The notes under the pieces were generated by a model, which did not search any database, was not told the origin of the DNA, and worked only from the letters and a program-made list of their open reading frames with translations. Shown here in pieces: positions 1-64,000 of a DNA stretch of 64,000 nucleotides. The translations under genes and the position numbers were made by a program. Location: contig NW_006921540.1 in the NCBI RefSeq assembly GCF_000340215.1, positions 1,854,377 to 1,918,376 of the forward strand, in the 5' to 3' direction. Source of the DNA: Pseudocercospora fijiensis CIRAD86. Its lineage: Eukaryota > Ascomycota > Dothideomycetes > Mycosphaerellales > Mycosphaerellaceae. Within the stretch, counting starts at the first letter, position 1. Each line of letters starts with the position of its first letter.

Positions 1-360
1 GTAGCGACCTAGATAAATACTTTATATATACTAATTACTATTTTTTATTCTGTATACGATAGCCCCGGTTTAGGAAAATCGAATGTAATCTAAAAACCGA
101 ATACGCTCGGCTATATAGAAGGCTACTCTATACCGCGACGATAAGAATATATACTATTTAGACCGTAATTCGAAAAAGTACTACCGGGCGGGCCTAGATA
201 ATTATATTATCTAGGGCCTCTACTATATATTATATATTAATTTATATTCCTCGACGAGTGCTTCCTTAAGAGGGGAAAATCTATACAAACAGCTAAATTG
301 CGACAGAAACGGCCTAGACTAGAGATACTATCGGATCTCTGTTATCTAAACGCTAATTGG
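1..360. repeat. RIP-degraded AT-rich sequence
   Basis: This stretch is rich in TpA, with very few CpA or TpG and many TAG triplets in all frames, as in the large transposon block later in the window. CpG is retained. I see no gene and cannot assign an element family. The change to ordinary base composition falls near 360-480. Confidence 0.6.
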
Positions 361-479
361 CTATACGCCACACCTTAGCCACATACTATGCCACTATGCC
401 ACACATACACACACATATACCAAAATACTACACCCTCAAATAATCCTATCTCTAGTCTGGTCTCGAGATAGATGGTGGC

Positions 480-1338
480 CTAAGAATGTGACCCTCAACA
501 CTCTCGACATCTTAATTCAGCGATCCGATGACACTTCTCTCTATCTTGATGAAACTCCTCAGGCGAGAAGCATACCTACCGGGCAAGAATGGGATGTGTC
601 GACTAACACACTCGTCGTAGGCAAGAGTACTGGTACTGCTGCAGCTGCAACCGATACGGCACCCAAGATACTTGAACAACTTCATGAAATTCATTCGCCG
701 TCCTGATTCTCTCAAGAGCAGACAAGCTGGGTCTAAACTCTCCATACATACACGATTGCACGAGGCGGGTGCAGAGCTGATCGCACACGACCTGCAGTGG
801 ACTGCGTAAAGTGCTATGCTGATCAAGCAAGAAATCTCGTATCTGCGTAGCAGAAAACGGTGCGAGGACTTGAGAGTCTGCCAGTCCAGAGGCTGCCGAG
901 CTGGAGAGGCTGCATAGTGCAGCATTTGCGTGGTGCTTGAAGCTCGAGAGACGCAGTGCCATCGATGGCGAGATAGTGACTTGGGTCGCCAGGGAGAAGT
1001 AGACGTCGAGCGATTGGCCCGAGATCAGCCTGAGTTGGGGCCACACGATGTTGTTTCGTACCGTAAATGCCGAAAACGGTGTGGTTATTACCGATTCGAG
1101 AAAGAATTGACTTCACCTCTCGGGTTGACGCAGCCCCATGGGGGCTTCGTACGAGGTTCTTGTGGGGCAAACGAGGAGAAGCTTTTGTGATCAACGGACA
1201 AGGATACTATAGCACATGGCTTCTTCATCAAACATCCATTAGGTTGGTCTCTTTGCAAAACCATCAGTAGAGACTAGAACTTCAACCTGCTCTTCTCCTG
1301 ATCAGACTTCGAAAGACCGCTGACAGAGTTCCGCAGAG
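480..1338. other. Intergenic region, possible coding remnant
   Basis: Normal base composition but no gene I can support. The minus-strand reading frame from about 1046 to 603 has a fairly protein-like composition, but it has no recognised motif and no convincing ATG or splice sites. It could be a remnant of a decayed gene at the edge of the RIP-degraded block. The region ends at the start codon of the sugar-porter gene. Confidence 0.3.
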
Positions 1339-3073
1339 ATGCCATACCTAGGTATGCAAGGCAATACCTTGCTGGCAGCAATTACTTGCACGTCTGGCAT
1401 GGGCTTCATACTATTCGGTAAGTTACACCAGAATCTGCAGCGATCGCCGCTGACAATCATTCAGGCTACGATGATGGGGTGATGGGTGGCGTTCTCACAG
1501 CGCCATCATTTGAGAGTCAATTCAACATGGGCTCGACGATGCAAGGCACTGTTACCTCAATTTTCCTGGTCGGTGCCTTCTTCGGATGTATGGCCTCAGC
1601 TCTCCTGAATGGAAAATGGGGAAGAAAGACAGTGTCGCACGCTGGATCTCTTGTGCTTAGCCTAGGTGCTGTGCTTCAGTCATCGAGCTACAGTGTAGCG
1701 CAGCTTCTAGTCGGCAGGATTGTCGCAGGTGTGGGCTTGGGTGTAAGTGTGCCTTCCTTCTGCGCCACTCAAGACTGATATGCTCGCAGCTGATTGTCTC
1801 CAATATCATAATGTGGCAGACCGAGCTCAGTCCAGGCCATCTCCGCGGTCTTCTTGTTGCATCAGCTCTCAGCTTTCTCATTCTCGGACAACTAATTGCA
1901 TACTGGCTGGAGTATGGAATTAGCGACGTACCTAGCAGCTTTTCATGGCGCTTTCCAATGGCTTTCCAGGCTGCCTTGGGTATCGCTACCAGCGTGATGC
2001 TACTTTTCGTTCCCGAGAGCCCACGATATCTGTATCAAAAAGAGCTTCATCATGAAGCAAAGGAGGTCTTGACTCTATTGAACACTCACCGCGATGGCGT
2101 CAATGAAGAGGCATTACGACATACCATCACAGAGATCACGGAAGCCATTGCGATTGAGTTAAGTCAAGCTACCTGGAGCGATCTGCTGAAGGATGACAAT
2201 GTTCGGTCCCGGCGGCGAGTAGCTCTTGCTTGCATTTTAAATGCTTGTCAAGCTTGGTCTGGTAGCACACCGATTAGCTATTACACCACTTACATCTTCG
2301 AAAACTCAGTCGGCTTGTCGTACCACACATCACTTCTATTGTCTGGTATCCTGCAAGTCTGGTTTCTGGTAGCTTCTTTCGGCACTTGGTATACCATCGA
2401 AAAGCTTGGACGTCGCATCTCCTTTATGGTCACGGCTGTTGGAATGACATGCTGTATGGCCGTGCTTGCCGCAATGATTGCTATCGACACCAAGAAGTCT
2501 GGAATCGCTGGATCTGCTATGATCTTCCTTTACCAAGCATTTTACACATGGGGTTTTATGGGCGGTAGGGCCGACTCTCCTCTGGAAGCTCGCTCGAAAT
2601 TGCTGATGATTACCAGGAATCTGGGTCTACGGTCCAGAGATCATGCCGTTGACACATCGTGCGAAAGGCGAAGGTCTGGCGACAGCTGTAAGTCCTGACT
2701 CTACAGTATCGACCCATGCACTGATTGTATGTCTCCATCGTAGTCTCTCTGGCTAAGCGCATTCGTCGTGACCAAAATCGTCCCAACAGCCATCACAAAT
2801 ATCGGCTGGCGCGTCTACATCATCTTCGCCTGCTTCAATCTTGCCTTTGTTCCATTCGTGTACTTCTTCCTCCCCGAGACTGCCGGTCTGACATTGGAGT
2901 CAATCGACCTCTGCTTCATGGACCGATCTACTTCGCCTGTGAAGAAGGCGAACGAGATGAGGAAGCAGTTGCGGAGCGGTGTGGCTGCCGTACTTGAACA
3001 TGGAATTGAGGCAGGGAAAGAGAAAGAGAAGGAGAAGGATGTTGTGCATGTGGAGTGTTCTGCGAAAGACTAA
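1339..3073 (+). CDS. MFS sugar-porter-family transporter
   Basis: A plasma-membrane major facilitator of the sugar porter family, inferred to import a hexose or related sugar. The gene reads cleanly as five exons (1339-1417, 1465-1742, 1790-2564, 2617-2687, 2744-3073), giving 510 residues, the usual length. The introns are 47, 47, 52 and 56 bp, begin with GTAAG or GTAGG and end in CAG or TAG. Removing them keeps phase throughout. Family signatures are the N-terminal FGYDDGVMGG, GKWGRKTV in the loop after helix 2, WQTELSPGHLRG, PESPRYL near residues 194-200, CQAWSGSTPISYY and the C-terminal LPETAGLTLESID. The usual QQ before WSG is CQ here, so the substrate may not be glucose. The start at 1339 precedes the conserved FGYD motif by 26 residues, as is normal. 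The tail after about residue 470 is rich in Lys and Glu. The next gene, on the other strand, is a broken homocysteine methyltransferase. Confidence 0.9.
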
Positions 3074-3573
3074 GCGATACGATTCCAGAGGACTATTTCT
3101 ACACTCTTTGCTTGGTTCCCGACTCCGCCATCAGTTCTCGAGCGCAAATCAGCCGCATGTGGTCCGTACAAGAAGAATATCGTCGAGTTGGCCAAAACGA
3201 CTACGAGGAGGACGCGTCTCTGCAACCACGACCTCGGCTTTCTGGACGCCTCGCTCCTTTCACGGACCGCTATATAGTACGCAGACTCCGACAGTAGGAG
3301 GCGGTACAAACTTCTTCACAATACAGTAACAGAATCTCTGGTTTGGATTCAATGCTAGTGCATCTAGAATCGCCCTAGTCAACCTAATGCGGCGATATAG
3401 GAAGTCACGCCATGTGTTTTGACACCGTCTACGGCGCGCTTGAATCTCGTAAGTATGATTCCTGCTGGGTTTACGTGGCTCTTTTATTGCTCGATTTGCA
3501 GAACAGAACCTTGCACTGTTCGCTGTAGTGAGGGATAGTCCGCCTGGGACATGCACTGGAAGTCCTCGACACG
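3074..3573. other. Intergenic, convergent 3' ends
   Basis: Tail-to-tail spacer between the sugar-porter gene and the minus-strand homocysteine methyltransferase pseudogene. The overlapping small reading frames show no family motifs. I see no terminator, repeat or RNA gene here. Confidence 0.4.
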
Positions 3574-4377
3574 TTACGAGGCCTTGAACACAGCAGCAAG
3601 TCGTTCAACATAGCTTACACCGACACCACAACATCCACCGATGATACAGGCACCATTCTTAACCCAAGCCTGCGCGTCCATCGCATACGCATCCGCATCA
3701 AGGCTAGCATCCAGAGCAGAAATGTCCCCGTTGGCAGCAGATTCGGTGGCGCGCGGGACGAAAGTGTTCGCGTAGATTCCCAGAGACAGCGTACTGGAAG
3801 AATGATGCAGATGCAGCGAAATCCGGCCTACAGCAGTTGTAAAGCAAGCGAGGAGAGGAGAGATGGGCAGATGCGGAGTCGTCAGGACAGAAAGAAATCC
3901 ACAAAGGCTTGCCGAGAGATGCGATTGCGGATCTCACAGATTCAGCCTCGTTGATCACACTAAGCGTCTCTCCCAACCAAATGTCCACGTATGGACAAAG
4001 CGCCTGGACCAGGATGTCAAGGTACTCGTGTACACTCCGATCATCGAACATGTCGGGTTCGTATGAACCGAAGATGGGCGGCAGATTTCCAGCGACACGA
4101 ATTTCCCGCCCAGATTCTTTGGCAACCTCCTCTGCTGCTTCGCGTGCTGGCAGGCCGCCAGCTCTGTGCCACGCTTGCGGAAGCGTTCGTCGACAAGATG
4201 GAATGGGACCAATGCGTATGAATTAGTGGTGATGACATCGGCGCCAGCGCGTGCAAACTCCAGATGTCAATGAGCGCAAGAGCAGACCTTTCTGGTTGAT
4301 GGAATGGTGCACCGAGACGAATGAGCTCTCTCGACATGCCGCCATCGAGGATGGTAACATGATTGGGGAGTAGACAT
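3574..4377 (-). pseudogene. Broken homocysteine S-methyltransferase
   Basis: Family members transfer a methyl group, usually from S-methylmethionine or AdoMet, to homocysteine to make methionine. Recognisable blocks occur in order but in different frames: VTILDGGMSRELIRLGAPF at the N-terminus, FARAGADVITTNSYALVPFH, REAAEEVAKESG, LPPIFGSYEPDMFD, YVDIWLGETLS, KPLWISF, GIYANTFVP and the zinc-site region GACIIGGCCGVG near the C-terminus, ending at a TAA at 3574. The ATG at 4377 is one base out of frame with VTILDGG. A deletion with frameshift follows SALALI near 4270, another shift lies near 4165, and at least one more lies after KPLWISF near 3880. The span is about 800 bp, against roughly 1050 for an intact gene. 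The third-position pattern is still normal and CpA/TpG are not depleted, so decay was by small indels and not by RIP. No protein of normal length can be read from it. Confidence 0.85.
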
Positions 4378-5334
4378 TGTAGACTCCGAATCCTTGCGAG
4401 GAGAACTGTTGCAGGGAATATGACTAAGCGAATAAACCGATGGACGAGTTGATCAAAAAGATCGGAGGTAGGGAAGTGAAATTTGGAGCGATTGTTGTCG
4501 GGCATGATGCTGGGAAGATTGCCGTGGAGAGGATACATGCCAGTGCTAGTACGGGACGTTTGGGGAGGGTTGTCAGGCAGAAATTTTCCTTGATGAGGAA
4601 GGAGACAAGGTCGTCTTCGTAATTGCATTGTTTCCTTGAGATCAGGGATGGAAATGGATGACGCATCATGAACGATGAAATGAAAGTCGTAAGTCTCGAT
4701 CGCTATCGTGTAACGTTGGTGATCCGCACAAGAGAAGCTCACGAGAATACCGGATGAAATTCAAGAAATCCTTGATCCTTCCTATACGAGCTTCAACTTG
4801 ATTGATGAATGTGTCAAGACTTTACAAGAGAGTCTCGTCTCCACAATATCAGGAAAACGGGAGGGCTTGTGCGGCAGTCAGTGCTTCGAACGGGGTATTA
4901 TACAAATCCAAAGCAAACAGAGAAGAACAAAACTTGGCGACCCAAATCCCATGTTTTCATCTTCCGGAGAAGCAAGAGAGTTTCTTTGCCGGCCGGATGG
5001 GATAATGCCATGTTCCTGCTCTTTGCGCCTCAAAATGCGCTCGCTCGCTCGCTCGCTCGCTCTGATATAGACGTGAAACTCGTATCTGCCTGCTATTGCC
5101 TGAAAACAAAACAAAAATTGTGTGTTATGGTCGTGAGTGGACGTGGTCTTCTTCAAAGACGGCCGTCGGTTGTGCGCCGCCCATTCGCTCGCACGGTATA
5201 AGGACAATTTGTGAATGGCACTAATGATACAAGAACGCATATTGCTGCGTGAGGCCGTGTTTGTCGTGATTGTTGTGCTGTGACGTATGTCGGTGTCGAT
5301 GTACATGAAGGAGATGATGACGGACGTGCTTTTC
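4378..5334. other. Intergenic, with (GCTC)n repeat
   Basis: This lies between the pseudogene start and the kinesin stop codon, so the right half presumably holds the kinesin 3' untranslated region. A perfect GCTC tetranucleotide run of about six units lies at 5038-5061. The reading frames here are short, overlapping and motif-free. Confidence 0.4.
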
Positions 5335-8300
5335 CTAGAAGCAATTGAGCCCGCTCTTCTTCTTTTTCTTGTTCGCGTTGAGTTCGGCCATGCGCTGTTC
5401 CAGCGCTTGACGGGCACGTTCGGCGCGTACACGCATTTCGCGTTCTTCTTCGACAGCCTGCAGACTGGCTCGAGAGTTACTGCGCTCCTTACGCAAGCTG
5501 ACCAGCTCGTCTTCCAGGCTTTGGCACTTCTTCCGCCAGTTCTCCATTTCTGACTTGGTTCGATTGGCGGAGGTCTCGAGGTCGACCAGGGCCTCCTCAA
5601 GGGTGGCTGTGAGCTGCTTCTCCGCAAAGAGATGCTTCTCGATGGTCCTAATGCGAGCCTCTTGGTCTTCAATGAGCTGCGAGACGGCCGGACTTGGGCT
5701 GACCTCGTGCGAAGCGTGGCGCGAGGTAGGTGGCGACGTTGTTGGAACAGGTGACGTTCCACGCGGTGTGGGCGATGTCGTGCGATCCAAAGCACTCTGA
5801 GGCGGCGTGCCAGTGACCGGAGAGCCAGGAAGTGGTGGGAGGGGAATAGACGGCGGAGGTGTAGGAAGTGCTGTCGGTCCAGATTTGCGGGCATTTGAAG
5901 ATGATGAGGAGTTTCGGCCAAGTGCAGTGGTCGCGGCTTCTGGCGATAGCGAGTCGCGGTTGTAGTGCGACGAGGTGTTCGAGTTCAGAGACAAGTGCTT
6001 GAAAGCATTGATTTGTTGCTGCCCATGGTTAGCTCGGTTCGTCGTCAAATCCTGGTTGCTGCTCACCTCAAGCTGCGAATTGCGCGCCTTGGCCTCCTCA
6101 AGCTCCTTCTCAAGTTCAGCACGAGATGGGGCCTCAGACTCCATGCTAATCGCTAGTTGCTGATCGTAAGAGTTGCTCAGTTGCTCCTCGAGCTGTTCGA
6201 CAAGTGCAGCGCTCTTCTGGTACTTGTCTGTCATTTGCGCCAGCTTGGCTTCCGTCTCCTCGGTGTGAGTCTTGAGCTCGTTGATTTCGTTCTCCATCTC
6301 CACTGATCGGTTGATGGCATTCTGCAGCTCCTCTTGCACGGCCTTGAGCTCATTCGTGGTCTTGAGATGTCTTCCATGCAGCTCCTTTCCTTCTTCGACC
6401 AAGCCCGAGATCTGGTGGTGCAGACTACCCTTGTCGGTCTCGTATCCAAGCGCAGAAGAAGCGCTCTTGAGCAAGGTCGCGATCTCGCCATTGGCAGATG
6501 ACAATTGTTGCTCGTAATCGGCGACAGTCTGCTCGTGCTTCTTTTGGAGCTCGGTATATCTCGTGGTGTACTCTTCGATCTCCTTGGTGTGGGAAGCTTG
6601 CAACTGCTCCAAGCTCTCTTGATGGAGCTGAATTGTAGATCGATGCACCTCAAGCTGATTCTCGAGGTTCGCGAGTGCCTGGCGATGAAGCTCCTTCGTG
6701 CTCCCGCGTTTCTGTTCATCCTCGGCCACTTGCTGGAGGACATCCGCATATTGCTGCTGCAGGGTCTCAAGCCTCGTCATACGTTGCTCTGCAACATGCT
6801 TGTGCTCTTGGACTTGAGCATTGAGGATCTCGATGATCTCTCGGTGCTTGGCTCTCTCCATCTCAAGCAGGTCGTCGTCTTCACGATCGACATCGGCGGA
6901 TGGTTCTTTGGCAGCCATACCTGTCTGAGCTTGATACAGTGAGGCTTGAAGCTCAGCAATGGTGTTGACCAGGTTCTGCTGGGATCCTGACAGGGAATCC
7001 ATGGCCTCACGATGCTTGTTTTCCCAAGCGCTGACCTCCTTTTGCAGACGGTTCACCTCCTCGTGGTGTGCAGAGCGCTGGGCCGTCAATGCTGCCTCCT
7101 GCTCAGCCTTTTCGACTACAGCTGGGGTCTCGGGGAACTCGCCAGGCATTTGCGATGTTGCTTGATCGTCGCTTGGTGTCGGCAACGAGTCCGCGCCGTA
7201 GGCCTTGTGATGTTCGGCAAGCGCCTCCTTGAGACTTTCAATCTGCTCCTGAAGCTCCCTCTCGCGCTCGGCATGCTGCTCGTGAAGCATACGAATCTGG
7301 TTCTCGCTCTCCATGAGCTGATCTCGCATCTGTCCGACAAGGGAGAAGTCTACACCGCCTGCGCTAGCAGCAGCCATGCTAGATCGTTCACGAGTCAGTC
7401 CTGCAATGATCGTCTGCTTCTGCTCCATGTCCTTCCTAAGTGACGCGAGCTCGCTCTCGAGAGCTTGCACTCTTTCGGAGCGTAGGTTGAGCTCTGTCAT
7501 GACCGTGCTGAGATGCTGCTCAAAGTTATGACGAACATCAGCCTGCTCCTCAAAGTTATTGAGAACCATGGTTCGAAGGGAAATGTAGGATCTAGATGAG
7601 CGATCCGATGAGCTGCCCAAAAGCTCGTCCGACTTTCGTCGCCAAGTGCCCTTTGGCAAGCCGGATGGCAGGTTTGGTGATGACGGGAAAGCTGGAGAAG
7701 CTGCTCGTTGCACCTGTTGCAATTCTTGTTTGAGCTCTTCGACCTGACTTAGGGTTGCTTCGTGGCGTTGCGCGAGACTCATGTAGTTCTTGGTGAGCTC
7801 TGTAACCGACACCGCTTTCTCTGCGTGAAGCTTCTTCAGGGTTTCCATTTCTTGCAGCACCTCTTCGTGCGATGCTGCTGAGATGGGTGAGTGTGCCGCG
7901 CTGGCATCGTTTCGCGCAGCAATCTCGTCAATTGCTGGACTCATCGGTGCGCTCTCTCCTTCGGCGCCACCACTCTGTTGCTGCAGCGAGGACAACTCCG
8001 CCAACGAGGAACGCGAGGATGAAAGCGGTCCGTCTGTAGCCGCCTTTTCTTCTTCGTCTTTCGTCCCCGCTTCCACTAAAAAAGAGCTTCGGCTGCTCGC
8101 CACAGGGGTGTCTGCAGAGCGTGGTGTTGGCATGCTCTTCTCGAACTCCCGCTGCTCGATTTTGGCCAAAGTCTGCAGAGCAGTCTGGTACTTCTGCTGA
8201 AGGTTGTCATAATCGCTGAGCACAGTCTCATGCTCGGAGCGGAGGTCGAAGAACTCCTGCGTGAGATTCTCGAGCTTGTTGGCCATGAATTCATTCTGGG

Positions 8301-10907
8301 CGGGACTGCGTTGAACACCTGTGCCATTTGCCTCTGTCGGCTCTGCGGATTCTGCACGCTCCACCTTCTCAAAGCCCTCGTCGGATGCGGTTGACTCTCG
8401 AAATGGATCGTACTGGTCGTCATCGGCGTGGCCATTGGGCTTCGCAGCTGGTGAGGGCGTTCGTGATGCGGAGTGTCCATTTGTCTGGTGCTGATCACCA
8501 CCACGAATCGCATCGAGTTCGCCGAGCAGGTTATCAAGTCTGCCGATGCTTCTCTGCCGCTCCACAACGTGCTCGAGACGCTCGATCTCACGCTGCATGA
8601 TCTCTTGATCCTGCTCGGCTTCTGCCAAACGCTCCTCCAAGGTCGAAATGTAATCCTCAGCATTCGACTCGCTATCCCGAACACGTTGAATTTCCCTTCG
8701 TAGCTCATCAATCATGGTCTCTTTACGTTCTTCTTCCGTGGTGGCGCCTTCCATCTTACTTTCCAAATCGCGGGTATAAGAGTCGTTATTCGCTTCTCGT
8801 TCCATGTACTTCGAGATCCGCGCCTGGAGTTGCTTCTGAATAGTATCCAGGTATGCAATTTTCGTCTCCTTTTCCATGAGCGTGCTTTCTGTACTTGCAA
8901 GTGAGGATCTTGTCTGCGAAAGCGAACTTTCCAGAGTCTGGATCGTCTTCTCGTACTCCAACACCACCTGTTCCACAGCTTCTGCGAATGAGTTTGACCG
9001 CTTGATCCGATCACTCGCGTTCTCACCAATTGCCTCGTTAAGCAACGGGGTCTCCGCATCTTCGCTGTCCCTGCTCTTTGAAATCTCGGCGATCAATTTG
9101 GCGTGGCGCTGGCTGAGGGCATTATAGTTCTCCTGCATGTCCATCAGTTGGGACTGGAGCTCATACTCGCGTCCGCGGCCCCTGTTGTCACGCGCATCCT
9201 TGCCCATCATGTCTCTTGCAGCACCGGTATCAGTGTGGCGGATTTGATCGCGAAGGAAGCTGACTTCCGCACGTAGTCGATCGATCGCGGCTTGCTTGTC
9301 GCTGTCCTCGTGGGTCTGTTGTATTTCGGGCCGACTCTGGATTGCACGCGCGCGCTGTGCGTAGGTGACGGTGTTCAGAGTCTCGCTCAGGTGAAATACT
9401 GCCGGGGTTACACATGCTACCATGAACGTTATGGCATTGCCACCAAGCGAGTCTTGCAGCAGGCGAGTAAGTCGAGAGTCACGATAGGAAATGTGGCCAT
9501 TCCCGTGCTTGGACAGCTGTGAGATGACCTTGCCAAGGCTGGCAAGTCCAGCATTGATCGAAATACCTTCTTTGGCTCGATCTCCCGTGGCTCCGGTATT
9601 CTTCAAACGTTCGCTACCAGCCAGATCGACGAAGTGGAGCTTACTGTCGAGCGTCATCACGCTCTCGGCGCCCGTCACATGTTCGATTGGCATGGACATG
9701 CGCTTCTCCGCCTTGCCAGTGGTGGTGGCATGCGCGTCGGTCTTCTTCTGCACGAGGTTCAGACTGAACACTGCGTGTGAGCGCGATGAACGTGCGTTAA
9801 TGGCAGTGGCGTCGGTTTGTCGGATCGCGGAGCCGAAATTGAGGGCATTGAGCACATCTTCCACCGAGGTGATCGGTACCTGGGTCAGTCCCGTAAGCAT
9901 AATACGGCCTTTGGTGTCTTCACGAATGGCCACCTGGGCGCGGTCTGCGGGGGGCACATTTTCGGATATTAGCAGATCGCGGAGCTGTTCATTGTAGATT
10001 TCCACGTAGGTGGCCTTGAGCTCCCAGTTCTTCGTCGTCGTCGTGGCGCCGTATTTCTGGATTGCGTTGTAGGCCGGCAATGCTTGGGTGGAATATCGTT
10101 TGGGTGTCTGAAGGCCGCTGGGTTTGGCGGAGGTACCATTGAGCTTGTCAAACAGGGCCTGAGCAGCTCGCGGCACGATGCCTCTCACGTCTGCGTCGCT
10201 CTGGTCTTCGGGGCCCGACGTGCCCATGGTGTAGGACTTGCCTGCGCCCGACTGCCCATATGCCAAGATGGAGACATTGTAGCCCTTTACGAAGGAAGTC
10301 ACGCTGTCGCTCACGTACTCCCACACGCCGTCCTGCGTGGTGTGCTCGTCAAAGACGCGGTCGAAGACGAAGAGCTTCTTGCCCTGCGGTGACTGCACGG
10401 AAAGAGAGGTCGGCGTGGGTACCTCACAGGTGCTCTCGCGAAAGCGCTGGGGGATCAAGTCGAAGCCGGGGTCAGTGGGGTGGAGCGGCGGTCGTACTCG
10501 CACAGCTGCGCGTGGCACGTTAGCATTTGCACGTGTGCCATGTTTGGTTCTTTGTATACTGATGGCTACTTACCCACTTTGACGGCAGTGCGGGCGCCAT
10601 CGTCGTCGCTGGTTCGGGAATGGGCTTCCGTCATGCGCGAGGTGCTGCGGTTGTGCGTCGGCCGCATAATGGCGGTGCTCGGTCGACTGCCAGTGCCAGT
10701 GCCAGTGCGGGTGCCAGTGCCAGTGCCAGTGCCAGTGCCGTTGCTCGTCGCATGGAGCGGGGAGGTAGGAATAGTGGTGGGCGGCGTGGGCCAGGCGGAG
10801 GGAATCGTCGTCACCGCCGCGGTCGATGTCGATGCAGCTCCAGGAAGGGCACTCGCAGTCGCCGCAGCAGCATTGTGAGGAGCGTCGGCGGACATGGACA
10901 GGGCCAT
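5335..10907 (-). CDS. Kinesin with N-terminal motor, long coiled coil
   Basis: A plus-end-type kinesin motor expected to move on microtubules. Exons on the minus strand are 10907-10574, 10505-6067 and 6018-5335, giving 1818 residues. The first 68-bp intron (10506-10573) joins TAVKV to AVRVRPPLHP and restores the first beta strand of the motor, which fixes the gene's 5' structure. The P-loop GQSGAGKS lies near residues 195-202, the switch I motif NARSSRSHA and switch II DLAGSE follow, and the motor ends near residue 500 with TYAQRARAIQSRP. Long heptad coiled coils run from there to about residue 1590, broken by Ser/Pro-rich segments. A Pro-rich linker precedes a last coiled coil and a KKKKKSGLNCF end, which is not a CaaX box. 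The N-terminal 110 residues are Ala/Thr/Ser-rich with a Thr-Gly repeat. The start could be 10907 (MALSM) or 10895 (MSADAP). The second intron is 48 bp with no in-frame stop. Kinesin-4-like is my best guess for the subfamily, with low certainty. Confidence 0.88.
6019..6066 (-). other. In-frame stopless 48-bp intron in the kinesin gene
   Basis: On the minus strand this segment begins GTGAGC, has a perfect GCTAAC branch-point sequence nine bases before the end and finishes in GGCAG. Its length is a multiple of three and it has no stop, so the reading frame is open through it. Splicing joins QLE to QQINAFKH; retention would add 16 residues. I favour splicing because the donor, branch point and acceptor are all good matches. 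Confidence 0.65.
10687..10740. repeat. Coding hexanucleotide repeat (Thr-Gly)
   Basis: About nine units of TGCCAG with one variant unit. On the minus strand it encodes a Thr-Gly run in the N-terminal extension of the kinesin, before the motor domain. Its unit of six keeps frame, so changes in copy number would alter only the length of this linker. Confidence 0.85.
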
Positions 10908-11524
10908 GATTACTTTGCTGGATTCTATGCAGGGGCTCGCTTCACTCACGCGAGACCAGGATAGTAGTGCCAAGTAGCCAAGTAGCAGGCCGAATTGTCG
11001 ACCGGCAGCGACGCGATCCCAGTATGCCGCTGGATTAATCGGCGGGGATGTCAATGTCACGGTGACACGGTCGCGGCCAGGTCACCACCACCACTGCACT
11101 GCACTGCACTGCACTGCCACTGCACTGCGCTGCACGTTTGTTGCTATTTGCAAGTGCGGGCTACTGCTTCGATGGCAGCATAAGAATGGCCATCGGCGAG
11201 CTTGACGAGCGGGCTGACGCTGGCTGAATGTCGATGTCGGACAGGCGAAGTGCTACTATTATCGGACTGAGCTGCGGGTGCACTGCCCAGTGCTGTTGGT
11301 ATATTCGATCGATGGCCGGCCAGACACGAGTGTAGGGCGGACGGCGGACGGTGGAGGGTAGGGTGTAGTTGCACACAGACGACAGACGGCGACGATGGAC
11401 ACAGGCGGAGAAGAGTCAATCGCACATATGGATGCAAACGAAACGCACGCACGCACGCACGCACACGGCTGCAAGCCTCACCTTCATCGATCACTCACTA
11501 CTTCACTTTGCGCATCTCAGGGAG
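10908..11524. promoter_or_regulatory. Kinesin upstream region with simple repeats
   Basis: Probable 5' untranslated and promoter region of the minus-strand kinesin gene. It contains a CACTG pentamer array at about 11089-11130 and an ACGC tetramer run at about 11441-11463. I see no TATA box that can be assigned with confidence and no supportable coding region. Confidence 0.4.
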
Positions 11525-11694
11525 TCAGGGGAACGTTCGTTCGTCGCCGTCGCCGTCGCCGCCGCCCGAAAAGCCGGGCTGCATCTGCCATGTGCATTGT
11601 TTGATTTCTATTCTGGCTTCCTTCCAATACATATGTGCCACTGCAATGATTCCGAACACTGCTATTCCTGCCAGTACAGCACCGCTGACGAGAA
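11525..11694 (-). CDS. Possible terminal exon with one membrane helix
   Basis: A minus-strand frame of 55 residues ending in TGA at 11525. It contains a strong hydrophobic segment (GAVLAGIAVFGIIAVAHMYW) followed by a basic stretch and a Gly-Asp tail, a composition unlike a random frame. An in-frame stop lies just upstream, so it must be spliced to an earlier exon if real; an AAG acceptor would sit at 11695-11697. A possible first exon, starting MYTVAANHDSYDS, lies near 11957 but I cannot fix the joining. Family unknown. It would be a small single-pass membrane protein. Confidence 0.3.
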
Positions 11695-13124
11695 CTTCTC
11701 AAGCCCGTCTGCACAAACACAAACCGTGCAGTCCCTACGATCTTGTCCTCGGCTCCCTTGTTCGCTACCAGCAAACCTTGAAATCGTTCACTCGCCCGAT
11801 ACTGAGTAGTAGCCCGTCTACCCGCAGCCCAGCGCAAAGTCAGTCCTCGACTTGAAACACCCCCCGACACGAAAATTCCAAACACCCTCTTGGAACTTTG
11901 CAGACGTCGAATTCGCAATCGAATCATAACTATCGTGATTCGCTGCTACAGTGTACATTATTGGTACGGAGGCGCTTCCTGCTTTCTGGTTGGACAACCT
12001 GCTGTATTCTTGGTGCATCTCACTGCATCTCCGATTTCAGCGAAGTCTGTCCCCAGCCACTACTAGAATAGCTCCACAGCACATCTTGATCACCTCGGCG
12101 TCGATCATGACCTTTCCACATTGGGAATGTACATTCATCCTTCAGCCTTCAGCGAACTACTCCTTCCACCACTTTTTTCTCTCTTCTCCAGCTCGGCAGA
12201 TGAGGTCCTGTAGATAACTTAAGAGAACATCACTTCATCTATGTACAACAGGATGACTCGTGGCAACTCCGGACGCAAGATTGCTTCCGCCCCGGGATCT
12301 TGGTCTCGCTGCGCAACTCCCATGCACCGAAAGCATGTGCCGTAACTCCACGCCCACTGAACCCAATCTGCTCATTGGGCCAGAAAGGCCGAAAACCTTT
12401 GCAATCTGCGCTGCGATGTGGGTGTGACAAGAAAAAAAAAGCCGCCACGTCTGACGACAGCCTTGCGTGATCGACAAGGACGATGATAGTGCAAGATCAA
12501 GTTTGAAGAAAGCGCAGATCTTCACATCACCTTCGCACAAGATCGTGTGCCATACGGAAGCAGATGGAGCCGTCGCTGCCCTCCTTGCTGTTTCATCGTG
12601 TTCATAGCAATTACCGTGCCGGCCAGGCAATCCATGTGATGCCGGCACGGGTAGAACCTGACGGGTTGCGCAAATCAGCGGACTCGTGGCGATGAGCCTC
12701 GCGGTACAGGCCTGAGGCGAGACGAGATGCCTGTCTGTCCAGGTGGCTTCGACAACCACAGCTCGACTTCAGCTGTATACGGTTACTAACTTGCTCTGCA
12801 TGGAATCAAGCATTCTGCTCCGGATCGACGAGAACGACACGCGCAGGCTTCATGGGAGGCACCATTTCTCCATTATTTCCATTTCCCAAGGCTGCAGCAG
12901 TGTGCCTCCGAACATCACGACATGTGGCTTCCATTCTTCGCCCCGTCGCCACTGCTTCTATTTCAGGCTGACGCGCGCAAAGGCTTGCTTCCGACTCGTT
13001 CTTAGCAAATCCTCATGATTCAGTGATGAAGGGTCTGTAGCGCACAGCTTTCCACATCCATCATTGTCTCGGAGCTTGCCGCTATATCCTAGTGTACTTG
13101 GCGGAGAGATGTTGCAAGAACAAA
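11695..13124. other. Intergenic, no supported gene
   Basis: Apart from the possible first exon near 11957, I find no motif-bearing frame. The longest one, minus strand 12759-12235, has low-complexity composition and no family signature. A poly-A run of ten lies at 12430. Confidence 0.35.
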
Positions 13125-13303
13125 GGTAGAAGGTGGGAGGCAGAAGGTGGAAGGTAGAAGGTGGAAGGTGGGAGGCAGAAGGTGGAAGGTAGAAGGTGGA
13201 AGGTGGAAGGTAGAAGGTAGAAGGTGGACGGTGGAAGGTGGAAGGTAGAAGGTGAAAGGTGGAAGGTGGAAGGTGGAAGGTGGAAGGTGGAAGGTGGAAG
13301 GTG
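13125..13303. repeat. 7-bp purine-rich minisatellite (GGTGGAA)n
   Basis: About 25 tandem copies of a 7-bp unit GGTGGAA with GGTAGAA, GGTGGGA and GGCAGAA variants. The last six units are nearly perfect. A 35-bp higher-order unit is duplicated in the first half (about 13131-13200). The plus strand is almost entirely purine. Because seven is not a multiple of three, all three minus-strand frames stay open and read as Pro-Pro-Ser-Thr-Phe-His-like repeats, which are not genes. Confidence 0.95.
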
Positions 13304-14008
13304 CATCCAAGCCGACAAAGCGGGGCGCCTGAATGGCTTTTAATATCCGTGCGAAGACTAAACAGGCCCTCTTCCGCTGATAGCACTCCAACTCTCCCAG
13401 GATCTAGAGAGGCCTAAGTAATCCCTTCGGCAGGTGGGCAACTTCGCCAGCCGGTGTGCAATTGAAAATTTTGGTATTCGTCATAACAGCTCACAGATTA
13501 GCTTCCAGCAGTTCAGCCATACCAAGGCCCAACAAGCTGTGCCTACATCCGCAAAGGTCGTCTTGGCTAAGGCGGTAGGCATCAGAACTACTTGGCGCGA
13601 TTTTCGATATGTCACGCATGGCGGGTGTCATTGCCATCCTAACATGCATTCAGCACAAAGCTCTGAATGACTGGAAAGTGGCCCAAACATCACTTCTGCT
13701 TATTGAAGCAGAAGGCATCAGTCAAGCTGAAATGGAATGCGTCGAAAACAACCTACGCCTGACTGACTTTTGACAGATTATTATGTCCACGTGAACATGA
13801 CGACCGCTGCAGTCATGGGGATATCCAACGCGAAGGCACTAGTAGGACTCCAATGCTCCAGCGGCAACTGCACCTCTCCGGAATCTAAGAGCGTCGGGAT
13901 CTGTTGTGACTGCAAGGATGAGACGACGACGATTTTGCCACAATTTCAAAAACCAGAAGTGCTTATACTCACCGAGCCCAGAGCTGAACCCGACAGCCTT
14001 CTTCAAGA
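13304..14008. other. Intergenic
   Basis: Ordinary base composition with small motif-free frames. The right part presumably contains the promoter of the gene starting near 14009. No RNA gene or repeat seen. Confidence 0.35.
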
Positions 14009-14641
14009 ATGAACCCGGTGGCAGGCCTCGCACACCTAGCAACCGACAATGCAGAACTCAATACCACAGTCTGGGCACCAGAAGAAAGCGAGTTCGACCC
14101 CAATCTCGGGAAAATCCTGTCTCATGTCCTTCGTCATGTCTCACTTCTAGAACACCAAGGGATGGTAGGTCTCGAGTAGGAAGCTTGCAGGAAACGACGG
14201 CAGCATGTCTTAGCTTCATGCATCAAACGGTAGCTTATAGCAAACACTCAGCGACTCAAGAGAAGCCCATTCTTTCCAATCTCGTTCAATTCCAACAACA
14301 ATACCAATACCAACAACAACAACCAGCAAATCAAGGGCATCAAACCAATCACATAATTCACATCTCAACACAAGCACCAGCCCCAGTCAATCCGATCCCA
14401 GGCATCATGATCACCGCATTCATCCTTGCTCCATTCTTGTCCTGGGCAGGCTTTCTCGGAGGACTTCAAGCAGGTAAGCAAGCAATCCCATATTTCAATC
14501 CAAGTCAAGACGTGATTAAACATGAAGATAGGCGGTTGGGCAGCTTGGTTCCAAGGATTAGTTTATGGGGGTTTTGTTCCCGCTGGTGGTCTCTTCGCTT
14601 GGTTCACTTCTATGGGTGCGAAGTTGGGAGCTTGGTTGTAG
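14009..14641 (+). CDS. Small Gly-rich membrane protein, ISG12/IFI6-like
   Basis: The last two exons are well supported. The frame ending at 14473 is joined across a 58-bp intron (14474-14531, GTAAGC to ATAG) so that GLQAG continues as GWAAWFQGLVYGG and ends in AKLGAWL with TAG at 14639-14641. The segment VPAGGLFAWFTSMGA and the preceding Ala/Gly/Trp stretch resemble the IFI6/ISG12 (Ifi-6-16) family, small hydrophobic proteins of mitochondrial or other membranes; this is inferred from pattern only. Upstream in the same frame lies a Gln-rich linker near 14290-14330 and a hydrophobic segment MITAFILAPFLSWAGFLG. A separate frame starting at ATG 14009 (MNPVAGLAHLATDNAE, 52 codons to 14164) looks coding. 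It could be exon 1, joined by an intron such as 14165-14262, but that junction is a guess. The alternative start is 14220. Confidence 0.5.
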
Positions 14642-15139
14642 TTCTTGTGAGCAAGGTCATTTATCAGACAGGCAATATCGATGAAGATGAACGAAAGATG
14701 GAGAAGGATTGCATTTAGGCGAAGCTTGTCGCATTCGTGGACGTGAGGTAGGTATTGCCCTTGATGGCTGAATTCAATGTTGTTCTCATTATCATTATGA
14801 TGGGTGCGAACTGCGATCACCGAACTCTCGTACGCCATTAGACAGACATCTATCTTTCAGAACGATAGCAAGGACTTCTCGAGAGATACAGAAGGGTATT
14901 ACAGCTAGTATTCCGTCTCAAGGCTGATTATTACGCCTAGCAATCCGAAGTCGAGGGCTCTAAATAGCGAGAGCTTTACGAAAACGCAGTAGTTAATGTC
15001 CTCGCAAACGACATTCTACCCGTACTCTAATCCCTCACTCACCTCGATGAGCATTCACACAGCTCGCATAGTTCTATCCTCAGCCTAGGTTCCATTCCCT
15101 AACAAGATCGAAGAAGAATCGTCGAGACTGCAACTTGTC
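14642..15139. other. Intergenic, convergent 3' ends
   Basis: Spacer between the ISG12-like gene (+) and the unrecognised minus-strand gene. No coding or structural signal seen. Confidence 0.35.
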
Positions 15140-15853
15140 CTAAGAAAGACCTGCATCAGACATAAATTTCCTTCGTAGCCGCTTCTTCAATTCGTCCAGC
15201 TTTTCCGAAACTTCCCCAAACGTGAAGCCAAGAGGCGAAACAGACGAGAGAGGACCCAGCTTACCTTATTGTCTATACCATCCTCCTCGCCTTCGTCCAC
15301 GGTAGGTAACACAACACCACGGAACCTCACAAACCATCTCAACGTCAAACCTAATAAGCTGCTAACGACCAACATCGCCTGAACCCGTGACCCAAATTTC
15401 GTTGCTCCACGGTCCCAGTGTTCGATTTTGAGCTTACTGTAATAATGCCCTTCTTACTCGTCCCATTGAGATCGTCAGAAAATCCCCAGCCCTCAAATCC
15501 ATCGTCATCTCCCGTTGACGGCTGGAACCGTTCCAAGAATGCCGAATAGTAGGACTTACATGTATTGCCCTTCTCGCACGGAATAAGTCCTAGCAATCGC
15601 TTCAACCTAACTGAGCCAAGCAACGTGTCGCTGAACTGCCATAACTCTCGGCTTTTGAGGCGTGGGCAGATACCTATCGAGAAGCAGTCGATGATGAACA
15701 AGGGATTTGACGGTGTTCCAGCGTGCTGACGGTTAAGGGCCTAGTATCAATGTGCCGCATCGCCACGCTCAAGCTCTTGTTGATGGCGTCTTGATCCTCT
15801 TGCAGCAGCTGGATGTCCAGTTGGTCCATTGTGTAGAATCTCATCGGCCGCAT
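15140..15853 (-). CDS. Unrecognised spliced protein
   Basis: I do not recognise the family. The 3' half is supported by splicing logic. A frame ending at 15438 (GTSKKGIIT) is joined over a 59-bp intron (15379-15437, GTAAGC to TTCAG) to AMLVVSSLLGLTLRWFV (exon 15378-15265). This in turn joins over a 65-bp intron (15200-15264, GTAAGC to AAAAG) to LDELKKRLRRKF and a TAG at 15140; all junctions are phase 0. The middle exon has one hydrophobic segment followed by an acidic stretch, and the last exon is basic and amphipathic. Upstream, another frame is open from about 15985 to 15730. It contains MDQLDIQLLQEDQDAI and looks coding, but the junction between the two halves near 15700-15770 is not clear. 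A frameshift, and therefore a pseudogene, cannot be excluded. The stated start is the first ATG of the upstream frame. Confidence 0.4.
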
Positions 15854-16223
15854 GACTTGAAATTGTGGTGCTACGCTTTTGTGTTGAAGCGATATGGAGT
15901 TTTGTTGGTCCGTGCTTGAAGTCGGCTTCGAAGTGAAGTATTTCGAGCTCTCAGATAAATATTCGAGGAAAAACAGTCCGTGTCTTCACAGACATGCAGT
16001 AGTATTGGAATACGCTATCAACGTCGTTAGCAAATAAATAGCCGATTCGCTATGCAAGTGGTATATCGCAGCAACACCTGCTCCCTCTGAGAAGCGAAAT
16101 CGCGCCAACAAAATGCGCGCTGAACGCTCGCTGCAGAATAATGCAAAGAGAATCGAAGTGAAAAATGAAACACATTAGTCATATCACATGCCCTGCCCTT
16201 GCCGTCCCATGCCATCCTCCTTT

Positions 16224-18215
16224 TCATCTGATTTTGAACCATACCGTCTGACTGTTGAGTCTTCCTTGACTTCTCAGCGTCCGAACATGGTAACCATCCA
16301 TAAGGTCCTCAACGAAAGCATCGCCCACGAAATAATAAAAATGATTGTTAGGCCTGAGCACAAAAGGCACACTGCCTCCAAAGAGCACGACAAGCGCATC
16401 TCCTTCCTTCACATTGTCCGTGCACAGACAAACGTACCCTCTTTCGGTGATGCAGATCGTACGATGATGACCACCTTTCATCATGGCGTCCATAGCATAC
16501 GTTGCATCAGGATTCTCGGTCTCTAATAATAGATTTTCGGAAGAGCCTAGTGAGCGCATACTGTGCAGAGAGTGAGTGGTGGAACGAGAGGAGATTGAAG
16601 TGGTGGATTTCGAGGATCTGAGGGACTCTGTATCGCTGACGTCTGCAGCTGGATCAGGATCTGGTGCCGTGGCGGTATGGAGGAATCCTTCATGAAGGCG
16701 TTGCGCATGCTCTGTGCTCTCGAGCAGATTGCGACCAGTAGAATCTTGGCCGGCTGCAACTGTGATTGCGAATTTGCGAGACAAGACATTGGTCGGCCAG
16801 GCTGGGAGTTGATTGCAAGTCCAGGAGTATGTGCTGTACAAGACTGCTGCAGCAGTGATCGTGTCTGAGAAGCGTTCTCCATACAGTTTCCACGACATGA
16901 CGGGTGAGATGTCGGTGATTCGGTCGATCAAGATCCCTTCGACTTTGAGGACACGGCTGGAATCATTGGGCCAGATCTTGAGAGGCATATCATCGTGCGC
17001 ATTGAATCGAAAGTTGCGGTATGATATGGGATTAATGTGGTAGCCACCACGAAGGTCCATGCGAAGCGCCCAGGAGGGAAACTCGCCATTCTCAGCTTTT
17101 GATTGAGGCACAGGTCGCAGACTGTGGGCATGCTTGAGTAAACCCAAACTTTCCAGTTCAATGATAGCAGCTTTCGTAGCTTTGGCGTAGGTCTCAACGA
17201 CAGGTTCCTCGTATATTGGGACGATTCGTGAAGTAGAGCCCGGCTTCTGTGCAGTCCTGCTCCTCAATCCAAGCACAGCATAAACCATATCGCGGGGATC
17301 GTGGGTCTCAAAGCTGTATACAAGACGAAGAAGCGTGCCGAGCTTTTGAGACTTGCGAAGCTTGAACATACCAATCAATGCTACATTCTCCAGCCCAGTG
17401 ATGCAGCCTTTGCTCGGGATTCGTGGTAGTCTTTGCCGTCGCTCATACAGCCAAACAGCGACACTAGATAGCTCGGTCCAGTCCAAGGCATGCCTGCCAA
17501 TGTAAACAACCGGCTGCTTGGCTAGCGCAACTTCCTGGATGATCCAAGCCCGCGTGAACCACTTTCTCGAAAATAAGGAGTAGATAGAGTTCCAGCTGAT
17601 TTGCTTTGAAGCGAAGCGTTGGGCGTTTGGATTCATTACTAGGTCCTTCGCAGAACCAGAGTCCGGAGTCTGATACTGTGCAGGTAACTTCTGCTCGATA
17701 CCCTCAAGCAGCTTGCGTATCGATCGTATTGCAGGATCGGTATCGCCACGATCCTCTCCGAGCCAGATCAAAACACGTCGTGCTTTAGAATAGATTTCTC
17801 CCATCATGGCAACCTGGAGGCTTTTCTCGCGAGCTTCTTCTTGATCGATGCATACAGCATCAAGCCAGAGCCTGGGATGACCATGCTCCAAACAGACTGC
17901 GCGCAGAGCCTGCTCTGCTTTGGTTGGAATCCAGAAAGGCAGCCCATCGAGAACGACCTGCGTGCGATCTTCCTTGTCACCGCCCCAGCTGTAGGATACG
18001 GCATCGTAGAAAGGCACGACGTGGTCCGTCAGTCGTATGTGTTCCAGTCGGAACGCGAGCGAACCTTGAGTGTGGCCATTCGAGCATGTTTGCCCAGCAA
18101 GAGATAATGGTCGTGTGTCTTGCTGCCCACCATCAACCACCAAGACCCTGATTTCTTTGCGTTCGGGGTTCAGCGGTCTATACAAAAGCTGCCGCACTCG
18201 ATCTCTGCTGGTCAT
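16224..18215 (-). CDS. HET-domain protein
   Basis: A 663-residue intronless frame with a heterokaryon-incompatibility (HET) domain in the N-terminal third. The three HET blocks are clear: YDAVSYSWGG at residues 70-79, LWLDAVCIDQ at 116-125, and QVAMMGEIYSKARRVLIWLG at about 134-153. HET proteins trigger programmed cell death when incompatible hyphae fuse, and many act as intracellular immune-type sensors. This protein has no visible ankyrin, WD or TPR repeat partner. The C-terminal half contains a Ser-rich low-complexity segment near residue 550, and the end matches the common fungal HET-protein tail in which a Gly-rich strand (DALVVLFGGSVPFVLRP) precedes the C-terminus. There is no signal peptide or membrane segment. 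A partner gene of the Het-C, SesA or patatin type was not seen next to it. The ATG at 18215 starts MTSRDRVRQLLYRPLNPERKE, typical of this class. Confidence 0.92.
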   Translation of the reverse strand: MTSRDRVRQLLYRPLNPERKEIRVLVVDGGQQDTRPLSLAGQTCSNGHTQGSLAFRLEHIRLTDHVVPFYDAVSYSWGGDKEDRTQVVLDGLPFWIPTKAEQALRAVCLEHGHPRLWLDAVCIDQEEAREKSLQVAMMGEIYSKARRVLIWLGEDRGDTDPAIRSIRKLLEGIEQKLPAQYQTPDSGSAKDLVMNPNAQRFASKQISWNSIYSLFSRKWFTRAWIIQEVALAKQPVVYIGRHALDWTELSSVAVWLYERRQRLPRIPSKGCITGLENVALIGMFKLRKSQKLGTLLRLVYSFETHDPRDMVYAVLGLRSRTAQKPGSTSRIVPIYEEPVVETYAKATKAAIIELESLGLLKHAHSLRPVPQSKAENGEFPSWALRMDLRGGYHINPISYRNFRFNAHDDMPLKIWPNDSSRVLKVEGILIDRITDISPVMSWKLYGERFSDTITAAAVLYSTYSWTCNQLPAWPTNVLSRKFAITVAAGQDSTGRNLLESTEHAQRLHEGFLHTATAPDPDPAADVSDTESLRSSKSTTSISSRSTTHSLHSMRSLGSSENLLLETENPDATYAMDAMMKGGHHRTICITERGYVCLCTDNVKEGDALVVLFGGSVPFVLRPNNHFYYFVGDAFVEDLMDGYHVRTLRSQGRLNSQTVWFKIR

Positions 18216-18962
18216 CGTAGTTTAATCGCTACAACGACTACTGGAAAGCTCAAAGGTTTGGCATAAGTAACAACGTGATAATTGTGACATGTGCTTGTTG
18301 GCTGTAACTATGTATCGCAGGAGCTCAAGAATCGAAGGAGTGGCGGGCGCCAGAGTAGACGACACTGCAGTGCTTGCAGGATTCTGGTGCTTGCAGGGTG
18401 CTGGAGGAGGGTGGCCTGAAGGAGCTGTCTTCGGAACGAGGGAGCTGCGTGGAGGCCGGCACGGCGAGGTCCAGCCCGGAAGTTTCATCTCGCTTTACTG
18501 GTTGACAGGCGCCCGAACGGAGCGACGGTCACATCACATGCTTCGCGGCGCGTATATGAATCTTGTTGGTTGATTCTGCCAATGTGCAACATTCGGACAA
18601 GGCACATCGTCTTGTCGACGCAGGAGTTGTTCCTGAGGGTTTCCAGGCTGCTGGCGTCGAGCGGCAGGCCAAGGCGAGGCGCCCAGGAGTCTCCATGCGC
18701 AATTCTGGCACTTTCAGCGCCCATGTGCTCGAACAGGGCTTTTTTGGGCGATAGAAGAATCAAGTGAAGTATGCTTAAAAGCAGACCTGCAATCAAATCA
18801 TGCGTTAGGGTGCTGCGCCGCGCTTAGACTGCCCCACGCAGTGAAGTGAACCTGGAGAATCGGGCGGCAGTGATGACTATTATGCACAGGTAGGCATTGC
18901 AAGACGAGCAAAACTCATGAGTAGCGCTCAACATGATGCGACAGCTCAGTCATTGGCAACCA
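18216..18962. other. Intergenic, upstream of the HET gene
   Basis: Holds the promoter of the minus-strand HET gene and the 3' region of the next minus-strand gene. The overlapping frames are short and motif-free. Confidence 0.4.
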
Positions 18963-20312
18963 CTATGCGCCGAAGTCATGCTTGCACCAGCACCCGTCCC
19001 AATTGAATCTCAGGCACTCACTGCCCCAACTCCACCAGCCAGCGACCAGATGCCGTGCGAAGACTTCTAACGCTCTATAGTTCTCGAGATCGGTCATGAA
19101 TGGCTCTATCAGCTGCTTTAGACATGGCTTCCGCGAATGCAAGTCTGGCACGCTGATAAGGACTCTTCGTTCGCATAGCTGGTTAGAAAGGGTCACTGTC
19201 GCATGGTCTACCATGCCACGCCGCTGCTTTCGTCCGAGGAGCAGGACCTCGTATGGTTTGCGCCAAACCGACTCCAGCGGTGTAATGGGTTCGCCAGAAA
19301 TGGACGTCTTTAGCCAGAGCCACTCCTCTTCAAGTTTGATACCCCAGGTCGCAAATAGGCCATACTCTTCATTGAGGACCAGATCACGAATGGAGGCCTT
19401 GTTCGTGATCCATATGCCCACCAGGCAGTCATCCGCCATCAGCATATCGAGGTCCATGCTCGCTAGTAGATTACATACCTCATCGAGAGTTGAACAGGTG
19501 CGGTAAGTAGTGCCAGGAGTCTTTCGGGAACGCTTGACAGACCGATTGGGCCAGGGTGGATCGAGCAAGATGAAGTCGAAATGCCTTCGAGTATCATTCT
19601 CATGGGCTTGATTTCGGAGCTCATTGTGAAAGAGTCTGGCTTCCGAGCAGTCTCCCAGGAACGCTGTCGAGCCTGGGGGGATCCGAAAATTGCGCGTGTC
19701 GTCGTCCAAGGTAATCTCCAGTTCAGCTGGCGAAGGAGAAGTCCAGCAAAATGCACGCTCCCCATGGCGGTGACTGACTACCTGCGTGCAAAGTCCAGAC
19801 TCAGCGCACACACGAGAAGCAAAATTGCCAGCTTTCAGATTCGTGATGCTTGCCAGGAAAGCAGGAAGCAGATGGGCATTCGCGGAATTGGCAAGGACTG
19901 CATTATTGGAGACAACAGAATCACCAACTCCGCTGCTGAGTTTGCGCTTCTTCGTAGGTCTAGAATGGTCGTTATCGTGTACAAAGGGCCTTGGATGGCA
20001 CCAGGCGTGCTTGTGGTGCTCACGAACTTGCATTAACGCGTGATGGAGAAGGTGTTGGTACTCTGCATGCAGGGTCTCATCAACAGTGTTACCACACAGC
20101 TTCGCCCTCGCTTTCTCCGAGCCTGGCTCATGCGTCCCGAATGGCGTCTCCGGCGGCTGAGATGAGCGTAGGATGCGTGTGAAGGGGTATGCAGAATCTC
20201 CCTGAGCGGCGGAGATTGAGCGTGGGAGGTCCAAAACCGTCACGTCCTGCTCATTGTTCTGCCAGATGATGGCGGAGGCGGAGGCAGAGGCAGACACAGA
20301 CACAGAGCCCAT
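18963..20312 (-). CDS. METTL4-like MT-A70 adenine methyltransferase
   Basis: A 449-residue intronless protein of the MT-A70 family, METTL4 branch, which transfers methyl from AdoMet to N6 of adenine in RNA (snRNA m6Am) or possibly DNA. The catalytic motif DPPW is at residues 251-254 within FDFILLDPPWPNRS. The fold continues with LVGIWITNKASIRDLVLNEEYG, WGIKLEEEWLWLK and KPYEVLLLGRK. The C-terminus has the METTL4-type SVPDLHSRKPCL and the final block FARHLVAGWWSWGSE. A basic stretch RPTKKRKLS at about 118-126 may be a nuclear localisation signal. The first residues are a Ser-Val/Ala repeat encoded by a GGCAGA-type simple repeat at 20276-20302, so the start could lie a little downstream. It is divergently arranged with the LEU5-like carrier. 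Confidence 0.88.
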   Translation of the reverse strand: MGSVSVSASASASAIIWQNNEQDVTVLDLPRSISAAQGDSAYPFTRILRSSQPPETPFGTHEPGSEKARAKLCGNTVDETLHAEYQHLLHHALMQVREHHKHAWCHPRPFVHDNDHSRPTKKRKLSSGVGDSVVSNNAVLANSANAHLLPAFLASITNLKAGNFASRVCAESGLCTQVVSHRHGERAFCWTSPSPAELEITLDDDTRNFRIPPGSTAFLGDCSEARLFHNELRNQAHENDTRRHFDFILLDPPWPNRSVKRSRKTPGTTYRTCSTLDEVCNLLASMDLDMLMADDCLVGIWITNKASIRDLVLNEEYGLFATWGIKLEEEWLWLKTSISGEPITPLESVWRKPYEVLLLGRKQRRGMVDHATVTLSNQLCERRVLISVPDLHSRKPCLKQLIEPFMTDLENYRALEVFARHLVAGWWSWGSECLRFNWDGCWCKHDFGA

Positions 20313-20745
20313 GGTTCGCGATCCATTGTGAGGCTCCAGTCGTCTTTGTGATCTAGAGAAGAGTATGGTCGTGACTGTGACTAGTTATGCCTCGTGCCTT
20401 GTGGGGAGTGGCCAATATTTTGGAAAATCCTTTGGTCCCGATGCTGGCCGTTGGCCCTCGGCTGCGCATCATCCTGCGTCCAACATTATTGCCGACAACC
20501 AAGAAACTCTTCTTTGTCTCTGCTGTACCAAAACACACTCTTCAGTGCACACTTTGAGTTGCATTCACCGTATACTGGCAAACGATCTGTCCGACGCTTC
20601 TCGCTCTCCACACTCTGCATCCGACGGTCGACACGACCCGAACATCTACAATCACAAGCCGGGAATAGCCAGTTCTCTCCCGATGTCGCATATCAGCCAT
20701 TAGGAGCGAGAGCAGAAGGCGCACGCACGCGACCACACACAATCC
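20313..20745. promoter_or_regulatory. Shared divergent promoter region
   Basis: A 433-bp spacer between the divergent start codons of the METTL4-like and LEU5-like genes, so both promoters must lie here. I do not see a clear TATA box. Confidence 0.5.
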
Positions 20746-21978
20746 ATGAGCAGCTTTGCCTCTGGGCATGGCAGCCATGTCACGACCGACAGCCCTTCGA
20801 CCCACGAACCACATGAGATGACGCCCGACTCACGCTCCGCCAGCGCTGGCAATCAGCCGGCAATATGTCCGACCGATCATGGCTACATACATCCGCAGCC
20901 CGATCAGAAGCGGCCGAGGATCCCACAGCAGAGCATGGAGTATGCTGTACGTAGTGGCGTTGCAGGCGGATTAGCAGCATGTGCTGCGAAGACCGTAGTC
21001 GCTCCCCTCGACCGGGTCAAGATATTGTTTCAGGCGAACAACCCACGGTTCCAGAAGTACACTGGATCATGGACGGGAGCTTTGCGAGCAATCAGAGACA
21101 TCTACGGAGCCAATGGAGTGCCAGGGCTATTCCGCGGCCATAGTGCGACTTTGTTGCGAATCTTTCCGTATGGAGGCATCAAGTTTCTGGCGTACGAGCA
21201 AATAAGAGCAGTAGTCATACCCGACAAGCAGTCGGAAACACATGCGAGGAGATTCGCTACAGGAAGTTTGGCAGGCATAGCATCCGTGTTTTGTACGTAT
21301 CCTCTGGAAGTGATACGCGTGCGGTTGGCGTGGGAAACGAAGTCTAGTAAGCGGGTTACAGTACGCGACATCTGCCGCAAGATATACAGAGAGCTACCAC
21401 CTGAGCCCGCGAACGGCTCGAATGGAGGAGGCGCGGCAGCGGTAATGCCAAAGACTTTTGCAGCGCCAATCGAAGCCACGCAAGCTGCAGTAAAGCAGCT
21501 CACACCTTCAACAGGATTGGCAAACTTCTACCGCGGCTTTACACCCACACTATGGGGCATGATTCCATATGCAGGAGCCTCATTCTTGACCCACGACGCA
21601 GCAGGTGACTTTATGCGACAGCCCGAATTGGCACCATATACTGTCTTACCAATGTCAGAACGATCACAAAAACAGCTCGCACCCGGCAAGCCAGCACCGC
21701 TGCGAGCATGGGCCGAGCTTACGACGGGAGCCATAGCAGGCTTCGTCAGTCAAACAGTCAGCTACCCACTCGAAGTCATCCGACGAAGAATGCAGGTGGG
21801 AGGTGTGGTTGGTGATGGACATCGCTTACGCATGTCGGAAGTCGCACGGGACATTGCGAAAGAGAGAGGCTTCCGAGGTTTCTTTGTCGGACTCAGCATT
21901 GGATACGTCAAGGTCATCCCGATGGCCGCGACAAGTTTCTACGTTTACGAGCGCATGAAGGTCGTCTTTGGAATATGA
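20746..21978 (+). CDS. LEU5: Mitochondrial carrier, LEU5/CoA-transporter type
   Basis: A 410-residue intronless protein of the mitochondrial carrier family in the inner membrane. It has the three carrier repeats with signature PxD/E motifs: APLDRVKILFQ near residue 87, YPLEVIRVRL near 185 and YPLEVIRRRM near 341. The first repeat context (VRSGVAGGLAACAAKTVVAPL, then RGHSATLLRIFPYGGIKFLAYEQIR) matches the yeast Leu5/SLC25A16/SLC25A42 group, which supplies coenzyme A to the matrix. The first 65 residues are a polar extension not seen in yeast Leu5 (357 aa), and a second Met at residue 25 could also start translation. An Ala/Gly-rich loop at about 222-250 separates the second and third repeats. 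Residue spacing is otherwise normal and no disruption is seen. Confidence 0.9.
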   Translation: MSSFASGHGSHVTTDSPSTHEPHEMTPDSRSASAGNQPAICPTDHGYIHPQPDQKRPRIPQQSMEYAVRSGVAGGLAACAAKTVVAPLDRVKILFQANNPRFQKYTGSWTGALRAIRDIYGANGVPGLFRGHSATLLRIFPYGGIKFLAYEQIRAVVIPDKQSETHARRFATGSLAGIASVFCTYPLEVIRVRLAWETKSSKRVTVRDICRKIYRELPPEPANGSNGGGAAAVMPKTFAAPIEATQAAVKQLTPSTGLANFYRGFTPTLWGMIPYAGASFLTHDAAGDFMRQPELAPYTVLPMSERSQKQLAPGKPAPLRAWAELTTGAIAGFVSQTVSYPLEVIRRRMQVGGVVGDGHRLRMSEVARDIAKERGFRGFFVGLSIGYVKVIPMAATSFYVYERMKVVFGI

Positions 21979-24900
21979 CCGAGGTGCGGAGATTTATGAC
22001 CTCTTTTTTGTACATACGCATTCTGGTTGGAAGCGATGGCGTTTGTGGTGCATGGGGAGCAATAGGCCTTACGAGAGCCTTAGAGGTAGCAATAGCAGTG
22101 CCAGGTAGTAGCAAGTACAGCCGAATGAACCAACTCTTGCGAAGTGACGGACACGCACTTTCATCGACGCACCATTTTCTTATTCCCGTGCCAAGCCCAG
22201 CCTGTGTCTAGTCTATATATTCATCCCAAATCTCACGTGATCTCAGCTGTAATGGCCTAGTCGAAATCACTTCGTCTGCATCAACACCCTTTCCATCCAG
22301 CGATGTGGCTCTGGTTTGAGTTCTGTGATGGTTCTTCACTCAAGCGAGTAATCCTTGATGCTGAGAGGACCCTAAGTTTGAGGAACTGTTCAGGCTGGAA
22401 ACAGCGCAAACACCCTCAATTCATGGAGCGGCAGTACCAGGATAGCCGATTGTTGGCGGGTGTGAGTGTGGGATATGGGGTGTGTGACGACTTTTTGCTG
22501 TTTTGTGGTTCTGTTGGTTCTTTTTGGGAGGGATGCATGGATAGCTGATGTATCTTTGGTGACATGATGTGATGGTTGCGAGTTCGAATTTTGGTTTGTG
22601 ATCTAGAAAAGTTTTGACTCGTACGTACTGTATCTTTTGCCAAGATTCTTCACAGCTTGTAGGAGGCCGCGGAAGGAACAACGACCAGCCAGGAAAGAAA
22701 AATCACTCAAGGACCTGCTGGACTTTGCGTAATCCAATGCAACAGTGGAAACAGCATGCAATTCGGTCATCATTATTAGTGAGTCTTGCCAAAAAGCATG
22801 TGGAAAAATTTCTACCGACTCTTGACCAGATCATTCAACTACCTCAATCATCACTGAGTCCTGACATCGACAAAGCACCGGGAAGTGGAGCACGAAGCAC
22901 ATGAAAAAAAAAAGTAAAAAGTCCACCTTCACATGCTACACCGTAGAGGAATCCCCGAACCCCATTCTCCAGGACCATTTTCGGCCCTTCCCTTCCCTTC
23001 CAAACAAGCGGGTCGGGTCTTTCCCAAAATCTCACGCCAGCATATGCCAGACCCACCAAAAACAACCACGCGGCCACGCCCGCCTGATCTCGAAATCGTT
23101 TCGGGTGACAGGTTCCTGGTGCCTGACGAGTTGGAGATGGATTTCGCTGTCCGACTGTTGAATACGTGCGAGTCTTGATGTGAGTCTCGAAGATTAAGCA
23201 ATGGAACGAGACTACTGACGTCACCATGCTTGTCTTGAGCGCCATCGGCCAGACATGTCACATGTTGAATGTGTTGGCTAGTTTTGTTTTCGGCGTCATC
23301 TTTCGAGAAGCATTCTTCGTGTGTTCTGGAATTAGAGATCCATGTTCATTCATACAATGGCATGATCTCATTGTCGTCTGGCGGCGGCGGCGGCCCTATT
23401 TCGTCGGTCGGTGTGTTATTACATCGCGACCGGTGTTCATACCCAGCTATGTAGATTCGGTGAGCTTAAACCGAGACATCGGATGTGTTCTGACGTTTTT
23501 GCAAATCTCGTGGTCGATGGGTTGAGACTTGAGACTGATCCTAGCCATTGAGACGTCATATCGACCAGGTTACTATCTCTTGCATGGGACAAGTCGGCAC
23601 TGTCTCTTTAGGAAAGCCATGGTTGACAACAACATTCTCGAGATACCACCGATCGTCCGAGGCCCCATGCTCGTCCTCGCCTCGAGCATACTGTACACCA
23701 AAAATCTGGTTCCGATATGTTTTCGCGTATTTAGAAAGAGGAGGTACGAGTCTTGTTGCGACTGAGATTTGCCGTGATTGCCAATTTCGCTCGGAAGGAG
23801 ATCAGGCGAGGTACTAACCGAAATATTCTGTGAGTGGTACCTCCTTGCTCTGGCAAGGAAGAGTCTCAAAGGAGCGAGTCGAGCGCATGTCAAAGCCTCC
23901 CTCACACGATGCCGCATGAATAAATTTTTGGTTCACTCTCTGAGGCCACCGGCATTTCCAGGTTGGGCAGTGCAAGCGTGTTGGCCAGTAGTGAATGTTC
24001 CGTAGTCATACCGCTACGCTAGAATCGCTACTGCTGTAGGCTCCTTTTGCTCGGACCAGCAGTTTGAAGAAGCAAAGCAGGGTGGCCGTCCAGCGCCCGC
24101 CCGACTGCACTTGGCATTCGACATATTGTCCGAAATTCAAGCCATGCGAAGGGGAGGTCAACCGAGGACTACGCAGAGGGTGACAGTCTACTGCAAGTCG
24201 TGCCATCCAGAAATCGACGAGCAGATTTCGCGTCACTCGACACAGCGGGTAGGTGTAAGTCTACGTCAGAAATTGATTTCGATCTGTATGCCGGTGCTAG
24301 AAGAATACATCCACATGTTGTAGATCGACAGAATCTTTTTGTGATACGCGTCATCATCTCCTTCGGTTGAATTGACGATGGAGGCAAGTCTAATCGCGAG
24401 GTCTCGACCAGATACGCAGATTTGCCGGCAACGTTGTGGACGTTTCGAGGCCGGTCCCTCGTCACCTGGAATCTGAAGCGCATCTGGCGTTGATATTGCT
24501 TCACGAGGCTACACCGTGATCTCGATGCCCGCCCAGTTCACGTGGAAGACGTCATGTGCGGATGAACGAATCTGGTTTGTGGAACAAGGGGGCCCTTGAG
24601 ATGATCGGCTCCAAGCCCCGCCCCGCCCCCGCGTGTACCGTGCACCGCGTTACTGCAGAGCAGGCGATTCATTCATTCATTCAGCTAGGGTTGCAGAAAG
24701 GATTCGTGGTGCTGTTGCTCAGTTGCCGACACACCACTTTTTAACACCGTCGTCCGGAGGAATGGTAGACGGAGAAACAGGCCCGTTGTTTGCGATGTCT
24801 CTGCATCAGCGATGCGGGAATTCAGCACGGTACCAACTCCGAGCATGCAAGCCACGAAAGCGGTTGTTTCGGGAAAGACACGACTTGTTTCGGCTTCTGA

Positions 24901-25685
24901 CTTGTTGGAATCCTCGCTCGCATGAAGTCATCGCCTGGGCGCGGCGCAGAAGCTCGCGCTGTCATCCCGATCTATCAATATTACGGCCGTGTAGTCATCC
25001 GCAGTCCCACGGCCATCCGCGTTGCCCAAGAAAGTAATTGTGAAGCAGGCAGGCAGGGAAAGGGGTGCGGCGGAGAGAGCGGTTGACTGCTCATCATCAG
25101 CCTTTGTACAACTGATTCTCAGCGTGGAGAAGGAGCGCCCGATACCGATGCCCTTATCCGAGACCATTGGGAAGGCGCGGAGGCGTTTACAGCGAGAAGC
25201 CTATTGCGTCCTCGGCAGTGGTCATGAATAAGCAGGCGAATCCAACTTCCACGCAACGCCTCACCAATACACTTTCCTGAACTCGCCGATGCGGCAGGCT
25301 CGGTGGGATCGGTATGGCAAATAGCAAACCCATTTGCTGACCACGCCTATACATAGCGACGTGGCATGTCAGCTGTCCAGGTGTGGCATCAGCGACAACA
25401 GGATTGTATCGAGGCGTGGGTGAGCAGTGCGCTGGCTGTGGGTGACAGTGCCTTGTCTGAGTGATTTGCAGAGTCGTGGAGCGAGGCGGTGTCTCACCGA
25501 CCCCGAGAAATACGCAAGTGACATGGCAGAGCTTCGGAAAGCGGGAGTTGCATGAGTCTTGTTGATGCTGCAAATCTGCCCGCGACAGGCCTTTTTCTGC
25601 GAGGTACCTCGCTTCTACGTATCTTTCAGGTATTCTTGTATGTGAGGAAATTTAGCGTACTACTGTTTGTAACAGTGGTTTACTT
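21979..25685. other. Long region without a supportable gene
   Basis: About 3.7 kb of non-RIP sequence. No frame carries a recognised family motif or convincing splice structure. Two overlapping frames near 22933-23245, one on each strand, have fairly even amino-acid composition, but I cannot choose between them. Small simple repeats occur (CGG near 23382-23395, CATT near 24668-24682, GCCCC near 24615-24630). It probably holds decayed sequence and the buffer to the transposon block. The boundary to RIP-degraded DNA is sharp, near 25685. Confidence 0.35.
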
Positions 25686-26862
25686 CCGGAGGCCGTTATC
25701 TACTAAGTTAGTATCATTTGCCTAGTAATCGACGGTGCTTTTCCTACTCTAGTACTATATTAACCTTCTTAGTTATTCTTTTAGTTCTAATCTTATCTCT
25801 ATATCTCTTTATTATATATAGATCTAGCTCTTTCTATAATAGTTTAAATAGCACCTTCTACTTGTTATTATTATTACTATACCGCCTATCTTATCTAAAC
25901 TAGAGCCGCCGTTTAGGCCTAATTATATACTATATAGTATTATCGATATTCGAGAATAGCTATTTACTTAGGTTACTATCGAGATAAATTAGATATAGGA
26001 GTAGTTAGAAGAGAAGAAGCCTATAGACTAGTAGAACAAGGTCTAATATATACGCTATAGGTAGAGTAGTAAGACGTTACGGGAATAGGCTACCTAGGTA
26101 TAGCTCTATAGTCTATTATTACTATAAATAAGGATAACTTTACCTCTCTAGGGTTATTATTATTCTATTAAGTATAACTATAATAAGCGAAATCTCGTAT
26201 TCTATCCTATATAGCATAATTCTTAAGGTTCTTAAGGTAGATAGTAGGCGAGCTTATAAGGTATAACTAGCTAGCTATAGGGTTAGCAAAGGTATATAAT
26301 ATTAGTACTAAAAGGGCCTTATAAGCTTCGAGTCTCTATAACTACGGGCCGCTTAAGATCGCCTTTAAGAATAGGTAGATATTATAGTTATTACTACTAA
26401 ACTAGAAGCTAAGATAGCGCCTATATATAAGGGTATACTAAGTAGTTATAACTATATAACTCCGGCTTGCTATAACTACCTCGTATAGTTTTAAGCCCGC
26501 CTACCTTACTATTATATTCTACGAGACTATTTGTTTAATAGACTAGAAGTTAGTAAGTTATAATAGCGACGATATAGTAAGCTATTTCTAGGTCTTAACG
26601 TTATATTTATATACGAGTACTAGCGCGTTCTCGATACTTAATAACTCGTAATCGAAGGTTACGAAAAACACGCTATTTTCTTAGTATAAATACCTTAATT
26701 AGGAGACTTTTAAGGCTACTCTAAGGAGGTATTAGAATCGCTAAATTTAAAGTATAAGCGGATAAAGGACGACCCTTCTATTAACCCTTCTAATATATGC
26801 TTGTAGGCGGCTCCGCGTGCCTACAAAGTGCGAGCGAAGCTTCCGCCTTATATACCCTTACA
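25686..26862. repeat. RIP-degraded block, element unknown
   Basis: TpA-rich sequence with very few CpA or TpG, starting the 35-kb repeat block. All frames are broken mainly by TAG. I cannot recognise a transposase or polymerase motif, so the family is open. A GC-rich patch with the inverted words GCGAGCGAAGC lies at about 26830-26840. Confidence 0.55.
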
Positions 26863-27283
26863 GGTCGCTAGTCGTTGTAGGTCGCTAGTCGTTATAGGTC
26901 GCTAGTCGTTGCAGGTCGCTAGTCGTAGTCGTTGCAGGTCGCAGGTCGCTAGTCGTTATAGGTCGCTTGTCGTTGTAGGTCGCTAGTCGTTGTAGGTCGC
27001 TAGTCGTAGTCGTTGTAGGTCGCTAGTCGTAGTCGTTGCAGGTCGCTAGTCGTAGTCGTTGCAGGTCGCTAGTCGCTAGTCGTTGCAGGTCGCTAGTCGT
27101 TATAGGTCGCTAGTCGTTGCAGGTCGCTAGTCGTTATAGGTCGCTAGTCGTTATAGGTCGCTAGTCGTAGTCGTTGCAGGTCGCTAGTCGTAGTCGTTGC
27201 AGGTCGCTAGTCGTTATAGGTCGCTAGTCGTTGCAGGTCGCTAGTCGTAGTCGTTACAGGTCGCTAGTCGTAGTCGTTGCAGG
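26863..27283. repeat. Minisatellite, 17-bp unit with 6-bp add-on
   Basis: About 20 tandem copies of GGTCGCTAGTCGTTGCA. Many copies carry an extra TAGTCG, making a 23-bp unit, and TTGCA, TTATA and TTGTA variants are consistent with RIP acting on TGCA. It lies directly 5' of the LINE and may be part of its 5' region or an older satellite. It is not a CRISPR array because there are no unique spacers. Confidence 0.9.
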
Positions 27284-27599
27284 TTTTGTTATAGTTAGCA
27301 TTAGGCACGTGATTTTCCGGAGGCTTAGTTCTGCCGTGCCGTCCTAGCAGTTCTTATAGAATTCAGCTAATCAGAGCTTTAGCTTTTAGAATCCGGGGAA
27401 TTACGTGCTAATCAAATAGGAAATTGAGCCACTATTTAGGACCTGCTATAGTAGTGCGAGCTTCGCTCGCAATTAAGGACTTATTCTATGCCTTCTATAT
27501 ACGGAAGGTAAAGGACTTCTCGGATAGTTACTATATACTAAATACTAGCCTTTAACTATATAGATAACCTAACGTCGCGGGAAAAAGAGATAGTAGCGA

Positions 27600-28700
27600 A
27601 CAATTAGAGACGAAGGGAAGACAGTTAAGAAGGAAGGGAGGACGAATAGAAAGCACTATATACTAGGGCAGAGGAGGTGCTAAAGGTAGAAGATAGAAGA
27701 ACCCCTAAGAGGGCATATAGGATAATAATTTTAGAACTCCTTAGAGGACTAAAAGCAATCTATAACTAGGTAAGCTACGTAATTACAAAGGTAGCTAATA
27801 TAGTCGTAGGCTCGTAGCAAAGATTACGAAGAAACAATAGGAGACAAGCCTAAACTACCGCACCTAGGTAGTAGTAGCTAGTTAGGAGGCGCTAAAACCC
27901 CCGAAGACAGTAGTTCGAGTCTATATTACGGACCTACAAGAGCAAAAGGAAATCTAAGGACTTATAGGGAAAGAGATTATAGAAAGAATTGCAGTTAAAG
28001 AGGTAATTAGGGCTAGGAACGAAGGTAAAGGGGTAATCAAGCTATTTATAGTATAAGAGCAAGACAAAAAGAAGCTAGAAACACAAAAAGAATAGACAAC
28101 CAAGATAGGGAAAACAGCAAAGGTCTCCTAATAGCAATTCATAATTATAGCCTATAGTATAATAAGAAGCTTTAAAGAAGAACAGGATATTAAGAGCCTA
28201 TAGAGACAAAACCAAGCTATATACCTAGGCCTAAAGATTACAAAAGTAGCATAGATTAAAAGGAAAATCGAAGAGACTAAGAAGCAGTCTTCCCTAATTA
28301 TCTAGGTAGGGAGTATAGAGTAGGCTAATATAGTACTAGACTAGGGGTTGTTCTAGGACTTTAAAAGATTAGAAACAGAGATACATAGAAGCAACTATAG
28401 GATAATATAGTACTTCAAATGTCAACACTATAGATACTTAGTAGCTAAATACATAAAGATAACTAATACCTACTCCTATTATATAGGGGAGTACTAGGTT
28501 AAAGAATGCAAAGCATATAAGGGAGAAGCAAGATATATATACTACACTAAAAGACACCCCTCTTAGGCGAAGGAATGCCTAGTAAGAATATAGGCAGCTA
28601 GGAAAGCGAAGGAAGCTAGAATCAATATACTAAAAAGATATACAACAAGCTAGGGCAGCTAGGTATAGAAGCAACCTAGCTAAGTGCTACAAAAGAGGTC
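27600..28700 (+). pseudogene. LINE ORF1 (gag-like), RIP-broken
   Basis: The first reading frame of the LINE, interrupted by many TAG codons. A nucleic-acid-binding region near 28400-28560 shows the order FKCQHYRYLVAK, then a second Cys/His cluster and a YYTKRH segment. These match mutated CCHC zinc knuckles, with several Cys or His codons changed to Tyr as expected for G-to-A changes. The N-terminal part is charged and Gln-rich after allowing for TAG in place of CAG. Confidence 0.6.
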
Positions 28701-28876
28701 TAGGCAAGATAATAGGTTCATATTCAGGGCCTTACTAGCATAAGAGAGCTACTAGCAACTAGGGAGACTAAGATACCTTAATATTATAGGAAAGGAAGTA
28801 GGGTAGACAAAGCTTAGTTAAATGTTAGTCTAAAGTAAGGGAAGACTAAAGAAAAACTTATAGGGAAATAATATAG

Positions 28877-31800
28877 ATAAAACCTAATAAACATTGCAAC
28901 ATTACTAAATATTATATAGTACAATATCAACAAGAGCAAAGATAAGGTATAGAGGAGCTTCCTTTAAGCACTAAACCTAAAAGAACATTACATTATTGCA
29001 ATCTAAGAGCCCTAGCTTAACCTATACACAAAGAGACTAGCAATAGTCAAAGACCTAAGATACTACCTAATTATCTATAACTAGGGAGCCCTAAGGATAT
29101 ACATCTATATTAGCAAGGAGATAGATATAGAAACCTAGCAGGCTATACTATAGGAGGATAGGGACCTAACATTAGTTTAAGTAGAGACATCCTAAGGTAC
29201 ACTCCGAGTCTACTATATATATAACCCACTACTAGACTTAAGAAGCAGTACCTAACTAAAAACCCTAGAAAGACTACTTAGAGTTATCTAGGGGAACACC
29301 TACCAAATCCTACTTAGGGATTTCAACCTCTACTACCCCCTCTAGGGCTTAGACTTTACCCTAGCTTACTACTTCCTAGTAGGAAGACTGATCGATATAT
29401 TAGAGAGGGAAGGAATAGAAATTGTTACCCTAAAGGGACTAATTACTTAGGAGGCAAGAGGAAGTAGCAGTATACTAGACCTATACTTTGTATTATATTA
29501 GATTAGAAACAGGATTATAAGATACAGGGTTAACTAGGAACTAGAAGAATTATTAGACCACTTCCCGGTACAGATTGAGCTAAATGTCTAAGCTAATTAG
29601 GAAAGGGAACTAGAGGAGAAGCTTAACTAGAAAGGTGCCTAATAGGGCAGGATTAAGGAGGAACTAGAAAGGGACCTAAAACTAGAGGAACTCTTAATAA
29701 AGTACCTACTAAAGCTAGAGGATATTAACAAGGTAGTAGAAGAACTAATAGGAATCCTAAAATAGGTAGCTAGAAAGCATACCCTAGCAAAGAAACATTC
29801 ACTATACTAGCAACTATACTAAACTAGTAAGTATACAAGGAAGGTTAAAGTAGCAAAGAAGGCTAGGAGATAGTAGATACAAACCTATACCTAGGAAGTA
29901 TAGGACAACTATAACAAAGCCTACTAGGAAAAGAAGATCTAGATTAAGAAAGATAAGATACAAGAATAGAGATCTATAATAGGAATAATTACAAAGAAAC
30001 TAGAGGAGATATAGAGGATAGCTAAATAGGTAAGGAGACCTAAACAGGACAAGGATATACTACTACAATTCCCGGACATAATAGACTAATAAGGACAAAT
30101 ACAGACTATAATAGAAGGGAAAGCAAGAGCCCTAGGCTACTACTTCTTCTATAGAGAAGTACAAGCAGACCTATTAGACATAAAGGAGAAAGAACAAGAG
30201 ACTCTACTACTAGGCATACTAAGAGACACCTAGGTCAAACCCGAAACTATTGAAAGGATCCTAAAGAAAATTCTAGGCAATAAGGCACTAGGAGAAGACA
30301 AGATCTATAACAAACTCCTAAAAGTATATAGGAAGGGGCTAGCCCTAGTACTAGCTAATATCTTTTTATAAAGCCTAGTACTAGGACACTACCTAAGACT
30401 ATTTAGGAAGTCCCTAACAGTAGTGCTAAGGAAGCCCTAGAAGGAAGACTATATACAGCTTAAGGCCTATAGACTAATAGCCCTACTTAATATAATAGGC
30501 AAGGTACTAGAAAAAATTGTCGCTAAAAGGCTAACAATCTTTGCCGAGGAAAGGAACATCCTTCCTAAAGGCTAGATAGGAGGAAGAAAGAAGAGGTTAA
30601 TACTAACAGCTATAGAACTAATTATAGAACAGATCAATTATATCTAGTACTATAGTTAAAACTAGGTAGCAACCCTCCTCTCCCTTAATATCTTAGGAGC
30701 CTTTAACAATGTCTCCTATAAAAGGCTCCTATATATACTTAAATAGAAAGCTATACCAAACTGGATAGTCTAATTTATCTAGTCCTTCCTATAGGAAAGA
30801 TTAATATAGCTTATTCTAGGCAAATTCAAATCAGACCCAATACTAACTAAAAAGGGAATCCCCTAAGGATTAATACTCTCCCTAATCCTCTTCCTTATCT
30901 TTATAGCAGACCTACTCCCACTCCTAGAATTAAACAATACATTAGCATTAGGGTTTATAGACGACACAAACATCCTTGCCTAGTCTAAGATAATAGAAAC
31001 TAACTGCAAGATCCTAGAAGAGAAGCACTAAGAGTGTAAAAAATAGGTAAGGAGGTATAGAGCAAAATTCGCCCTAAAAAAGTACTAGCTCATCCACTTT
31101 AGTAAGGCTAAATTAACCTATAATATAAAGCAATCAATCACTATCTAAGGCTTTGAAACCCAACTATTAGCAGAGCTTAGGGTACTAGGGATCTAGCTAG
31201 ATCCAAAACTGAATTAGGGACTACAAGTAAAGAAGGCAAAGTAGAGGGCAGATACTAACATACAATCCATTAATAGGCTTACAGCCTCTATATAGGGGGC
31301 TATATTCGAGAAAGCTAAAGTTATATACAAAGCAATTGTTAAGCTAGCAATGCTATATAGAGCATAGATATAGACAGCCTAGGAGAAAACACTAAAGAGG
31401 ATTAAGTAACTAGTTAATAGGTCCCAAACCTAAAGCCTAAAGAAAATCCTAGGAGTATACAAAACTATACTAACAAGGGTAGTGGAAATAGAATCAGGGA
31501 TCCTACTAGTCAAACAATACTTTAAGGGACTAAGACACTAATATATAGTAAAGACAATAGAATACCTAGCCTAATAGACTATTTAAAAGGCACTAGATAA
31601 GATAAAAGCCTAATGTATTAGGACTAGGAGGCGAGACAGACTACAAATAACTCCCTAGAAAGCTAAAGACCTAGAGTAATATAGAGTCTTAATAAGAGAA
31701 ATGCTAGAGAAAGAGCTTTAGGGACTAAATATAAGGCTAAAGGAAGACAAACCAAAGGGAGAGAAACAAAGCCTAGTAGAATCAATTGCTAGATACCTAT

Positions 31801-32370
31801 AGGAGCAGGAATAGAACAAAACACAAGTCAGACTAGGAACCCTAAAGGCACTAATCAAATTTGGTTAATACAACTACTAGTTCTATAAGGACCTAAATAG
31901 GGCCGAGGCAAGCCTAGCTATCCAAATCAGATCTAAACACATTAGACTCAGATCTTACCTATTTAGAAGAAACGTCCTAGGAATTGAAAGCAGAGCTTGC
32001 TAATATAGCTACTAATCTCAGAACCCTAAGTATATACTACTAGTCTACCCTTAATAGTTAGAAGGCAGAAGTAATTAGAGACTAAAAGCAATAGAAAGGG
32101 AATACGACAAGCTAATCTAGAGCAAAGAAGACCTAAAGAGGATAGTAAAGTAGATTATTAAACAGGGATTTATACAACAATTCGCACTAGCAAGGGAAAC
32201 TAAGGAGTAGATAAGAAGGAGGGAAGAAGAGGGGGAAAGAAGGGCAGGGCAGCAGGCAAGGTAGTTAGAGGGTAACAACTATAACACTAGTATACCCTAG
32301 AGGAAGGAAAACAGGGAAACGAGGAAGAGCAACACTTATAAATAGGACAGGAGGGAGGTTTTTACTAACT
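28877..32370 (+). pseudogene. LINE ORF2 (endonuclease and reverse transcriptase)
   Basis: The endonuclease domain begins with NIIQYNINKSKDKVQ near 28905 and includes IIAIQEP and the DFNLYYP block near 29320 (GDFN family motif, with Gly changed to Arg). The reverse transcriptase includes YRLIALLNIIGKVLEK near 30470, SLNILGAFNNVSYKRLL near 30690 (an Asp changed to Asn at the first catalytic block), a GIPxG block with TAA at the Gln position near 30860, and GFIDDTNILA near 30955 carrying the catalytic FIDD, followed by TAG where Trp is expected. The catalytic Asp pair survives but the frame has dozens of stops. The 3' part includes a possible Cys/His region near 32000. It cannot encode an active protein. 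Confidence 0.8.
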
Positions 32371-32462
32371 AAGTTGGTTTCCTACCCAAAACAATACATA
32401 GAAACAGACCTGCATAGGCCGAAAGGCACTACAACAGGCAAATAAAATATCTATCTATCTAT

Positions 32463-32782
32463 ATACTAAATACTAACTAGTTTATCGCTATTCTATAAGA
32501 GGTTGACTCTATAGATAAGACCGAGCGATAGTAGACAAATTAGCTACCTTCTAAACTAGCGATACTAACTCGCCCTCGACTACTACTAGTAGTACTAGAA
32601 AACTATTACGCCTACGCTAATATAACTCTCCGACTACTATCTTTAAAATAGCGTATTTAGCTATTATCTATTCGATAACTTTTATTCTTATTACCTCTAC
32701 TAGGCAACCTTACTCTAAGGCTATTTCTACGCCTTCTACCGCTTACGCCGCGCTATAAGATAATATTAGAAATATAGTCTTT
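32463..32782. repeat. RIP-degraded target sequence, left part
   Basis: Degraded DNA between the LINE tail and the left gypsy LTR. With 59666-60470 it would have formed a continuous stretch of about 1.1 kb before the gypsy element inserted, since both ends carry the TCTTT target duplication. Family not recognised. Confidence 0.5.
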
Positions 32783-32979
32783 TATAAGAAGGGTTATATT
32801 AGTAGGTAGATAGGGTAGTAGTAGGTATAGGTAGTATTCGATAAGGATCTAGGAGGAGAAGGAGGAAGGCAGGCTAGTTAGCCTAACGCTAAGCGCTAAG
32901 CCCTGCCTAAGGTACTAAGACCCTAGCTTTACTCGGTCTAGTTACATACTAATTACGTATAGCCTCTTTAGCCCTAATA
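32783..32979 (-). repeat. Gypsy 3' LTR
   Basis: It matches the copy at 59464-59660 over its full 197 bp with a few transitions. On the minus strand it starts TATTAGGGC and ends CCTTCTTATA, as expected for TGTTAG...TTACA after RIP. TCTTT precedes it. Confidence 0.9.
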
Positions 32980-34003
32980 TACGCTTCCCTTCTAAAGGCC
33001 GCGCCCTCGTAGCTTGTCTATATTCTAACCTCGACCTCTATTGCCGCTAACTTAGCAAGTCTAATAAGCTGCTTAGCCGCGCTAAATTAAACACTTAACT
33101 ACCTAATTATATAACTATATCAAACTTTACCTTCTAACATAATGTCTAACTCTAACTGCGCTATTCTTATATATAATAAAGTAATATATATCTACGAGAA
33201 TTAAGGACTATCGACTAATTATAATATAAGCGCGTCTTCCCTACTATAATAGGTAGGCGTACGAGGTATTATAGCACTGCCTCCGTTCTAAGTAATATCG
33301 TACCGAGTTCTTTACGTCTACTCTTAAAAGACTTAGAAATGTCCGCTTCCGAGAGTTTGTCCGCTTCCGAGGGATTATTCTTATTATTACGAGGACTATT
33401 ATTTACTATCGTAGTTTTACTAGCCCTAATTAGTTAGGTTTAGCAGCCTTTAATTGTTAATTAATCTTATCTTTTTAAAAACGCAGTTCGTCTAGTTTCT
33501 ATAGGTAAAGGCTATTATAAGTATAATAGTTAAGGTTCGCCTCGCTTAAAGGGTTAGAAAGATCGAGAAGTAACCTATTATCCGCAAGATCGACTCCGGC
33601 TAGCTTAGCTCTATATTTTTGCTCTTAGTTAGTCTATTAGTCGCTTAATCTTTTAACTTAGTTAGCGTAGTACGTTCTAGCCTTAGACTATAGCGTAGGT
33701 AAGGTTGTTTTTATAGATATAGCGACGATAATAAGTAAGGTTAGTAATAGTAGCAAGTAGGTAATATTAATAATAGTAGCGCTAGTCGTTTTAGCGCTAA
33801 CTTTACCTTACTCCTAATTTCCTTCTTTAACTAATAACGCTTTAACTAGCAACACACTCTATAATACTGTTACTAATATAGCCGTACGCCGTCTTCTAAC
33901 TATTGCTAGCTTGTACTGCGACGCTATTATTACTATTACTAGCGCTATTCGCTACGCGCGCCCTTGTCGACTATATAGCCTCGATTTAGATATTAAAAGA
34001 AGG
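32980..34003 (-). pseudogene. Gypsy internal 3' region
   Basis: Internal gypsy sequence between the hAT-1 insertion and the 3' LTR. It is heavily mutated and shows no motif I can assign. It lies downstream of the chromodomain, so it may be largely noncoding. The first bases beside the LTR are pyrimidine-rich on the plus strand, that is, a polypurine tract on the coding strand. Confidence 0.5.
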
Positions 34004-34445
34004 GCCTCGTATAGACCCCGTAGTGGTTCGGGTTGGTTTGGTTTGGTTTGCTAAGCCGAAACTCTAGTTTGGTTTAGGTTGGTTTGCTAAGCAACTATAT
34101 AAGTAGCTAGTTCGAACCATATAATTTATCGGTTTTTAAGAAGTGTACGAATGTATACGTAGCTTTAAGCAAGCCCTTTGTAAGACTTAGCAGTGTAGCC
34201 GGTAGCGTAGCCGGCATTTTTAGTCCTTAGTACTTATAGAATTTTCGAATCCTACTTAGGCTACGTAGTTGTATAAAGGTACTTATATGACCTCAAATCT
34301 ATAGACAATTAGCTAAGGGCACTAACCAATCAAAAGCATATATATATATATATATAAGGTATTATAGTTTAGTTCGGAAACTATACTCCTTAGGTATAAA
34401 TTTCATCCTTTCGTTTACGGTTCAATTCCCTAACTGCTTAGTAGA

Positions 34446-34945
34446 ATGTCTTTATCTAGATCTAGGTAGAACTTATCGATTTCCCTAGAAGTCCTCCTCC
34501 TTAAGAAGTTTATGCACTTTCCTACCGAACTATTCGATAATATCAAGTACTAGGATAGCTCCTCCCTCGGTATCGGCATAGTATATAAAAGAGCTATAAG
34601 GTAGCTCTATAGAACGTTCCACTAGTTACTCGCTATACTAAGGCCGAATACTAGTTCGTTCCTTAGAACTCTTAGTTATTTAGGAGATATAAAGGGTAGG
34701 GCAGGTAGTGACTTCGTATTGTATAAGGAGGTAGAGGCTGCTATAGAAGAGGCCTTCAACCTATAGAAGATAGTGAAAGATATAGAGGCAGCTATAGGTC
34801 TAGGTACCTAGTTGAATTTTTAGTAGGTAGAGTATAAGGATATTTAGAGGGAGTATTAGGTAGAGTTGCGAAGGTAGGTGTATAATATGCTCTAGAAAAC
34901 AGGGATAGTGCCTATAACTATAACTATTAGGCTCTTCAACCTTCC
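34446..34945 (+). pseudogene. hAT-1 accessory gene, opposite strand
   Basis: A reading frame antisense to the transposase, beginning with an intact ATG and MSLSRSR. It runs about 165 codons with only TAG stops, each plausible as a former Gln. The product would be hydrophilic and helical, with HFPTELFDNIKY and DFVLYKEVEAAIEEAFNL segments. I do not recognise the family. The matching start in hAT-2 (minus strand, 56558) has become ATA. A GCCGGC repeat block follows it at about 35034-35085. Confidence 0.5.
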
Positions 34946-35309
34946 TTATTTTTTCCTATTTTCTTTTTATAAAAATCTAAACTAATACAAATCAACCGGA
35001 ATGTCTATCTTCTTTTAGTTCTTTAAAAAACCTAGCAGCGTAGCTAGTAGCGTGGCCGGCAGCGTAGCCGGTAGCGTAGCCGGCCTTTTTACTCCTTAGT
35101 ACTAACGGGATTTTAGGAGACTTCTATTCCGTACGGCTAATAAAGTATACTATACTATATACATATGCTTAGAGAGTATTTAGAGCGCAGTATATAGCGC
35201 CGTATAATAGCGGCTTATTTCGCATATAGAAAAGCTTATAGATAACACTACGAACATCCTTTCTACTAGAATATCTATCCTATCTAGCACCGTCTCGAAT
35301 ATAGATATT

Positions 35310-35982
35310 CTAGCCTTTTAGAATCTGATCGAGTGCTTTAAAATCCTTGTCTATAATCGTTATACGCTTCGCGTAGATAGCTATAAGGTTAACCGCTAAA
35401 ATAGTATTAGTATAGTCCGAAAAGAGGTAGAAGAGAAATATACATTCGAAGATACGAACTAGGTAGGCTTCTATAGCCTCTTAAAGGGCGCCTATCGCGG
35501 AGGCTTAGAAGCGAAGGTCCGTTCTATAATCCTAGGCAATTTCGCGAACAAGTCGTTAGAAAGGAGTTTTGCGGATTAGGAGCTAAGAACTCTTCTAATA
35601 CTGCCGAATCTTACGGAGGGCTACGGCTAAAGAAGGATTAGTAAAAAGACAGTAAGAATACCGGCTACGCTGCCGGCTACGCTGCCGGCTACGCTGCCGG
35701 CTATAAATAGGACTTACTTCCTAGGCGCTATCGACGCTTCGCACGATTGCTACTAGTAGTAGAAGCGCTAGTTGTCGTTTTGCGTAGAGCCTTACCCGCC
35801 GTTGTCTTACGCGGAGCCTTGCCCGCCGTTGTCTTACGCGGAGCCTTACTCGCGACGCCCTTTCTAGCACCGGAGCTAGCGGCAGCAGTAGTAGCTATCT
35901 TACGTTAATATACTATACTCGTTCTACTATTTCCGATCTTGTTACGACCCGTAGAAGCAGTAGGTCCCTTTTTGCGAGGCAT
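35310..35982 (-). pseudogene. hAT-1 histone H3-like gene (near-canonical core)
   Basis: This copy keeps the ATG (35982), beginning MPRKKGPTASTGRNK. Structure and features are as in the hAT-2 copy at 55063-55708: a basic tail with repeated APRK motifs, an intron with GCCGGC repeats, an H3 core, a second short intron and a TAG at 35310. At the second intron this copy retains the GTATAT donor that copy 2 has lost to RIP. Stops in the core are TAG at Gln positions. Confidence 0.8.
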
Positions 35983-36539
35983 CGTAACTTAGTTAAGTAG
36001 ACTCGCTATTATAAAAGTCGTCGAATTAAGGAAAAAAGTGCGTTACGAAGGTATACGAAGGCGCGCGCGGAGCGAGGGTATTACGGAGGTAGTAGATATA
36101 GAGCGTAGAGGTATAGGTATCGATACGAAGGTTGAATATAGCGGTAGTGTCGCGGTATCGCTAGGCAATAGAGTAAGCTTCGCGCAAGCCTATATTATAG
36201 TAACGTTAGAGCAAGGAAAGAAGGCAGGTACGGCTAAAAAAGGCAGGCACGGCTAAAAAAGGCAGGTACGGCAGACTTTGAAATATAGCCGGCATATATA
36301 GCCGGTATAGTAATAGGCGAAAGCCTCCTTTTAATAAATAGCCGGCGTAATAATAGTATCCTACTATAGTATAGATATTCTTTAGTAATGCCTTTACTAG
36401 CTATAGTAATCTTATAAGTAACCTAGGCCTATTGCTAGTAAATATAAGAAATATCAGGTAGGCTATACTAAACAAGCTAGTTATTTAGCAGGAAAAGGCC
36501 TACTACCGTCTCTATATACCGGCTACGATAGCCGGCTAC

Positions 36540-37590
36540 GAGTGCCGGCTATCGCTCTAAATTCAACTCCGCCCTATCTCGGAGGCTAAGGTACCGAGCG
36601 GAAACCCTATAGCTTATATTTACTCGGTTATCGCGGAGCGCTTATAGGTGAGGTATTAGAAAAGAGTATAAAAAGTACGAGAAGAGTATCCTAGGATATA
36701 GGTCGTAAGTAAATAAGAGTAGCACGCCTAGTTATTTATATAGTACGTTACTCTATACGACTAAGAGCCTATATTATCTCGTGCTTCGCTTATAAGACCT
36801 CGACTCTACTAATATACTATTATTCTCCTACTCGGTCGCTGTCTCAAATCTTCTTCGAGTTGCCGGACTTAGTACGCATCTATAGCTATACAATAGCGCT
36901 ACGTACTATAGAGAATCAACTCCGCCGTATCTCGAAGGCTAAGGTACCGAGCGGAAATCCTATAGCTTATATTTACTCGGTTGTCGTAGAGCGATTATAG
37001 GTAAGGTATTAGAAAAGAGTATAAAAAGTACGATAAGAGCATCCTAGGATATAGGTCGTAAGTGAATAAGAGTAGCACGCCTAGTTATTTATATAGTACG
37101 TTACTCTATACGACTAAGAGCCTATATTATCTTATACTTCGCTTATAAGACCTCGACTCTACTAGTATACTATCGATCTCCTCCTCGGTCGCTAATACGC
37201 TATCTTAATTCTTCTTCGAGTTGCCGGACTTAGTACGTATCTATAGCTATACAATAGCGCTACGCATTATAGAGAATTTCTCGTTAAAGTTTCTCTCTCG
37301 TAGGCTTGCTATCTGCCTCGTAGTATAGAGGATCAAAGTACTAATACTAAAGAATCTCCTTATAGTTAGGATGCTAGGGCTCCTTAGGACCTTTGTATTT
37401 TAGGTCTAAATAGAGACGTATTATAAACGTTCTATCGCCCTTTCGCTTACTACCCGCTAGGTCGCGATATACGAAGAAACTAATCTAAATATAGCTCGTC
37501 TCTATAAGAGCCGGGTAAATATAGAGCGCTAGGTTTCTACTTCGTACCTTAGATTTAGGGACGGCGCGGAGATAAAATCAGAAATATAGC
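36540..37590 (-). pseudogene. hAT-1 accessory gene with internal 361-bp duplication
   Basis: Counterpart of the gene at 53450-54494 in hAT-2; see there for content. The internal duplication is present here too, at about 36552-36912 and 36913-37273, so it predates the split of the two copies. Confidence 0.5.
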
Positions 37591-37643
37591 CGGTACCTAT
37601 AGCCGGCAAAAGGATGCGAAAATAGGCCTCCTCCTAGGTTAAT

Positions 37644-38309
37644 CTAACGACTAAATACAATTTCTAACTAATCCGCTATAAACCGACGCCGAATTTTAGC
37701 TAAAAGCTATATATCTTTATTTTAAAGAGTAACCCGCTTCGTATAGATAGTAAGGAGGTTTAAAAGCTTAAGCTCGGTTACGAGAAATGCCTCCGTAGCT
37801 TCCTAAAGAGTACTAATCGCCTTAGCCGTAAATCGTATACTAGACCGAAAATCTAATATAATTTCTCGGACGAGTCGCTAGAAGGGAGTCTTAGGGATTA
37901 AAAGCTCGGTCCCTCTTTTGTTTTAGAAAAGCCGGATCTAGCGAAGGGTAATAGTACCTAGTTTAAAGCGCCGCTTCTTTATCGTCGAGTCCTGCCTTGT
38001 TCCCTTTCTTTTAATAGAAAGATAACTTTTCTTTGCGATAGTCTTCGTCCGCCTACTCTTTTTAGCCTTCTCCTATCTACCTATAGCCTTCTTATTTTTC
38101 GGTACTATTTTCCGAGGAACCCCCTTCCTTCGTATATACTACGGAGAGCCTTACTCTTCCGATATCTCGTTCTCGCTACGGTCTCCCTATACTTAGCTTA
38201 CTTTACCTTTGCCCTTTAGCCTCTAAAGATATTTATCTGCGCGTTTAAGCGACGAGGGTATATCGGTAGGACCTAGAAAATTAATAAGTATATAATCGTA
38301 GGGAGATAT
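37644..38309 (-). pseudogene. hAT-1 histone H3-like gene (divergent core)
   Basis: Counterpart of 52741-53406. The start codon is ATA here where hAT-2 keeps ATG, a TpG-to-TpA change. The stop at 37644-37646 aligns exactly with copy 2, and the core shows the same pattern of TAG at Gln positions. Confidence 0.78.
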
Positions 38310-38619
38310 TAATGCTTCTTACCTTTTAGAACAAATAGTCTTCTATTAAACCGCCTTATTAGGTTATCGTTAGATTCGAATAAAGGATAGTAGCTTAAGG
38401 AAGGGGAGGTAGCCGGCTTAGGAAGGCCCGAAGAGCCGAATCCTTAAGGTATATTTATCTTTAAGAATATAGGGAAAGGGAAGAAGGAGAGGAAGAGCGA
38501 ATAGAGAATTAGAAATAGTCCGTAGGTAAGCGGGGTCGGTTGCTATAGCAACTAGTCTATTTAGGTCCTAGGAATTCGAAACACATTTCGGATATATACC
38601 GGCTATATACGCCGGCTAT

Positions 38620-41600
38620 ATTACCTTATACGTAAACGCTTCGTCTCCTTAAAGCTACTCTAAGCCTATATACGTTTCCGCTTCTTAACCCGGTATCGCC
38701 TTCTACCTCCGCTCTCCTCCTCTTCGTTATCGCTAATTAGGGTTTCGCTTAGACTAAATTTCGCATTCTCTTCGCGCTCCTAGGTTTCTTCGATCTTAAG
38801 GTTTTCTAATTCCTCGATTAACTCCTTTAGTATAATCTTTAGTAACCTACCTTAGCGATTCTAGTAGAAGAGATAGTATCGGAATACTATAATAGATTTG
38901 AAGGTAATAGGCGAGTATATTCGATTAAAGCGGCCCTAGTAACGAGCGATACTAAAAGACCTCTTATAGCCTATACCTACGCTCGGGATAGCGAGGACGT
39001 CCCGAGCGACCGACGCTATCGTTAGAAACTTAGGCTCTAACCGCTACTATATAGCGAGAATATCGTCTCCGAATTCGTCTAGAAGACCGGTAAGATCTAG
39101 AGATTATTAGCCCTCTTTCCGAGCCTATAGGTTTGTACTTACTCGCGCGCCGATAGAGATCGAACTCTTCCTTATTTACTTTAGTAGTTGCTTCCTCTTC
39201 TGCCTCTACTTCCTACCTACGAAATAGGTATAATATCGGAGCCTTCTAAACCTTCTTTTTCTTTATAGGAGCTGTATTTAGACTAGTTTCTTTCCGACGC
39301 TCGTAGAATATCTTTTCTAGAATAGTCTAGTAATGCTTCGGCTATACCTCGTCCGCCTTCTATTCCGGCCTCTACTAGTATATATCCTTTTCTACCGGGT
39401 TAAGTAAGCACGTAACGCTATAGATATCCCCGAACGAGTTAAAGGTAGTACTATAATATTTATGCAACTTAGTATAGGAGGTGTCTATAGCTTTCGTTAT
39501 AGCTACTTTCTAGGGAACGCTCTTCTTAGCTAGCTTAGCTACGGTTTCCTCGAGCTCGTTAAAGAGCTAGTTATAGTACGTAAAGATAAGGTAGATCGTC
39601 GGTCCTTAGGTTCTTCTAATCGTAGTAGTAACCTTCGCGTAATGCTTACTAATATCGACGAGATACTCTGCTTAGCGCTATTCGGCGGCGGTAAGGCCGA
39701 GCTACTTAATACTCTCGGAACTCTAATAGATCTCGAGAGCGGTACGTAAAGTATATCCCTTCGTAACTATATAGAAAGTCGAATCGAACCGGGTTTTAAC
39801 GTCTTAGGTAAAACGGAGTAGGCGCTAAGGAGGCCGCTTTTGCTATCGCTTATTCTATACGATATTCTAGGCATCGGTTTTAGGGCGCTCGATTAGGTTC
39901 TTTTAAATAGCCTCGAATTGGTTATATCTCTATAAGCTCGAGTTCGTATATATTGCTAGACGACGAAGCTAGAGAAAAAGAGTTAGAACTATACTAGGTT
40001 GCCGGCTATAGGTACCGGCTACGGATAAAAGTTATACCTTATATAAAACGAGAGCGAGGCTCTCTACCTTATCCCGTCTTATTACTATAATAAGTTTCTC
40101 GACTTTCGACTTTGCTTTATCCTTATCTAGGATCTTCTATTAGTCGTCGTTTAATAGTGCAATTTTAAGCGTCTTAAAGAGGGCTCGGATCGCGATTTGA
40201 ACTATATAAGCGAGGTAGGGAAACTTCTATAGAGATACAACTAGCAACGACGTCGGCTCCGATTTAATAGGGCTAGGGCTATTAATAGGCTCCTCTTTAT
40301 CGTTATTATCGTGCGTATTGTCGTGCGTATCCGGAATCGTAGCGAGCTTAATATTCGGAAGATTAAGCTAGATTATAGACCTTATAATCTCCTCTACGCA
40401 CTCGACCCTATCGATACAATTAGTAATTTCAAAGACATATACGAGTAAATTGTATATATAACGCCTTATATAATATTCGATTATTACTAGCGTTATCCGT
40501 AGTAATCGAGATTAGTTTCGTTATTACGCTAACCCTATCTATTGCCGTATAGATAAGCTTCGCTATATCCTTACTAGTATAGGAACCTAGAATTTTAGGG
40601 AATCCGATTATAAGTTCCTAGAGTTTCTAATCCGAATTAATAAAGTATAGTATAATCGAGAGGAAGGAGGCTCTTATAGTCCGGCTTAACTAGCTATCGA
40701 TAGCAATAGCTACTCGGCGAGTATTACGGAGGATCTCCCGAATATCGTCTAACGCAGCCTCTTTATTCTTTTCGAATATAATACGCTAGGTTGTCGCGCC
40801 GAGAAATAGGGGAGGGTAGTTTATAAGATATAGGTATATCTTCTATATAGACTCCCTTTCGTAGAAGTCTTCCGGAAGACCGTTTGTAGCTAGCATTTCG
40901 TTTACTAGTTACTTAAAGTCTTCGGGGGAGAAATCGGTAGCCTTCAATCCTAGAGCTTCCTTAAGCGTAGCCTATAATAATTAGCTAGATCTCTACGGTT
41001 AATTTAGGTAGCCGGAATCTGTAGCCGGCAGCTATAGCCAGTAGCTATAGCCGGCATTTTAGAAGATATACCTCTTTCTAGAACGCTATATCTACATTAA
41101 CTCTCCTCTCTCCTTAAGATTCCCGACACCGTTTAGAATAGAGATAGTTCGTAGGCGATAAGTTCCTATCCCCTAGTTTCGGGTATTTCAAGATTGAACC
41201 GTAGAAGTTGCAGATAATTACTAGTTAACCTTTAAGTCGAGAAGTCGTATAACGGTGCAATGCCCCCTCTATAAAGAACTTCTAGAATATATCCGTTCGC
41301 TCCTTACTCCCCTATCGCATCGAGTACTTCCGGAGTTTATACTCCTTCGAACGTAAGTATAAAGGGAACTATATCTTATAGACCTATTAATTGAACTGCT
41401 CTATATACTCGGGTTTCTAAAGATACGCCTAGCTAGCCTTTTCGAAGATTTCCGGGTTAATACTCGATGTTCTTATATCTCCGAATAACCTTCTACTTAG
41501 ACTCCGTAAAGGTAAGGACTAGGTAGTAGTACCCTATAATGAATTCCTACTACTAGGATTCGGAGAGGATAAATCTAGCCCTAATCGTCGTCTAGGACTC

Positions 41601-41750
41601 GATAGGCTCGAAGGTAAGTATACGACCTCCTCTCGACGTTGTCGCAATCTCGCTCGTATACTAGACTATTTCGACTATCGTCTCGTTATTACCCTTCCTA
41701 GTATAGCGCCTAGTATATATACAATGTCGGTCGGTATGTTTTAAGGTTTC
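38620..41750 (-). pseudogene. hAT-1 transposase, RIP-broken
   Basis: Reverse-complement counterpart of the hAT-2 transposase at about 49290-52420, with the same exon order and GCCGGC-bearing introns (near 40010-40025 and 41010-41060). The coding blocks are recognisable but interrupted by TAG. Confidence 0.75.
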
Positions 41751-41929
41751 GTACGGTAAGGTAAGGACTTAGGAGTAGTAGATATATACTAGTAGCTATA
41801 GAGAAACACCCTTTCTTTTATAGCATCGTATCGTTAGGAATAGCTAGGTAATAAATAGCTAGCTACCTTTTTTTTTGTTTCCTAGCTACCTAACTACTAG
41901 ATTTTTTTTCCTAGCTACCCTAGCTAGCC

Positions 41930-43781
41930 CAACTACTAGAATTTCTTTCCTAGCTACCCTAACTACCTAAATTTTGCCTTCTATACGGCGGCTCTCTCCT
42001 ACTAACGGAACCGAGCTACTATACCTAACGAATCTAAGCTCGTTTTTAGTCTTAATCTATCCTCTTTCGGTATAAGACACTCGACAAGCAAATGCTTAGG
42101 CCGAGTCTAACTACGAAACCTAAGACTAACTAATAGCTCTATTAACCAATCCTAATCCTCGAACTCCTTCCGCTTCTTAGTAAAGACCTTAAAGAGCGCT
42201 TAAGCTTCTTTAGGTGCCTGCGGAGTAGTCGAGATAAAGCCGTATCGCTAAAATAGGTAATCCTTTAGAGGCTTATATAGAGATTTAGAGAATTCTAACG
42301 CTAACCTATCCTACTAGTAGCTTAGATTCCGGATATAAGCCCTCTCTACCTTAGTAAAGATTTTATATAGTAGTAGCACTCTACCTTCGAGAAACGCTTT
42401 CTATTTANNNNNNNNNNNNNNNNNNNNNNNNNNNNNNNNNNNNNNNNNNNNNNNNNNNNNNNNNNNNNNNNNNNNNNNNNNNNNNNNNNNNNNNNNNNNN
42501 NNNNNNNNNNNNNNNNNNNNNNNNNNNNNNNNNNNNNNNNNNNNNNNNNNNNNNNNNNNNNNNNNNNNNNNNNNNNNNNNNNNNNNNNNNNNNNNNNNNN
42601 NNNNNNNNNNNNNNNNNNNNNNNNNNNNNNNNNNNNNNNNNNNNNNNNNNNNNNNNNNNNNNNNNNNNNNNNNNNNNNNNNNNNNNNNNNNNNNNNNNNN
42701 NNNNNNNNNNNNNNNNNNNNNNNNNNNNNNNNNNNNNNNNNNNNNNNNNNNNNNNNNNNNNNNNNNNNNNNNNNNNNNNNNNNNNNNNNNNNNNNNNNNN
42801 NNNNNNNNNNNNNNNNNNNNNNNNNNNNNNNNNNNNNNNNNNNNNNNNNNNNNNNNNNNNNNNNNNNNNNNNNNNNNNNNNNNNNNNNNNNCACTTCTGC
42901 CGTCCCTAGATACTTAGCCCCGATCGCATTAATCGTAAGCTACTTTGCCTTTATAGACGTAAAGGCTTCGCTCTAATACTAATAAAGAAACTTCTACTCT
43001 ATATCGAGGATATAAAGACGACTAGTCTCGATTCCAATCCTTACTAGCTTTTCGTAGTAGCTTTAACTATAATTTTCTAGATTAATAGGACTTATACCTT
43101 AGCCCTTTACTAGTATCTCGTCTCTTTAACTATACTCGATCTACTCCTAGCGCTTATCGTCTATAGCGTTAGGCCCTAAGACTATACCTATTACTAGATC
43201 GACGTATAGTATCTCCTCGCTTTTTTCAGTTCCTTTATTCGTAGCATTAAGCTCTATCGCGGCATCCTAAACTCTAGTATTATTATTCTCGGCTATCTAA
43301 ATATCTCCGTTACTATCGGTCGTATCGATAGAGGTAGCGACTATAGGTCTAAATACTATTAGTTAACGTATTAAAGAAAAATATGCCGGCTATAGCTATC
43401 GGCTACGGCTGCCGGCTATAGCTGCTAGCTACGGCCGCTAGCTAGATTAACTTACGCTACTAGAACTTTACGCTCGAAAACTAGCCGCAATTCTTTCCTC
43501 CTCTTAGCCTTCTCTTAGGTTATCTTCTTATTTTAACCTTTACTTTTTTCTATAGGCGCTAGCTATCGATAGAATGCCTTATTCCGCGCCTTTCTTCTTT
43601 TATCCTTAGCTCTTTTATCCTTATCTATCTTGTCCTTTCTCTCGCGGTCTCGTACGGAATTCTTCTTCGTAGAGTACTCCTCTTTAGTCTTACGCTTTTT
43701 AGTTAGACGCTTAGGCAAAATAAACTCGCGGTCTTTAGTTCTATCTTCTATTTAGCGCGCGGCGCGCTTCTCTCTTGCTAT
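41930..43781 (-). pseudogene. hAT-1 basic accessory gene, interrupted by N run
   Basis: Counterpart of the gene at 47643-49170. It begins ATA-GCA-AGA (former ATG) at 43781 with a long basic N-terminal exon. Most of the second intron, with its GCCGGC repeats, falls in the N run at 42408-42891. An apparent open frame across the Ns is an artefact. Confidence 0.5.
42408..42891. other. Assembly gap (484 N)
   Basis: An undetermined stretch inside hAT-1. The flanking bases align to 48616 and 48542 in the inverted hAT-2 copy, where only 73 bp (48543-48615) lie between them. The missing sequence is therefore probably the GCCGGC-rich intron segment, and the gap is oversized by about 410 bp. Confidence 0.9.
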
Positions 43782-44363
43782 TATAAGGGAAAGAGGCGGG
43801 GGCGTAGCGTATAGTAGTTGTTATCGGTATAGGTATAGAGGAAGAAGTTGAAAGTATAAGAATATCGCGAAGCCCTAATTGTTGCCGCCTACGTAACGTT
43901 ATATAGGTAAGCTTTCGCAACTACGGTAACTACGCCCCGGCAATAGCAACTACGCCCTAGCAACGGCAACTACGCCCTAGCAACGGCAACTACGCCCTAG
44001 CAACGGTAATAAAGCGTAGTAAATACAACCTAGTAACTATTATAGCCGGCAATCGTAGCCGGCAGTCGAATAAGAGTGTCCTTATAGCAAAACCACGCTC
44101 ATGCCCGAGGAGATGGGGCGCCCTAGCAACGGCAAAAGAGCGTAGTAAATGTAACAGAGTTACTATGTATAGCCGGCAATCGTAGCCGGCAGTCGAATAA
44201 GAGTATCCTTATAGTAAAACCAATACAGTCTCTAGTTTAAACTAGGAATCTATATAGTTCGAAAAAACTAAACCGGAACTAGGGAGCTAGTTCGCCGCTA
44301 AGAAACCAAACTATATACGTTTAGTAGTTCGGAAACCGAACTACTGCGGGGTCTAGCCTCGTA

Positions 44364-47044
44364 GGGTGCGCTAGCGAAGAGATAGATTCCTAAAAGAGTA
44401 GCGAATAGTTAACGCGTTATAGCGCGCTTATTAATACTCGGTGCGCGTTTACTATAGTAGTATAGTCTTATTGTCCTTTGTTACTAACAATTGCTTGCCT
44501 CTAATTAGTTAGCTAATAGTACCCTAGGGGTAGTATTAGCCCTAGATCTCTCTAGCGGTTCTAGCGACACTATAGGCCCTTAGCCTTCTTCTTGTTCTTT
44601 ATACTAGTCTAATACTCTTCTAACAACTTAGTTATATCCTTAAAAGAGCCTTTATCTTCCTACGAGTCCTATTTAGGTAAATAGCCTTACTATCTTAGTA
44701 GGTACTCCTTCTTGCCTTACCTAGTCCGGTACTTTAGGATGCGTTCTATAGACTATAGTTCTTCGCTATCGGCTAAGACTTCTTCTAACTTAGTAGGCGC
44801 TTTATCGCCTTCGCGCTAGTAATATAGTTTAAGGAGGGAGATATAGAAGGTGTTATAGATAGTATAATAAGGCAGAAGCTATAACTAGTAGGCCTAGCTA
44901 TTACCCTTCGGTTCTCGGATACGGAATAGGCTAATAAACCGTAGTGCTAGTTTAGGGCGTATTTTGCTATTAGGTAATAGGTATTTGCGGATACGGAGGT
45001 TCTTTATACTAAGTATAACTATATCGCCTTGCTTAAAGGTTATCGGTGTATAACGCTTATCGTAGTAGGTCTTTTAGTACTCTTAAGCCTTTGTTAGCTT
45101 CTTAGCTATCTTAGTATAGATTTCTCGTATCTTTTAAACCCTCTCGATAGCCGCTAGTGTTTTAGGGGCTTAACGCGCTTCCCTTTCCTTACGCTCGGCC
45201 TCGATAGGGGGTCTTATAGTATAGCAGCGTTCTAGCCTATTATAGCTATATATAGTAAGACCTTAGTTAATAAGTAGACACTGTTATTATATACGAATTT
45301 AGTAGGTTATAGGAGGTTAACCTAATTATTAGGGTTCTTATTAATATAGCTACGCAGGTACTGCTATAAAGTAGCATTCTGTCTCTCGGTTTAGCTATCT
45401 ATCTATAGATAGAAGGCTATAGATAGCCGATGCTTAAGTCTTAGCTATAGGCATATCTTACTCTAATAGTAAGATATAAATATCGAGCCCCGGTTAGAGA
45501 CTATCCCCTTAGGGGTTCCCTAATAGCTATAGAAGATATTGTTCTATAGGGCTTTAGCTATATTAATAGTAGTCTAATTCTTCCGAGTAGGGATATAACG
45601 AGCGCCTTTAGTAAACCGATCTACTATAACAAGGATAGTATCGTATACGTCCTTACTGCCCCTACGCTTAGCAGGAGGAACTTAGAAGGCCTATAATAAA
45701 GTCTATTATAAGCTCTATAAATGGTTTCTTTAGAACAGGAAGTAAAGACAACTCGCCGAATAGTAAGTGCTTAGGTGCTTTAACTCGCTAGTATACTATA
45801 CAGGTCTATATATGTTCCTTTATATACCGCTTACTATTTAGCTAGTAGTATATACGCGATAGTAGCTCGTATAACCTCTCTATACTATAGTAACTAGCGA
45901 GCTTACTATTATAGTATCTCTTTAGAAGCTCTTATTTAATCGATTGTTTAGCGGGGATATAGTATCTGCCCTTAAACTTTAAGTAACCCTTATCGTCGAT
46001 CGACTAATTATTACTCTTACTAGATCGAGTCTTTCGCCTACTTATAAGCTTATCGATACGTTTAGTAGCAAAGGCGTCCCTCTACTAAGTACGTAATAGC
46101 TTATCTATAAACGATTAATTATCCCTATTTGCAAGGTTATTTAATAGTACCCTCGCTATCGAACGAGGTACGTATTATATATATCTAATAGTACTAGTAG
46201 CCGGATTAACTGTATTAGTGCTCTAATCGCTATTACTATATATAGCGATATCGACTAGGGAGTTATTATAGCTCTTCCTATTAGTACTATTAGCCCTTGC
46301 CTTAATACGTACTATTAATATAGTAAGAGTATTAATATGCTTTAAGCCGTCGCGGAGTCCGGTAAGCCGCTTATCCTACGCTTACTTATTAATAATACGG
46401 GCTATAGCAATCTTATACTATAGGGTTAGAAACAAAGAATTAATATATTAGATCTCGCTATCGTAATTAGGTCGCCTCGATAGGCTATTAGTAGGGTTAC
46501 TTACGCCTAGCCGATATAATATATTAAAATCGAACCTAGCGAGGTAGATAGCCTATCTAGCCTATCGACCTACGACTCTAGTAACCTTAGTAATACTACG
46601 GAGGTTGTTATAGTCTATATAGACCTAGATTGTATATTAAGCCCTATCGAGGTAGTGCCTCTAATACTAGACTATAGCCTAGTGTTCCGTAATATTAGGT
46701 AAGTATATATAAACTAGGATGTTATCTAGGTAAACTATATAGAGGTAGTCTAATAGGCCTAATAGGGCCCGATTAATATAGGACTAGAATATAGTAGGGG
46801 CATTAGCTAGGCCGAATAGTATAACTAAATACTTAAAATAGCTATAACGAGTATAGAAGGCCGTCTTCTATTTATCGCCCTTGCGAATACAAATGCGGTA
46901 ATAGGCGTCCTTAATGTCTAATATAGTATAGAAGTAGGCCCTAGAAAGGCGATCGAGGGTCTTATTAATAAGCGGAAGTAGATAGCGGTCTTTAATAGTA
47001 ATAGCATTAAGTCTATAGTAATTAACGTATAAACGTAGGCTACT
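44364..47044 (-). pseudogene. Gypsy pol: RT, RNase H, integrase, chromodomain
   Basis: Minus-strand relic. Reverse transcriptase sequence FGLANAP precedes YLDNILVY near 46718-46729, which is the YLDD box with the second Asp changed to Asn by a TpG-to-TpA mutation. The integrase zinc-binding region with CIVYQRVK, from CxxCxxxK, lies near 45790. At the C-terminus near 44600-44780, SIERILKYRTR followed by GKKEYLLR, a WxGY-like turn and an acidic helix matches a chromodomain. Chromodomains in these elements direct integration to marked chromatin. Many TAG stops make it inactive. The N-terminal part of RT is across the hAT-2 insertion. Confidence 0.8.
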
Positions 47045-47642
47045 ATCCTTCTTAGACCCCGTAGTAGTTCGGTTTCCGAACTACTAAACGTATATAGTTT
47101 GGTTTCTTAGCGGCGAACTAGCTCCCTAGTTCCGGTTTGGTTTTTTCGAACTATATAGATTCCTAGTTTGAACTAGAGACTGTATTAGTTTTACTATAAG
47201 GACACTCTTATTCGACTGCCGGCTACGATTGCCGGCTATAATAATAACTCTATTACATTTACTACGCTCTTTTGCCGTTGCTAGGGCGTAGTTATCGTTG
47301 CTAGGGCGTAGTTGCCGTTACTAGGGCGTGGTTTTGCTATAAGGACACTCTTATTCGACTACCGGCTACGATTGCCGGCTATAATAGTTACTAGGTTGTA
47401 TTTACTACGCTTTATTACCGTTGCTAGGGCGTAGTTGCCGTTACTAGGGCGTAGTTGCTATTGCTAGGGCGTAGTTACTATTGCCGGGGCGTAGTTGCTA
47501 TAGTTGCGAAAGCTTACCTATATAACGTTACGTAGGCGGCAATAATTAGGGCTTCGCGATATTCTTATACTTTCAACTTCTTCCTCTATACCTATACCGA
47601 TAATAACTACTATACGCTACGCCCCCGCCCCTTTCCTTTATA

Positions 47643-49170
47643 ATAGCAAGAGAGAAGCGCGCCGCGCGCTAAATAGAAGATAGAACTAAAGACCGCGAGT
47701 TTGTTTTACCTAAGCGTCTAACTAAAAAGCGTAAGACTAAAGAGGAGTACTCTACGAAGAAGAATTCCGTACGAGACCGCGAGAGAAAGGACAAGATAGA
47801 TAAGGATAAAAGAGCTAAAGATAAAAGAAGAAAGGCGCGGAATAAGGTATTCTATCGATAGCTAGCGCCTATAGAAAAAAGTGAAGGTTAGAATAAGAAG
47901 ATAACCTAAGAGAAGGTTAAGAGGAGGAAAGAATTACGGCTAGTTTTCGAGCGTAAAGTTCTAGTAGCGTAAGTTAATCTAGCTAGCGGCCGTAGCTAGC
48001 AGCTATAGCTAGTAGCTATAGCCGGCAGCTATAGCCGGTATATTTTTCTTTAATACGTTAACTAATAGCATTTAGACCTATAGCCGCTACCTCTATCGAT
48101 ACGACCGATAGTAACGGAGATATTTAGATAGCCGAGAACAACAATACTAGAGTTTAGGATACCGCGATAGAGCTTAATACTACGAATAAAGGAACTAAAA
48201 AAAGCGAGGAGATACTATACGTCGATCTAGTAATAGGTATAGTCTTAGGGCCTAACGCTATAGACGATAAGCGCTAGGAGTAGATCGAGTATAGTTAAAG
48301 AGACGAGATACTAGTAAAGGGCTAAGGTATAAGTCCTATTAATCTAGAAAATTATAGTTAAAGCTACTACGAAAAGCTAGTAAGGATTAGAATCGAGACT
48401 AGTCGTCTTTATATCCTCGATATAGAGTAGAAGTTTCTTTATTAGTATTAGAGCGAAGCCTTTACGTTTATAAAGGCAAAGTAGCTTGCGATTAATACGA
48501 TCGGGGCTAGGTATCTAGGGACGGCAGAAGTATTACTATAGGAGGAAGGGGTATAGGTAATTATTCTATACTCGGCATATATAGCCGGCATTCGTAGCCG
48601 GCAGATACTAATAGTTAAATAGAAAGCGTTTCTCGAAGGCAGAGTGCTACTACTATATAAAATCTTTACTAAGGTAGAGAGGGCTTATATCCGGAATCTA
48701 AGCTACTAGTAGGATAGGTTAGCGTTAGAATTCTCTAAATCTCTATATAAGCCTCCGAAGGATTACCTATTTCAGCGATACGGCTTTATCTCGACTACTC
48801 CGTAGGTACCCGAAGAAGCTCGAGCGCTCTTTAAGGTCTTTACTAAGAAGCGGAAGGAGTTCGAGGATTAGGATTAGTTAATAGAGCTATTAGTTAGTCT
48901 TAGGTTTCGTAGTTAGACTCGGCCTAAGCATTTGCTTATCGAGTATCTTATACCGAAAGAGGATAGATTAAGACTAAAAACGAGCTTAGATTCGTTAGGT
49001 ATAGTAGCTCGGTTCCGTTAGTAGGAGAGAGCCGCCGTATAGAAGGCAAAATTTAGGTAGTTAGGGTAGCTAGGAAAGAAATTCTAGTAGTTAGGCTAGC
49101 TAGGGTAGCTAGGAAAAAAAAAATCTAGTAGTTAGGTAGCTAGGAAACAAAAAAAAGGTAGCTAGCTATT
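47643..49170 (+). pseudogene. hAT-2 basic accessory gene, three exons
   Basis: The first codon is now ATA (from ATG), followed by a very basic exon rich in Lys, Arg and Glu that ends at 47968. An intron 47969-48075 with a GTAAGT donor and a TTAACTAAT branch point contains GCCGGC repeats and restores phase into PIAATSIDTTDSNGD. A second intron with TACTAAT and GCCGGC repeats (donor 48561 or 48567, end 48622) leads to KAFLEGR and a further 130 codons. The end near 49050-49170 is a repeated LGQL-type stretch. The product would be about 450 residues. I do not recognise the family. The basic N-terminus suggests nucleic-acid or chromatin binding, which is inference only. All internal stops are TAG or TAA at plausible Gln or Trp positions. 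Confidence 0.55.
47969..48075 (+). repeat. Intron with GCCGGC repeats (accessory gene)
   Basis: Donor GTAAGT, branch TTAACTAAT, acceptor ATTTAG. The middle consists of four to five repeats of a unit like AGCTATAGCCGGC with variants. Phase is preserved on removal (2+1 nt). Confidence 0.7.
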
Positions 49171-49952
49171 TACTACCTAGCTGTTCCTAACGATACGATA
49201 CTATAAAAGAAAGGGTGTTTCCCTATAGCTACTAGTATATATCTACTACTCCTAAGTCCTTACCTTACCGTACGAAACCTTAAAACATGCCGACCGACAT
49301 TATATATATACTAGGCGCTATACTAGGAAGGGTAATAACGAGACGATAGTCGAAATAGTCTAGTATACGAGCGAGATTGCGACAACGTCGAGAGGAGGTC
49401 GTATACTTACCTTCGAGCCTATCGAGTCCTAGACGACGATTAGGGCTAGATTTATCCTCTCCGAATCCTAGTAGTAGGAATTTATTATAGGGTACTACTA
49501 CCTAGTCCTTATCTTTACGGAGTCTAAGTAGAAGGTTATTCGGAGATATAAGAACATCGAGTATTAACCCGGAAATCTTCGAAAAGGCTAGCTAGGCGTA
49601 TCTTTAGAAACCCGAGTATATAGAGCAGTTCAATTAATAGGTCTATAAGATATAGTTCCCTTTATACTTACGTTTAAAGGAGTATAAACTCCGGAAGTAC
49701 TCGATACAATAGGGGAGTAAGGAGCGAACGGACACATTCTAGAAGTTCTTTATAGAGGGGGCATTATACTATTATACGACTTCTCGACTTAAAGGTTAAC
49801 TAGTAATTGTCTATAACTTCTACGGTTTAATCTTAAAACACCCGAAACTAGGGGATAGGAACTTATCGCCTACGAACTATCTCTATTCTAAACGGTGTCG
49901 GGAATCTTAAGGAGAGAGGAGAGTTAATATAGATATAGCGTTCTAGAAAGAG

Positions 49953-50078
49953 GTACGTCTTCTAAAATGCCGGCTATAGCTGCCGGCTATAGCTACCGGC
50001 TATAGCTACCGGCTATAGATTCCGGCTACAGATTCCGGCTACCTAAATTAACCGTAGAGGTCTAGCTAATTATTATAG
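49953..50078 (+). repeat. Transposase intron with GCCGGC repeats
   Basis: Donor GTACGT, branch-like GCTAAT and acceptor TTATAG. It contains six spaced CCGGCTA repeats between 49969 and 50041. The exons on both sides join in phase 0. Confidence 0.75.
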
Positions 50079-51012
50079 GCTACGCTTAAGGAAGCTCTAG
50101 GATTAAAGGCTACCGATTTCTCCCCCGAAGACTTCAAGTAACTAGCAAACGAAATACTAGCTATAAACGGTCTTCCGGAAGACTTCTACGAAAGGGAGTC
50201 TATATAGAAGATATATCTATATCTTACAAACTACCCTCCCCTATTTCTCGGCGCGACAACCTAGCGTATTATATTCGAAAAGAACAAAGAGGCTACGTTA
50301 GACGATATTCGGGAGATCCTCCGTAATACTCGCCGAGTAGCTATTACTATCGATAGCTAGTTAAGCCGGACTATAAGAGCCTCCTTCCTCTCGATTATAC
50401 TATACTTTATTAATTCGGATTAGAAACTCTAGGAACTTATAATCGGATTCCCTAAAATTCTAGGTTCCTATACTAGTAAGGATATAGCGAAGCTTGTCTA
50501 TACGGCAATAGATAGGGTTAGCGTAATAACGAAACTGATCTCGATTACTACGGATAACGCTAGTAATAATCGAACATTATATAAGGCGTTGTATATATAA
50601 TTCACTCGCATATATCTTTGAAATTACTAATTATATCGATAGGGTCGAGTACGTAGAGGAGATTACAAGGTCTACAATCTAGCTTAATCTTCCGAATATT
50701 AAGCTCGCTACGATTCCGGATACGTACGACAATACGTACGATAATAACGATAAAGAGGAGCCTATTAATAGCCCTAGCCCTATTAAATCGGAGCCGACGT
50801 CGTTACTAGTTGCATCCCTATAGAAGTTTCCCTACCTCGCTTATATAGTTCAAATCGCGATCCGAGCCCTCTTTAAGACGCTTAAAATTGCACTATTAAA
50901 CGACGACTAATAGAAGATCCTAGATAAGGATAAAGCAAAGTCGAAAGTCGAGAAACTTATTATAGTAATAAGACGGGATAAGGTAGAGAGCCTCGCTCTC
51001 GTTTTATATAAG

Positions 51013-51081
51013 GTATAACTTTTATCCGTAGCCGGTATCTATAGCCGGCAACCTAGTATAGTTCTAACTCTTTTTCTCTAG
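51013..51081 (+). repeat. Transposase intron with GCCGGC repeats
   Basis: Donor GTATAA, branch TTCTAAC, a polypyrimidine tract and acceptor CTCTAG, with two GCCGG repeats. It joins LVLYK to LRRLAIYTNSS in phase 0, upstream of the conserved DVKT-F-STF block. Confidence 0.8.
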
Positions 51082-52740
51082 CTTCGTCGTCTAGCAATAT
51101 ATACGAACTCGAGCTTATAGAGATATAACCGATTCAAGGCTATTTAAAAGAACCTAATTAAGCGCCCTAAAACCGATACCTAGAATATCGTATAGAATAA
51201 GGGATAGCAAAAGCGGCCTCCTTAGCGCCTACTCCGTTTTACCTAAGACGTTAAGACCTAGTTCGATTCGACTTTCTATATAGTTACGAGGGGATATACT
51301 TTACGTACCGCTCTCGAGATCTATTAGAGTTCCGAGGGTATTAAGTAGCTCGGCCTTACCGCCGCCGAATAGCGCTAAGTAGAGTATCTCGTCGATATTA
51401 GTAAGTATTACGCGAAGGTTACTACTACGATTAGAAGAACCCGAGGACCGACGATCTACCTTATCTTTACGTACTATAACTAGCTCTTTAACGAGCTCGA
51501 GGAAACCGTAGCTAAGCTAGCTAAGAAGAGCGTTCCCTAGAAAGTAGCTATAACGAAAGCTATAGATACCTCCTATACTAAGTTGTATAAATATTATAGT
51601 ACTACCTTTAACTCGTTTAGGGATATCTATAGCGTTACGTACTTACTTAACCCGGTAGAAAAGGATATATACTAGTAGAGGCTAGAATAGAAGGCGGACG
51701 AGGTATAGCCGAAGCATTACTAGACTATTCTAGAAAAGATGTTCTATAAGCGTCGGAAAGAAACTAGTCTAAATATAGCTCCTATAAAGAAAAAGAAGGT
51801 TTAGAAGGCTCCGATATTATACCTATTTTATAGGTAGGAAGTAGAGGCAGAAGAGGAAGCAACTACTAAAGTAAATAAAGAAGAGTTCGATCTCTATCGG
51901 CGCGTAAGTAAGTATAAACCCGTAGGCTTAGAAAAAGGGCTAATAATCTCTAGATCTTACCGGTTTTCTAGACGAATTCGGAGACGATATTCTCGCTATA
52001 TAGTAGCGGTTAGAGCCTAAGTTTCTAATAATAGCGTCGGTCGCTCGGGACGTCCTCGCTATCCCGAGCGTAGGTATAGGCTATAAGAGGTCTTTTAGTA
52101 TCGCTCGTTACTAGGGCCGCTTTAATCGAATATACTCGCCTACTACCTTCGAATCTATTATAGTATTCCGATACTATCTCCTCTACTAGAATCGCTAAGG
52201 TAGGTTACTAAAGATTATACTAAAGGAGTTAATCGAGGAATTAGAAAACCTTAAGATCGAAGAAACCTAGGAGCGCGAAGAGAATACGAAATTTAGTCTA
52301 AGCGAAACCCTAATTAGTAATAACGAAGAGGAGGAGGGCGGAGGTAGAAGGCGATACTAGGTCGAGAAGCGGAAACGTATATAGGCTTAGAGTAGCTTTA
52401 AGGAGACGAAGCGTTTACGTATAAGGTAATATAGCCGGCGTATATAGCCGGTATATATCCGAAATGTGTTTCGAATTCCTAGGACCTAAACAGACTAGTT
52501 GCTATAGTAACCGACCCCGCTTATCTACGGACTATTTCTAATTCTCTATTCGCTCTTCCTCTCCTTCTTCCCTTTCCCTATATTCTTAAAGATAAATATA
52601 CCTTAAGGATTCGGCTCTTCGGGCCTTCCTAAGCCGGCTACCTCCCCTTCCTTAAGCTACTATCCTTTATTCGAATCTAACGATAACCTACTAAGGCGGT
52701 TTAATAGAAGACTATTTATTCTAGAAGGTAAGAAGCATTA

Positions 52741-53406
52741 ATGTCTTCTTACGATTATATACTTATTAATTTTCTAGGTCCTACCGATATACCCTCGTCG
52801 CCTAAACGCGTAGATAAATATCTTTAGAGGCTAAAGGGTAAGGGTAAAGCAAGCTAAGTATAGGGAGACCGTAGCGAGAACGAGATATCGGAAGAGTAAG
52901 GCTCTCCGTAGTATATATAAAGGAAGGGGGTTCCTCGGAAAATAGTACCGAAAAATAAGAAGGCTATAGATAGATAGGAGAAGGCTAAAAAGAGTAGGCG
53001 GACGAAGACTATCGCGAAGAAAAGTTATCTTTCTATTAAAAGAAAGGGAATAAGGTAGGACTCGACGATAAAGAAGCGGCGCTTTAAACTAGGTACTATT
53101 ACCCTTCGCTAGATCCGGCTTTTCTAAAACAGAAGAGGGACCGAGCTTTTAATCCCTAAGACTCCCTTCTAGCGACTCGTCCGAGAAATTATATTAGATT
53201 TTCGGTCTAGTATACGATTTACGGCTAAGGCGATTAGTACTCTTTAGGAAGCTACTAAGGCATTTCTCGTAACCGAGCTTAAGCTTTTAAACCTCCTTAC
53301 TATCTATACGAAGCGGGTTACTCTTTAAAATAGGGATATATAGCTTCTAGCTAAAATTCGGCGTCGGTTTATAGCGGATTAGTTAGAAATTGTATTTAGT
53401 CGTTAG
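52741..53406 (+). pseudogene. hAT-2 histone H3-like gene (divergent core)
   Basis: A 221-codon frame from an intact ATG to TAG. The first 117 residues form a basic Lys/Arg/Ser tail. The rest is a histone H3 fold: KLGTITLR-IRLF at the alpha-N helix, GTELLIPKTPF-RLVREI for alpha-1, RFTAKAISTL-EA for alpha-2, LLTIYTKRVTL for loop 2 and NRDI-LL for alpha-3, where each dash is a TAG or TAA stop. The dash positions are mostly Gln in known H3 (PFQRL, LQEA, DIQLA), so the ancestral frame was intact and RIP converted CAG/CAA. Two residues are inserted after the alpha-N helix relative to canonical H3, and the core is diverged, so it may be a variant of CENP-A type or a new class. A single exon. In hAT-1 the start is lost. 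Confidence 0.85.
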
Positions 53407-53449
53407 ATTAACCTAGGAGGAGGCCCATTTTCGCATCCTTTTACCGGCT

Positions 53450-54494
53450 ATAGGTACCGGCTATATTTCTGATTTTATCTCCGCGCCGTCCCTAAATCTA
53501 AGGTACGAAGTAGAAACCTAGCGCTCTATATTTACCCGGCTATTATAGAGACGAGCTATATTTAGATTAGTTTCTTCGCATATCGCGACCTAGCGGGTAG
53601 TAAGCGAAAGGGCGATAGAACGTTTATAATACGTCTCTATTTAGACCTAAAATACAAAGGTCCTAAGGAGCCCTAGCATCCTAACTATAAAGAGATTCTT
53701 TAGTATTAGCACTTTAATCCTCTATACTATAAGGTAGATAGCAAGCCTACGAGAGAGAAACTTTAACGAGAAATTCTCTATAATACGTAGCGCTATTACA
53801 TAGCTATAGATGCGTACTAAGTCCGGCAACTCGAAGAAGAATTAAGATAGCGTATTAGCGACCGAGGAAGAGATCGATAGTATACTAGTAGAGTCGAGGT
53901 CTTATAAGCGAAGCATAAGATAATATAGGCTCTTAGTCGTATAGAGTAACGTACTATATAAATAACTAGGCGTACTACTCTTATTTACTTACGACCTATA
54001 TCCTAGGATACTCTTCTCGTACTTTTTATACTCTTTTCTAATACCTTACCTATAATCGCTCCGCGATAACCGAGTAAATATAAGCTATAGGATTTCCGCT
54101 CGGTACCTTAGCCTTCGAGATACGGCGGAGTTGATTCTCTATAATACGTAGCGCTATTATATAGCTACAGATGCGCACTAAGTCCGGCAACTCGAAGAAG
54201 AATTAAGACAGCGTATTAGCGACCGAGGAGGAGATCGATAGTATACTAGTAGAGTCGAGGTCTTATAAGCGAAGCATAAGATAATATAGGCTCTTAGTCG
54301 TATAGAGTAACGTACTATATAAATAACTAGGCGTACTACTCTTATTTACTTACGACCTATATCCTAGGATACTCTTCTCGTACTTTTTATACTCTTTTCT
54401 AATACCTTACCTATAAGCGCTCCGCGATAACCGAGTAAATATAAGCTATAGGGTTTCCGCTCGGTACCTTAGCCTCTAAGATAGGGCGGAGTTA
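53450..54494 (+). pseudogene. hAT-2 accessory gene with 361-bp tandem duplication
   Basis: An open frame, apart from TAG/TAA stops, encodes ISFFAYRDLAGSKRKGDRT, YLDLKYKGPKEP and HPNYKEIL, and continues as YNT-RYYIAIDAY-VRQLEEEL. From 53773 a 361-bp segment is repeated directly (53773-54133 and 54134-54494). Because 361 is not a multiple of three, the second copy is frame-shifted, so only the first can belong to the protein. I do not recognise the product. The YRDL...KGDR...KYKG pattern faintly recalls fungal DUF3435-type proteins, but I would not rely on this. A GCCGGC block precedes it at 53445-53465 and another follows at about 54505-54530. Confidence 0.5.
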
Positions 54495-55062
54495 AATTTA
54501 GAGCGATAGCCGGCACTCGTAGCCGGCATATAGAGACGGTAGTAGGCCTTTTCCTACTAAATAACTAGCTTGTTTAGTATAGCCTACCTAATATTTCTTA
54601 TATTTGCTAGCAATAGGCCTAGGTTACTTATAAGATTACTATAGCTAGTAAAGGCATTACTAAAGAATATCTATACTATAGTAGGATACTATTATTACGC
54701 CGGCTATTTATTAAAAGGAGGCTTTCGCCTATTACTATGCCGGCTATATATGCCGGCTATATTTCAAAGTCTGCCGTACCTGCCTTTTTTAGCCGTACCT
54801 GCCTTTTTTAGCCGTACCTGCCTTCTTTCCTTGCTCTAACGTTACTATAATATAGGCTTGCGCGAAGCTTACTCTATTGCCTAGCGATACCGCGACACTA
54901 CCGCTATATTTAACCTTCGTATCGATACCTATACCTCTACGCTCTATATTAACTACCTCTATAATACCCTCGCTCCGCGCGCGCCTTTATATATCTTCGT
55001 AACGCACTTTTTTCCTTAATTCGACGACTTTTATAATAGCGAGTCTACTTAACTAAGTTACG

Positions 55063-55708
55063 ACGCCTCGCAAGAAGGGACCTAGTACTTCTACGGGTCG
55101 CAATAAAACCGGAAATAGTAGAACGAGTATAGTATATTAACGTAAGAGGGCTACTACTACTACCGCTAGCTCCGGTACTAGAAAGGGCGTCGCGAGTAAG
55201 GCTCCGCGTAAGACAACGGCGGATAAGGCTCTACGCAAGACGACAACTAGCGCTTCTACTATTAGTAGTAATCGTACGAAGCGTCGATAGCGCCTAGGAA
55301 GTAAGTCCTATTTATAGCCGGTAGCGTAGCCGGTAGCGTAGCCGGTAGCGTAGCCGGCATTCTTACTATCTTTTTACTAATCCTTCTTTAGCCGTAGCCC
55401 TCCGTTAGATTCGGTAGTATTAGAAGAGTTCTAAGCTCCTAATCCGTAAAGCTCCTTTCTAACGACTTATTCGCGAAATTGCCTAGGATTATAGAACGGA
55501 CCTTCGCTTCTAAGCCTCCGCGATAGGCGCCCTTTAAGAGGCTATAGAAGCCTACCTAGTTCGTATCTTCGAATATATGTTTCTCTTCTACCTCTTTTCG
55601 GACTATACTAATACTATTTTAGCGGTTAACCTTATAGCTATCTACGCGAAGCGTATAACGATTATAGACAAGGATTTTAAAGCACTCGATCAGATTCTGA
55701 AAGGCTAG
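55063..55708 (+). pseudogene. hAT-2 histone H3-like gene (near-canonical core)
   Basis: Three exons (55063-55300, 55392-55574, 55623-55708) would encode 168 residues. The tail begins PRKKGPSTSTGRNK and contains SKAPRKTT and a second, similar repeat, like the H3 GKAPRK tail motif. The first intron (GTAAGT, TACTAAT branch, TTTAG, with GCCGGC repeats) splits the Thr codon of GTVALR. The core then runs IR-Y-KSSKLLIRKAPF-RLIREIA-DYRTDLRF-ASAIGAL-EAIEAYLV, with stops mostly at Gln positions of H3. A second 48-bp intron lies before VNLIAIYAKRITI and the end DKDFKALDQILKG. The start codon is ACG in this copy but ATG in hAT-1. The donor of intron 2 is mutated here but intact in hAT-1. Homology to H3 is clear; whether it was an active nucleosome subunit is inference. 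Confidence 0.88.
55301..55391 (+). repeat. H3-like gene intron with GCCGGC repeats
   Basis: A 91-bp intron with donor GTAAGT, branch TTACTAAT and acceptor CTTTAG. Four repeats of GTAGCCGG occupy its middle. Removing it restores the conserved GTVAL sequence of H3, so the intron assignment is strong. Confidence 0.85.
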
Positions 55709-56057
55709 AATGTCTATATTCGAGACGGTACTAGGTAGGATAGATATTCTAGTAGGAAGGATATTCGTAGTATTATCTACAAGCTTTTCTATATACGAAA
55801 TAAGCCGCTATTATACGGCGCTATATACCGCGCTCTAAATACTCTCTAAGCATGTATATATAGTATAGTGTACTTTATTAGCCGTACGGAATAGAAGTCT
55901 TCGAAAATCCCGTTAGTACTAAGGAGTTAAAAGGCCGGCTACGCTGCCGGCTACGCTGCCGGCTACGCTACTAGGTCTTATAAAGAACTAAAAGAAGATA
56001 GACATTCTAGTTAATTTGTATTAGTTTGGATTTTTAGAAAAAGAAAACAAGGAAAAA

Positions 56058-56558
56058 AGGAAGCAGATTGAAGAACCTAATGCTTATAGTTATAGGCATT
56101 ATCCCTGTTCTCTAGACTATATTATATACCTGCTTTCGCAACTCTACCTAATACTCCTGCTAAATATCCTTATACTCTACCTACTAGAAATTCAACTAGG
56201 TACCTAGACCTATAGCTGCCTCTATATCTTTTACTATCTTCTATAGGTTAAAGGACTCCTCTATAGCAGCCTCTACTTCCTTATATAATACGAAGTTACT
56301 ACCTACCCTATCCTTAATATCTGCTAAATAATCTAGAGTTCTAAGGAACGAACTAGCATTCGGCCGTAGTATAGCGAGTAACTAGTAGAACGCCCTATAG
56401 AGCTGCTTTATAGCTGTTTCGTATATAGTGCCGATATCGAGGGAGGAGCTATCCTAGTACTTAATATTAGAGTATAGTTTAGTAGGAAAGTGTATAAACT
56501 TCTTACGGAGAGCTTCGACGGAAATCGATAAGTTCTACCTAGATCTAGATAAAGATAT
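56058..56558 (-). pseudogene. hAT-2 accessory gene, opposite strand
   Basis: Counterpart of 34446-34945 in hAT-1, reading towards the middle of the element. The start is ATA here. The frame has similar length and fewer stops than the other genes, so it was mutated less. Function unknown. Confidence 0.5.
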
Positions 56559-56998
56559 TCTACTAAGCAGTTAGGGAATTGAACTGTAAACGAAAGGATG
56601 AAATTCATACCTAAGAAGTGCAGTTTCCGAACTAAACTATAATGCCTTATATATATGTGTATATGCTTTTGATTAGTTAGTGCCCTTAGCTGATTGTCTA
56701 TAGATTTAAGGTTATATAAGTACCTTTATACAACTACGTAGCCTAAGTAGGATTCGAAAATTCTATAAGTACTAAGGACTAAAAATGCCGGCTACGCTGC
56801 CGGCTATACTACTAAGTCTTATAAAGGGCTTGCTTGAAGCTACGTACATATTCGTATACTTCTTAAAAACCGATAAATTATATAGTTCGAACTAGCTACT
56901 TATATAGGTGCTTAGTAAACCAACCTAAACTAAACTAGAGTTTCGGCTTAGCAAACCAAACCAAACCAACCCGAACTACTGCGGGGTCTAATCCTTCT

Positions 56999-59463
56999 TA
57001 GGAACAAATAGGATTAGTATACTAGCAGGGCTGTTGCTATACTAAATTCGACTATTAGCTAGGTTCTTATCTAGGTACTTACGTAGTATAGCAAGCTCGC
57101 GTTTACTAAGGTTATAGAGGGGCCTAAAGGGGACCTCTTTGCCCTATATAATATTAATCTTATAGTCCGTCTCTTTAAATATAGGCAATGTCGATACTAG
57201 GTAGTGTTTAAATATATTAATACAGGTCTCTCTAATAGGCTATAGTATACGAGCGAGCTAATTAGGGTCTATACTATTAGGGGGCACAGGTTTATCGTTA
57301 TCTCTACCGAGAAGGTTAGCTATCGGATTAGCTAAGGCAGGTATTAGGTTGCTAATAAATAGGACCCTAATATCGTTAGAGCACTTGCTAGTATTAATGT
57401 GTTTAATGTCCTCTTTCCTAGCGATTCGAAATCGCTACTATTAGCTACCTAGGTCTATAGCTACGGCGTAGTGCTTAAGAATAGGGTTACTAATAACAAT
57501 ATCGGATAGAAGGCTATCTATATCTACTATATAGGCAGTAAAGTCTAACAAACGCTTATTGCCGAGGTCGTCTTTTAGAACTATAGGAATATAGTAGGCC
57601 CTATAGGTTAAGTGCCGAGCGTTATTAAACTAAGCAAGGGTTAGTAGGTTAGCCCTATTTAATTATCGGAGGTCTAGTTGCTTAGCTAGGCGATAGCTAA
57701 TAAGGGCACTAACTAAATTTCCTAGATCTAGCGTAACCTTAGTTTTATAATTAGTGCCCTAGGTGTCTTATATAAGGCAGGTGCGTATAATAGCTAGTAC
57801 AATGTCGATAGTCTTACGCTATACTAGGCTAATAGTCGGTACGGCGCTTATTCTTTTTTCGAAGGTTAGCCTATAGGGGTAGCGTTAGCTACTAAGAGGT
57901 GCTTTCGGTGCTTAGCGGTAGTACGGTCGATTCGGGCCTAATCCTTAGGTTTGTCGTATTAGCCTAGTAGATAGCTAGTGCTATTATAGTTAAAGCATTT
58001 CAATCCGGTTAGGGGATTGCTATAGCCGCTATTACTACTATTATTAGTTAAGCGATTAGTATTATAGGGATACGAGCCCCTTCTACGGCCTCTATCGCGG
58101 CCTCCTTTATATAGTCGCTAGCTACGGCCTCTTCTACGGTTATTGTTACTATTCCTATTATTAGCACTATTGTTTTAGTAGGAACCTTAGTTTCCTCTAC
58201 GGCTACGGTTGCTACGGTTAGTACTAGCTAGTCGGATCCTCGATTCTAGCCGTTACTAGAGCTAAATAGCTCGTTCGGCTGTTTCTACTTCGACTATAAA
58301 TTAAATGCGCGTTAGATTAGTCTATTCGAATATACGGCGGCGGTCTAATTCGAGGATAAGCTCCTACCTAAGTTTCGGGCGTATCTCTAAGATCTATATA
58401 GAATTAGTCTTAGCTAGAAGGTCGTCCTCGAGAGTCTTTAAATAGGCCTTAAATAAGCGAGCTAATTAATTAGTCTTTTGCTTAGCTCGAAGGTACTAGT
58501 CCTAAGCGTGTTGTTGCCTTAGTATAGGGTTTCTAAGGGTGTCTAGTATAATAGTTTTGTAGGTTTGCTACTAAATAGCGGCCTAATTAGTAAGGGAATC
58601 GAAATAGTCGTCCTAGGTGCGTTTTAGGTCGCTATTAATGTATTATATAGCGTAAACGACTAATAAGTAATTATCTAGAAGGGCCCTTAGTACATTGCGC
58701 TAGTTAAGCTTATAGTTACGAATATAATCGTTATATTGCTTTCGACTAGAGCTATTAAACATAGTATAGTCCTTAAGCTTAGTATCCTTCTTCTAAATTA
58801 GGACGGATAGCGAGGAAGGCCCTACTATCGGCTTAGTACTAGTTATTAGGGCTTCCTATAGGCGGTAAATTTCGAGGAGGTTATCCTTTAGCTATTATTC
58901 TTAGCGTAAGGTAGTAAGCCTGTTCTAGGTAGCTTCTTAAAGTCTCGCTATTAGCTAGGGCCTAAAGGCTAGCTAGCTATATCGGCGGTTAACAATATTG
59001 CTAAGAATATCGTTAACAGGCAACGATAGGTTATCCCCTTCGATTATAGGTTCTTTAGTAGGCTCTCTAGTAGGGCCTCTAGTAGGCGCTTTAGTAGGCA
59101 CTTTAGTAGGCACTATACTACTAGCGTTGTCGTTGCTAGCGCTACTAGCGGCGCCGCGGTTGTTATTGCTTCGTAATAAGCCGGCTATTATAATAAGGGG
59201 TAATACTAATAATATATTATAGCCCCTTATAGTACGGATATAGCGGAATTAGTAGGTATCGGCCTAATATAATTAACTTAGTATAATAGCCCGTATAGAA
59301 GGCCTTGCTTAATAATTAGTACAGTTGTTTTAGTAGAATAGTACGTATAGGTCCCGTTCTTTAGGCGCAATATAGTTAAATCGATAGTTTTCGTAGCTAT
59401 ACCGCTAAAAGCTTAAAATAAGGACTATCTAGCTACTATCCTTAAAGGGTAGATCGAATACTA
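56999..59463 (-). pseudogene. Gypsy gag, protease and start of RT
   Basis: The 5' part of the chromovirus, on the minus strand next to the 5' LTR. A degraded zinc knuckle reads CFNYNSTSYLLG near 57960-58000 (family CxxCxxxGHxxxxC with Cys and His turned to Tyr). The N-terminal part of pol follows and stops at the hAT-2 insertion (56998). The open stretch 58998-59222 on the plus strand is an artefact of repeats. Confidence 0.7.
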
Positions 59464-59660
59464 TATAAGAAGGGTTATATTAGTAGGTAGATAGGGTAGT
59501 AGTAGGTATAGGTAGTATTCGATAAGGATCTAGGAGGAGAAGGAGGAAGGTAGGCTAGTTAGCCTAACGCTAAGCGCTAAGCCCTACCTAAGGTACTAAG
59601 ACCCTATTTTTACTCGGTCTAGTTATATACTAATTACGTATAGCCTCTTTAGCCCTAATA
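59464..59660 (-). repeat. Gypsy 5' LTR
   Basis: 197 bp, the direct-repeat partner of 32783-32979 with the same ends and the TCTTT duplication after it. It differs from its partner by several CA/TA and TG/TA transitions. Confidence 0.9.
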
Positions 59661-59665
59661 TCTTT

Positions 59666-60470
59666 ATAATCGCTCGATATAGACGACGTTAAAGAAGTAG
59701 ATCTAATAGGAGATATAATAGTATAAAGTCTACCTACGCCGCTAGGGCTTCGCTATTTACTAGTAGCTAACTACTAGTACTAGGGTAAGCTATTACAAGT
59801 CTATATATATAGTATTTAAGAGGTTAATAGCTACGCTATAGACGACTATTACTTCGCTAATAAAGGCCTCTCTTCCTTCTTTAAGCTTTATATCTTCTAT
59901 TATATAGATAACGACCTTATTAGGATAATAGTAGACTATATAGAAAAAGACGATATTAGCGAGCGAGCCGCTAGGTAATTAGCTAGCTAGATAGTAGACG
60001 ACTCGGACGACGACGCTAGTACTAATAACTTACTTAGTAATAGGCGAGTTAGACGAGAAATAAAAAGTATAAGGATATATAGTAACTACTAGCTAGCTAC
60101 TAGTAAGGCAATAGTAACTCGTACGAGACTACGTTATATATAATAATAATAACGAGGCTAAAGAGATAGTAACTAGTAAAGGTAAGCCTTTACCTATAGT
60201 TATAGAAGAAAGTAATTTAATAGCAATTCTATAATAATAATAGTATATTTAATCTTAGTCTATATAATAGTCTCTTCTACTATAAAATAGCCGCTTCTAT
60301 AATAGTCTCTTCTACTGCAAAATAGCCGCTTCTATAATAGTTAAAATAGCTACTTCTAATAGCTAATAGGCTCGAAAGAGGCGCCCTTCCTAGCCTAAAT
60401 CGTTATAATACTAGGTAGTTCTAAACGCTACTAAATTAGAGGATTGTAAGTAGCTTGTTGCCTAGTAGTT
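59666..60470. repeat. RIP-degraded target sequence, right part
   Basis: The continuation of the sequence into which the gypsy element inserted (see 32463-32782). It contains a 38-bp-type direct repeat with CTTCTATAATAGTC near 60265-60345. Family unknown. Ordinary composition resumes near 60470. Confidence 0.5.
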
Positions 60471-61004
60471 ACTAGTGAAACACTATGTCGCTAAATCCGC
60501 TCTAGGTTCAGCTAAAACTCACTAAATTTCCTGACATGCAGCAGTAATCCTTTCTTTCATTATTAGACACCGCCGCCGAACCATACGCTTGGCCCTGCTC
60601 GCTCCATCGTTTTTTGCCTTTGCCCGGGGAACGTCCGCAAAGCTTCGCTTCAGCAACCTAAGATTCCGCGGTTCGTGGTGACGCGAGCTTGATCCGGCGT
60701 GTGTACGCTCGGCTGAGAGAAAAGGCGGTCATGTTGATATATCAGATAGGCTCCTGTTCCAGAGCGTGCGACCTGTGCTATGCATCTTGACACATCACAA
60801 GGCTTTGTCATTCCTCGCTGTTCTTCGGACCTGACCGCCCTTGCTACACCGCGATACGACTACATATACCGCCCTATCTGCCAACGCGACCTGCCATTTT
60901 TAGTATGCACGCGCAGTCATAACACTTACCATACCTGCTGCCTACCGCCACTCTACAGAAAGTGAACGCGTCAAACAACAACTCAACACCATCGACAACC
61001 AATA
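60471..61004. promoter_or_regulatory. Upstream region of the island gene
   Basis: Unmutated sequence between the repeat block and the first ATG of the island gene, presumably its promoter and 5' leader. No motif assigned. Confidence 0.35.
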
Positions 61005-61717
61005 ATGTCGTGCTCATCAGCATCGAGCCGAGGCTCGACGCCTTCCACATCTCCGTGTCGAACAATCACTAGTCTATCATCGTCAAACGGGTCTGCACAC
61101 CGCGACAGTTTTAGCTCGACGGCATCTTCGACATTCTCCAACCCATACTCCTCTTGCGCGTACGCAAGCTGGCCAGCGGGATCAGATCTGAAGAAGCCCT
61201 CCAGGCCGAGCGCATACGTGAGCGACGAGGATCTCTTTGGTGACAGCGATGAAGCCTACCTCAGCGAACCACCGCCACCACCACGGTCGGCTGAAGTTTG
61301 GATGGCACGTCCTCTGCTACCTCCGGTCAATCCAATCAAACCACGCAAGTGCATCACTGAGCCGAGAAAGAAGCGAGGCCCTTCTTCGGCCAGCATCAAG
61401 CACCAAGTGTGAGCGAGAGTCCTGGAGCATGGTTGTCAGACATACCGACGGAACTGACTTCACCAATGACCTTTTTGGCTTTTCAGCGAGGCCTGTTGTC
61501 CCCACATTATACCCAATATCGAGCGTTAGCATCGATACCGATTTACCTTTTCAACACATGGGACAAGACTTGTACTGGGCATCTACCAGCAGTATACATT
61601 GGCCCAGACACACCAGGGTTCGGTGGTGTCATGCTGGGTCCGGAAAACGGCACGGACCATTTTGGCAGCGACAAGTACCTGATGGTCGAGAGGAATGTGC
61701 AGACGACACTCATTTAA
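61005..61717 (+). CDS. Hypothetical protein, island gene, two exons
   Basis: Exon 1 starts at ATG 61005 (MSCSSASSRGSTPSTS) and is Ser-rich, then acidic (SDEDLFGDSDEAYLSE), Pro-rich, and has the block EVWMARPLLPPVNPIKPRK followed by a basic stretch. A strong acceptor (polypyrimidine, TTTTCAG) at 61486 allows joining of 61005-61406 to 61487-61717, giving 210 residues and ending ERNVQTTLI. The donor would be GTGTGA, which is weak, so the alternative is a one-exon 135-residue protein ending at 61412. The second part contains HLPAVYIGPDTPGFGG. I do not recognise the family; the first block resembles conserved fungal proteins of unknown function. No membrane segment or signal peptide is evident. 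Confidence 0.5.
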
Positions 61718-61873
61718 CCGAGGGAGCCAGAACCAGAAACTCGAACGAACAGAGAGAGACGAATCCAGTCGGTGGACACAGGGTCTGGAATGCATGGCCA
61801 GCGCACATGAAATGGCATCTGGTGCTCACAGCAATGTAGCACTTGTGATGCAGGCTCGAAGCAGAACTTCTAG

Positions 61874-62077
61874 AATTTGGCTGTGGCGGCAGAGGGCAGC
61901 CTCATCACCTGGAAGCGAGAAACACGAACGCCACCGTCACAGCCAGCCGCGCATGACATCTGCGAACCGCATGCACATCACGTCGCTGCTCTCGCGCAGA
62001 AGATTCAGCAGCGGTGGTACAGTATGGCCAAGCGGTCGAGAAGTCTTTTTGAGAGGTCCAAGTCGGTGAGGCTGTAA
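61874..62077 (+). CDS. Possible 3' exon, hypothetical
   Basis: A 67-residue frame after a TTCTAG acceptor at 61873: NLAVAAEGSLITWKRE, then KIQQRWYSMAKRSRSLFER and a TAA at 62077. The composition is protein-like. It could be the last exon of the preceding gene or of a separate small gene. A nearby frame at about 61718-61800 (EPEPETRTNRERR) also looks coding, but I could not find a splicing pattern that joins all the parts, so a decayed gene is possible. Confidence 0.35.
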   Translation, partial: NLAVAAEGSLITWKRETRTPPSQPAAHDICEPHAHHVAALAQKIQQRWYSMAKRSRSLFERSKSVRL

Positions 62078-62630
62078 GCGCGGTGCTGAGATTGGTGGTT
62101 GATCTATGTATCCAACAAGCGAGACGCACAGCTTATACCATGATCGACATCTGAATTTGGATGGGTTGTGCAAAAAGTGATGCCATAAGGAGCAGGACAG
62201 GATGCAGAAAGTTTGCATGCCCCATGCGCCATGCCTGCCTGCCTGCAGATCAGCCGAAGCGGCTCTGCCAGCACGGCGCTTAGAGGCATGCTGTGAGAGG
62301 TGAAGCTCTTGATGACTCGCGATGGGGAATTGAGATTTTAGCGATAACGAACAATGGAATGATCGAATACTCATCATCACTGTGACATATTATTCCCATC
62401 CTATTGGTCATCGTCCTTCGAGCAGCGGCGGCGGCGGCGGTGAGAGAAATACGGCGCACGTGATGTCGCCTCGGCAGGCTTTGGGCAGAGCCGCAGGGCC
62501 TGGGAGGGATTTGGTATTCGTCCATTGCCTATATTATATTCTTCGCTGCTACCGAAGGGGGTTGCTGTCCCCGGAATAGCGCATTTAGCAGTGTATTTGG
62601 CGGCTCTTGCCGGGACCCACTCCTACATCG
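62078..62630. other. Intergenic with simple repeats
   Basis: Unmutated spacer at the right edge of the island. It contains a short TGCC run (about 62231-62245) and a GGC run (about 62424-62440). No gene seen. Confidence 0.35.
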
Positions 62631-63099
62631 GTAATTTAGTAGAATCTCTATAGTATACTATATCTCTTTATAAAGCCGTAGAAACAGCTATATAGACTAA
62701 AACAAGGTATTATTATAGACCCCTCTTAATCCGAATACGAGGCATAAATACTATCGGAAGGGCAGCACTATAGAAACGAATAAGGTAACCTAGAAAGCGC
62801 GGATTTCTTCTAAGATCTCGAGAATAGTAATAAAGGTAATAAAAATATCGATATACCTAGAGATAGCGGTTTTAAGGAATAAGATCTCGATAGTTTAAAT
62901 GCCGAGAAACTAGCTAAGATTAAGCTCGATAAGGAGGCAGTAAATAATGCTAAATTAGCGGAAAGATCGTTCTCGTAAATAGCCGCGGAGGTATATAAGG
63001 CCTTCGAGAATAGTAGCTTCTTTAAGCTAGTCGGTAAAAATAAGGTAGACGAAACGGTCGGTAGAGAGGTAGACGAAGAGCCTACTAAAGAGCCTATTA
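62631..63099. repeat. RIP-degraded DNA
   Basis: TpA-rich sequence with TAG stops in every frame, upstream of a transposase relic and possibly its 5' part. Composition changes sharply near 62630. Confidence 0.5.
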
Positions 63100-64000
63100 A
63101 TAACGATGCTAGCGACTAGATATCCGATCTACCGAAGGAGACCTATAGGTCGATAGAAGTCGCTTTTAATAAAGCGAATAAGTAGGCTCGGACCTATAGT
63201 TATACTATCGTTCTACGAGGCGGTAACTACTCGAAGAGGCCGGAGTTTCGAGAAGCGAATATCTATATTAGTAGATACTGTATCTATAGCGCTAGTAAAG
63301 GAAGGTAGAAGGATCGCTCTAAGAATAGTAGTAAGCGGCCTACTACTGTTAGTTAGAAGGAGGCCTATCTATAGTTACTATCGTTACAAGCGGTCGACTA
63401 TTGTAACCTATTTAGCCGTTAGAGGGTCGATAAGTCGCACTACTAGTATACCTATAAAGGAGGCTACAAGGACTTTAATAGCGCCGATTTCGCGATATAT
63501 CGCCGCTGCTAGCGTAAGTCGATAAAGGACAAGATAATAAAGATAATAGAAGAGGATTTAAGCGCGAATACGAGTGCTATATCGACGTTAGCGCGGCTAT
63601 AGAAGAAGGAAGATTGTAAGTCTATCTAGTATTAGAAATTCTTACCGGCCGAGACTCGGCCGACCTGTATACTATTACATTCTTCCCTTCCTTCTATACT
63701 CTTACTCTAACAGCATATAATATATAGGCATACAAACGATATAGGACATTTATAACATTCGAAAGATAGCGCGGAGGGTTTAGTAGGGTAATATATCGGC
63801 CTTAGATGCACTTTTACGGCTCCTAGAAAGAGGTAGATACTACTACGATTAGGACCTAGATATAACGCCGGGGAACGAGGGCAAAATCGACAAATTGCTT
63901 ATAATCTACCTACTTATAGCACGGTTCTACGCCCTATATCCGGAGTACCTTATCTGCGATAATATATATAAGACTAACTACTATAACCGACCTCTTTTTA
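63100..64000 (+). pseudogene. Mutator-like (MULE) transposase relic, truncated
   Basis: Near the end of the window a block reads YPEYLICDNIYKTNYYNRPLF, matching the MULE transposase pattern in which a D-TYKTN-P block holds a catalytic Asp. Upstream, segments such as VVLRGGNYSKRPEF are compatible with an N-terminal FAR1/WRKY-GCM1-like DNA-binding region, though less clearly. Stops are TAG at likely Gln or Trp positions, so it is RIP-inactivated. The element continues past the window. Confidence 0.45.

What the first reader, a model, noticed from the sequence alone, without database searches (positions are those of the whole stretch)
55063..55708. Histone H3 gene with a near-canonical core carried by a hAT transposon
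The frame reads as histone H3 through alpha-N (GTVALR-IR-Y-KS), alpha-1 (LLIRKAPF-RLIREIA), alpha-2 (SAIGAL-EAIEAYLV) and loop 2 (NLIAIYAKRITI), and has an APRK-repeat tail. It has introns and lies inside an element with intact hAT ends, in both copies. Stops lie mostly at Gln positions of H3, the result of RIP and not of random decay. A DNA transposon carrying its own nucleosome subunit is to my knowledge unusual. It could package or mark the element's DNA, or interfere with host silencing.
Basis: partly seen in the sequence, partly recalled or inferred. Interest (0 to 1): 0.93.

Follow-up and report, generated by a model that had tools for sequence, protein, structure and literature searches.

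The report
Jumping gene carrying broken histone genes
[quoted passage not shown] the case was published in 2019, and the new detail is that one of the two genes has predicted introns, which argues against the published view that a spliced transcript was picked up.

Summary
The window has two RIP-damaged hAT elements in opposite orientation, each with 8-bp target duplications. Such genes are in hundreds of copies in the genome. The finding is not new: Dhillon et al. 2019 (PMC6710886) describe this family in P. fijiensis (784 H3-like copies in 471 hAT elements, RIP-inactivated), and Manning et al. 2013 an H3-bearing hAT in Pyrenophora tritici-repentis. (2) In the copies measured, from three subfamilies, H3-B exons change length only in threes while intron 1 does not, so the H3 genes were probably working element genes before RIP. 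(3) No tail examined has the ARKS motif, though most H3-A tails have AKKS. Formal selection tests are weak and mixed, and an anti-silencing role is inference. Every element copy scored is broken; intact copies in related fungi could not be sought here.

The parts
47053..56990 (+). El-2: hAT element, 9,938 bp, 20-bp terminal inverted repeats (TAGACCCCGYAGTAGTTCGG, one mismatch between the ends)
   Evidence: ends and TSD read
47045..47052 (.). left target-site duplication of El-2, ATCCTTCT
56991..56998 (.). right target-site duplication of El-2, ATCCTTCT
34012..44355 (-). El-1: second hAT element of the same family, 10,344 bp including Ns, opposite orientation
34004..34011 (.). target-site duplication of El-1, GCCTCGTA
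44356..44363 (.). target-site duplication of El-1, GCCTCGTA
50166..50579 (+). hAT transposase fragment of El-2, with stops
   Evidence: tblastn with a 541-codon open stretch of the L032 hAT frame, 29.8% identity over 141 aa, E 1.2e-8
40486..40893 (-). hAT transposase fragment of El-1, with stops
   Evidence: tblastn, E 1.0e-7
52978..53361 (+). H3-A of El-2: H3-like gene, basic tail plus histone fold, no intron in this stretch, 6 stops
37689..38072 (-). H3-A of El-1, 5 stops
55063..55300 (+). H3-B of El-2, exon 1 (tail with KAPRKTT-type repeats; start codon not resolved)
55301..55391 (+). H3-B predicted intron 1: GTAAGT ... ACTAAT ... CTTTAG, with 12-bp repeat units
   Evidence: pattern in 301 places genome-wide
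55392..55574 (+). H3-B exon 2 (alpha-N, alpha-1, loop 1, alpha-2), 183 nt, 7 stops
55575..55622 (+). H3-B predicted intron 2, 48 nt, donor RIP-damaged in this copy; the published '16-aa insertion'
55623..55708 (+). H3-B exon 3 (loop 2, alpha-3) up to the stop
35337..35624 (-). H3-B core of El-1, predicted intron 2 at 35443-35396, 6 stops

Best explanation
A hAT DNA transposon family carries two diverged H3-like genes in each complete element examined, H3-A and H3-B with its predicted introns, likely taken up from a host H3 gene long ago, probably kept as working element genes, and then spread to hundreds of copies and broken by repeat-induced point mutation. Shown: element ends and target duplications, both genes in both window elements and in a third element on C12, copy number, RIP pattern, intron-like stretches with consensus splice signals, H3-B exon lengths kept in frame across three subfamilies. 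Inferred: that the introns were spliced, that the genes were translated, and that their products entered nucleosomes. Most likely mechanism (inferred, about 1 in 4): H3 variants that lack the ARKS motif around K9 and K27 would be deposited by the host's H3 chaperones and dilute methylatable H3, weakening H3K9/H3K27-based silencing of the element while it was active. In the present genome every element copy scored is broken.
For: Elements and TSDs; third complete element, of another subfamily, TSD GAAGTAAA, G000:C12:614177-622775, same order transposase fragment, H3-A, H3-B. H3 similarity; host H3 outscores host CENP-A in 63 of 63 hits over 40 bits (up to 8 of these repeat a place because loci overlap). 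Introns: intron 2 is 48 nt in 27 of 27 copies (the copies had been chosen by a pattern that allowed other lengths); its 5' part is in 327 places genome-wide, donor GTATGT intact in 52, none for the reversed control pattern; intron 1 pattern in 301 places, none for its control. Frame: exon 1, measured from an anchor to the donor, has six lengths (194, 200, 224, 239, 251, 254), all equal 2 modulo 3, in the 25 of 27 copies measured; exon 2 is 183 nt in 26 of 26 measured; acceptor to stop anchor 82 nt in 25 of 25; intron 1 takes all three remainders (20, 3 and 3 of 26 measured). El-2 against the C12 element: the four indels in H3 exons are 6, 21, 3 and 3 nt, those in intron 1 are 13 and 1. Codon positions of transversions in H3-A between these two: 5, 1, 9 (p = 0.04), like the transposase fragment, 4, 1, 9 (p = 0.03). 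H3-A against H3-B, transversions only: four-fold 6.8 of 20.9, non-degenerate 15.6 of 127, corrected ratio 0.27, bootstrap 0.05-0.98. ARKS is in 0 of 26 H3-A hits that cover the tail and 0 of 25 H3-B tails.
Against: Selection is not proved. Between H3-A subfamilies there are 0.3 transversions at 36 four-fold sites and 2.1 at 140 non-degenerate sites, no synonymous excess. H3-B exons between El-2 and the C12 element show transversions 22, 21, 13 at codon positions 1, 2, 3 (p = 0.27), not the pattern of purifying selection. Codon-position contrasts of A against B by all transversions are not significant (p = 0.13), nor are polarised counts. The host-element ratios (0.23-0.26) have intervals that include the value expected for a neutral passenger (about 0.5). 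The A-B ratio is inflated if A and B were two separate captures; 4 of 12 doubly changed positions share the same residue, which does not settle it. Tail repeat units are multiples of three by nature, and 16 of 26 intron-1 lengths are one and the same, so part of the frame evidence is weak. 24 of 26 H3-A tails have AKKS, close to ARKS, so they might still be modified. No expression data; no intact copy seen.
Confidence: 0.6

Rival explanations
1. Neutral passenger: a host H3 transcript was captured once (transduplication) and multiplied only because the hAT moved; it never worked for the element. This is the published reading.
For: Published for P. fijiensis. H3-A has no intron where host H3 has its second one. 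Between H3-A subfamilies four-fold sites show no transversion excess.
Against: H3-B has two intron-like stretches with consensus splice signals, which a spliced transcript would lack at capture, unless gained later. H3-B exons stay in frame in the copies measured over three subfamilies. Both genes are kept in the C12 element at 79% DNA identity.
Confidence: 0.3
2. H3-B was under diversifying selection (an arms race with host chaperones or silencing factors), while H3-A was conserved.
For: El-2 against the C12 element: 56 transversions in about 507 H3-B exon sites, 1 in 135 intron sites, p = 2e-5. B1 against B3 (20 and 2 copies): exon-2 stretch 55394-55545 17.7 of 152 sites, 5' flank 5.8 of 210, 3' flank 5.3 of 172, intron 2 0.5 of 48.
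Against: Third codon positions are raised too, which points as well to exchange with a more diverged copy; in B1 against B2 (20 and 5 copies) the 3' flank (21.9 of 142) is as diverged as the exon stretch (17.6 of 152). The introns may be constrained and then are no neutral yardstick. Changes come in runs.
Confidence: 0.15
3. The H3-like genes derive from, or compete with, CENP-A and help the element exploit centromeres.
For: The fast stretch of H3-B covers loop 1, the region that evolves fast in CENP-A of other organisms (recalled).
Against: Host H3 scores above host CENP-A in 63 of 63 hits over 40 bits; neither gene has the longer loop 1 seen in host CENP-A (L033).
Confidence: 0.03
4. Artefact: host H3 duplicated next to a transposon, or an assembly error.
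For: None found.
Against: Same arrangement in two elements with different TSDs in the window, in the C12 element, and H3-like stretches of this family in hundreds of places.
Confidence: 0.01

Closest known systems
H3-carrying hAT family of Pseudocercospora fijiensis (Dhillon et al. 2019, PMC6710886; parts 1-5 of 7 of the text read)
   Same: Genome about 74 Mb; full-length elements 9.5-9.9 kb; 20-bp TIR, 8-bp TSD; one or two H3-like copies per element, the second with a 16-aa insertion; CpA to TpA RIP; one intact H3 gene on scaffold 6 (here contig C6). In all likelihood the same family.
   Different: The paper infers capture of an intronless transcript and reads the 48 nt as an insertion mutation; here it reads as an intron, and H3-B has another one beside the position of the host's second intron.
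H3L-bearing hAT of Pyrenophora tritici-repentis (Manning et al. 2013, PMC3538342; passages read)
   Same: hAT element with an H3-like gene between its TIRs, 26 H3L genes.
   Different: About 5.6 and 2.3 kb elements, one H3L, nearly unmutated, ESTs reported. Dhillon et al. found no similarity between the hAT sequences. Its H3L could not be compared here.
Pack-MULE type gene capture in plants (recalled, and named in the papers above)
   Same: Host gene pieces inside a DNA transposon.
   Different: Here near-complete genes, in two diverged versions, beside the transposase, in each of three complete elements examined.

Membership tests
hAT superfamily | 8-bp target-site duplication | tested here: met
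   three complete elements: GCCTCGTA, ATCCTTCT, GAAGTAAA
hAT superfamily | short terminal inverted repeats | tested here: met
   TAGACCCCGYAGTRGTTCGG at both ends of El-1 and El-2
hAT superfamily | transposase related to hAT transposases | tested here: met
   141 aa at 29.8% identity to an open stretch of the L032 frame, which has a PF05699 match, E 1.2e-8; weak and fragmentary
hAT superfamily | recognisable DUF659 and hAT dimerisation (PF05699) domains | tested here: inconclusive
   21 and 47 genome matches, none inside the window; RIP damage may hide them. Dhillon et al. report DUF659 but no dimerisation domain
Histone H3 | H3 histone fold (alpha-N to alpha-3) | tested here: met
   tblastn E 7.8e-24 to 3.2e-22 for the window copies; PF00125 for genome copies; single open pieces alone stay below the Pfam cut-off
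Histone H3 | closer to H3 than to CENP-A, no longer loop 1 | tested here: met
   63 of 63 hits over 40 bits; alignment
Canonical histone H3 | conserved tail with ARTKQTARKS / AARKS | tested here: not met
   ARKS in 0 of 26 H3-A hits covering the tail and 0 of 25 H3-B tails; 24 of 26 H3-A have AKKS; so 'H3-like variant', not canonical H3
Dhillon 2019 hAT-H3 family | two H3-like copies per element, 16-aa insertion in the second, RIP, about 9.5-9.9 kb | tested here: met
   El-2 is 9,938 bp, El-1 longer (10,344 bp with Ns)
Transduplicated transcript (intronless capture) | no introns in the captured gene | tested here: not met
   H3-B: two intron-like stretches; splicing itself not tested. H3-A: none in 52978-53361

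The most novel reading that the evidence does not exclude
A DNA transposon that owned its own pair of nucleosome subunits: a conserved H3-A and a fast-changing, intron-bearing H3-B, both without the ARKS methylation motif, kept through several subfamilies as anti-silencing histones against the heterochromatin and RIP machinery that finally killed the family.
Probability: 0.25. Interest if true: 0.85.

Novelty: already known. Interest (0 to 1): 0.42.

Why it matters
The family is in print as a case of gene capture. If H3-B had real introns and both genes stayed in frame while subfamilies diverged, the capture is better read as a transposon that kept histone genes for its own use, which would make 'do transposons fight silencing with their own histones?' testable in relatives with intact copies such as Pyrenophora tritici-repentis. 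It would also correct a published detail (the 16-aa insertion).

Tried and rejected
CENP-A origin: disfavoured. Purifying selection on H3-A between subfamilies by four-fold sites: too few changes. Codon-position contrasts and polarised purine/pyrimidine states: mostly not significant. Pfam scan of single open pieces: one of four pieces touched PF00125, E 0.021, below the cut-off. Database search with open pieces: the longest is 59 aa, too short to reach full-length relatives, so not run. Naming the host by its CENP-A protein: named Mycosphaerellaceae entries among the 120 rows shown (Septoria, Sphaerulina, Cercospora) reach 76-85% identity, and I saw no P. fijiensis name (names are cut short there). 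The host name rests on genome size 73.94 Mb, largest contig 11.88 Mb against the published 11.8 Mb and H3 on contig 6. Papers: I did not find the intron reading in print; that rests on parts 1-5 of 7 of Dhillon 2019, passages of PMC13041039, which repeats the capture account, and listings.

Full report
Observation. The frame at 55063-55708 is H3-like. tblastn with the genome's own intact H3 (L001) finds four strong hits in the 64-kb window, E between 7.8e-24 and 3.2e-22: the reported gene (H3-B) in both elements, and a second H3-like gene (H3-A) about 2 kb upstream of it, also in both. At 71 positions that are not stops, H3-B matches host H3 at 52 and H3-A at 41; A and B match each other at 54%. 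In the loci held, host H3 outscores host CENP-A in 63 of 63 hits over 40 bits (up to 8 repeat a place because loci overlap).

Element. The arms of the large inverted repeat are two separate insertions: El-1 34012-44355 with TSD GCCTCGTA and El-2 47053-56990 with TSD ATCCTTCT. A fragment with 29.8% identity to a 541-codon open stretch of a hAT transposase frame elsewhere in the genome (L032) lies at 50166-50579 and 40893-40486. Pfam DUF659 and Dimer_Tnp_hAT matches exist elsewhere in the genome (21 and 47) but none in the window. A diverged element on C12 (614177-622775, TSD GAAGTAAA, 79% identical over 8,451 aligned columns) has the transposase fragment, H3-A and H3-B in the same order.

Damage. 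CpA and TpG are nearly gone in both elements (11-13 and 10-13 per thousand, against 71 and 75 in window 1-26000). El-1 and El-2 differ by 364 transitions and 44 transversions in 9,882 aligned columns, 83 of them with N. Stops sit at host Gln positions in 118 of 157 (33 H3-A hits) and 102 of 129 (22 H3-B hits); none is TGA. In one search, 148 of the 150 scored PF00125 matches contain stops; the two without are the host H3 (C6) and host CENP-A (C5, L033). So no intact element copy was seen among those scored; 772 candidates had passed the first look.

Already published. Dhillon et al. 2019 (PMC6710886; abstract and parts 1-5 of 7 read) describe this family in P. fijiensis: 784 H3-like copies in 471 hAT elements, one or two per element, a 16-aa insertion in the second, 20-bp TIR, 8-bp TSD, RIP, intact H3 on scaffold 6, and a similar event in five related species. 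A 2026 paper repeats that account (passages). Manning et al. 2013 (passages) report an H3L-bearing hAT in P. tritici-repentis with ESTs. The genome here is 73.94 Mb with a largest contig of 11.88 Mb and host H3 on contig 6, which fits P. fijiensis (published: about 74 Mb, largest scaffold 11.8 Mb); the name is an inference.

Introns. H3-B has an intron-like stretch at 55301-55391 (GTAAGT, ACTAAT, CTTTAG) and another at 55575-55622, exactly 48 nt, which matches the 16-aa insertion of the paper. The second is 48 nt in 27 of 27 copies chosen by a pattern that allowed other lengths. Genome-wide its 5' part is found in 327 places, 52 of them with an intact GTATGT donor, and no match for the reversed control pattern; the rest carry RIP-type changes in the donor. 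The first intron pattern is found in 301 places, control none. Taking both out leaves 507 coding bases, a multiple of three, and H3 similarity continues across both joints. By my reading of the sequence the first intron lies one codon from the host's second intron, both in phase 1. H3-A runs through both places without an intron. The published inference that an intronless transcript was captured therefore does not fit H3-B, unless both introns were gained later. Splicing itself was not tested.

Were they working genes? For: exon 1 takes six lengths in the 25 of 27 copies measured, all in the same frame; exon 2 is 183 nt in 26 of 26 measured and the stretch from the second acceptor to the stop anchor 82 nt in 25 of 25; intron 1 takes all three remainders (20, 3 and 3 of 26). 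Indels between El-2 and the C12 element are 6, 21, 3, 3 nt in H3 exons and 13, 1 nt in intron 1. Transversions, which RIP does not make, fall 5, 1, 9 on the codon positions of H3-A (p = 0.04) and 4, 1, 9 on those of the transposase fragment (p = 0.03), and are rarer at non-degenerate than at four-fold sites between H3-A and H3-B (ratio 0.27, bootstrap 0.05-0.98). Against: between H3-A subfamilies four-fold sites show no excess (0.3 of 36 against 2.1 of 140); A against B by all transversions gives p = 0.13; polarised counts are not significant; host-element ratios (0.23-0.26) have wide intervals; H3-B exons do not show the codon-position pattern of purifying selection (22, 21, 13). H3-B exons carry far more transversions than its introns (56 of about 507 against 1 of 135, p = 2e-5), which could mean diversifying selection, exchange of the exon, or constrained introns; third positions are raised as well. 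I take the frame evidence as the stronger and call it probable, not shown, that these were element genes.

Function. No tail examined has the ARKS motif of H3 K9 and K27 (0 of 26 H3-A hits that cover the tail, 0 of 25 H3-B tails), though 24 of the 26 H3-A tails have AKKS. An H3 variant without ARKS would be a poorer substrate for H3K9 and H3K27 methyltransferases (general knowledge, recalled), so an anti-silencing role is the mechanism I commit to, at about one in four. Nothing here shows expression, deposition or effect.

Verdict. The additions are the two-gene anatomy in the window, the intron reading and the in-frame record across subfamilies.

Noticed in passing
34012-44355 and 47053-56990: The two elements sit in opposite orientation 2.7 kb apart, with RIP-damaged sequence between them, giving inverted arms of about 10 kb.
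   Followed up: partly
53773-54433 (El-2) and 36563-37277 (El-1): A tandem duplication (spacing about 353-361 bp) between H3-A and H3-B in both elements; this stretch aligns poorly with the C12 subfamily.
   Followed up: no
55301-55391: Predicted intron 1 holds a variable number of 12-bp AGCCGGTAGCGT-type units; similar GCCGGC-rich units occur elsewhere in the element.
   Followed up: no
55063-55300 and L047, L050, L052: The H3-B tail differs between subfamilies by whole blocks of KAPRKTTAGK-type repeats.
   Followed up: partly
55394-55545 against L045, L047, L048, L051: The alpha-1/loop-1/alpha-2 stretch of H3-B differs strongly between subfamilies while intron 2 beside it hardly changes.
   Followed up: partly
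13073-13331 and 26862-27294: Minisatellite arrays unrelated to the finding.
   Followed up: no
32783-32980 and 59464-59661: A 198-bp repeat, 97% identical, partly matching a frame of L031; another repeat family flanking the elements.
   Followed up: no
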